Positions 1-37,944 of a stretch of 37,944 nt of DNA are shown here, one piece after another (within the stretch, counting starts at the first letter, position 1; every line of letters starts with the position of its first letter). This DNA is from Candidatus Onthousia excrementipullorum (GTDB taxonomy: Bacteria > Bacillota_I > Bacilli_A > RF39 > UBA660), in NCBI GenBank assembly GCA_018712385.1, contig DVHC01000035.1:1-37944 (forward strand). Reading direction: 5' to 3'. The notes beneath the pieces are model-generated. The model saw nothing but the letters and a program-made list of their open reading frames with translations, did not search any database and was not told the DNA's origin. The translations under genes and the position numbers were made by a program.

Positions 1-227
1 ATATGACAATGAAATAATGCAGAAAAAAAATGATTAATACTGCTCGTAACTGGGGTTATGATGATGGGAAAGCGGAAGGTAAAGCTGAGGGGCTTGAAGA
101 AGGTGCTAAGGCAAAAGAAATAGAAATTGCTAAAAACTTTCTTAAAGATGGTATACCTATAGAAGTAGTATCTAAAAATACTGGTTTAAGTATTGAAGAA
201 CTAGAAGAACTAAATAAAGAAGCCTAA
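1..227 (+). pseudogene. Frameshifted 3' fragment of an Rpn-family PD-(D/E)XK nuclease/transposase gene (cut by the window edge)
   Basis: Only the C-terminal end is present. The peptide from base 30 carries the signature INTARNWGYDDG, then Gly/Lys/Glu-rich repeats (GKAEGKAEGLEEG) and a short helical tail, as in the intact copy at the right edge of the window. Bases 2-22 encode the preceding YDNEIMQ, but a run of eight A at 23-30 is one base longer than the seven in the right-edge copy. This shifts the frame and brings a TGA at 32-34 straight after it. The 65-residue piece from the ATG at 30 is therefore best read as the out-of-frame tail of a broken gene, unless slippage on the A run restores the frame. 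The Rpn family (PF12784) is known for recombination-promoting nucleases annotated as putative transposases. What lies upstream cannot be seen. Confidence 0.75.
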
Positions 228-240
228 GTGCTTCTTTATT
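213..240. terminator. Bidirectional hairpin terminator between the Rpn fragment and divIB
   Basis: A perfect 11-bp stem (213-223 with 230-240) surrounds a six-base loop and overlaps the TAA stop of the left Rpn fragment and the last base of the divIB stop codon. The arms are A/T-rich at the outside, so the hairpin could stop transcripts from either side. The following U tract is modest in both directions. Confidence 0.65.
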
Positions 241-923
241 TATTGCATAATCTGAAAATGATTTCCAGAATCTAAATATAAATAACCTTTCTTACCATCT
301 AACTGTGGTAATACTTCATTATAATAGTTTAATCTTTCAAACTTAGTAATAGTTATATAAACACTATTACCATCATCCATATAAAGCAAAAATCTTTCTT
401 CATCAAACTCATTAGGATCATACTTTATCTCACTAATCTTTTCTCTAATACCTAAATCAACTCTTTTATAATACTTTATAAATCTATTTAATATCTTCTT
501 AGGTATCTCATTAATTAATCTAGGGATAGTGTAAGGAGTCTCTTTATCAAGAGTTACTTCTTTTTTGTTTTCTAAAACATACTTACCATTATCTTCCCTT
601 TTATAAAGAATTTCATATTCTTTTACATCTATTTCTATTACATGATAGAAACTTCTATTTATATCAACACTCTTAATAAGAGGATTCTCCTTTATATTAT
701 TTTTCATAGTTAAGTTTAAAGTCTTATAGAAACTAGGATAATCAGTAAGTCCTGCTAGTTCTATAACATCATCATCACTTAATACTTCATTACCTCTTAT
801 TATAATATTTTTAACTTTAGTATCAAGAACAAATAAGCATACAAAAACTATTACAGCGATAACTATAATAAATATTAAAAAAGGTAATAGTCTTAATTTT
901 TTCTTCTTGATTACTTTAGTCAT
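240..923 (-). CDS. divIB: Cell-division protein DivIB/FtsQ
   Basis: Bitopic membrane protein of the divisome, which works with DivIC/FtsL and the septal peptidoglycan synthase. The 227-residue product has a short basic cytoplasmic tail (MTKVIKKKKLRLL), one membrane segment at about residues 13-34, and then an extracellular POTRA-type domain starting near VKNIIIRGNEVLSDDDV, followed by the FtsQ/DivIB beta domain (PRLINEIP region). This order and length fit the family. It is the last gene of a minus-strand operon, eight bases after murB, which agrees with the common murG-murB-divIB arrangement of Bacillota. The identification rests on motif order and context. Confidence 0.9.
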   Translation of the reverse strand: MTKVIKKKKLRLLPFLIFIIVIAVIVFVCLFVLDTKVKNIIIRGNEVLSDDDVIELAGLTDYPSFYKTLNLTMKNNIKENPLIKSVDINRSFYHVIEIDVKEYEILYKREDNGKYVLENKKEVTLDKETPYTIPRLINEIPKKILNRFIKYYKRVDLGIREKISEIKYDPNEFDEERFLLYMDDGNSVYITITKFERLNYYNEVLPQLDGKKGYLYLDSGNHFQIMQ

Positions 924-931
924 ATATCACA

Positions 932-1849
932 CTACTCCCAATTTACAAATTCTTGTTCTACTCTTAAATCTATTCCATAATGTTCTTTAACGGCATCTTT
1001 TACAAATAGTATTAAATCATGGATATCTTTAGCACTTGCATTATTTTTATTAATTATAAAATTAGCATGGATATTACTAACTTCCGCTCCTCCTTTAGTA
1101 AGCCCTTTAAGTCCTAAGTCTTCTATTAATTTACCAGATGGGTCAGCATCAGGAGGATTTCTAAAAACACTACCTGCACTAGGATAAGTTAAAGGCTGCG
1201 ACTTAACTCTTCTTTCTCTTCTATCTTTTACAACCGCTTCTAAGGCATTTCTATCACCTTTAGTCAAACTTAGGGTTGCCTCTAAACATATATAGTTAGG
1301 ATGAGACTGTAAGAAACTACTACGATAATGGAAATCCATCTCTTCATTAGTTAGAGTTATAATCTTTAAATCATCTGTTAAGACTTTAACACCTCTTGTA
1401 ATATAACCCATATCGCTTTTGTAAGCTCCTGCATTCATATAAACTGCTCCACCAATTGTTCCTGGTATACCGCAAGCAAATTCTAAGCCTGCAAGACCTT
1501 TTTTAATAGATTCTCTTGCTACTTTCATTAAACTTGCTCCTGCACCACAGATTACTTTAGTACCAAAGAACTCTATTTTATTAAATTCATCTAACTTAAT
1601 TAAAACTCCTTCATAAGTCTTATCACTAAATAATAGATTACTACCATTACCAAGTATCTTATATTTAATATTATACTTTCTAATAAGTTTACAAAGTAAT
1701 ACTAACTTATCAGTATTTTTAGGATATATTATCGCTCTAACTAGTCCTCCTACTTTATAAGTAGTAAACTTACTAGCAAACACATCTTTTTGAATCTTCC
1801 CTATATCATTAGATTCAACTTCACATAAAAACTCCTTCATCTTATTCAT
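932..1849 (-). CDS. murB: UDP-N-acetylenolpyruvoylglucosamine reductase MurB
   Basis: Cytoplasmic flavoenzyme that uses NADPH to reduce UDP-GlcNAc-enolpyruvate to UDP-MurNAc, the second committed step of peptidoglycan precursor synthesis. The 305-residue protein has the FAD-binding features TTYKVGG, LGNGSNLLF and GIPGTIGGAVYMNAGAYKSD. It also has YRSSFLQ, and PSAGSVFRNP, which holds the catalytic Ser. The length is normal. Its start codon overlaps the end of murG by eight bases, so the two are probably translationally coupled. It sits between murG and divIB. Confidence 0.96.
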   Translation of the reverse strand: MNKMKEFLCEVESNDIGKIQKDVFASKFTTYKVGGLVRAIIYPKNTDKLVLLCKLIRKYNIKYKILGNGSNLLFSDKTYEGVLIKLDEFNKIEFFGTKVICGAGASLMKVARESIKKGLAGLEFACGIPGTIGGAVYMNAGAYKSDMGYITRGVKVLTDDLKIITLTNEEMDFHYRSSFLQSHPNYICLEATLSLTKGDRNALEAVVKDRRERRVKSQPLTYPSAGSVFRNPPDADPSGKLIEDLGLKGLTKGGAEVSNIHANFIINKNNASAKDIHDLILFVKDAVKEHYGIDLRVEQEFVNWE

Positions 1850-2924
1850 CCCTAACTAATTTTATAATCTCTTCATATATTCTAGTTGCACTATCTGTTA
1901 TTCCTCTTTTTAATAAAGCATTCTTCATACTTTTTAATTTTTCTTTATCATTAAGAGTCTTATCTAATAGATTAACTAAACTATCTTTATTAAAGTCTTC
2001 CTCTTTAAGGATAATACATGCTCCATCATCCTCTAGACTCTTAGCATTTACATATTGATGATTATTAGTAACATATGGACTAGGTACCATAATAGCAGGT
2101 AGTCCTATACTAGTAATTTCTGCAATAGTAGAAGCCCCACTTCTAGTAACAATTAAATCTGCATCCTTCATTAAACCTATTAAATTATCACAAAAAGGTA
2201 CTAGTTTTACATTACTACTTAGTTTTATATCTTTATAATCGTCATAATAGTTTTTACCTGTTATAAGTAAAACTTGATAGTTTTTCCTCTTAAATAAAGG
2301 CAATGTCTCTTTTAACTTCTTAGTCATTGTTAAAGAACCAAGTGAACCCATAACTATTATAACAAGAGGACTATCTTTTTTAAAGCCTAAGGTTGTTTTA
2401 CTAATCTTTTCGATATCTTTTATCTGCTCACTACGAGGATTACCTGTATATATAGTTTTATCTTTTGGAAAGTCTTTAATGCTCTCTTTAAATGATACTA
2501 ATACTTTATCTACATATCTTGATAGGAATTTATTAGATACTCCAGGAATAGAATTTTGTTCATGAATAATAGTCTTTATTTTTAGTTTAGAAGCAGAATA
2601 TATAACAGGTGCTTCTATATAACCACCAAAACCTACAACTATATCTGGTTTAAACTTAATTAACTCTGCTTTAGCAGTTTTACATGCCCTAAAATAGGTC
2701 TTCATAACCTCTATATTCTTAAAGATATTCTTTCTATTTAGTCCTTTCATTTCTATTCCCACATAAGGAATACCCTGTTTAGGAATAATATCTTTCTCCA
2801 TTCTATCAGTTGTCCCAATATATAGTATCTCTACATCTTTATCTTTTTCTTTTAATTTAGATATTAATGCTAAAGCTGGGAATATATGTCCCCCTGTTCC
2901 TCCTGCTGTTATAACAACTTTCAT
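1842..2924 (-). CDS. murG: Lipid II synthase MurG (GlcNAc transferase)
   Basis: Membrane-associated GT28 glycosyltransferase that adds GlcNAc from UDP-GlcNAc to lipid I and so makes lipid II. The N-terminal TAGGTGGHIFPALAL is the conserved glycine-rich motif. GFGGYIEAP, HEQNSIPG and, in the C-terminal half, TRSGASTIAEITSIGLPAIMVP are diagnostic for binding the lipid and nucleotide-sugar substrates. At 360 residues it is full length. An AGGAAGG ribosome site lies upstream. It overlaps murB and follows the phosphohexomutase gene by 35 bases, all in one direction. Confidence 0.96.
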   Translation of the reverse strand: MKVVITAGGTGGHIFPALALISKLKEKDKDVEILYIGTTDRMEKDIIPKQGIPYVGIEMKGLNRKNIFKNIEVMKTYFRACKTAKAELIKFKPDIVVGFGGYIEAPVIYSASKLKIKTIIHEQNSIPGVSNKFLSRYVDKVLVSFKESIKDFPKDKTIYTGNPRSEQIKDIEKISKTTLGFKKDSPLVIIVMGSLGSLTMTKKLKETLPLFKRKNYQVLLITGKNYYDDYKDIKLSSNVKLVPFCDNLIGLMKDADLIVTRSGASTIAEITSIGLPAIMVPSPYVTNNHQYVNAKSLEDDGACIILKEEDFNKDSLVNLLDKTLNDKEKLKSMKNALLKRGITDSATRIYEEIIKLVRDE

Positions 2925-2959
2925 ATTATCGTCCTTCCTATTATAAGATATGTTTAAAA

Positions 2960-4333
2960 TTATTTATTGTACTTAAAGATTAAACTTTCAAATTCATTTT
3001 TAATTTCTTCAAGTCTTTCTTCACTAGAGGCTTCAAATCTTGCTGTCAAATTAGGTCCTGTATTAGATGCTCTTACACTAGCCCATGAATCATCAAAAGT
3101 AACTCTTACTCCATCTATATTATTATAAGTATAACCTTTTTCTTTACAATAATCTTCTATTTTTTTAACAACCTCAAATTTTATTTCATCACGAGTTTTA
3201 TATTTAGTCTCTGGTGTAGAATAATATCTATTAATACCCTCTAATAATTCATCAACAGTTTTTTTAGTATTAGAAAGTATCTCTAATAATCTAAGTCCAG
3301 CATAAATACCACTATCAAAGCCTAAGAATTTATCTCTAAAGTAAACATGACCTGATAGTTCTCCTCCAAAAGCAAGGTCTAACTCTTTAACTTTCGCTTT
3401 AGTATATGAATTACCTGTTCTATAACAATAAGGTGTTCCTCCTAGTTTAATTATCTCATCTTCTAGACTCTTACTACATTTAACATCATAAAGAAAAGTC
3501 TTATTACTTACTTTATTAATGATATCTCTAATAATTATAATCATATAGTAATCTATTGGTATAAACTTACCACTACCTGAAATAACTCCTACTCTATCAC
3601 CATCACCATCAAAAGCAAGACCAACATCAGCTTTTCTATCTATAACCGCTTGTTTTAACTCGTCTAAATTACTTTCAATAGATGGGTCTGGATGATGATT
3701 AGGAAAACTTCCATCACTTTCCCCATTAATAATAGTATAATCTACATCTACTCTTTTAAAGACATCATCTAAAAGAATAGAAGTTGTTCCATTACCAGGG
3801 TCAAGTACTACTTTAACTTTTCTTTTACCAAAAGATAAATTATCTGTCAAAGCACTTAAATAATCTTCTTTTACATCTTTTTTAGTAATAGAGCCTTCTC
3901 CATAATGAAACTTACCTTGCTTTATATAGTTATAGAAGTCCTCTATCTCTTTTCCTTTAGCATTATCATAATCTTTAAAGGCAAACTTAAAACCATTTTC
4001 ATCTTTAGGATTATGACTTGCTGTTATCATAATACCTGAATCAATACTTAAATCAATACAACCAAAGTAATACATTGGAGTTGTACATAATCCTAAATCA
4101 TAAACATTAATTCCTGTATCAATAAGTCCTTGAATTAAAGCTTGATGTAAATCAGGAGAAGATAATCTATTATCATGCCCTACAACACATTTATCTTTTC
4201 CTAAATCTATTAATTTACTACCAAAACCAACTCCTATTGTATAAGCAGTATCTACATCAATATCAGTAGGTACAACTCCTCTAATATCATAACCTCTAAA
4301 TATATATTTATTAATATCTTCTTTTATTTTCAT
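2960..4333 (-). CDS. Phosphohexomutase (phosphomannomutase/phosphoglucomutase, AlgC-like)
   Basis: Member of the alpha-D-phosphohexomutase superfamily that interconverts hexose 6- and 1-phosphates. The 457-residue product has all four active-site elements: the phosphoserine loop TASHNPKDENGFK, the metal-binding DGDGDRVG, the sugar-binding GELSGHVYF, and the phosphate-binding RASNTGPNLTARFE near the C terminus. The length matches the bacterial dual-specificity PMM/PGM group. It is the first gene of the pgm-murG-murB-divIB operon, and its product could also feed UDP-glucose, hence Ugd and the capsule locus in this window. Whether it prefers glucose or mannose cannot be told from the sequence. 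Confidence 0.9.
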   Translation of the reverse strand: MKIKEDINKYIFRGYDIRGVVPTDIDVDTAYTIGVGFGSKLIDLGKDKCVVGHDNRLSSPDLHQALIQGLIDTGINVYDLGLCTTPMYYFGCIDLSIDSGIMITASHNPKDENGFKFAFKDYDNAKGKEIEDFYNYIKQGKFHYGEGSITKKDVKEDYLSALTDNLSFGKRKVKVVLDPGNGTTSILLDDVFKRVDVDYTIINGESDGSFPNHHPDPSIESNLDELKQAVIDRKADVGLAFDGDGDRVGVISGSGKFIPIDYYMIIIIRDIINKVSNKTFLYDVKCSKSLEDEIIKLGGTPYCYRTGNSYTKAKVKELDLAFGGELSGHVYFRDKFLGFDSGIYAGLRLLEILSNTKKTVDELLEGINRYYSTPETKYKTRDEIKFEVVKKIEDYCKEKGYTYNNIDGVRVTFDDSWASVRASNTGPNLTARFEASSEERLEEIKNEFESLIFKYNK

Positions 4334-4355
4334 ATTTATCCCTTTCTAACTATAA

Positions 4356-4364
4356 AGTATATCA
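4356..4364 (-). promoter_or_regulatory. Extended -10 promoter of the pgm-murG-murB-divIB operon
   Basis: On the minus strand the sequence reads TGATATACT, an extended -10 element (TG-n-TATACT), about 20 bases upstream of the phosphohexomutase start. No good -35 box is visible, as is usual for this promoter class. Confidence 0.55.
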
Positions 4365-4416
4365 TCTTTTTTAATATTTATCTTAGTCTTTAAAATATTT
4401 CTACACAACTTGACAA

Positions 4417-5145
4417 TTATTTTTGTTTCTTTTTTATTCCTTTTAAACTATATCTTTTTAATTTACTAAGAGGGTTATTGTAATCACTAATATTTATCCA
4501 AGGAAAGGCATTTAACATATGTCTAACAAAGAAATTAGTCTTAATATCTCGTTTCTTAGTAAGTTCTTCTCTTATTAGTTTTGTAATCTCAGCGGTTACA
4601 TCACGACTTTTAAACTTTCGTGATGAGACTTTAACTTGATAAAGAGTTCTAATAGTAATAATAACATCACTAAGAAAAATAAACATTAAAATAACCGCTA
4701 TTATTCTTAAAGCTAGTATAGGAAGTTTACCTACAATAGATACCACTACAGGATTAAGAACATAAGTAAAGAAGACTCCCCCTATACCAAAAAGAAAGGC
4801 ATTAAATAGGCAAACTCTTCCTTCAATATTAAATCTTCTATCACTATAATCCCACCATCTAGCTTTAAAAATCTTTTCTAAGACATAACTAGTAATATAT
4901 TCAACAGTGGTACAGACAAAGGCACTCATGACAAAGACTGTAACTAAATCAGATTTATATCTTATAATAAATGAGCCCATTAACAAACAACATATTCCGT
5001 ATATTGGTAAATATGGGCCTAAGAAGAAACCTCTATTTAAAACAATTTTCTTATCATGTAAAGTACAACTAATAATTTCTAAAATATAACCAATGAAAGA
5101 ATAAAATATAAATAAAAGAAAAATATAACAAACTGTATCAAACAT
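4417..5145 (-). CDS. CmpB-like multipass membrane protein (putative ABC transporter type IV, PF06541)
   Basis: A 242-residue integral membrane protein with about five to six hydrophobic segments. It shows the family pattern SFIGYILEIISC, LNRGFFLGPYLPIYG and ARWWDYSDRRFNIEGRVC, which I associate with the family labelled ABC_trans_CmpB or 'putative ABC transporter permease'. The biochemical role of that family is not established, and no ATPase gene lies next to it. The C terminus is basic and probably cytoplasmic. It is the last gene of the uppP operon, ten bases after the ZIP transporter gene. An AGGTG ribosome site precedes the ATG. Confidence 0.75.
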   Translation of the reverse strand: MFDTVCYIFLLFIFYSFIGYILEIISCTLHDKKIVLNRGFFLGPYLPIYGICCLLMGSFIIRYKSDLVTVFVMSAFVCTTVEYITSYVLEKIFKARWWDYSDRRFNIEGRVCLFNAFLFGIGGVFFTYVLNPVVVSIVGKLPILALRIIAVILMFIFLSDVIITIRTLYQVKVSSRKFKSRDVTAEITKLIREELTKKRDIKTNFFVRHMLNAFPWINISDYNNPLSKLKRYSLKGIKKKQK

Positions 5146-5155
5146 AAAACTTCAC

Positions 5156-5905
5156 CTAACCTATAAGCATTGCAAATATTGCGATTATAACACCACAGCC
5201 TAACCCAATAATAGTAATCTTTTTATTAGAAGTCTTCTTAACTTTAGGATATAATTCAAAGATAATAATATATAAAAGCATACCTATAGTAAGAGCAAGT
5301 AAGGAACCTATTACAATATCACTAACAGCATTAATATTTAATAAGTAAAGTAATAAACCTCCTACAAAACTAGAAATAAATAAAGATATTATACAAAATA
5401 GATATTTACCTAGTTTTTCATCATTATTTAAGGTTGTAGTAACAATTATTCCTAAAGGTATATTATGAAGCCCAACCCCTAAAGCCATCATTATACCTAA
5501 ATTAATATCATTAATAGCAGTTAAATAAATAGCCATACCTTCAACAAAATTATGAATGATTAAGGCAATAGTAGCAAGAACACCAATATGAACAATATTT
5601 TTCTTCTCTTCTTTCTTAGTCATCTTAACATCTTCATGTTCAGGAACAAAATCATCTATTATTTTAAAGATTAAAAGTCCAAGACAAGTGAAAAGAATAA
5701 ATAGATAAATATGTTTAATACCTAAATGCTCTATAGTATGTCCTAACAAATCTGTTAATATTAGCATTGTAAGGATTGAAAGTGCAAAGGCAAAGATAAA
5801 GTCTAAGACTTTCTTTTGTTTCTTTAAAAAGAATGCTATTATAACACCTATAATGATAAAAAATCCTAATAAGAATGTTATAAATAAAGCAAGTGTATTA
5901 TGCAT
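5156..5905 (-). CDS. ZIP-family divalent metal transporter
   Basis: Predicted Zn2+/Fe2+/Mn2+ importer in the cytoplasmic membrane. The 249-residue product has about eight hydrophobic segments. The two metal-site helices carry HNFVEGMAIY and GVGLHNIPLGI, which match the conserved HNxxEG and HNxP patterns of ZIP proteins. A charged loop with EHEDVKMTKKEEKK lies between helices 3 and 4, where ZIP proteins usually have their variable cytoplasmic loop. It is spaced six bases from the upstream nuclease-domain gene. Metal preference cannot be read from the sequence. Confidence 0.88.
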   Translation of the reverse strand: MHNTLALFITFLLGFFIIIGVIIAFFLKKQKKVLDFIFAFALSILTMLILTDLLGHTIEHLGIKHIYLFILFTCLGLLIFKIIDDFVPEHEDVKMTKKEEKKNIVHIGVLATIALIIHNFVEGMAIYLTAINDINLGIMMALGVGLHNIPLGIIVTTTLNNDEKLGKYLFCIISLFISSFVGGLLLYLLNINAVSDIVIGSLLALTIGMLLYIIIFELYPKVKKTSNKKITIIGLGCGVIIAIFAMLIG

Positions 5906-5911
5906 AAGTTA

Positions 5912-6919
5912 TCACTCCTCATCTATATCCATATATAAATTTATTTCATCTTCAGTTGGGAAATCTTTTAACAAGTTATCAGGAAGTTCATTAAATATTT
6001 TATATTCACTAACTCCTACGGGTTTATTAATATATTTTAAAGTATAGTCTACTATTTGGTTATTTTTGCTAGAACATAAAATAATACCAATAGATGGATT
6101 ATCATTATCATCTTTAACTTGTTCATCTAATGCTGTTAAATAAAAGCCCATCTTACTGCCAAATTCAGGTTTAAACTTACCTACTTTAAGTTCTACAGCG
6201 ATATAACATTTTAGTTTAATATGATAAAATAATAAATCTATATAAAAATCTTCATCACCTACTGTTATTTTATATTGGTTACCCACAAAAGAAAAACCAC
6301 TACCCAATTCTAATAACACATTTTTTAAGCGTTCTAGCATCTTATTTTCAAGTTCTCTTTCTTTATAGTCTTCAGTTAATTCAATTAAATCAAATACATA
6401 AGGTTCTTTCATAATATTATTAGCAAGATCACTATTTTCTTTTAAAGTTACTTTAAAATTATTATGTTTTACATTTTTAACCTGTCTATTATATAAATCA
6501 GTATCTATCTGATAAACAAGAATACTATCAGACCATCCTTCTTCTAAACATTTCTCTATATACCATTTACGAATATTCTTATCCTTAACTTTTTGCATTA
6601 AGGTAATATTATGTTTCCATGGTAATTTTGCAACCAGTTGCAAAAATTCATTATCATTTTTATACTCATTATAAAATGCTTTCATATAATTTAAATTACG
6701 AACAGAAAATCCCTTTAAATTAGGAAATGTTAGTTTTAATTCTAAAGCCAAATTTTCTACAAACTTATTTCCCCAAGTATAATTTTCATTAATTGTTTTA
6801 CCAATTCTGTAGTACAAATTTACCAAATCAGCATTGGCGTTTGTCATAACTTTTAATTGAGTACTTTTAACATCATTTTTTATATTATTATATATTTCTT
6901 GAAATGACTTATCTAACAT
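5912..6919 (-). CDS. DUF1016/YhcG-like protein with PD-(D/E)XK nuclease domain
   Basis: The 335-residue product has the two-part layout of the YhcG/DUF1016 family. The N-terminal helical domain contains LVNLYYRIGKTI, GFSVRNLNYMKAFY and the stretch WKHNITLM. The C-terminal nuclease-like domain has the core FYIDLLFYH followed by IAVELKVGKF, giving an Asp and a Glu-x-Lys in the right places. The family is often found with restriction-modification genes or as solitary genes, but the activity of most members is not known. Here it sits alone between uppP and a ZIP transporter gene, with a strong AAGGAGG site before the ATG. It may be a cargo gene inserted in a housekeeping operon; that is inference. 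Confidence 0.87.
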   Translation of the reverse strand: MLDKSFQEIYNNIKNDVKSTQLKVMTNANADLVNLYYRIGKTINENYTWGNKFVENLALELKLTFPNLKGFSVRNLNYMKAFYNEYKNDNEFLQLVAKLPWKHNITLMQKVKDKNIRKWYIEKCLEEGWSDSILVYQIDTDLYNRQVKNVKHNNFKVTLKENSDLANNIMKEPYVFDLIELTEDYKERELENKMLERLKNVLLELGSGFSFVGNQYKITVGDEDFYIDLLFYHIKLKCYIAVELKVGKFKPEFGSKMGFYLTALDEQVKDDNDNPSIGIILCSSKNNQIVDYTLKYINKPVGVSEYKIFNELPDNLLKDFPTEDEINLYMDIDEE

Positions 6920-6938
6920 AGTGTTTCCTCCTTAAAAT

Positions 6939-7754
6939 TTAAAGTATTACTGTTATAATAACAATTAAAGCTAAGATAATACGATAAATCATAAATAGTT
7001 TAAAGTCATGTTTTTTAAGATATTGTAGTAAAAATTTAATACAAATTAAACCAGTAACAAATGATACAACAATTCCTAAGATAAAGATAGTGGCATTTTG
7101 CATTATTAATTCTACTGCTCCATCATCAAGTAACTGAAGAACACAGGCTCCAAGAACAACAGGTGCTGATAGATAAAAGGAAAACTTAGCTGCACTTTCT
7201 CTATCTACTTTTAAACATCTAGCACTTGCAATTGTTGTACCACTACGAGAAAAACCTGGTATTAAGGCAAAGACTTGAGAACAACCAATAATAATAGCAT
7301 CTTTAAAAGATAGTTCCTTAGTGTTTTTCTCTTCTTTACTATTTTTATCTACAAGATAGATGATAATACCCATTACTATTAGAGCTGTTGCAATTAAAAG
7401 ATAGTTAGTTCTAATAGCATCTTCAATAACATCTTCAAATAAAACACCTACGATAGCAGCAGGAATAGTAGCAACTACTATTTGCCAGAATAGTTTACCA
7501 TCCTTATCTTTAACACCTTTAGTTACTCCTTTTATAACCATATTTAAAAAGTCTTTAAAGAAGAATACCGCTATCGCTAACAAAGTACCTAAGTGTAATG
7601 CTAAATCAAAGCATAAAGCCACTTTAGTAGACATATCAGCACCAATGCCAAAAAGGTCCCTAAAAATAATTAAATGAGCACTACTTGAAATAGGCAAAAA
7701 CTCCGCAATTCCTTGAATAATTCCTAAAATAATTGTATTAATAATATCTGTCAT
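6939..7754 (-). CDS. uppP: Undecaprenyl-diphosphatase UppP (BacA)
   Basis: Integral membrane phosphatase that recycles undecaprenyl pyrophosphate to the monophosphate, the carrier for peptidoglycan, capsule and teichoic acid subunits. The 271-residue protein has the signature GIIQGIAEFLPISSSAHL near the N terminus and PGFSRSGTTIA in the second half, which together form the active site. About seven to eight hydrophobic helices and the length are typical. An AGAGG site lies before the ATG. It heads a run of four close genes. The lipid carrier it recycles is needed by both the mur operon and the capsule locus here. Confidence 0.95.
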   Translation of the reverse strand: MTDIINTIILGIIQGIAEFLPISSSAHLIIFRDLFGIGADMSTKVALCFDLALHLGTLLAIAVFFFKDFLNMVIKGVTKGVKDKDGKLFWQIVVATIPAAIVGVLFEDVIEDAIRTNYLLIATALIVMGIIIYLVDKNSKEEKNTKELSFKDAIIIGCSQVFALIPGFSRSGTTIASARCLKVDRESAAKFSFYLSAPVVLGACVLQLLDDGAVELIMQNATIFILGIVVSFVTGLICIKFLLQYLKKHDFKLFMIYRIILALIVIITVIL

Positions 7755-7778
7755 AATTAACCTCTTTTCTACTAGTTA

Positions 7779-7787
7779 AGTATACCA
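7779..7787 (-). promoter_or_regulatory. Extended -10 promoter upstream of uppP
   Basis: The minus strand reads TGGTATACT 25-33 bases upstream of the uppP ATG, an extended -10 element without a clear -35 box. It would serve the uppP, DUF1016, ZIP and CmpB-like genes, which are separated by only 6-19 bases. Confidence 0.5.
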
Positions 7788-7862
7788 TTAAAATATGATA
7801 AAAGAAAGTAGAATAAAACTATTAGACATTTATAAACACTAGAAATTTATATTAAATTAATA

Positions 7863-7909
7863 AAGGGACTGAGTAGAAATCAATATTTTTATTTTCTAAT
7901 CAGTCCCTT
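7863..7909 (-). terminator. Long hairpin after the Rpn gene remnant
   Basis: Seventeen positions on each side (7863-7879 with 7893-7909) pair with a single mismatch at 7873/7899 around a 13-base loop. On the minus strand the stem is followed by a T-rich stretch. It lies between the decayed Rpn copy and uppP and probably ends transcription from the Rpn side. A role as the end structure of a mobile element is possible but nothing else supports it. Confidence 0.6.
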
Positions 7910-7921
7910 AATATTTACTTA

Positions 7922-8152
7922 CTACATCAAGGTAGTTATTTGTTTTTTAGATAGTCCAGTTGCTTTCATTACACCTTTAACAGATAGTTCATTTTAAGAA
8001 GATTCTTTGCAATAGATTTTTCTCTTTCTTTAGCACCTTCTTTTCTAGCAGAATTTAATTATTTCTTTTGTACTATCTCTACATCATAAAGCATTCCAAA
8101 TTTATCATCTAAACCTAATTCTTTTAGTTTTTTCATAATTATTATTCTTTCT
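7922..8152 (-). pseudogene. Decayed tandem copy of the 3' end of the adjacent Rpn gene
   Basis: Read on the minus strand, this stretch starts directly after the stop of the intact Rpn gene and encodes a close relative of its last 75 or so residues: MKKLKELGLDDKFGMLYD, then EIVQKK, a TAA stop where the intact copy has Glu, LNSARKEGAKEREKSIAKN, a one-base frameshift, and VMKATGLSKKQITTLM ending in TAG. No N-terminal or nuclease-core part is present. It is a non-coding relic of a second copy or of a partial tandem duplication. Confidence 0.8.
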
Positions 8153-8959
8153 TCACATTAACATTTTAATTTCTTTTTTATTTAAGCCAGTATAGTTCAT
8201 TACTTTACTAACACTTTCTCCTGCTTTTAACATCGCTTTAGCAATAGATTTTCTCTCATTATTAGCACCTTCTTTTCTAGCAGAATTTACTTCTTTCTTA
8301 TGCACTATCTCAGCATCATAGTACATGCCAAATTTATCATCTAATCCTAATTCTTTTAACTTTTCCATAATTATTCTCCCTTCTTCTAAATCTCCTACTA
8401 TTTCTTCCATCTCTTCATAAGAGTTTGCTGTTAACATAGATAAGTAAGTTTCATATTTGTTAGTTCCATTATATCTTATTCCTTTGTAATTTAAAAGATA
8501 TATATCTACAATATTTATATTTTTTAATATCTTAGCATATTTAGGATCTTGTAACTTATAATCTATTAAACTATTATCTTTATTACCATCATTTCCTACT
8601 TTATTATTTAAATTTATTTGAGTTACATATCTTTCATCATAATTTTCTCCTGATAAGTAACCATAACCGGCTAATCTTAAAGCATAATATAGATTCTTTG
8701 TTAAAGTGTATTCGTGGATAAACTGATTTAATTCTAGATTAATAAGGTGTTTTCCTTTCTCATAAATTAAATCTGCTCTATAATCTTTAGCTTTATTACC
8801 AGTATTCATCTCAGCATCAACTAACTTATATTTCGTTAAATCAATACTAGTTTTAAATTTAATAATATCTTCATAGAACCAACTATAGCGTTTATCTTTA
8901 AGTAAAGCTTTTGCAGTTGTATCTGACATTAATGATATAAATCTAGGTACTTTATTCAT
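8153..8959 (-). CDS. Rpn-family recombination-promoting nuclease/putative transposase (PF12784)
   Basis: The start was set at the ATG ending at 8959, eight bases after a GGAGG site, because the 11 extra upstream codons have no ribosome site. The 268-residue product begins MNKVPRFISLMSDTTAKALL, the standard opening of this family. The PD-(D/E)XK core reads DYRADLIYEKG then INLELNQ, giving Asp and Glu-x-Asn where Glu-x-Gln or Glu-x-Lys is more usual. IRYNGTNKYETYLSMLTANS and KLKELGLDDKFGMYYDAEIV follow. The C-terminal tail is charged and ends in a short helix-turn-helix-like segment (SKVMNYTGLNKKEIKML). Family members are annotated as transposases, but known Rpn proteins are DNA nucleases that stimulate RecA-independent recombination. 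Confidence 0.88.
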   Translation of the reverse strand: MNKVPRFISLMSDTTAKALLKDKRYSWFYEDIIKFKTSIDLTKYKLVDAEMNTGNKAKDYRADLIYEKGKHLINLELNQFIHEYTLTKNLYYALRLAGYGYLSGENYDERYVTQINLNNKVGNDGNKDNSLIDYKLQDPKYAKILKNINIVDIYLLNYKGIRYNGTNKYETYLSMLTANSYEEMEEIVGDLEEGRIIMEKLKELGLDDKFGMYYDAEIVHKKEVNSARKEGANNERKSIAKAMLKAGESVSKVMNYTGLNKKEIKMLM

Positions 8960-9333
8960 AAAGTTCCTCCTCTCTGCAATTAGATATATCATAGTCTATA
9001 AATCATTGCAAAAAGGCAATTTTCAAAATTCAAGAAAAATATGGCTTCAATTTACTATTTTCTCTAGACGAATTTTAAATATTTATATCAAAAACTTCTT
9101 AAAATTACAAAATTCATACTTTTTTCAAAAATTTTAAATTTCCTCCTTTCTCCATCTTTTATGTGTCGCCTCTTCTGTCTATAAAGTATCATAATAGATA
9201 AATTGTGTCAATAGAAAAATAGGTAAAAAATAGACAATATCCCAAATAATAATATTAATATCTTCTCTAATAATCAAGTATAATATTAAGAAAAAGAATA
9301 AAGAAACATAAGAACAAAAAAACACAAATTTTA
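8960..9333. other. Gene-free stretch upstream of the Rpn gene
   Basis: No open frame of useful length is found on either strand. It holds the Rpn promoter (8983-9011), an orphan GGAGG on the minus strand (complement at 9142-9146) with no start codon at a workable distance, and a TTGACA box (complement at 9206-9211) with a poor -10 partner (TACTTT, 17-base spacing). These may be traces of a lost gene. Confidence 0.5.
8983..9011 (-). promoter_or_regulatory. Promoter of the Rpn gene
   Basis: On the minus strand, TTGCAA (9006-9011) is followed after 17 bases by TATATC (8983-8988), preceded by TG at the extended -10 position. The predicted transcript would begin about 17 bases before the ATG at 8959. 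Confidence 0.5.
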
Positions 9334-9364
9334 CCAAAAGAAAAAGCATAGTCTAAACTATACT
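9334..9364 (-). terminator. Intrinsic terminator of ppaC
   Basis: An 8-bp stem (9345-9352 with 9357-9364, one G-U pair on the transcript) with a four-base loop overlaps the stop codon and is followed on the minus strand by TTTTCTTTT. Confidence 0.65.
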
Positions 9365-10985
9365 ATTTCTCAAAACTTGCCATTATTACAGGTACTACAT
9401 TCTTCTTACGAGATACACAGTCTTGTAAATATTCTCCTTCACTCATATCTTTATCATAAGCATTATCCATTATATCTTTAGCTTTTCTATTAAATAGAAC
9501 GTAAGAACCATTCTTAATGATATCTGTTATATATAAAGCGATTAATGAATAGTTATTACCCTCTGCTTCTCTATCTAAGGTATCAAGATAAGCATCCATA
9601 TCTTTTTTAATATCATCAAAGTTGGTAGTAAAGAATTGTCCTATACCTAAAGTCTTATCATCTACTGTATATAGTTTAAAGTCATTATATAGTACATCTT
9701 CATGAGTCATACCATCAAGTGATGTACCTGCTTTAATTAAATTGAGTCCATATTCTTCATAATCTACTCCAGCGATACTAGATAACTCTTTAACAGCTTT
9801 TCTATCTAATTCTGTAGTTGTAGGTGATTTAAGTATTAACGTATCTGATAAAATTCCCGATAACATCATACCCGCTATTTCTTTTGGTATTTCAATATTT
9901 CTTTCTTTATATAACGAATAAATAATAGTATTACTTGAACCAACAGCCATATTTCTAAAGTTAATAGGACTAGCAGTAGAAAGACTACTTAAATTATGAT
10001 GGTCAACTATTTCTAGGATTTCTGCCTCATCCAATCCTTCAGCACTTTGCTTTTCTTCATTATGGTCAACAAGTATTACTTTCTTAGGATTTTTAGAATC
10101 TAAATCTGTTATTCTTAGAAGCCCTAAACATTTACCTGTTCTTCCATTGATAACAGGATAATTAGTATGTCTTAATTTCTTATTAACATCTAATATATCA
10201 TCAACATAACTATTTTCATCAAAGTAAACGGCATCTTTAGTAGTTCTTTCCATTGTTCTAATATAATTAGTTAAACCTATTAATTTGGCAATATGATATG
10301 TATCATAACTACTTCTAATAATATTAACGCCATTTTCTTTAGCAAGTTCTATATGTTCATCTTTTATTTCACTAAATCCTGATAGTATAATCATCTTAAC
10401 TTTAGAATTAACAGCATATTCTATAACACTATGTCTATCTCCTACTATTAAGATATCATCACTAGTTAGTTTAACTGTATTTATAAAAGTTGTACTACGA
10501 TAAGCAGCGGCTAGAATATTACCAACTATCTCATCATCTGCTCTATTTACTTCTTCAGCATTTAAAACATTAAGTAAGTTATCATAACTAGTTTCAAGCT
10601 TCTCTACTTTAGTATTAATAAAAGTATGTGCTAAATCTTTAATTGTAACTATTCCTTTAAATTTATTTTTATCATCAACTATTGGTACACCAGTTAACCC
10701 TTCATTTAACATATAGATATAACTATCAAAAATAGATTTCTTTTCATTTAAGAAATAGCCCTTATGATAATTAATATCTTTAAGTTGTAATTTAACATCA
10801 TTTAAATATGCAGGCTCTTTTACTTTAAAGTAATTTAAAGCGTATTTAGTTTCTTTATTAATTACACTTAATACACGAGGCTCTACATTAAAACCTAATT
10901 GTTTTTTTAAATAAGAATAACTTATCGCTGCACTAACTGAGTCTGTATCAGGTTTACGATGCCCAAAAACATATATTTTTTCCAT
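9363..10985 (-). CDS. ppaC: Family II (Mn-dependent) inorganic pyrophosphatase with CBS and DRTGG domains
   Basis: Hydrolyses pyrophosphate to phosphate in the cytoplasm and pulls biosynthetic reactions forward. At 540 residues it belongs to the long, nucleotide-regulated type. The DHH catalytic half starts with FGHRKPDTDSVSAA (metal ligands His and Asp). A first CBS repeat follows at about 70-120 (GLTGVPIVDD), then a DRTGG-type region at about 130-240, and a second CBS at about 245-300. The catalytic core resumes with LVDHNE and EIVDHHN, and a DHHA2 domain ends in DCVSRKKNVVPVI. CBS domains of relatives bind AMP/ADP (inhibition) or ATP and, with DRTGG, diadenosine polyphosphates (activation); the same is inferred here. 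It has its own promoter and terminator. Confidence 0.95.
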   Translation of the reverse strand: MEKIYVFGHRKPDTDSVSAAISYSYLKKQLGFNVEPRVLSVINKETKYALNYFKVKEPAYLNDVKLQLKDINYHKGYFLNEKKSIFDSYIYMLNEGLTGVPIVDDKNKFKGIVTIKDLAHTFINTKVEKLETSYDNLLNVLNAEEVNRADDEIVGNILAAAYRSTTFINTVKLTSDDILIVGDRHSVIEYAVNSKVKMIILSGFSEIKDEHIELAKENGVNIIRSSYDTYHIAKLIGLTNYIRTMERTTKDAVYFDENSYVDDILDVNKKLRHTNYPVINGRTGKCLGLLRITDLDSKNPKKVILVDHNEEKQSAEGLDEAEILEIVDHHNLSSLSTASPINFRNMAVGSSNTIIYSLYKERNIEIPKEIAGMMLSGILSDTLILKSPTTTELDRKAVKELSSIAGVDYEEYGLNLIKAGTSLDGMTHEDVLYNDFKLYTVDDKTLGIGQFFTTNFDDIKKDMDAYLDTLDREAEGNNYSLIALYITDIIKNGSYVLFNRKAKDIMDNAYDKDMSEGEYLQDCVSRKKNVVPVIMASFEK

Positions 10986-11009
10986 ATTACTCCTTCTTTC
11001 TACCAGTAG

Positions 11010-11037
11010 ATTATATCATATTTTCTTTATATTGCAA
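11010..11037 (-). promoter_or_regulatory. Promoter of ppaC
   Basis: The minus strand shows TTGCAA (11032-11037), a 16-base spacer, and TATAAT (11010-11015) in an extended form TGATATAAT, about 25 bases upstream of the ppaC ATG. Confidence 0.7.
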
Positions 11038-11041
11038 AGGA

Positions 11042-11899
11042 TTAAATAGGATTAACATGAATTACTGTTAAATATATTTCATCAAACTTTTCAAGTTCTC
11101 GTTCTATTTTATTAGCAATATCATGAGATTCATAAGTAGACATATTACCATCCACAAAGATAGTAAAAGATATTTGATATTTATATCCTACTGGTGTGGC
11201 ATTAAAGTGAGTTATTTTCTTTACTTCACTATATTTCTTAACTACTTCTAAAACTTTATCTTTTGTATCATTATCTATAGCTTTATCCATTAAGACATCA
11301 TAACTTTCTTTAAAGATTTTAAGGCCACTAATTAATATCCATAAAGCTATTAAGACACCCACCAAACCATCAACAAAATAAATTCCAAAGCTAGTTAATA
11401 TAATTGCTAGTAAGTTAATACTAGTAACAATAGCATCATATAAATGGTCTTTTGAGTTAGCTTTAAGTAGTAAACTATTTAGACTCTTAGATAGTTTATT
11501 AGTATAGAAATATAAAGATAATTTAATTATTATAGTAATAATACAAACTACTATTAGCATATATGAAAAGGTATAATCGCTTTTAACTAGAATTGATTCT
11601 AGTGAGTCTTTAAATAGAGTGACTGCTACTACAATAATAACAATACTTATTAAAAGAGAATAAATATATTCTGCTTTACCATGACCAAGGTTATGATCAT
11701 CATCACTTGGTTTACTTGCTATTTTATTACCTATTAATGTCATAAGAGATGAGAAAATATCTCCTAAACTATTAATAGCATCGGCCATCATCGCTTGACT
11801 TGAAGTAAAGAATGAAGCGATAAATTTAATTACAAATAAAAATAAATTAAAAAATATTCCTAAAAAACTTGCTATTTTAGTAGCTTTAAATCTTTGCAT
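11042..11899 (-). CDS. Cation diffusion facilitator (CDF) metal efflux transporter
   Basis: Predicted proton-driven exporter of Zn2+, Fe2+, Mn2+ or Cd2+ in the cytoplasmic membrane. The 285-residue protein has six hydrophobic helices over residues 10-200 and a C-terminal cytoplasmic domain with the usual alpha-beta pattern. Helix 2 carries MMADAINSLGD and helix 5 carries KDHLYDAIVTS, the two Asp/His-containing halves of the transport site. DDHNLGHGKAEY between helices 2 and 3 is also typical. An AGGAG site lies upstream. It lies 28 bases after the HipA-associated cassette and may be read through from it, but its role looks unrelated. Confidence 0.9.
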   Translation of the reverse strand: MQRFKATKIASFLGIFFNLFLFVIKFIASFFTSSQAMMADAINSLGDIFSSLMTLIGNKIASKPSDDDHNLGHGKAEYIYSLLISIVIIVVAVTLFKDSLESILVKSDYTFSYMLIVVCIITIIIKLSLYFYTNKLSKSLNSLLLKANSKDHLYDAIVTSINLLAIILTSFGIYFVDGLVGVLIALWILISGLKIFKESYDVLMDKAIDNDTKDKVLEVVKKYSEVKKITHFNATPVGYKYQISFTIFVDGNMSTYESHDIANKIERELEKFDEIYLTVIHVNPI

Positions 11900-11927
11900 A
11901 ACATCATACTCCTAATTAATTATATTA

Positions 11928-13109
11928 TTATTTAATAGTATCTACTCGTGTTTTTAATGTCTTAACTAATCTTTTTTCTAACATACTTCTTTCTCTTAGA
12001 AGAAAGTCTACTGGTGTTACATCTTTATTTTTTCTAATAAATTTATTATAACTTGCTTTATGATTTTTAACAAACTCTTCTGCTTCATCAAATAGTCTCT
12101 TTTCTTTAATGCACTCTAAATCCATTTTATATCTTTTTAATGCTTCTTTATAAGGAACTCTAACTGCTATTTTTAAAATCTCTCTTTCAGCAATTCTATC
12201 AGAAAAATCATTATCATAAGTAACATAGAAATATTTAAGAGAACCATCTTCTTTAAAATTATCTCTATTTACTTTACAAATATCTATCATTTTAGCATTT
12301 TCTCTTACTACAATACTATGATAATCTTTATCAAAGTTATTAAGGGAAAAACTATTAAAAAGTTCACCTAAGCTATCTACTTTAACATCATCTTTAACTT
12401 GATAATATCTTATAGGCATTTCATCAAGATTATCTTGATATTCACTAAAAAATATTTCTTCTTTGCCTTTACCTACTATCTCAGTACTATTAGAAAGTAG
12501 TCTTATAAAATCTTGATTAAATAGTGCTAGAAATAAAGAAGGCTCAGTTAAAGACCAAGATTCGTCTTTATGATATTCTAATTCAAAACATATATCTTTT
12601 ATAAATTTATAACCTTGTCTATTACAAGGAACAATTTCTTCTTTTAATGAACTGTTACTTAATGTAACTTTTTCACTTTCCTTAATCAAGCTAAGCATTC
12701 TTTCATTTTCTTCTTTTATAGTAGTATCAACAAGTAATTTTGTAGACAGCATATTAGAGTTCATTTTTTCTTTCATAAAGTCACTAATAAAAGCATATTC
12801 TCCATATCCAAAAGAGAAACGTACTACCCCATCTCTTTTAAAAGTTATAGCATCTTGCATTCTAATATATTTAAATAAATCAAATGGTTCATTACTAGGA
12901 TATTCTTTAATATGATAAGGATATATAGTATCTTTTAAAGAGAAATAATTATTACTAAATAATAGATTAACTAAGTCTTTATTAGATAGTTTTATAATAT
13001 CATTATCTTTTAGTTCTCCATAACTAAAATTAGTATAACCTGAAAAGCCTCCACTTTTATTTAAATTAAAATATCTATAATTAGCACTATCAAATCCATT
13101 ACATTTCAT
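11928..13109 (-). CDS. Uncharacterised protein of the HipA-like kinase cassette
   Basis: I do not recognise a family in this 393-residue protein. It has no signal peptide or membrane segment, so it is probably cytoplasmic. The sequence begins MKCNGFDSANYRYFNLNKSG, has a mid-region rich in aromatic and charged residues (VRFSFGYGEYAF), and ends in a strongly basic helical part (EEFVKNHKASYNKFIRKNK, then LLRERSMLEKRLVKTLKTRV) that could bind nucleic acid or a partner. Its ATG lies inside the last codons of the HipA-like gene (overlap of 11 bases), so the two are probably translated together. That tight coupling suggests a shared function, for instance as target, regulator or effector of the kinase; this is inference. 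Confidence 0.8.
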   Translation of the reverse strand: MKCNGFDSANYRYFNLNKSGGFSGYTNFSYGELKDNDIIKLSNKDLVNLLFSNNYFSLKDTIYPYHIKEYPSNEPFDLFKYIRMQDAITFKRDGVVRFSFGYGEYAFISDFMKEKMNSNMLSTKLLVDTTIKEENERMLSLIKESEKVTLSNSSLKEEIVPCNRQGYKFIKDICFELEYHKDESWSLTEPSLFLALFNQDFIRLLSNSTEIVGKGKEEIFFSEYQDNLDEMPIRYYQVKDDVKVDSLGELFNSFSLNNFDKDYHSIVVRENAKMIDICKVNRDNFKEDGSLKYFYVTYDNDFSDRIAEREILKIAVRVPYKEALKRYKMDLECIKEKRLFDEAEEFVKNHKASYNKFIRKNKDVTPVDFLLRERSMLEKRLVKTLKTRVDTIK

Positions 13110-14289
13110 CTTTATATTTTCCCTTTGCTTGTTTTAATAACTCTATTCTTTCACCAAAACCTTCTACTGTTTTCTCTAACCTTTTGGGATTTAATTCTAT
13201 TATATCGGAATATTTTTCTAAAACTTCTTTATACTCATCTTTCAAACCATCTAATTTTGTTAAATCATATTTTTCTAACTTGATATAATTAACTAACTCA
13301 TTAACTGTCATATTATGAGAATGGAAAAACTTATATTCTTCATTATCAAAATCTAAATATGGAAGTGTTACATCTGATTGTAGGCTTGTTCCAGTATCAA
13401 AAATAGGTGTTATTCTTTCCCATTCTAAAGTTTTAACATTTCTAATAATACCATAATTTTTCATATGTCTATCTGTATTTAACATTAAATAATCAACTAT
13501 ATACATATCTGATAATTTCTTCTTTACATCTTTAATACCATAAGACTCTAAGATGCTAACATACTTTTCATAGTCACTAACATTATCATCACTATCTAAA
13601 TTCATAATATCACTAGCCGATATAATTTCTTCATCTTTAGTTAAAAAGTTCTTACACTTACTAACTAATTGCCCCGATAATATATCTAAAGTATAATTAC
13701 AATAATCTAAATCAAGTCTTTTACAAATCCTAGAAGCTAGCCATTCATTTATAGGTTCTAATCCTGATATAGAATATGTTCCTTTTACTAAAACTCTATT
13801 ATTATCTTTATCAATAATCCATCCTTTTTTTACCATTCCATCTGTAGTATTGTTAGGAGAATGCAAGCTGATTCTTGTACTTGATTCCCTAGAATTAGAA
13901 TTTAGTGATACATCTAAATAATCTTTATACTCAAAATCATTCGTAAAAAAATTTATATCTTTCCATTTTAGATTTTGTTGTTCTTCCTTAATCCAATATT
14001 GATCAGATAAAGATAATCCATAGGCTTTATTTAAAAGTTCTGTAGGAGATACTACATTTAACCTTTCTAATAACTTCTCTATATTTTGTCTCCATGCTGG
14101 AATACCTCTACCTTTAAACCATGAATTTAATGCAACTAATACATTTTCATTATGGTTATATGCATTATATAAAGATAATGGTGCATAGTTAATATCATAA
14201 AATTCATATATTTTTTGGAATGTGTTATTCTCATCCATTTCTGCTAACAATACTTTTTTATTTTGATTCATTAAGATTACTTTCATCAT
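13099..14289 (-). CDS. HipA-like protein kinase
   Basis: The start was placed at the ATG ending at 14289 because GAGGG sits eight bases before it; an ATG ten codons upstream has no such site. The 396-residue product keeps the HipA kinase landmarks: a loop rich in Asn/Thr/Gly (PNNTTDGMVKKGW, about 145-157), an ATP-binding Lys in VLVKG (Lys169), the catalytic loop LNTDRHMKNYG (Asp273, Asn278) and a metal-binding Asp in PIFDTG (Asp298). Known HipA proteins are Ser/Thr kinases, and the E. coli one phosphorylates GltX and causes persistence. The usual HipB-type helix-turn-helix antitoxin is absent next door; a zinc-ribbon protein gene precedes it and an unknown gene follows. All catalytic residues are present, so activity is likely. 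The substrate is unknown. Confidence 0.8.
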   Translation of the reverse strand: MMKVILMNQNKKVLLAEMDENNTFQKIYEFYDINYAPLSLYNAYNHNENVLVALNSWFKGRGIPAWRQNIEKLLERLNVVSPTELLNKAYGLSLSDQYWIKEEQQNLKWKDINFFTNDFEYKDYLDVSLNSNSRESSTRISLHSPNNTTDGMVKKGWIIDKDNNRVLVKGTYSISGLEPINEWLASRICKRLDLDYCNYTLDILSGQLVSKCKNFLTKDEEIISASDIMNLDSDDNVSDYEKYVSILESYGIKDVKKKLSDMYIVDYLMLNTDRHMKNYGIIRNVKTLEWERITPIFDTGTSLQSDVTLPYLDFDNEEYKFFHSHNMTVNELVNYIKLEKYDLTKLDGLKDEYKEVLEKYSDIIELNPKRLEKTVEGFGERIELLKQAKGKYKDEM

Positions 14290-14309
14290 TATCACCCTCT
14301 TTATGATAT

Positions 14310-14900
14310 CTATTTCCATCTATTAAAATCATGTCTTAAACCAAGTCTTTTCGCTCTATTTTTCTTTCTTTTCTCGCTTACTTCTATATTTCTAATATCT
14401 TCTAATGCTATCTCTAAATATTTAACAGCTGTTTTATCATCAATATCAGGATGATGTTCTTTAATTTTTTTATAAAGAGCCATAGCAAGATCTTTATCAC
14501 AAACTAAATTTATATCAGCATCATTTACAAAACTCTGTCCTTTTAAAACAGATGCCATAACTCTCTCATCAAAAGAAAGACTATCTTCTTTTCCTCTATT
14601 AGTTAATCTCAATGACTTATAATTCAAACCACATTTAACACAAACATAGTCATATTCTCCATATTCATCCATAGAAATACCCCATAAATGATTACAGTTT
14701 TCATACTCACCATATTTCATTAATCCATATAGATTTTTTCTTTTAGTAGCCAATGCATTTTTCTTTGCCTGTAGTTCTATATATTTTTTTACTATTGGAA
14801 GTTCTTCTAATCCCCATATTTCTTTCTCTATATTTCTATATTCTTTATCAATATCACTAAAGTCAGCCCTTATATATTCTAAATCATTTTTACTAATCAT
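14310..14900 (-). CDS. Zinc-ribbon protein of unknown function, upstream of the HipA-like kinase
   Basis: A 196-residue soluble protein. Residues 1-60 are highly charged and probably form a helical hairpin or coiled coil (DIDKEYRNIEKEIWGLEELP). A small metal site follows, CNHLW at 69-73 and CVKCG at 87-91, giving Cys69, His71, Cys87 and Cys90. The C-terminal half contains a helical part (DKDLAMALYKKIKEHHPDID) and a basic end (SEKRKKNRAKRLGLRHDF). I cannot name its family. It lies 20 bases before the HipA-like start, and the TGA of the small membrane gene upstream lies within its ribosome site region (TGAGGT). It could serve as the missing antitoxin or as a DNA-binding regulator; that is only a guess. 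Confidence 0.75.
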   Translation of the reverse strand: MISKNDLEYIRADFSDIDKEYRNIEKEIWGLEELPIVKKYIELQAKKNALATKRKNLYGLMKYGEYENCNHLWGISMDEYGEYDYVCVKCGLNYKSLRLTNRGKEDSLSFDERVMASVLKGQSFVNDADINLVCDKDLAMALYKKIKEHHPDIDDKTAVKYLEIALEDIRNIEVSEKRKKNRAKRLGLRHDFNRWK

Positions 14901-14909
14901 ATTAATACC

Positions 14910-15017
14910 TCACTTATTTTCTTTATTTTCATCATCACATTTACTAGCTAGCTTTAAAGCACAGTAAATAAATAAAACTATTACTGCTAAGATTATTCCT
15001 AATATTATATAAAACAT
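14910..15017 (-). CDS. Small single-pass membrane protein (35 aa) heading the HipA-like cassette
   Basis: A short gene with an AAGGGG site about ten bases before the ATG. The product is one hydrophobic helix (MFYIILGIILAVIVLFIYCA) followed by a charged tail (KLASKCDDENKENK). The layout resembles the tiny Gly-containing membrane proteins annotated as DUF3789, but the sequence is too short to be sure. An extended -10 promoter lies just upstream and the next gene begins nine bases after its TGA, so it is the first gene of the four-gene unit. The role is unknown; a small membrane toxin or a membrane anchor are possibilities. Confidence 0.6.
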   Translation of the reverse strand: MFYIILGIILAVIVLFIYCALKLASKCDDENKENK

Positions 15018-15037
15018 AGCATTGCCCCTTTTTATAT

Positions 15038-15046
15038 AGTATAACA
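15038..15046 (-). promoter_or_regulatory. Extended -10 promoter of the HipA-like cassette
   Basis: The minus strand has TGTTATACT 21-29 bases upstream of the small membrane gene, matching TG-n-TATACT. No convincing -35 box is seen. Confidence 0.55.
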
Positions 15047-15078
15047 CATAAACAAGGGTGTTTTATAAAAATATTAAC

Positions 15079-16488
15079 TTACTTATTATTTAATACTTCA
15101 TTTATCTTATCTTTAGCTTGATTTACACTATTCATATCAGGTATCATTGCATAGTCATAATCATTTAATATTGCAATAAAAACATTATTACTATCTGTAC
15201 CATCTACTGATTGAGTAGTAAATTTCCACTCTATTCCATCAATTGTATCTTTAGCAATAGATGTAACTACATCTTTAGGTATTGTTGTTGTATATAAATT
15301 ACTTAAAGAATCTAATATTTCTTTATAGTTTGTAAATGAATCGGTACTCTTTAATTTATCAAAGATAGCAAGTATAATTTTTTGACAGTTCTTTTGCCTT
15401 ACTCTATCTCTTCCTATAAAAGCATTTCTTTCTCTTGCAACAGTAAGTGTCTCTATACCATTTAGATGTTGACATCCTTTTTTTACATATAATTTTTCTT
15501 TACCACTATCATCATATGAATTTAATATAAGAGCATGAGTAGTAGTATAAGCTTGATCAGAACAATAAGTAATTCCACCTATAGTATCTACTAATTCTAC
15601 AAGACTTTCAGTAGTTACTTTTATATTATAATCTATATTAATATCAAAGAACTTTTCTAAAGATAGTTCATTTGCATCCTCTCCAAATGCATACATATGA
15701 GAAAGAGAATCTTTTTTACCATTTGTACCTGCTATTTCCATATAATAATCACGAGGAATACTAGTCATTAATATTTCATGGGTTTTAGTATTAACTGTAA
15801 TTATAGCATTATAATCTATAAGACCTGCAAAGTCTTTACCACCTATATAGATATTAAAGGCATCTTTTGTCTTTTCACTAGTTTCATTAGTTGAAGTAAT
15901 ATCTAGTTCATAAATAATTTTAAAGTTATTAGAATTAATAGTATTATCTAAAGTTAATAATATATTATAACTATTTTTATCTATTAATATAAAATCTATT
16001 TCATTATTAACAATATCTCCTATCATTTTAGGAGCATCATCGTAAGTTTTAGGATTAACATCAAATTCTTTTTTTATTTTAGTTAAAGCTTTATCAATAC
16101 TATTATTATCATAGTAATAGATATCTCCTTTAATATCTTTTTTAGTATAGTTATTACTTTTATTAGTAACTATGTAATATGTAGTTACAGTTTTTTCATT
16201 ATAGCTAAAAGATTTATCTAAGAAGTTATTAGCATAATATAGATAGTAAGTACCTATTATATTTATTATAATTGCCACAATTATTAAGATAATTCCTATA
16301 ATCTTAAAGATTTTCTTTTTTATATTAATAAAAATTATACTTAATATATTTATTATAGAGATTATAACTATTATTAAGATTAAATATTTAGTTGGCAATA
16401 TATTTATATTTAATAATAGATATAACATTACTATAAAGGTAATGATATCTATAATACTAAGTATATTTAATTTACTTATTTTTTTCAT
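15079..16488 (-). CDS. LytR-CpsA-Psr (LCP) family glycopolymer transferase
   Basis: LCP proteins move undecaprenyl-linked glycopolymers such as capsule or teichoic acid onto peptidoglycan outside the membrane. The 469-residue product has three hydrophobic helices at about 10-27, 34-55 and 60-86. An accessory domain follows at about 100-200, then the LCP domain from about 210 with SIPRDYYMEI (Arg246, Asp247) and, later, ARERNAFIGRDRVRQKNCQ, which carry the conserved Arg/Asp residues that bind the pyrophosphate lipid. It is the last gene of the capsule locus, and its start overlaps the end of the VanZ gene by 17 bases. It is therefore the likely enzyme anchoring the capsule to the wall. Confidence 0.9.
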   Translation of the reverse strand: MKKISKLNILSIIDIITFIVMLYLLLNINILPTKYLILIIVIISIINILSIIFINIKKKIFKIIGIILIIVAIIINIIGTYYLYYANNFLDKSFSYNEKTVTTYYIVTNKSNNYTKKDIKGDIYYYDNNSIDKALTKIKKEFDVNPKTYDDAPKMIGDIVNNEIDFILIDKNSYNILLTLDNTINSNNFKIIYELDITSTNETSEKTKDAFNIYIGGKDFAGLIDYNAIITVNTKTHEILMTSIPRDYYMEIAGTNGKKDSLSHMYAFGEDANELSLEKFFDINIDYNIKVTTESLVELVDTIGGITYCSDQAYTTTHALILNSYDDSGKEKLYVKKGCQHLNGIETLTVARERNAFIGRDRVRQKNCQKIILAIFDKLKSTDSFTNYKEILDSLSNLYTTTIPKDVVTSIAKDTIDGIEWKFTTQSVDGTDSNNVFIAILNDYDYAMIPDMNSVNQAKDKINEVLNNK

Positions 16489-16969
16489 AATTCATCTCTC
16501 TTTTCTTATAAGTAATAAAAATGTATATTAAACAAGCAAGTATTACTCCTATCATATCTATTAGAACATCAGTAAAGTGTCCTGTTCTACCAGATATAAA
16601 TAATTGATGTATTTCATCAGTACAAGCATAGATAAAAGATATAATAAATGTAAATATTACTACTTTTCTTTTATCTTTATTTATTTCTTTAATAGCAAGT
16701 ATTAATAGGATTGCTAAGATGAAATAAACAGTACTATGAGCACATTTTCTAAGAGGTGTATTTAAATCATCTACTAGATTATTTATCTCTTTTTCAGATG
16801 GTTTTTCATCTATTATACCAGTAGATTCAGCGATTTCTACAGTTTGTTCTATTGTATCATTTATTATCTTAGTACTACTACCATTAGAAGAAGTGCTATT
16901 CATATTAGAGAATAAGAATATTATAATCATCCATAGTATTACAAATATAAATAATATAGTTTTTTTCAT
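16472..16969 (-). CDS. VanZ-like membrane protein
   Basis: A 165-residue integral membrane protein with an N-terminal helix, a polar extracytoplasmic loop of about 60 residues, and three further helices. LRKCAHSTVYFILA and DEIHQLFISGRTGHFTDVL match the conserved VanZ pattern (KxxHxxxY and DExHQ...R...D). VanZ-type proteins are linked to teicoplanin resistance in enterococci, but most members occur beside envelope polysaccharide genes and their reaction is unknown. Here the gene lies between ugd and the LCP gene, suggesting a role in the handling of cell-wall polymers. An AAGGGG site precedes the ATG. Confidence 0.88.
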   Translation of the reverse strand: MKKTILFIFVILWMIIIFLFSNMNSTSSNGSSTKIINDTIEQTVEIAESTGIIDEKPSEKEINNLVDDLNTPLRKCAHSTVYFILAILLILAIKEINKDKRKVVIFTFIISFIYACTDEIHQLFISGRTGHFTDVLIDMIGVILACLIYIFITYKKREMNYEKNK

Positions 16970-16996
16970 AGTCTAACCCCTTTCTATACATAAATG

Positions 16997-18163
16997 CTAA
17001 TCTCTTGTAAATAAATCTCTTGTATATACTTTATCGCTAATCTTTTTTGTATTATCATCCATTCTATTTACTAAAACTACATCAGATAAATTACTAAATT
17101 CATTGAAATCATTAATTACCTTACAATCATTAAAAGTAGAATCCTTTAATGTTGGTTCGTAAATAACTATATTAATGTTATAGAATTTCAATCTATCAAT
17201 AATTCCTTGTATTGCACTAGCTCTAAAGTTATCAGAATCAGTTTTCATAGTTAATCTATAAATACCAACTGTTTTAGGATTTTTTCTAAGAATCATTCTT
17301 GTAATATGATCTTTTCTTGTATCATTAGACTTTACTATTGCTTCTATTAAGTTTTGTGGAACTTGTTTATAATTAGCTAATAATTGTTTTGTATCTTTAG
17401 GTAAACAATATCCACCATATCCAAAAGATGGATTGTTATAATGATTACCAATTCTAGGATCTAGACATACACCATCTATTATATCTTGTGTATTTAATCC
17501 TTTTAACTCAGCATAAGTATCTAGTTCATTAAAATATGAAACTCTTAATGCCAAATAAGTATTAGCAAATAATTTTACTGCTTCAGCTTCTGTAGAATTC
17601 ATATATTTTACTACTACACCTTTTTTAATAGCACAATCTAATAATAAATCAGCAAATTCTTCTGCTCTTTTGCTTTTTTCTCCTACAATTATTCTAGAAG
17701 GATATAAATTATCATACAAAGCTTTTCCTTCTCTTAAAAATTCTGGAGAAAACATAATATTATCAATACCATATTTTTCTTTTACTGATTCAATAAAACC
17801 AACTGGAATAGTTGACTTTACTACCATAGTAGTATCAATACCCATACTAATAACTTTTTCAATAATATCTTCAACACTAGATGTATCAAAGAAGTTTAAT
17901 TCATCATCATAATTTGTAGGAGTACTAATTATAATAAATTTAGCTCCTTCAAATGCTTCTTTATAATCTAATGTTGCTGTTAAATTTAGATCTTTAGTTT
18001 TAAAAAACTCTTCAATCTTTTCATCTTTAATTGGTGAAATACGGTCATTAATCATCTTAACCTTTTCAGGAATAATATCTAATGTCATAACTTCATTATT
18101 TTGACTAAGTAATGTTGCTAAAGATAAACCAACATACCCTGTTCCTGCTACTGCTATTTTCAT
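16997..18163 (-). CDS. ugd: UDP-glucose 6-dehydrogenase
   Basis: Cytoplasmic NAD+-dependent enzyme oxidising UDP-glucose to UDP-glucuronate. The 388-residue protein has the N-terminal Rossmann motif AGTGYVGLSLA, STPTNYDDE, KSTIPVGF, SPEFLREGKALYDN, and the catalytic Cys253 in GYGGYCLPKDTKQ. The length and the SPEFLREG motif fit the short bacterial UDP-glucose dehydrogenase group better than the UDP-ManNAc dehydrogenases, but the substrate is not proven. UDP-glucuronate is the expected donor for the glucuronate that the C5-epimerase-like protein of this locus would act on. The gene has its own promoter just upstream, so it can be transcribed apart from the glycosyltransferase block. Confidence 0.9.
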   Translation of the reverse strand: MKIAVAGTGYVGLSLATLLSQNNEVMTLDIIPEKVKMINDRISPIKDEKIEEFFKTKDLNLTATLDYKEAFEGAKFIIISTPTNYDDELNFFDTSSVEDIIEKVISMGIDTTMVVKSTIPVGFIESVKEKYGIDNIMFSPEFLREGKALYDNLYPSRIIVGEKSKRAEEFADLLLDCAIKKGVVVKYMNSTEAEAVKLFANTYLALRVSYFNELDTYAELKGLNTQDIIDGVCLDPRIGNHYNNPSFGYGGYCLPKDTKQLLANYKQVPQNLIEAIVKSNDTRKDHITRMILRKNPKTVGIYRLTMKTDSDNFRASAIQGIIDRLKFYNINIVIYEPTLKDSTFNDCKVINDFNEFSNLSDVVLVNRMDDNTKKISDKVYTRDLFTRD

Positions 18164-18197
18164 ATCTAAAACTCCCTTTCAAAAATAATCATATTGT

Positions 18198-18226
18198 ATT
18201 ATAATACTAGCACTTATTACAGGCAA
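18198..18226 (-). promoter_or_regulatory. Promoter of the ugd-vanZ-LCP unit
   Basis: The minus strand shows TTGCCT (18221-18226), a 17-base spacer and a perfect TATAAT (18198-18203), 35-63 bases before the ugd ATG and overlapping the end of the flippase gene. Two direct copies of AGCACTT (18209-18215 and 18226-18232) lie over the spacer and -35 box and could be a regulator site. Confidence 0.65.
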
Positions 18227-19668
18227 GCACTTTTAATTTTTTTTCTACCTATTTTTGATAAAATTTTCTTAATATCAACTATAGACAAAATATATTTTAA
18301 ATTCAAGACTCCATATATAACGCAACCCAAACTCAATTGAAGCAGCAATCGTAATAAAGTGTTCATTGATATATAATTAAAAGAATATACTGCTATCAAC
18401 ATTACAAATGCTTTAATAAAAAAAGGTAATGCATTTTTTATATATTTTTTAACATTCAATTCGTTTTTTACCGATATAGTTTGATAAATAGCTACTATTG
18501 CCTCAGCAAATATTGTCCCAATACATGCGCCGACACTTGCATACTTTGGTATCAAAATAATATTTATGACTAAATTAACAATAGCACCTAAAGAAACAGA
18601 TATAATATAGTCCTTGTCTCTTTCTTTAGGAATTAAATATTGAGTTCTTATCACATTTGCAAATGATAAAAATGGTAGTGTTACCGCTAAAAGCATTATT
18701 AAAATCCCAGTCTTTTGGAATTCTTGCCCAAAATAAAATGGAGCAAATTTATAACCAATAGCAATAAGTCCAAAGCACATTGCAAATGATAAAAACATAA
18801 CAAAACTAATGGATTTAGTAATATAGTCATTTGCTTTTCCCTTTTCACCTTTGGCAAGAATATTTGACATTCTAGGTAACATAACAGTACCCAAAGCTGT
18901 TATTAAAGTCATAGGTATATTAGTTATCTTTTCTGCATTTTCAAAAAAGCCCACTTCATTTACGTTAGTCATCATTCCTAACATTACCTTATCAATCATT
19001 TTATACAAACTGACAGCGATGACTGGGATAAACAAAACTAAATTGGGTTTTATATGCTTTATTATATCTTTTAATGAGATTTTCACAAAACTTATTTTTT
19101 TTCTCACAGAGTTCCACAATATAAGCTGACTTAATACAGTCATTCCTGACATAATTAAAGTATATTTCCATAAATCTTGACTTTCTTTAACAAAAAGGAA
19201 AATCAATACTACATTACCTACTTTTACAAACGAATTACGCGTAATAGTTTTTTTAAATTCTTCAAGACCAAAAAACAACCAATTAATATCTAATATAGAT
19301 GATACAATAAATAAAGTTTGTATTAGTGCAATCAATCTATATTGATTATCAAATAAATATATATACAACAAGTATAAAATCAACATTACAATTCCCATCA
19401 CAAGTTGAAAAAAATAGATACTCCAAAATGTTTTAGATAATTTTTTCTTATCATCACGAACTTTAGCAATGGATCTATTACCATAATTATTTACACCTAA
19501 AAGTGTTAACAACATAAAATAATATACTATAGAATATGTATAAGAATAAGTACCTACACCTTCAGCCCCTACTACTCTAGACAAGTAAGGGGCAGTTATT
19601 AATGGAATAATTAATATTAATATTTGATATATGATATTGTATATAAAGTTTTTTTTAGGACTATGCAT
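18217..19668 (-). CDS. wzx: Wzx-type polysaccharide repeat-unit flippase
   Basis: Moves undecaprenyl-linked repeat units across the cytoplasmic membrane for polymerisation outside. The 483-residue product has about 12-14 hydrophobic helices and opens with the standard Wzx region (ITAPYLSRVVGAEGVGTYSY), followed by GVNNYGNRSIA. VNEVGFFENAEKITNIP in the middle also matches the MOP/MATE flippase superfamily. The start was set at the ATG ending at 19668, preceded at eight bases by AGGTG; the GTG three codons earlier is part of that ribosome site. It overlaps the end of the acyltransferase gene by eight bases. It is the last gene of the variable part of the capsule locus. Confidence 0.93.
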   Translation of the reverse strand: MHSPKKNFIYNIIYQILILIIPLITAPYLSRVVGAEGVGTYSYTYSIVYYFMLLTLLGVNNYGNRSIAKVRDDKKKLSKTFWSIYFFQLVMGIVMLILYLLYIYLFDNQYRLIALIQTLFIVSSILDINWLFFGLEEFKKTITRNSFVKVGNVVLIFLFVKESQDLWKYTLIMSGMTVLSQLILWNSVRKKISFVKISLKDIIKHIKPNLVLFIPVIAVSLYKMIDKVMLGMMTNVNEVGFFENAEKITNIPMTLITALGTVMLPRMSNILAKGEKGKANDYITKSISFVMFLSFAMCFGLIAIGYKFAPFYFGQEFQKTGILIMLLAVTLPFLSFANVIRTQYLIPKERDKDYIISVSLGAIVNLVINIILIPKYASVGACIGTIFAEAIVAIYQTISVKNELNVKKYIKNALPFFIKAFVMLIAVYSFNYISMNTLLRLLLQLSLGCVIYGVLNLKYILSIVDIKKILSKIGRKKIKSACL

Positions 19669-20674
19669 TTTTATCACCTATATTAACCAATTTGTTTAAA
19701 TATGGAATTTTATTTATAATAACGGATATTGTTAAACTAACAAAAAACAATCCAATCCATATTATTGTTGAAAGAATCCAGCCACCATTATGTACAGTTA
19801 AATCAAATAATTTTACAAAAAAGATATGAATTACATAAATACCGATTGAATTTTTTTCTATATAGAGAATTACATTGCTTAATTTTGAGCTTTTAATATC
19901 TAATGATAATATTAAGTTAAACAAACACACACACCAAAATATAATCAAAATATTTCCATATATATATTCTGAGTTTATAAATTTAGTATATTTAAAATAT
20001 AGCAGATATTGTGTGATTACCGCTCCTATTGATAAAAACACTAATAATATAATTTTTTTCTTTGATATGTTTATTTTTTTGTTATTTACATAATTTGAAA
20101 TATATCCTCCTAAATAAAAATAAAACAGCCACAACCAAACTCTAAACGTTTGAGGAATTAACTTCATAATTATAAAATTATCTTTTAACATAATAACGTT
20201 ATTGATTGTATCAAATAATACAGAAACTATCAAACATATTGTTAAAAATATAATATACCTTTTCTTTGTTATAAGGATTTTATTTAGAATTATTGCAAAA
20301 AAATATACAAGTGTTAATGCCCAAAAAAACCAAAATATACTTAATCCACTTTCTCCAAATATTGAACCAATAAATATTATTAACGGATTATTTCTTCTAA
20401 GAATGCCATATATAATAGACCAAATAACTACAAGAAGTATCATCTGAATACCTTTTTTTATTAAATATTTAGCCGTCCGTTTTTTCCTTAATATTAAGTA
20501 ACCGTTGACTAAGAAAAAAATTGGAATTGCAAATCTCGAAAAATAGTATAATGCTGGATTATATATTTCTCCTAAATATACATTTCGTTGCGTATGTAGC
20601 GCTAATACCGCTAGACAAGCCATTACTTTTAATAACGAAATGGATACATTCTTTTTTTTTATTACTTTATTCAT
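19661..20674 (-). CDS. Membrane acyltransferase (acyltransferase 3 family)
   Basis: Predicted O-acetyl or other acyl transferase that modifies the capsule sugar. The 337-residue protein has about ten hydrophobic helices. It begins SISLLKVMACLAVLALHTQ, with the family's conserved His, followed by FSRFAIPIFFLVNGYLILRK with the conserved Arg; IGIYVIHIFF is near the C terminus. The start was placed at the ATG ending at 20674, with GGGTGA before it, because the 15 upstream codons belong to the polymerase gene that it overlaps by eight bases. The acyl donor and acceptor cannot be told. Confidence 0.88.
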   Translation of the reverse strand: MNKVIKKKNVSISLLKVMACLAVLALHTQRNVYLGEIYNPALYYFSRFAIPIFFLVNGYLILRKKRTAKYLIKKGIQMILLVVIWSIIYGILRRNNPLIIFIGSIFGESGLSIFWFFWALTLVYFFAIILNKILITKKRYIIFLTICLIVSVLFDTINNVIMLKDNFIIMKLIPQTFRVWLWLFYFYLGGYISNYVNNKKINISKKKIILLVFLSIGAVITQYLLYFKYTKFINSEYIYGNILIIFWCVCLFNLILSLDIKSSKLSNVILYIEKNSIGIYVIHIFFVKLFDLTVHNGGWILSTIIWIGLFFVSLTISVIINKIPYLNKLVNIGDKNA

Positions 20675-21812
20675 AATTATCACCCAACTTTTTTGAATAT
20701 TGATGAAGATATAATGCAAAATACATTATATATATATCAAATTGATATTTATATAAAATACTTTCTATCATACAAATCAGCACATAAACAGTAATAATAG
20801 ATAACATCGCTCCGTCTTTTTTTTCATATGCCGTATTTATTATTTTTCTAAGCAAATAATAAATAATAATGAAGGTTAATATTCCATAATTCAAAACTAA
20901 ACTCAAATATGAATTATCAAGAACTGAAGCTCTTTCAGATATTAATTTAGCCTCTTGAGTGCTTATATAATTTATTTTATTACCTAATAAGTTAATATCA
21001 TATTCATTTAAAAAACTACTTGCGTAAAAAATTCTATTCGATAAAATTTCATTCACTTTAATTACAAATTCATTGTGATTATTATATAAATTAACAAAGA
21101 TTAGTGTTAATGCTATAAAGATTATAGGTAAATTTATTATAATGAATTTAAAAAAATTATTATATAAATATTTGATTTTTAACTTCTGACTTAGAAATAT
21201 TAAAACTAATAAAAGTAATAACCCAATTACGCTAGTTCTACTATTTGAAACAAAATATATTAATAATGCCATTATTAAAATAACCAAATAATTTTTTATT
21301 TTAAACTTTTGATAATTCAAATATACATAGTCTGCACATATTGTAAACATATACATTCCAAAATTATTAGGATGAGCAAACCCCATCGAGCTTCTTATTC
21401 TTCCATCAGGTCTATACATAAAATAATTATTTGTTAAGTCCATATTATATAGTATTATTACTATGGTGCATAAAACGACTCTGATTATAATATCTTTTTT
21501 AATAAATTTTTCAAAGTCTTCACCAGGATATATAAGAATTAAAAGATATAATAATAATATATTATTATCACCTGTTATAATATAGCTTACCATAAGAACT
21601 GTTATAATGATTAATGATATTATTATTATTTTTAATGACATTTTTTTGATTCTTATCACAAAAAATAATATCATTAATCCAAATGCAAAATATTTAATGT
21701 ATGGAATGAAGCTCATTAAAAATTTAACATTGGACATTATTGAACAAATTAATAAGAGTGTGTAAGTAAAGTAAAAAATTGAATTTTCTTTGATTTTAAA
21801 TTTATCTATCAT
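20667..21812 (-). CDS. wzy: Wzy-type O-antigen/capsule polymerase
   Basis: Predicted polymerase that joins repeat units on the outer face of the membrane. The 381-residue protein has about 10-12 hydrophobic helices. A large extracytoplasmic loop (about residues 230-300, with NEYDINLLGNKINYIS) and the pattern RIRSSMGFAHPNNFGMYMF followed by VSNSRTSVIGLLLLL are typical of Wzy/O-antigen ligase-like proteins. These proteins are poorly conserved, so the call rests on topology, these motifs and position between a glycosyltransferase and the flippase. The ATG ending at 21812 is preferred over a GTG three codons upstream. It overlaps the upstream gene by 11 bases. Confidence 0.85.
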   Translation of the reverse strand: MIDKFKIKENSIFYFTYTLLLICSIMSNVKFLMSFIPYIKYFAFGLMILFFVIRIKKMSLKIIIISLIIITVLMVSYIITGDNNILLLYLLILIYPGEDFEKFIKKDIIIRVVLCTIVIILYNMDLTNNYFMYRPDGRIRSSMGFAHPNNFGMYMFTICADYVYLNYQKFKIKNYLVILIMALLIYFVSNSRTSVIGLLLLLVLIFLSQKLKIKYLYNNFFKFIIINLPIIFIALTLIFVNLYNNHNEFVIKVNEILSNRIFYASSFLNEYDINLLGNKINYISTQEAKLISERASVLDNSYLSLVLNYGILTFIIIYYLLRKIINTAYEKKDGAMLSIITVYVLICMIESILYKYQFDIYIMYFALYLHQYSKKLGDNYE

Positions 21813-22806
21813 ATTGCTCACTTTCTTTTAACTCTATTAATGTTTTATCTGGCAATAACTTTATTGTTCTTTTTAATCTAATGAACCTGTAAATTTTACT
21901 AATTGGAAAATATAAATCAAAAATTTCTAAAACTAATTTAATTCTTTTTTGAAATGTTAAATTAGGACTATATTTCTTTTTAAAATAATCTAATTTATTA
22001 ATATTTCTAAGCTGTCTGTTTCTAACCAGATATACTAATAAATTATAGTAATTATCCGTATAAATTTTTTTAATTTCATCTTTTTCAAAATTATTTATTT
22101 GCTTTTGAAAGGTTTCCAAGAATTTTATTCTATATTCAATCATTTTATCAATATTTGGCACATTAGATCTGTCTTCTTCCATCTTCACAACCGAAAAATC
22201 TTCAATATAATCAACTTCATACTTAGAAAAATATCTTACTAGCACTTCTAAATCTTGATGTCGAAAAAAGCTTTCGTCAAAACCATTTATATCAACTAAA
22301 CTCTTTTTAGAAAAAAACAAATTACTACCTGTAGCAAAAAATGATTTTTGACTTAGAATGTCTTTTTGTAAATTTCCGCTTTTTGTGTTTCTCACAATTT
22401 TTTTTATTTTATTGTTTTCTATTACGATAACCCCTGTGTAGTACAAATCAGCTTTTTTTCCTTTTTCACTTATTTTTTGTAAAATGTTTTTTATTCTATT
22501 TTTAAGAAAATAATCATCATCATCTAAAAAAGTAATGTAGTCACCTTTAGCTTGTAATATTCCTGTATTTCTAGCCGCAGCGCCATTTTTATTCTTTTTA
22601 TGTTTTAAATATATTACCTTTTTGTTATTTTTATATTGTTCCATGATTTCTTCCATTTTTTTTCTATCTTCGCAGTTTTCATCATTATCGTCAACTACAA
22701 TAACTTCTATATTAGAATATGTTTGATTTAAAACACTATTTATTGCTCGACATATAAATGCTGGCCTTTTATATGTGGGAATAATCACACTAACTTTAAC
22801 ACTCAT
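21802..22806 (-). CDS. Family 2 glycosyltransferase with C-terminal extension
   Basis: Cytoplasmic GT-A type enzyme that adds a sugar to the lipid-linked repeat unit. The 334-residue product opens with VSVIIPTYKRPAFICRAINS and VLNQTYSNIEVIVVDDND, then NGAAARNTGI and the DxD-like FLDDDDYF. GFDESFFRHQDLEVLVRYF corresponds to the acceptor-side motif. The last 90 residues are basic and helical and may attach to the membrane surface. The exact sugar is unknown. An AGGTGA site lies before the ATG. Confidence 0.9.
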   Translation of the reverse strand: MSVKVSVIIPTYKRPAFICRAINSVLNQTYSNIEVIVVDDNDENCEDRKKMEEIMEQYKNNKKVIYLKHKKNKNGAAARNTGILQAKGDYITFLDDDDYFLKNRIKNILQKISEKGKKADLYYTGVIVIENNKIKKIVRNTKSGNLQKDILSQKSFFATGSNLFFSKKSLVDINGFDESFFRHQDLEVLVRYFSKYEVDYIEDFSVVKMEEDRSNVPNIDKMIEYRIKFLETFQKQINNFEKDEIKKIYTDNYYNLLVYLVRNRQLRNINKLDYFKKKYSPNLTFQKRIKLVLEIFDLYFPISKIYRFIRLKRTIKLLPDKTLIELKESEQYDR

Positions 22807-22814
22807 TGTTTCAC

Positions 22815-23765
22815 CTACTTTACTAAACTTGTATTTATATCATAATATTTACTTTTTATAATTTTTTGTTTTAACTTAATTATCATTGCACATAATTTAT
22901 AAAACTTTATAGCTTGGTATTTTTGCCATTTATCAGCATAAATAATAAATTCTTCATTGCCAAACATTTCATATAATAATTGTAATTGCTTAATGTGTAA
23001 ATCATGATAGGCTGGACTTGCAATAGTTCCTTTTAAGTCATAATTTGACCAAAATTTTCGATCGTACAATTTTAATTTTTTTATCATGGAAGCAACTGTT
23101 CGATTTAAAATATCTTTATACTTTTCATCGTCATTAATTAAAGTGTAATCATAAAGACCAAAGATAGTGAAAACCCATCCATTTAATACTGATAAATTAT
23201 ATTTAGATACATATTCTTGAAAAATAACATCATTTTTTTCATAAAGACATGTGCCACCATTTTTAATATCCTTAATCATGAAATCAATTGCTTTGGTTGC
23301 GCTTTTATAATATTTTTCTTTCTTTGTTTCTGTATATGCTCTTAATAATACTGATATTCCTTCGCTTTGACACATCGAAGATTGAGTTTGGTGAGCTTGG
23401 TCTTTTAACTTTCCCATGCAATCCCACATTCCATTTTTATTCTGATTACTAATTGCCCAGTCTGCAATGTTAATAAACTTTTCTAAAAATTCTTTTTTAT
23501 TTTCTAAAAGATATTTGTCATAAAGTCCCAGGGCATATTGAAAAATGGTAATTGGAAAATAAGCTTTTACATTAGCTACTGTAATATTTATTGGGATGCC
23601 CTTATCATCTAAAATTGTCTTATCAGATACTTTATTTGTTAAATCATTATAATATCCTTTTACTGTACTTAAAGAATAGCACTTTCCTCTTCCTTGTTCT
23701 ACATGAAATTGACTTTTACCAAATAACATATTCATCCATCTTCTTAATAGTTTTAAAGCTTTCAT
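22815..23765 (-). CDS. D-glucuronyl C5-epimerase-like protein (C5-epim_C)
   Basis: The 316-residue protein resembles the C-terminal catalytic domain of heparan-sulfate glucuronyl C5-epimerase (PF06662), which turns D-glucuronate into L-iduronate within a glycan. Motifs include YFPITIFQYALGLYDKYL (69-86), NGMWDCMGKLKDQA (111-124), SMCQSEGISVLLRAY (130-144), LNGWVFTIFGLYDY (194-207) and SPAYHDLHIKQL (250-261). Together these give the repeating helical hairpins of an (alpha/alpha) barrel and conserved Tyr/His residues. No signal peptide or transmembrane helix is clear; only a short basic start (MKALKLLRRWMNMLF) is present, so it probably works in the cytoplasm on lipid-linked units. Ugd in the same locus supplies the glucuronate donor. 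A related non-epimerase activity cannot be excluded. Confidence 0.78.
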   Translation of the reverse strand: MKALKLLRRWMNMLFGKSQFHVEQGRGKCYSLSTVKGYYNDLTNKVSDKTILDDKGIPINITVANVKAYFPITIFQYALGLYDKYLLENKKEFLEKFINIADWAISNQNKNGMWDCMGKLKDQAHQTQSSMCQSEGISVLLRAYTETKKEKYYKSATKAIDFMIKDIKNGGTCLYEKNDVIFQEYVSKYNLSVLNGWVFTIFGLYDYTLINDDEKYKDILNRTVASMIKKLKLYDRKFWSNYDLKGTIASPAYHDLHIKQLQLLYEMFGNEEFIIYADKWQKYQAIKFYKLCAMIIKLKQKIIKSKYYDINTSLVK

Positions 23766-23769
23766 AATA

Positions 23770-24783
23770 CTACCTCTCTATTTCTTTTTTAAAATCCCTT
23801 AATAATTCTGTTAGCATATATTTTTTTGACAACTCCCTGGATTTTATTTTAAACTTTTCTATTTTTCTAGATGAAATCATTTCTGTTACCTTTTTATACA
23901 TATCTTCATAATTCTGATATTCAAAAATTACTCCATTTTCGTTGCTTAAAATATATTCTTTTGCATATTTCCAATTTGAAGCAACAACAGCCAATCCAGC
24001 AATATAGCAATCAATTAATGCACCTGGTAAACATTCGCCAGGATATTCTGTAGGAAATATAAATATATCATATTGAGATAAAATCTCATATTCATGTTGA
24101 TTATCTGGAACTATCTCTCCATGATATTTAATAGCTGAACTAAATTGTTTTTTAATTACTTTTAAGTAATCATCAGTACATTGTCCATATATATCTAAGG
24201 AACATTTTATATTTTCTTTGTTTAGCCTATTAATTAACTGTATTGCTTCTTCAATTCCTTTTTGTTTTATTACTCTTCCAAAATACACAAACTTCACATT
24301 ATCAGTTTTCTTATAACAATTTTTGAATTTTTTAGGATTTCGAAAATTATTTAAAACTTTTACATTGTTAATACCTAAATTATTCAAATCTTCCTTTAAA
24401 GTATTTGCTTCTACATAAATCTGTTTCAATCTTTTATATGTATTTAAGTTCCATTTTTTTTCTTTAATATTTCTAAACAAAGATCCACCGATTACAAAAT
24501 AATATACCTTTTTTTTACACTTTATTTTTCGAAAAAAATCTAATACAATATGTGCTCCTTTATCGGCTGATGATACAATTATTTCATCGCATTGAAAGAA
24601 ATAAAAAAGAATAGAAACAACTAATTTAAAAATATGTTTTTTCCAATTATCTGTATCTATAGAAATAACTTGTATTTTCTCTATATCATTAAGATAATCT
24701 CTTAATAATCTACATTTAATTGTTTCACCATCTAACCTATTTCTATTATCAGCAGTCGTGGCAATATATAATATTTTTTTCAT
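23770..24783 (-). CDS. Family 4-type (GT-B) glycosyltransferase
   Basis: A 337-residue cytoplasmic enzyme. The N-terminal half is divergent but includes YFVIGGSLFRNIKEKKWN. The C-terminal half has the GT-B features FVYFGRVIKQKGIEEAIQL, SLDIYGQC, and PTEYPGECLPGALIDCY, where the Glu-containing EYPGECLPGALID stretch corresponds to the EX7E nucleotide-sugar motif. It is expected to extend the capsule repeat unit; the donor sugar is unknown. It lies five bases upstream of the epimerase-like gene on the minus strand, with an AGGTG ribosome site. Confidence 0.85.
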   Translation of the reverse strand: MKKILYIATTADNRNRLDGETIKCRLLRDYLNDIEKIQVISIDTDNWKKHIFKLVVSILFYFFQCDEIIVSSADKGAHIVLDFFRKIKCKKKVYYFVIGGSLFRNIKEKKWNLNTYKRLKQIYVEANTLKEDLNNLGINNVKVLNNFRNPKKFKNCYKKTDNVKFVYFGRVIKQKGIEEAIQLINRLNKENIKCSLDIYGQCTDDYLKVIKKQFSSAIKYHGEIVPDNQHEYEILSQYDIFIFPTEYPGECLPGALIDCYIAGLAVVASNWKYAKEYILSNENGVIFEYQNYEDMYKKVTEMISSRKIEKFKIKSRELSKKYMLTELLRDFKKEIER

Positions 24784-24790
24784 ATAGCAC

Positions 24791-25570
24791 CTACTTCTTT
24801 ATATAAATTCTCTTCTTTACAGCATTAAATGCATACCCAACAAAACAGTAACAAGTTTTCCATAATGGAAGTTTTTCTATTTTTCGATACCAATACCAAT
24901 TCATTTTAACAGCTTTGAACTTATTGCTTGATAACGAATTACTAACTACTCTATAATAAGACAAATTTTCAGGGCATTCATAACAATCAAATCCATTTTT
25001 TAATAATTGACACCAAGTCGCAGCATCTTGTCGTCTCCTAATATTGGGCATTTCTAATAATTCTTTTCCAGTTAATTTTGTATCTACCATAACACAAACA
25101 GTTTGAATAATAGTATTTCGTAAAAATAAATTATAATTAACCTTTTTAGGAATCTTAATTACTTTATTTAACGAATTACCATTTTCATATATTTTTTCAT
25201 AATCAGTACATGTAAAAGCATAGTTGTTATCTAACATAAAATTAACTTGTTTTTCTAATTTTTCATTTTTCCATAAATCATCAGCATCAAGATACGCAAT
25301 AAATCTTCCTTTGGACTCATGTAACGCTTTATTTCTAGCAACAGCTGCACCACTATTTTTTTCTAATTTAATATATTTAATTCTAGAATCATCTTTTGCA
25401 TATTTTTTAATTATATCGGCAGAATTATCCGGGCTACAATCATCTACCATTAACAATTCCCAATTATCATATGTTTGATTCAAAACACATTCAATAGTAT
25501 CTTTTACAAATTTCTCACACTTGTAAATAGGTGTGATAATTGATACTAATTCATTCCTTTCTTTAGTCAT
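24791..25570 (-). CDS. Family 2 glycosyltransferase
   Basis: A 259-residue GT-A enzyme. It has VSIITPIYKCEKFVKDTIE, VLNQTYDNWELLMVDDCSPD and NSGAAVARNKALHE, the metal-binding YLDADDLW, and RRRQDAATWCQLLKNGF near the acceptor site. The start was set at the ATG ending at 25570 because GAGAGGTG lies just before it; the five codons upstream overlap that ribosome site. It is the first gene after the intra-operon hairpin and so may act early in building the repeat unit after the priming transferase. Donor and linkage are unknown. Confidence 0.9.
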   Translation of the reverse strand: MTKERNELVSIITPIYKCEKFVKDTIECVLNQTYDNWELLMVDDCSPDNSADIIKKYAKDDSRIKYIKLEKNSGAAVARNKALHESKGRFIAYLDADDLWKNEKLEKQVNFMLDNNYAFTCTDYEKIYENGNSLNKVIKIPKKVNYNLFLRNTIIQTVCVMVDTKLTGKELLEMPNIRRRQDAATWCQLLKNGFDCYECPENLSYYRVVSNSLSSNKFKAVKMNWYWYRKIEKLPLWKTCYCFVGYAFNAVKKRIYIKK

Positions 25571-25590
25571 AACAACACCTCTCAAAAATA

Positions 25591-25621
25591 AAAAGTACTC
25601 ATGTTAAAACACCGTACTTTT
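25591..25621 (-). terminator. Intra-operon terminator/attenuator in the capsule locus
   Basis: Perfect 8-bp stem (25591-25598 with 25614-25621), a 15-base loop, and on the minus strand a T-rich tail after the stem (TTTTTATTTTT-like). It overlaps the stop of the priming transferase gene and precedes the glycosyltransferase block, so it should reduce or control read-through into the variable genes. Confidence 0.65.
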
Positions 25622-26378
25622 ATTTAGCTCCTTTTTTACAAATTACCGCACTTATTGTTTTAAACACACACTTAATATCTAACCATAAACTTCTATTCTT
25701 TACATAATAATATTCTAATTCTAGTCTTTCTTCATAAGTGGTTGCACTTCTACCATTACATGCCCACCATCCAGTAATACCAGGCCTTACACTTTCATAT
25801 ATTTCATGATTACCATTATGTGAATCTAATTCTCCTGGTACTAGTGGCCTAGGACCAATCATAGACATATCACCTTTTAAGATGTTAATAAATTGAGGCG
25901 CTTCATCAAGAGATGTTTTTCTAAGAATATTACCTATTTTAGTAATTCTTGGATCGTTTTCAAATTTTTGATATTTCTTCCACTCTTCAGCTCTTTTTTT
26001 ATCATTTTTTAAAGTTTGCTCTAATATTTCATCTGCATTAATGACCATAGACCTAAATTTATATAGTTTAAACTCTTTACCATCTTTTCCAATTCTTTTT
26101 TGAAAATAGAATATAGAATCAAAGTCTTTATTACATATATTTACAATCTTCACTATAACAATCAATGGTACTAAACATACTACTCCTATTAATCCACATA
26201 CTATATCAAAACATCTTTTTACAAACAAATAAACTAACTCTCTTACTGATGATAATACTGATACTTTTTTCTTTACTTCTTCATATTCATTAACATCTAC
26301 TATTATTTCACTAGTTTTAATAAAATCTTCTTCTTTTCCTTTATTGTCATCATCGACTACATCAATCATTTCGTTCAT
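25620..26378 (-). CDS. Polyprenyl-phosphate sugar-1-phosphate transferase (initiating capsule transferase)
   Basis: Starts capsule repeat-unit synthesis by moving a sugar-1-phosphate from its nucleotide donor to undecaprenyl phosphate. The 252-residue protein has an acidic N-terminal extension of about 45 residues, one hydrophobic segment at about 55-78 and the catalytic domain: FQKRIGKDGKEFKLYKFRSM, KIGNILRKTSLDEAPQFIN, ILKGDMSMIGPRPLVPGE, and PGITGWWACNGR. This is the WcaJ/CpsE C-terminal core without the usual N-terminal four-helix domain. It follows the kinase-phosphatase genes, as in other Bacillota capsule loci. The primed sugar (glucose, galactose or an N-acetyl sugar) is not clear. 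Confidence 0.92.
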   Translation of the reverse strand: MNEMIDVVDDDNKGKEEDFIKTSEIIVDVNEYEEVKKKVSVLSSVRELVYLFVKRCFDIVCGLIGVVCLVPLIVIVKIVNICNKDFDSIFYFQKRIGKDGKEFKLYKFRSMVINADEILEQTLKNDKKRAEEWKKYQKFENDPRITKIGNILRKTSLDEAPQFINILKGDMSMIGPRPLVPGELDSHNGNHEIYESVRPGITGWWACNGRSATTYEERLELEYYYVKNRSLWLDIKCVFKTISAVICKKGAK

Positions 26379-26409
26379 ATTAACTACACTCCTACCACTT
26401 TTAATACTC

Positions 26410-27138
26410 TCACCTTTTTATACTAAAGTTTTCATTTAGTATAACTTTATCAAAATTATTTTTTAACACATCCTCTACCATGTTATCATTTTTTAATATT
26501 GATTTCAATTTCTTTTTTAATTTTTTTATCTTAAAATCTCCATCATGATGACAATCACTTCCTAAAAATGTTATCTTATGATTTTTTAATAAATAAATTA
26601 AAGTTTTTTTGGCATCTCTACCATATTTGCCGAACAAACTTTTATAATTTCCTTGTAGTAATACCCCCATTCTTAGATATTCCTCTATATGTTCTCTATG
26701 TTTTTGAAAGATTCTATATCTTTCCGGATGAGCTAGTATTGGAACGTATCCTTTTACTATTAGGTTATAAATTATATCTTTAGTATTATATAACATATTA
26801 CCTAAAGGAAATTCTATTAAAATATATTTAGAATTATTTAAGGTAGTTATTTCTTTGTTTTTTATTAATTTTAAAATATTTTCATTTATTAACACTTCGT
26901 TACCTAAATACAATTTTATATTTATCTTTTCTTTTTCTACTTCTTCTTTTAGTTCATTAAAGCGTTTTATCTTTTCTTTATTATTACAATTATATTTACT
27001 ATCTTCTATATAATGCGGAGTAATCATTAACTCAGTAATCCCTTGTTTTTCAGCTTCTTTTAATAAAGTTATACTCTCACTTATATCCTTACTGCCATCA
27101 TCTATTCCATACAAGAGATGTGAATGCATATCTTTCAT
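26410..27138 (-). CDS. cpsB: CpsB/YwqE-type tyrosine-protein phosphatase
   Basis: Mn2+-dependent PHP-fold phosphatase that removes phosphate from the tyrosine cluster of the capsule kinase CpsD and so controls chain length and export. The 242-residue product has the PHP metal-binding motifs MHSHLLYGIDDGSKD (start), MITPHYIE, LIEFPLG, PILAHPERYRIF and GSDCHHDG. This is the complete set for the family. Its ATG overlaps the TGA of cpsD (ATGA), so translation is probably coupled. The order cpsC-cpsD-cpsB then priming transferase is a normal capsule front end. Confidence 0.93.
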   Translation of the reverse strand: MKDMHSHLLYGIDDGSKDISESITLLKEAEKQGITELMITPHYIEDSKYNCNNKEKIKRFNELKEEVEKEKINIKLYLGNEVLINENILKLIKNKEITTLNNSKYILIEFPLGNMLYNTKDIIYNLIVKGYVPILAHPERYRIFQKHREHIEEYLRMGVLLQGNYKSLFGKYGRDAKKTLIYLLKNHKITFLGSDCHHDGDFKIKKLKKKLKSILKNDNMVEDVLKNNFDKVILNENFSIKR

Positions 27139-27863
27139 CTTTTTCTTTTCTTCTTTTTCTTACTTTTATTTCCATCACCATAGTATTCATTAGAGTAATA
27201 ACTATAGTAACTATTATCTTTAACTGATGCTTTATTTATAATTACTCCTGATATTTTAGTATTAGCTTTTTCAAATACTTTTTTAGCTTTATCTAAACTT
27301 TCTATTTTAGTTTTTTTATTACTTACAACGACAATATTAGTATCACTATATTTAGTCATTATCATTGTATCACTAAGCCCTAAGACTGGTGGACAATCAA
27401 GAAGAATAATATCGTATTTACCTCTTAATTGTTCCATTAGTTTTTTATTATTTTCAGAAACTAGTAGTTCTACAGGATTAGGTGGTGTTGGTCCTGTTGG
27501 TAATAAATCTATATTTTTGTTGGTAGTTTCAACTATATATTTTTTTAATTTTATATCATCTTTATAATTTAGTATTAAATTAGAGTATCCTCCACTAGTT
27601 AGATTCATTACTTCAAATATTTCATGTTGTCTTCCTCTTCTTAAATCACAATCTACTACTAATACTTTTTTACCTTCTTGAGCATATGCTACAGCAAGAT
27701 TTGCTGTTATAAAACTCTTACCATCTCCTGACATAGGTGATGTTAATAGTATTACTTTCATTTCTTTATCTATTGCTTGAAAAGCAAGATTAGTACGAAT
27801 TGTTTTTATAGCTTCACTAAATACTGATTTAGGGTTAGCATTAATTATTAAATCTGTTGTCAT
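27135..27863 (-). CDS. cpsD: Capsule BY-kinase CpsD (tyrosine autokinase)
   Basis: Cytoplasmic bacterial tyrosine kinase that pairs with the membrane activator CpsC. The 242-residue protein has the Walker A motif SPMSGDGKS (Lys49), the Walker A' motif VLVVDCDLRRG and the Walker B motif IILLDCPPVLG. A C-terminal tyrosine cluster (SYYSYYSNEYYGDG) is the likely autophosphorylation site. The last residues are almost all Lys/Arg (NKSKKKKKRKR), an unusual basic tail. The ATG ending at 27863 was chosen because AAGGAG lies eight bases before it; a GTG two codons upstream is inside that site. It is flanked by cpsC and cpsB. Confidence 0.93.
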   Translation of the reverse strand: MTTDLIINANPKSVFSEAIKTIRTNLAFQAIDKEMKVILLTSPMSGDGKSFITANLAVAYAQEGKKVLVVDCDLRRGRQHEIFEVMNLTSGGYSNLILNYKDDIKLKKYIVETTNKNIDLLPTGPTPPNPVELLVSENNKKLMEQLRGKYDIILLDCPPVLGLSDTMIMTKYSDTNIVVVSNKKTKIESLDKAKKVFEKANTKISGVIINKASVKDNSYYSYYSNEYYGDGNKSKKKKKRKR

Positions 27864-27868
27864 AATCA

Positions 27869-28537
27869 CTACTCCTTATCTTCTTCTTTAGGAACAATTC
27901 CAATAACAGGAAGTCCTAATTTTTCTTCTACTACTTCACTTGATTTAATAGTAGTATCAAAATAATACATAACAAATACTATGCCAAAAGATAATACGAT
28001 TCCTATCATTAAATAGATAATATTGTCTTTTACATAGTTAATGTTATAAGGAGAAGTAGCAACCTCAGCTTTATCTATAATTGTAACATTTTCTAGATTA
28101 TAGATATCTTGTACTTCTTTAGAAAATACAGTAGCTACTTCATCGGCTATTTTAGCAGCTTCTTTTCTTTTAGAACTATTTACAGTAATTTTAATAATTT
28201 CTGTATCTTCTACTGATGATGTTGTAATATTTTTTGATAAACTTTCTGTTGTAGTTTTTAGTTTTAAATTATCTATTACTTGCGATAATACTGTTCTACT
28301 TGTAATAATTTGACTATAGGTACCAATCAAATTTTGATTTAATACTGAGTCACTTTGACTATAACCTTTTTTACTCTCACCAACTAAAACAAGTGTAGTA
28401 TTACTTTGATACATTGGAACTCTAGTAATAATTGTATAAATATTACCGATAACTACAATTGCAACTATTGCTATAAGGATCCAAAGTATTCTGAATTTGA
28501 AGTATGTATATACTTCTTTTAAATTAATCTCTTCCAT
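27869..28537 (-). CDS. cpsC: Capsule chain-length/kinase activator protein CpsC (Wzz family)
   Basis: Membrane protein that determines polymer length and activates the kinase CpsD. The 222-residue product has two membrane helices (about 15-35 and 178-198) around an extracytoplasmic Wzz domain (YQSNTTLVLVGESK, VLSQVIDNLKLKTT, IIKITVNSSKRKEAAKIAD). The C-terminal cytoplasmic tail (LGLPVIGIVPKEED) contacts the kinase in known systems. It is the first gene of the capsule operon, with an AGGAGGG site and a strong promoter upstream. Confidence 0.92.
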   Translation of the reverse strand: MEEINLKEVYTYFKFRILWILIAIVAIVVIGNIYTIITRVPMYQSNTTLVLVGESKKGYSQSDSVLNQNLIGTYSQIITSRTVLSQVIDNLKLKTTTESLSKNITTSSVEDTEIIKITVNSSKRKEAAKIADEVATVFSKEVQDIYNLENVTIIDKAEVATSPYNINYVKDNIIYLMIGIVLSFGIVFVMYYFDTTIKSSEVVEEKLGLPVIGIVPKEEDKE

Positions 28538-28569
28538 AAAACCCTCCTGAATACGTATAAATCGCTGTT

Positions 28570-28598
28570 ATTATAACATTTGATATACAGCTAGTCAA
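28570..28598 (-). promoter_or_regulatory. Main capsule operon promoter
   Basis: The minus strand has TTGACT (28593-28598), a 17-base spacer and a perfect TATAAT (28570-28575) that is also extended (TGTTATAAT). The transcript would start about 25 bases before cpsC. This is one of the strongest sigma-A-type promoters in the window. Confidence 0.85.
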
Positions 28599-28619
28599 TA
28601 AATTTTAAAAATTTATTGA
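28595..28619. repeat. 25-base perfect inverted repeat over the capsule promoter -35 box
   Basis: Bases 28595-28606 and 28608-28619 are exact reverse complements around a single central A. The repeat is pure A/T apart from one G-C pair in each arm. One arm overlaps four bases of the -35 box, which is where a repressor or activator dimer would bind. The loop is too small for a good RNA hairpin, and the element lies upstream of the transcription start, so an operator is the better reading. Confidence 0.6.
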
Positions 28620-28637
28620 TTTTATAGCTTGAAAATT

Positions 28638-28669
28638 AAAAATTGCCCTATAAATCTAGAGCAATTTTT
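28638..28669 (-). terminator. Terminator of the NUDIX gene
   Basis: A 9-bp stem (28638-28646 with 28661-28669) with a 14-base loop that contains the NUDIX stop codon. On the minus strand the outer arm is a T run. It separates the NUDIX gene from the capsule promoter. Confidence 0.65.
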
Positions 28670-29219
28670 TTATTTTAGTAACTATGGTTCCATAATTTTC
28701 ATTTTTACTTAAATCATTAAGATCCACCCATTTATAGTTAGCATGTTCTTTTACATCTATTTTGATTTTAGGGATTTTATCCACCATAAATAAATATCTA
28801 AAATCAAAATGATAATGTTCAGGTAAATTTAGTCTTTTATTATAACTAATTAAATGGATATCTATATCTAGAGGTAACAACTCATTTTTAGATAATTTTA
28901 ATTGTTCTATATTTTTTAGCCCTGTTTCTTCAAATATTTCTCTTTTAGCTGCTTCCAACACATTAATATCATCGCTATTAATATGTCCTCCTGGGTATAG
29001 ATACATGTTTAAATCTTTATGATATAGTAGGAGAAATTTCTTTTCTTTTTTTGCATAAATAAACCCACTCGCTACTATATGGCCGTTAAAATTATTCCAA
29101 TCGACTACTTGTTCATCTGTTGAATTCTGTAGATAATTTAGTAATTTTGTTTGTCTTGTTTTTTCTTTAGGGAATATTAATAAATAATCATATAAAGTAT
29201 TTAATAGATCTTCTTTCAT
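28656..29219 (-). CDS. NUDIX hydrolase
   Basis: A 187-residue cytoplasmic hydrolase for a nucleoside diphosphate linked to another group. The NUDIX box region is YPGGHINSDD followed by AAKREIFEETGL, so the catalytic REXXEEXG core is complete although the spacing before it differs slightly from the textbook pattern. The N-terminal region (KTRQTKLLNYLQNSTDEQVV) and HFDFRYLFMV suggest the group annotated as NUDIX or 8-oxo-dGTP diphosphatase. The substrate is not predictable. It has its own terminator and an AAGGAGA site and does not appear to belong to the capsule operon. Confidence 0.9.
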   Translation of the reverse strand: MKEDLLNTLYDYLLIFPKEKTRQTKLLNYLQNSTDEQVVDWNNFNGHIVASGFIYAKKEKKFLLLYHKDLNMYLYPGGHINSDDINVLEAAKREIFEETGLKNIEQLKLSKNELLPLDIDIHLISYNKRLNLPEHYHFDFRYLFMVDKIPKIKIDVKEHANYKWVDLNDLSKNENYGTIVTKIKKLL

Positions 29220-29254
29220 ATTTATTTTTCTCCTTCTTTTAATAATTGTAAAAG

Positions 29255-29383
29255 TTATTCAATGGCTTCTGTTATTTCATTATCATATTCACTATAGCCA
29301 TTACTTTTATAAGATTTAAATAAAGCTTTTACAGCTGAATATTCTTTTGTATCAGCTATCACAGATATTTTTATTATCACCAT
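29255..29383 (-). other. Short frame (42 aa) behind the Panacea pseudogene, probably part of the same dead locus
   Basis: The ATG overlaps the stop of the Panacea-like relic (TAATG). The peptide includes KISVIADTKEYSAVKALFKS and ends YSEYDNEITEAIE. I do not recognise it. It could be the C-terminal part of the same original protein after a frameshift, or a truncated partner gene. No ribosome site is obvious. Confidence 0.35.
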
Positions 29384-29802
29384 TAAACAGATTCATTAAA
29401 TAATATTTCCTTAAATGTTACAAATATATCATCATTTTTAAGTAAATTATTAGAGGCATCTATAGGTGATAATCCTTTTCTGGTATTTATCTATGGTAAT
29501 TGACTGTGAGAAATATTTTCTAATTCATCAGCACTGTATTTACCATAAATTTCAATTGTTTTATTTAATGGATTCATAACTTCTTGATTAAAATTAAATT
29601 TTTCTACACTCTCTATTGATAATAAATTCACACCATTATTTTTAAATAAGAAATTATTTAAGTTATTCGAATCACTATTATTTTGAACTAGGTAAATACC
29701 ATAACTAAAATATAATAACTTTTGTAATTTTTTATGAGTCATTGATTCTATATGTAAAAACAATTTAACAATTTAATAAATATCATTAACTGCAAGTTTC
29801 AT
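29383..29802 (-). pseudogene. Broken Panacea-domain (DUF4065) antitoxin-like gene
   Basis: A GGAGG site precedes MKLAVNDIY, then a TAA stop at codon 10; the frame continues with IVKLFLHIESMTHKKLQKLL and YFSYGIYLVQNN, the hallmark start of the Panacea domain. The later part (IEIYGKYSADELENISHSQL) ends at TAG exactly where relatives have the Trp of HSxxPW, and the frame goes on with INTRKGLSPIDASNN. The middle of the domain, normally carrying the GPV segment, is missing. Two nonsense changes and an internal loss make this a dead gene. Panacea proteins act as antitoxins for many unrelated toxins; no intact toxin gene adjoins it. Confidence 0.8.
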
Positions 29803-29929
29803 ATCTAACACCTCCAATATATATTCAAATTAATTATTTTTTTGCATATAGAATTCATCATGCATTTCAACCTAAGTTTATAACGCAAAGTATGTTTGTC
29901 AATATATATACCTATTTTAATAGTCTTAC
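29803..29929. other. Short intergenic stretch upstream of the Panacea relic
   Basis: No gene is seen. The minus strand has a perfect TTGACA (complement at 29897-29902), but the only TATAAA-like box (29877-29882) is spaced by 14 bases, so a working promoter is doubtful. It may be the decayed promoter of the relic. Confidence 0.35.
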
Positions 29930-30676
29930 TTAAAAAAAAGATATTATTTTGTTAAAGTCGTTATTATTCAATTGAATTCCAAAATATATTTTATTTTTTG
30001 CTTTAATTTCTTTTAAGTTCTTTTGTGTATTTTTAAAGAATAAAAAGCAAGGAACGTTGTATACATTTTTATATTCAAAAATAAGAGCTTTTACATTTTG
30101 CTTGTTAATTAAATACTCTATTATTTTTTTGCTCATAAGTGGATAAAATGAGATTGTTTTTCCGTTATTGTTTATTGTATTTCCGCCATTGCTTACATCC
30201 TTAATTAAAAAATAGATTTGTTTGCAGCTTTTCTTACATTTATTTGTTGCCATAAATTTTTGCATGTTAAGAAGATAATCACCAACTTTACTATAGTGTT
30301 TCTCAAATATTTTTATAAAATTTTTTTCATAATTATCTAATGAATTATTTGTTGTGACATGTTCAAAAAAATAATTACTTCCTTTCATTTGATGTTTTTC
30401 CAAAGCCACTTTTTTTATTTTTGACTCTTGTAGCCTGACTGTATCCCCTACATTTTTTTTATCTAGATATGAAGAGAATTCAAACACTTCTAAGCCAATA
30501 CATTTATTATCTTTTGTGATAATAATATCAGGTGACTCTGAATCTTGCATTGTTTTATTGTTAATAAGATTGTTATATACATCTTCGCTATCTAATAATA
30601 TTTTTATTTCTGGAAAAATTAAATCCGATTTTAGTAATTGTAACTCCGTAGGTTTTGAATCATTACTGTTAAACAT
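29930..30676 (-). CDS. Uncharacterised protein with a PD-(D/E)XK-like motif
   Basis: A 248-residue soluble protein of no family I can name. Residues around 49-70 read ESPDIIITKDNKCIGLEVFEF, which resembles the strand-hairpin-strand core of PD-(D/E)XK nucleases (Asp, then Glu), but the usual Lys is replaced by Phe (EVF). A helical part rich in Lys follows, with two Cys close together (NKCKKSCKQIYFLIKDV), and then alternating strands near the C terminus. A strong AGGAGG site and an extended -10 promoter drive it alone. It sits among gene relics next to tRNA genes, a typical site for acquired DNA. A nuclease or defence role is a guess based on one motif. Confidence 0.6.
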   Translation of the reverse strand: MFNSNDSKPTELQLLKSDLIFPEIKILLDSEDVYNNLINNKTMQDSESPDIIITKDNKCIGLEVFEFSSYLDKKNVGDTVRLQESKIKKVALEKHQMKGSNYFFEHVTTNNSLDNYEKNFIKIFEKHYSKVGDYLLNMQKFMATNKCKKSCKQIYFLIKDVSNGGNTINNNGKTISFYPLMSKKIIEYLINKQNVKALIFEYKNVYNVPCFLFFKNTQKNLKEIKAKNKIYFGIQLNNNDFNKIISFF

Positions 30677-30704
30677 ATACTTCCTCCTAAAAATCTTTTA
30701 TAAT

Positions 30705-30713
30705 AGTATAACA
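30705..30713 (-). promoter_or_regulatory. Extended -10 promoter of the PD-(D/E)XK-like gene
   Basis: TGTTATACT on the minus strand, 29-37 bases before the ATG and upstream of an AGGAGG site. The same nonamer is used in front of the HipA-like cassette. Confidence 0.5.
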
Positions 30714-30726
30714 CAGATTCAATAAT

Positions 30727-30902
30727 AATTAGGATAATTTTCCAAATTACATCATTCTACTTTTCGATACACTTTTATTAATTTCTGTTCTTCATTAGTT
30801 AGCTTTTGCAACAATAACATTTTATACTTCTTGCTTTAATATAACAATATTCTATGTATCCACCATTTCTTCTATCTCATCTTTTGTATATATTTATAGT
30901 AC
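30727..30902. other. Intergenic stretch with possible gene remnant
   Basis: No intact gene. The minus strand contains two short out-of-register peptide-like pieces, YTKDEIEEMVD (followed by a stop) and LLLQKLTNEEQKLIKVYRKVE (ending in TGA), which look like pieces of a decayed small gene. This is weak evidence, since short charged peptides arise by chance in A/T-rich DNA. Confidence 0.25.
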
Positions 30903-30925
30903 AAAAAAAGACCAATATGGTCTTT
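30903..30925. terminator. Terminator after the tRNA genes
   Basis: An 8-bp stem (30907-30914 with 30918-30925) with a three-base loop. On the minus strand the stem is followed by a run of T (complement of the A run at 30903-30909), the expected intrinsic terminator of the tRNA-Leu transcript. Confidence 0.8.
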
Positions 30926-30935
30926 ATTTCTATAG

Positions 30936-31020
30936 TGGTGCGGGTAACAGGAGTTGAACCTGCACGTCTAAGACACTAGATCCTAAGTCTAGCGCGTCTG
31001 CCAATTCCGCCATACCCGCA
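30936..31020 (-). tRNA. tRNA-Leu (anticodon TAG)
   Basis: Minus-strand cloverleaf with acceptor stem TGCGGGT pairing with ACCCGCA, anticodon stem CTAGA/TCTAG around the loop CTTAGGA (anticodon TAG), a long class II variable arm as expected for leucine, and GGTTCAACTC as T-loop. The CCA end is encoded (30936-30938). It is 10 bases downstream of the other tRNA. Confidence 0.95.
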
Positions 31021-31027
31021 AGATAAA

Positions 31028-31104
31028 TGGTGGACCCTGATGGACTCGAACCATCGACCGTCCGGTTATGAGCCGGATGCTCTAACCAACTGAGCTAAGG
31101 GTCC
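31028..31104 (-). tRNA. tRNA with anticodon CAT (tRNA-Ile2 with lysidine, or elongator tRNA-Met)
   Basis: Minus-strand cloverleaf: acceptor GGACCCT/AGGGTCC, D-arm AGCTCAGTTGGTTAGAGC, anticodon loop CTCATAA inside a CCGG/CCGG stem, T-loop GTTCGAGTC, encoded CCA. The anticodon is CAT. The acceptor and D-arm sequence resembles the minor isoleucine tRNA whose C34 is modified to lysidine, but elongator methionine tRNA cannot be ruled out. It is not an initiator type, because the anticodon stem lacks three consecutive G-C pairs of the initiator form. Confidence 0.9.
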
Positions 31105-31124
31105 ATAATAATCACTGCTATTTA

Positions 31125-31153
31125 ATATTAGCATAAATTCTAGACTTCTGCAA
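31125..31153 (-). promoter_or_regulatory. Promoter of the tRNA pair
   Basis: TTGCAG (31148-31153), a 17-base spacer and TAATAT (31125-31130) on the minus strand, 21 bases before the mature 5' end of the first tRNA. Confidence 0.6.
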
Positions 31154-31163
31154 GAGGTTTTAA

Positions 31164-31194
31164 CAAAAAAATAGCCATAATTTTATGACTATTT
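31164..31194 (-). terminator. Terminator of the uncharacterised gene downstream of addA
   Basis: A stem of about 11 pairs (31169-31179 with 31184-31194, one G-U pair on the transcript) overlapping the stop codon, followed on the minus strand by seven T. Confidence 0.75.
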
Positions 31195-31608
31195 ATTTAG
31201 CATATTTAATAAGTTGATTTTAAACATATCTTTTTCAGGGTGAGACTTAGATATCATTACTCCTTTATAAGTAGATAACTCGGCCATATGACCTTCATTT
31301 AAAATACCTTCTGGAGTAATATTAGTAAGAAGAATAACTCTTTTTTCAGGATATACTGTATAATGAACTCTAATCTCTCCATGTACTTTAGCGAATAATT
31401 CATCTGTTGGTAACTTAAGTTCATAATTCATAGTACCTGCTTTAGTATCTTCACTAACCTTTTCACCTAAAAAATGACCACGTCTAAGTTCTGGATAATA
31501 TTCAAAAGTTAGTTTTTTATAAGCTAACATGTTATATTTTCTTACAGAACGTTCTCTTTTTCTAAAATCATTCTCATCTAAATATTCAAATATAAATGAC
31601 TTCTCCAT
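31189..31608 (-). CDS. Uncharacterised conserved-looking protein (139 aa)
   Basis: The start was set at the ATG ending at 31608 because AAAGGGGG precedes it; an ATG ten codons upstream has no good site. The product is soluble, mixed alpha/beta, with FEYLDENDFRKRERSVRKYN near the start, YYPELRRGHFLGEKVSEDTK in the middle, EIRVHYTVYPEKRVILLTNI as paired strands and KSHPEKDMFKINLLNML at the end. I do not recognise the family. It has a consensus promoter and its own terminator, so it is probably well expressed by itself. The neighbourhood (addA upstream, tRNAs downstream) gives no clear hint of function. Confidence 0.75.
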   Translation of the reverse strand: MEKSFIFEYLDENDFRKRERSVRKYNMLAYKKLTFEYYPELRRGHFLGEKVSEDTKAGTMNYELKLPTDELFAKVHGEIRVHYTVYPEKRVILLTNITPEGILNEGHMAELSTYKGVMISKSHPEKDMFKINLLNMLNK

Positions 31609-31655
31609 ATGTATAACCCCCTTTATTAAAACCCCCATATCTTGAAGTTGCTTGT

Positions 31656-31684
31656 ATTATACTACAAAATTAGCAATTTGTCAA
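31656..31684 (-). promoter_or_regulatory. Consensus sigma-A promoter overlapping the addA stop codon
   Basis: TTGACA (31679-31684), a 17-base spacer, TATAAT (31656-31661) on the minus strand: a perfect match to the vegetative promoter consensus. The TGA of addA lies inside the -35 box. Confidence 0.88.
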
Positions 31685-34600
31685 ATTTTCTCGAAAACTT
31701 CATCTATTATCGAATATAAATAGCAACTAGTTGGTAGATTTAACTTATTACTAATTACTTCTCTGTAGCCATTAAGTTGGTCTATATAAGCTTTATCTTT
31801 AGTATTTTTAAGTTTGTAGTCTATAATAATAGATTCCTTATCACTAACCAATAATAAGTCTATTTTACCATGATAAGTTATATTACTATTTTCATAAATA
31901 AATTCATATTCTTGATATTTTTTATAATCTTTATATTGTCTCATAAAACTACTATTAAGAAACTTAGTAAGTTTATCTTTATAATAGTTATCTTCTATAT
32001 AAGGTAACTTGTTATTAGTAAAGTCTATTCTTTCAAATAAAGTATGAACAACTCTTCCTACTTCTAGAAGTTTTAACTCGTTCTTAGTTTTAGCATCATC
32101 ACTTTCTTTATGATATGTTGCTTTTTCTAAAACACTATTATCATAAATAGAAGGAATAATCTCTAACTCTTTAATATTATTATTTATTTTAGAATCTACC
32201 TTCTTAACTTCTAAGTAAGCTTTAGATATATCTTTAATATCAGTTATTTCTTTAGTTTTATCTTTAAATAGAGATGCTACACTAATAACCATCTTAGCAA
32301 AGTTAGTATAATTAAGCCTATCATAAGTACTAACAATGTCTCCTATTTCTTTATCATTTTCGATATTAGGCATAACTATAATCATTTTCTCTCTTGCTCG
32401 AGTTAATGCTACATATAAAAGTCTAATCTTTTCACTAATATCTTTTTGTTTTAATTTTTCTAGTGAAAGAGTCTTAGTAATTAGTTTATTATTAGTATCA
32501 ACTTCATCTATAATGATACCATAATCTTCATCAAATAAGACATTACTCTTATATTCATCTTTATTAAAGTCTTTATAGAAGCCTGCAAAATAACAGATAG
32601 GATATTCTAGTCCTTTAGATTTATGAATAGTCATAATCTTAACACTATTACTATCTTCTTTACTAATAGCAAGTTTAATCTCTAATTTCTCATTATTTAT
32701 TTTCTCTAAATAATCACTAACATCAAGAATAGTAAAGTTACTATTTTCTAAGTTTGTAATTAAATTGTAGAAGTATTCCATCCTACTAGAGTTAATCTCA
32801 ACATTACCTATTAAAGTAAGTTTATCTATATAATTTAATTTCTCTAATAGTTTTTCTAAATAGACTACTGGGGTTAATTCATCTATATTTTCTAAGACTT
32901 CCTTAAATAGTCTAAAGACACTAGTATCTTTATAAGTGTTATTAACTAAAGCCTGATAAATTTCATCATCGGTATAAGAGAAAAGAAAACTACGAGCGAT
33001 GGAAGTGAAAGCAAGACGAAAATTAGTATCATAAGTGTTAGTAATAATAGATTTTGCTATAATAAAGAAGTTTTTTAATAAATATAAATCTGTACTACCA
33101 CTAGTCTTTTCATCTTCATACAAAGTAATAGGTAGTCCTAAATATTCAAAGACTTGTTTATAAGTAGTAAAATCAGTCGCTCTATCTAAAAGTATAACAA
33201 AGTCCCGATACTCTATTTCTCTTAAAGTATCCTCATCTTTATCATAGACTAAGTACTTACTATTAACTTTTTCTTTAATATCATTTGCAATAATAAAGGC
33301 TTCTTTTTCTAGTTTACTAAACTCCTTATCTTTAGCATCATAAGTATAAATCTCTAAGTAGTTATTATTAGTAGTTTTGGCACTTGTCTCATAAGTCATA
33401 TTACCAAAGACCATTGCATGCCCATTATTATAATCTGCTTCTCCTAAATAATCATCCATAATATGAGAAAAGAATAGATTTATATCTTCTAAGACTTCCC
33501 TTCTACTTCTAAAGTTCTTAGCAAGATCTATTACTCTACCCCCAATACCTTTCTTATAGTTATCATACTTATCTTTAAAGATAGAGGGATTAGCATTACG
33601 GAAACGATAAATAGACTGTTTAATATCGCCTACCATATAGACATTATCTTTACTAATATAACTAATAAAGGTCTCTTGGATATCATTAGTATCTTGATAT
33701 TCATCTATTAATATTTCTTTAAAACCATTCTTAACTTCTTCTCTAATCTCTAAATTATCACGGACAAGACTAATAGCAAGCTTCTCTATATCCATAAAGG
33801 TATAGTAGTTATTTTCTTCCTTATATAGAGTGAATCTCTTATCTAACTCTTTAACTAGTTCTAAAATACAAGAGATATATTCTTTAGTCTTAATAATACT
33901 AGCTTTAATATCATCAGTACTTTCATATATAACTAAGTCTTTAAACTCTTTTAATAATGCTGTTAAATTATCTCTAGTCTCTTTAGAATCACTATCTACA
34001 CCTGTTCTTGCCCTAGGTAATGATGTAAAAATAGTCCTTCTTAGCTCTTCATAAGTACTGGCATTTATAAAAGGTAAAAACGCATCTTCTAACTGTTCTA
34101 AATATTTACTAGATGTTAAAGCTCTGACTTCTTCATATAAATTTATAATCTCTTCCTTTTTAGTCTTAAGAAGTTCTAAATATTCATTTATATATTTATC
34201 TATTACTTCATCGCTATAATATTTAGAGATATAAGTATTAATAAATTCATCTTTATCTAGTTTTAAATCTAGACTACTATCAAGTTCTAATATCCTTTTC
34301 TTAAGAGTTTTATCATCTTTAAGACAAAATTTAGTAATTAAATTAAGAAAATCATTAGGACATCTATCATAATAATCTAAAAATATCTCATCAAGTATCT
34401 CTTTTTTAGCAAGTTCTAAAACACTAGATTCGGCAATTGTTATATTACTTGATAAGTGAATAGTATCAGCATATTTTTTAACTAAAGCAAGGGAATAAGC
34501 ATCAAAGGTAGTGATATAGCTACTATCAAGTAAATCTAACTCATCTAAAATTTCATTTTCTTTAAGTTTTTTTCTAACCCGCTCTTTCATTTCAAGGGCA

Positions 34601-34776
34601 GCTTTATTAGTAAATGTTAAAATTAAAAGTTCGTTAATATGTGTACCTTCTTTTATTTTTCTTAAGACTCTTTCTGTTAAAACAGCAGTCTTACCACTCC
34701 CTGCTCCGGCACTAACTAAAATGTTAGAACCTTCTAAATCTATCGCTTTTTGTTGATCTTCAGTAAACTTAGGCAT
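31681..34776 (-). CDS. addA: ATP-dependent helicase/nuclease subunit A (AddA)
   Basis: Large UvrD-like helicase with a C-terminal RecB-type nuclease; with AddB it processes double-strand breaks and loads RecA. The start was set at the ATG ending at 34776 (MPKFTEDQQKAIDLEGSN), preceded by GAAGGTGAAG; 13 codons upstream belong to addB. The 1031-residue protein has Walker A in VSAGAGSGKTAV (Lys29), motif II ILIDEYQDTNDIQ, VGDIKQSIYRFRNANP, motif V IMTIHKSKGLEYPI, motif VI LLYVALTRAREKMI, and the nuclease signature ESIIIDYKLKN near the end. It is shorter than the B. subtilis protein (about 1230 residues), but no motif appears lost. The start overlaps addB by eight bases. Confidence 0.95.
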   Translation of the reverse strand: MPKFTEDQQKAIDLEGSNILVSAGAGSGKTAVLTERVLRKIKEGTHINELLILTFTNKAALEMKERVRKKLKENEILDELDLLDSSYITTFDAYSLALVKKYADTIHLSSNITIAESSVLELAKKEILDEIFLDYYDRCPNDFLNLITKFCLKDDKTLKKRILELDSSLDLKLDKDEFINTYISKYYSDEVIDKYINEYLELLKTKKEEIINLYEEVRALTSSKYLEQLEDAFLPFINASTYEELRRTIFTSLPRARTGVDSDSKETRDNLTALLKEFKDLVIYESTDDIKASIIKTKEYISCILELVKELDKRFTLYKEENNYYTFMDIEKLAISLVRDNLEIREEVKNGFKEILIDEYQDTNDIQETFISYISKDNVYMVGDIKQSIYRFRNANPSIFKDKYDNYKKGIGGRVIDLAKNFRSRREVLEDINLFFSHIMDDYLGEADYNNGHAMVFGNMTYETSAKTTNNNYLEIYTYDAKDKEFSKLEKEAFIIANDIKEKVNSKYLVYDKDEDTLREIEYRDFVILLDRATDFTTYKQVFEYLGLPITLYEDEKTSGSTDLYLLKNFFIIAKSIITNTYDTNFRLAFTSIARSFLFSYTDDEIYQALVNNTYKDTSVFRLFKEVLENIDELTPVVYLEKLLEKLNYIDKLTLIGNVEINSSRMEYFYNLITNLENSNFTILDVSDYLEKINNEKLEIKLAISKEDSNSVKIMTIHKSKGLEYPICYFAGFYKDFNKDEYKSNVLFDEDYGIIIDEVDTNNKLITKTLSLEKLKQKDISEKIRLLYVALTRAREKMIIVMPNIENDKEIGDIVSTYDRLNYTNFAKMVISVASLFKDKTKEITDIKDISKAYLEVKKVDSKINNNIKELEIIPSIYDNSVLEKATYHKESDDAKTKNELKLLEVGRVVHTLFERIDFTNNKLPYIEDNYYKDKLTKFLNSSFMRQYKDYKKYQEYEFIYENSNITYHGKIDLLLVSDKESIIIDYKLKNTKDKAYIDQLNGYREVISNKLNLPTSCYLYSIIDEVFEKI

Positions 34777-37054
34777 TCTCTTCACCTTCTTTCTTATCAA
34801 GATAAACATAGTCACTAGGACTTACAAAACATACTTCTTTAAAGGGACAGAACTCGCAAGAAATATTTTTATTATTAATTACTTTAGGAGCGATATCAAA
34901 GAGATTATTATCTATTATGTTAAGAGATTTATCTAAAGCTTTATTAATAGAGTTCATTATATCTTCTACTTCACTATCACTTAATACTTTACTTCTACTA
35001 GATAACTCTCCATCTTTTTTTACACTTAACCCTTTAACAAAAGAATTAGTCTCATAGTCTTCATCCAAATAGGAAAGTATTACTTTATCATCAGTAGTAT
35101 AACCTACTAATTTTAAATTCTTAAGTTGTTCTTCTTTATCTTTATAGTTTTGTAATAAGTACTGATAAAAGAAGCCAACAAAGGTAGGATTATTAAAGAG
35201 ATTACTTTTATTAATCAGATAAATATATAAAGGTAGTTGTAAATATAGTCCCTCATCTAAATAATCTAAGTTTAATGTGGCACTACCTGTCTTATAATCA
35301 AAAACAGCATAATAAGTTTTATCATGAAATTCTTTAAAGAGTATCTTATCAATAAAGCCTTTTAAAGTTGCATGGTTACCAAGAGGTATCTCTAATCTCT
35401 TTTCACCATAAAACTCAGTAAGAAAACTTCTTTTTTCTACCTCTTTATTATAATTAACTATTTTCTCTAACTCACTTTCTAATCTTCTAAATAAAACAGC
35501 CTCATCTTTTTCTAAAGGATTATCCTTTAAGGCAATATTTAGAGCGACATCAAAAGAGAAGTTATCATTATAACTGTCTTTTAAAACACTATGAAAGATA
35601 TTACCTATTTTTGTACTAAAATTTTCTTCAAAGCTATCTAATTTTAAGATATATTTTAAATAGTATTTAAAAGGACACTTAGCAAGATCATCTATACTTG
35701 AGTAAGATAAGTTATAAGGAGTATCTTTTCTATTAATACCTTTAAATTTATGATCAAAGCTAGTATATTTACTTGTATCTATATTAGTAGTTAGAAAATC
35801 AAAATCTTTATCTTTCTCATGATATTTATAATAATTATCTAAGACACTACTAACTCTATAATTATTAAAGTCCCTACTATAGTTATAATTATAATTAAGA
35901 CTATCTACTTCTTTTAAATTAAGTTCATTTAATAAACTAGATTTAGCATACTCTCCAGTTAATGATGTTAGTTTATATGATATTGTAAGGTTTTTAATAG
36001 TTCCTAAGACTTTAACTAAATTATCTTTACTTAGTTTATTTTTAATAGTAGAGGTATTTAAATTACATTTATTTTTTAAATTATCACTTAAGTACTCTTC
36101 GTCTTTATATATTTTAGGTAAATGATTTTGATTAAAACCTAGGACAAACAAGTATTCATCATCACTAACTAAATAAGGAATATCTAATGCTTCATTTAAG
36201 ACTTTAACAGACTCTACTAACTCTACGCTGTCTATTGAAGCCTTTTCTAGTCTATCTTTTAAAAGAATATCATAATATTTACTATTCTTAGCATAAGTTA
36301 AATCATCATTTATTTTCATAATCTTAGCTTTTAAATTAATATCTTTAATATGACTAATATCTTTATCTTTTAGATACTCTTTAACACTTATTAAAGAAGT
36401 TAGTTTACTAGTTGATTTAAAGTATAAAGGTATATCAAACATCTTAAAAATAGTTTTAAGTAAATAGTTATAACTATTGTCAACACCTGCTAGAAAGATT
36501 TTATTATAACTAACACCTTTACTATTAAGTTCTCTTATCTTTAAAGCCGTACCTATAACTTCATCTTTCATAGAATGATATTTATATACAGTATCTATAG
36601 ATAAATTGCCACTAATATCTAAATAGTTAGTATTAATACTATCTAACATATCTCTTTGATATGCCTCTATCATACTATAACCTAAGATAAAGATGTTTTT
36701 AGTTAATAAATAATCAATATAACCTTTATCAAATATTAGATAGTTATTATTTTTTAAGTCATAATATAAACTCTTAAGATTATTTAATTTAGACTCCCTA
36801 TATTCTTTAGTAATATCTATTTTATAAAGATTTCCTAACATAAGTCTTAACACATCTATATTCTCATTAGTCTTATCTAAAAGATATAGTAAAGCTTCTT
36901 CTTTTATATCAAAGAAATAATGTTTTTCTAATTCTTCTAAACTTATAAAAGTTATATTATAAATCTTGTTATCTTTTGATAAGATATCTAATAGTTTTAA
37001 TTTCAAACTATTAGGAACAATATAAATAGAATTATCAGTAAATTTAAAGTTCAT
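34769..37054 (-). CDS. addB: AddB-like subunit: PD-(D/E)XK nuclease with iron-sulfur cluster
   Basis: Partner of AddA. The 761-residue product is much shorter than B. subtilis AddB (about 1160). The C-terminal nuclease is complete: SSIDDLAKCPFKYYLKYIL, GNIFHSVLK (His488), GFIDKILF (Asp569) and VFDYKTGSA (Asp586, Lys588). Cys460 together with Cys733, Cys736 and Cys742 (CEFCPFKEVCF) form the expected 4Fe-4S cluster site. The N-terminal helicase-like half has no Walker A motif (the usual place reads YIVPNSLKLKLL), so it is probably a structural, ATP-free domain. A GAGGTG site precedes the ATG. The only room for a promoter is the 3' end of the Rpn gene. Confidence 0.92.
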   Translation of the reverse strand: MNFKFTDNSIYIVPNSLKLKLLDILSKDNKIYNITFISLEELEKHYFFDIKEEALLYLLDKTNENIDVLRLMLGNLYKIDITKEYRESKLNNLKSLYYDLKNNNYLIFDKGYIDYLLTKNIFILGYSMIEAYQRDMLDSINTNYLDISGNLSIDTVYKYHSMKDEVIGTALKIRELNSKGVSYNKIFLAGVDNSYNYLLKTIFKMFDIPLYFKSTSKLTSLISVKEYLKDKDISHIKDINLKAKIMKINDDLTYAKNSKYYDILLKDRLEKASIDSVELVESVKVLNEALDIPYLVSDDEYLFVLGFNQNHLPKIYKDEEYLSDNLKNKCNLNTSTIKNKLSKDNLVKVLGTIKNLTISYKLTSLTGEYAKSSLLNELNLKEVDSLNYNYNYSRDFNNYRVSSVLDNYYKYHEKDKDFDFLTTNIDTSKYTSFDHKFKGINRKDTPYNLSYSSIDDLAKCPFKYYLKYILKLDSFEENFSTKIGNIFHSVLKDSYNDNFSFDVALNIALKDNPLEKDEAVLFRRLESELEKIVNYNKEVEKRSFLTEFYGEKRLEIPLGNHATLKGFIDKILFKEFHDKTYYAVFDYKTGSATLNLDYLDEGLYLQLPLYIYLINKSNLFNNPTFVGFFYQYLLQNYKDKEEQLKNLKLVGYTTDDKVILSYLDEDYETNSFVKGLSVKKDGELSSRSKVLSDSEVEDIMNSINKALDKSLNIIDNNLFDIAPKVINNKNISCEFCPFKEVCFVSPSDYVYLDKKEGEENA

Positions 37055-37078
37055 ATTAACACCTCTTTTATTAGGATT

Positions 37079-37108
37079 AAAGAAAGAAGTTATTAAGCTT
37101 CTTTCTTT
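37079..37108. terminator. Hairpin at the end of the right-edge Rpn gene
   Basis: A perfect 11-bp stem (37079-37089 with 37098-37108) with an eight-base loop overlaps the last codons of the Rpn gene, much like the hairpin at 213-240 behind the left copy. The T tract behind it on the minus strand is broken, so some read-through into addB is possible. Confidence 0.55.
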
Positions 37109-37944
37109 AACTTTTCTAGTAAATTATTTATCTCATCTTCACTTAAACCTGTAACTTTTATTATATCTTCTTTAGGTGTACCTATATTAAGAAGATTTTT
37201 AGCAATTTCTATTTCTTTTGCCTTAGCACCTTCTTCAAGACCATCTGCCTTACCATCATCATAACCCCAGTTACGAGCAGTATTAATCATTTTTTTCTGC
37301 ATTATTTCATTGTCATAAACTAACCCAAACTTATCATCAAGTCCTAGTCTTTCTAATTCATCCACAATCTTCAACGCCTCCTTATCATCTCCTGCTATTT
37401 CTCTTAACTCTTCATAAGAGTTAGCAGTAAATAAAGATAGATATGCTTCTTCTTTATTGTCTCCATTATATCTTATTCCTTTGTAATTATCAAGATACAC
37501 TTCGTGAATTTTAAAATCCTTTATCTCCTTATGTGTATTTATATCCATAACAGAATAAGAGGCTTTACTGACATAAGGATGCTTTTCTTTATTAAAGTTT
37601 ATTTGAATAACCTTTTTCTTCTTTATCTTTTCTCCACTATTTAGACTTCTAGCAAGGGCAGTATACACAAATAATCTATTTCTATACATTATCTCATTAC
37701 TAGGAAACTGATTCATTTCTATTAATATAATTAAATCATATTTATCACTTTCAAGTAATATATCTAAACGATAATCACGTTTTTCATTACCACTATTAAA
37801 TTCAGTATCATATAATCTAAACTCACTAATATCCATATTAGTATATGGTTTTATTATAGTATTAAAGAATTCTTTATAGTCTTCTATTTTAAAGAAATGT
37901 TTAAAGGTAGTATCGGACAAAAGACTAATAAATTTCTTTTCACT
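37093..37944 (-). CDS. Rpn-family nuclease/putative transposase (N terminus cut by the window edge)
   Basis: The frame is open to the right edge (283 residues visible), and the first residues, SEKKFISLLSDTTFKHFFK, align with the opening of the other intact Rpn protein in this window (FISLMSDTTAK). The real start therefore lies just outside; the TTG near 37920 is not the start. The nuclease core is DYRLDILLES and LIILIEMNQF (Asp and Glu-x-Asn). GIRYNGDNKEEAYLSLFTAN, RLGLDDKFGLVYDNEIMQKK and INTARNWGYDDG follow, then Gly/Lys/Glu repeats and a helix-turn-helix-like end (EDIIKVTGLSEDEINNLLEK). Its 3' part is almost identical at DNA level to the left-edge fragment, on the opposite strand. It lies just upstream of addB. 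Confidence 0.88.
   Translation of the reverse strand, partial: SEKKFISLLSDTTFKHFFKIEDYKEFFNTIIKPYTNMDISEFRLYDTEFNSGNEKRDYRLDILLESDKYDLIILIEMNQFPSNEIMYRNRLFVYTALARSLNSGEKIKKKKVIQINFNKEKHPYVSKASYSVMDINTHKEIKDFKIHEVYLDNYKGIRYNGDNKEEAYLSLFTANSYEELREIAGDDKEALKIVDELERLGLDDKFGLVYDNEIMQKKMINTARNWGYDDGKADGLEEGAKAKEIEIAKNLLNIGTPKEDIIKVTGLSEDEINNLLEKLKKEA

Follow-up and report, generated by a model that had tools for sequence, protein, structure and literature searches.

A gene in the capsule operon of Candidatus Onthousia excrementipullorum encodes a protein that is, by family, predicted fold and catalytic residues, a Glce-type C5-epimerase of predicted activity. It is probably a minimal, cytosolic uronosyl C5-epimerase that acts on glucuronic acid (GlcA) linked to undecaprenyl diphosphate (Und-PP), before the flippase Wzx and the polymerase Wzy. 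The window, by which we mean the entire stretch of 37,944 nucleotides that was analysed, contains the gene and its operon on the minus strand (Table 1).

Table 1. Features of the epimerase operon, with positions in the window
Feature	Position	Strand	Basis
C5-epimerase, Glce-type	22815..23765	-	316 residues, ATG start; without beta-sandwich and without export signal
GT4-type glycosyltransferase	23770..24783	-	PF00534, E 9e-19; 4 bases lie between its end and the epimerase gene; a homologue neighbours the epimerase in L012
TuaG-like GT2 glycosyltransferase (teichuronic acid pathway), candidate partner	24791..25585	-	NF047683, 347.7 bits (cut-off 400)
GT2 glycosyltransferase, directly downstream of the epimerase	21802..22806	-	PF00535, E 1e-34
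Probable Wzy repeat-unit polymerase	20667..21821	-	PF04932 and TIGR04370, below curated cut-offs; operon position
Acyltransferase 3 family, possible repeat-unit O-acetylation	19661..20719	-	PF01757, E 8e-32
Wzx flippase	18217..19677	-	PF01943, E 8e-36
Ugd, UDP-glucose 6-dehydrogenase (UDP-GlcA supply)	16997..18163	-	NF011631, TIGR03026
Initiating phosphoglycosyl transferase (PGT)	25620..26378	-	PF02397, E 1e-62
CpsB phosphatase, Wze kinase and Wzz chain-length protein	26410..28537	-	PF19567, PF13614, PF02706
VanZ-family protein and LCP glycopolymer transferase, last genes of the operon	15079..16969	-	PF03816, NF051849, PF04892
Promoter-like TTGACT-17-TATAAT (extended -10), immediately 5' of wzz	28570..28598	-	Consensus match only; the scan yields no more sites than shuffles

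The capsule operon and its variation within the genus

The genes run in the order wzz, wze, cpsB, PGT, GT2 (TuaG-like), GT4, C5-epimerase, GT2, wzy, acyltransferase, wzx, ugd, VanZ, LCP, and a few bases separate the epimerase gene from the neighbour on either side. A homologue 48% identical to the TuaG-like GT2 lies beside the epimerase in the related locus L012. Intrinsic terminators are no more frequent than in shuffles. An earlier note on this DNA had recognized a Wzx/Wzy capsule locus, and the PGT, the glycosyltransferases, Wzx, the CpsB/Wze/Wzz block and LCP are indeed all present in this one operon; the Wzy candidate is its weakest call, with 25.5 bits for PF04932 (cut-off 31.7) and 29.1 bits for TIGR04370 (cut-off 40). 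The same note's description of the capsule as glycosaminoglycan-like goes too far, as nothing points to an alternating amino-sugar/uronate backbone or to sulfation, and none of the operon genes scanned gave a sulfotransferase match.

Ugd, encoded in the epimerase operon, would supply UDP-GlcA, as the earlier note had proposed. It scores 566 bits with NF011631 (below the cut-off of 757) and 328 bits with TIGR03026 (above the cut-off). The enzyme might instead have another hexuronate as its target, or another stage of synthesis: GalA or an N-acetylhexosaminuronate of the lipid-linked unit, or the nucleotide sugar. The sequence evidence does not fix the substrate sugar, and the equivalent of one catalytic tyrosine, Tyr185, varies across the clade to which the protein belongs (see below). 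However, models of aminosugar dehydrogenases score much lower for Ugd than that of UDP-glucose 6-dehydrogenase, no 4-epimerase was detected in the operon genes scanned, and characterised Glce works on GlcA inside a chain only, so that we regard this alternative as unlikely. If the substrate sugar is GlcA, iduronic acid (IdoA) is the expected product.

Sister genomes of the genus have wzz-wze-cpsB at 93–100% identity (99% between the window and G030), and VanZ-LCP, where the contig extends far enough, is 95–99.6% identical (G030 and G003), while the central cassette differs between genomes. Conserved ends around a swapped central cassette are what characterises a capsule-type (serotype-like) locus. 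Among the 35 genomes of the genus, one has the epimerase gene and the other 34 do not. The idea that ugd is always accompanied by the epimerase gene can be rejected: G003 retains ugd at 99% identity alongside other cassette genes and no epimerase, so that in this genus GlcA might also be used without being epimerised. The G+C content of the epimerase gene gives no sign of recent foreign origin.

Elsewhere in the window, two proteins (8153–8992 and 37093–37920) that have no Pfam match contain a common motif, YKGIRYNG.NK.E.YLS..TANSYEE. A gene for a HipA-like kinase domain protein (13099–14319, PF07804) overlaps a gene of 393 codons, also without a Pfam match, within 11928–14319.

Family, predicted fold and catalytic residues

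The protein matches PF06662 (C5-epim_C), the family of the C-terminal, catalytic domain in D-glucuronyl C5-epimerase, over the full 188-position profile with an E-value of 4.3e-38 and 131 bits (curated cut-off, 23.3 bits). Human and zebrafish Glce were the only matches when solved structures were searched with phmmer (human 6hzz at E 2.6e-18). A profile built from 15 relatives reached these two enzymes at ~1e-48, followed by GH76 mannanases at 4e-05. The AlphaFold2 model of the protein (pLDDT 89.6, pTM 0.90) retrieved Glce chains at the first eight ranks in Foldseek. It can be aligned with human Glce by VIA-align with a Z-score of 28.8 and 3.0 Å for 268 residues (model residues 14–292 with human residues 157–616), compared to Z-scores of at most 17 for GH76, cellobiose 2-epimerase and similar folds. 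The match to the catalytic domain of heparan-sulfate C5-epimerase, on which the earlier note was built, is thus well founded.

The catalytic residues of human Glce are Glu499, Tyr500, Asn510, Tyr560 and Tyr578 (PMC13308652), which align with Glu184, Tyr185, Asn195, Tyr242 and Tyr253 of the window protein in both the phmmer and the profile alignments. Glu184 and Asn195 are invariant in all 39 sequences, a set that includes human and zebrafish Glce, and Tyr242 and Tyr253 are conserved in 37 of 38 relatives. The position of Tyr185 is variable (tyrosine in 24 sequences, phenylalanine in six, and others), including within the 12-member clade described below. The earlier note had suggested comparing a predicted structure with the Glce active site; the Glce fold is recovered and all three catalytic tyrosines are kept.

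These results make it improbable that the protein is no longer an epimerase, being either a dead scaffold or a hydrolase or lyase on an (alpha/alpha) barrel that, for example, trims lipid-linked units. Although the fold class is common to GH76, unsaturated glucuronyl hydrolases and AGE-type epimerases, the catalytic set of Glce is complete, and the Z-score of 28.8 to Glce compares with 17 to any hydrolase.

Animal GLCE (6HZZ, 6I01, 4PW2, 4PXQ) and the window protein have in common the alpha-helical catalytic domain, the five catalytic residues and the predicted fold. An N-terminal segment of GLCE is also weakly matched (GIP...YFPITIFQYAL in the window protein; GIPIN...YFPITIFQYALGLY aligned with GVPLS...YFYPIQIAQYGLSHY of Glce). 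In contrast, the beta-sandwich region of ~160 residues that lies between the matched stretches of animal GLCE (chain positions 140 to 300) is absent from the window protein, as is the signal anchor or secretory N-terminus. The window protein differs further in its additional cationic C-terminal tail, its location in a bacterial capsule operon and its presumed short, lipid-linked substrate.

A clade without export signals

A scan of 84,980 species genomes identified 33 loci with relatives. In a maximum-likelihood tree, the window protein belongs to a clade of 12 members (support 100/99) that spans about seven phyla (Bacillota, Bacteroidota, Chloroflexota, Actinomycetota, Nitrospirota, Omnitrophota and Nealsonbacteria), a count to which errors in metagenome binning could have added one or two false phyla. 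All 12 epimerases adjoin a glycosyltransferase; one GT4 family follows the epimerase in six loci (six assigned phyla) and another precedes it in five. Wzx and/or Wzy are found at the window, L014, L017, L019, L021 and L024, whereas the short sequences of L012, L013 and L015 do not allow a call; L016, L018 and L020 fall outside this count. A sample of 392 genomes of the phylum contained one other clear match, in G337 (L003), whose protein equals that of L019. The rarity in bacteria assumed by the earlier note therefore holds within the genus and the phylum sample, but the clade itself is widely scattered across bacteria.

The epimerase gene has a plausible ribosome-binding site (AGAGAGG) ahead of its ATG, and an in-frame TAG five codons upstream makes a longer N-terminus bearing a signal impossible. 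Signals were predicted by hydropathy only, which detects no hydrophobic N-terminal segment in the window protein, in agreement with the lack of a clear export signal pointed out previously, or in any of the 12 clade members. A cationic C-terminal tail is likewise present in all 12 (net charge +2 to +10, consensus near RA...K..QKL); it is missing in several exported relatives, and some proteins beyond the clade that are not exported have it too. In L023, L028, L034, L036, L038–L040, L042 and two phage proteins, the N-terminus is clearly that of a signal, an anchor or a lipoprotein. Since the signal-less state is common to a phylum-spanning clade, while other relatives are exported, it provides independent support for cytosolic action.

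The lipoprotein or signal-bearing bacterial proteins of L028, L034 and L023 possess the same domain and most of the catalytic residues, but are exported, lie outside the 12-member clade and presumably act on polymer. The lipoprotein-type epimerases of L028 (9872–11341) and L034 (2145–3614) are near-identical, even though their metagenome-assembled genomes are assigned to different phyla. In L028, the gene adjoins wzx, a GT4 and wzy. This arrangement suggests that extracytoplasmic, polymer-level epimerisation may also exist in Wzx/Wzy loci; thus, the type of locus alone does not dictate cytosolic action. That the window protein is a true GlcA C5-epimerase acting outside the cell on growing or finished polymer, after non-classical export, is nevertheless very improbable: such a role would suit the polymer-level activity of characterised Glce, that of a bacterial Bermanella enzyme on O-desulfated heparin (PMC13308652) and the setting of L028, but not a clade entirely devoid of hydrophobic N-termini, an open reading frame that cannot be extended upstream, or the obvious signals carried by family members likely to act outside.

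Additional PF06662 proteins occur in other settings. No relative of the window protein was found on viral contigs, and plasmids yielded only distant relatives, in Priestia and Deinococcus. One of these (L008 3530–4483, Priestia megaterium plasmid NZ_CP151784) is signal-less and has glycosyltransferases and a nucleotide sugar dehydrogenase as neighbours, with spore coat genes nearby. In Alkalihalobacillus, two exported proteins with the C5-epimerase domain are encoded side by side (L038 7299–8399 and 8474–10705), flanked by CWB2 cell-wall-binding proteins. PF06662 is also matched by proteins of Pseudomonas phage vB_Pae_CF121b (L011 7773–9455, with 14 relatives; E 4e-35) and Bradyrhizobium phage ppBeUSDA76-1 (L010 5656–6741; E 1e-44). 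Both are annotated as hypothetical and belong to no PHROG family; they have signal-peptide-like starts and are encoded directly downstream of tailspike or tail-fibre genes. They are possibly secreted modifiers of the host surface polysaccharide.

Proposed mechanism and its implications

In the Wzx/Wzy pathway, undecaprenyl phosphate at the inner leaflet carries the repeat unit during its assembly, and polymerisation takes place outside the cell. A cytosolic epimerase thus reaches only nucleotide sugars or the lipid-linked unit and, since the Glce-type reaction takes place on GlcA that is part of a chain, a lipid-linked oligosaccharide is the likely substrate. We propose that Ugd would produce UDP-GlcA, and that an operon glycosyltransferase would add GlcA to the Und-PP-linked repeat unit begun by the PGT. 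The epimerase, possibly held at the inner leaflet through cationic amphipathic end segments, would then invert C5 of the lipid-linked GlcA to give IdoA by the acid-base mechanism of Glce, using Glu184, Tyr185, Asn195, Tyr242 and Tyr253. Wzx would then flip the finished unit for polymerisation by Wzy, and LCP would link the product to the wall. The two closely packed glycosyltransferases would fit an epimerisation that falls between two sugar additions or directly follows them. As C5 epimerisation is reversible, one would expect it to be drawn forward by a selective step that follows, such as the next transferase, Wzx or Wzy.

The need for such a downstream pull to achieve clean conversion counts against the cytosolic model, as do the Wzx/Wzy setting of L028, the Wzy scores below cut-offs and the variability of Tyr185. 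In addition, Glce, whose cleft takes about seven sugars, requires a substrate of six sugars or more (PMC13308652), and this minimum, longer than many single repeat units, argues against a lipid-linked unit as the substrate. Action inside the cell on the lipid-linked unit, the central proposal of the earlier note, is supported in its topology, by a wholly signal-less clade with exported relatives, whereas the substrate step is one that we infer.

Lipid-linked epimerisation is not without precedent. Agl32 of Halobacterium salinarum converts GlcA to IdoA on a dolichol-linked tetrasaccharide before export and requires the next sugar to be in place first; it has none of the catalytic residues of Glce and an unrelated active site (PMC13308652). 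The reaction proposed here would likewise convert GlcA to IdoA on a lipid-linked oligosaccharide before export, but Agl32 serves N-glycosylation rather than capsule formation. The statement in the earlier note that known epimerases of this fold act on polymer stands with that restriction, and does not extend to Agl32. Only one bacterial Glce-type epimerase has been reported as biochemically demonstrated (PMC13308652). RED65_08024 of Bermanella marisrubri is a bacterial Glce-type enzyme reported to have GlcA-to-IdoA activity in vitro (PMC13308652, PMC4432689). Few bacterial polysaccharides have been found to contain iduronate (PMC13308652). No link between a C5-epimerase and Wzx was found in the literature, coverage of which was partial and is no proof of absence.

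We consider the chances slightly better than even that a phylum-spanning cytosolic clade installs iduronate on Und-PP-linked units before polymerisation, as a second evolutionary route beside that of archaeal Agl32. Small soluble enzymes for short, defined oligosaccharides would help in making iduronate-containing sugars, because animal Glce requires longer substrates. With its fixed topology and operon context, the clade offers many candidate enzymes and a prediction of which capsules contain iduronate. If correct, epimerisation would move from the polymer to the precursor, and each repeat could bear a C5-inverted sugar at a set position, compared to the partial, polymer-level epimerisation of heparan sulfate.
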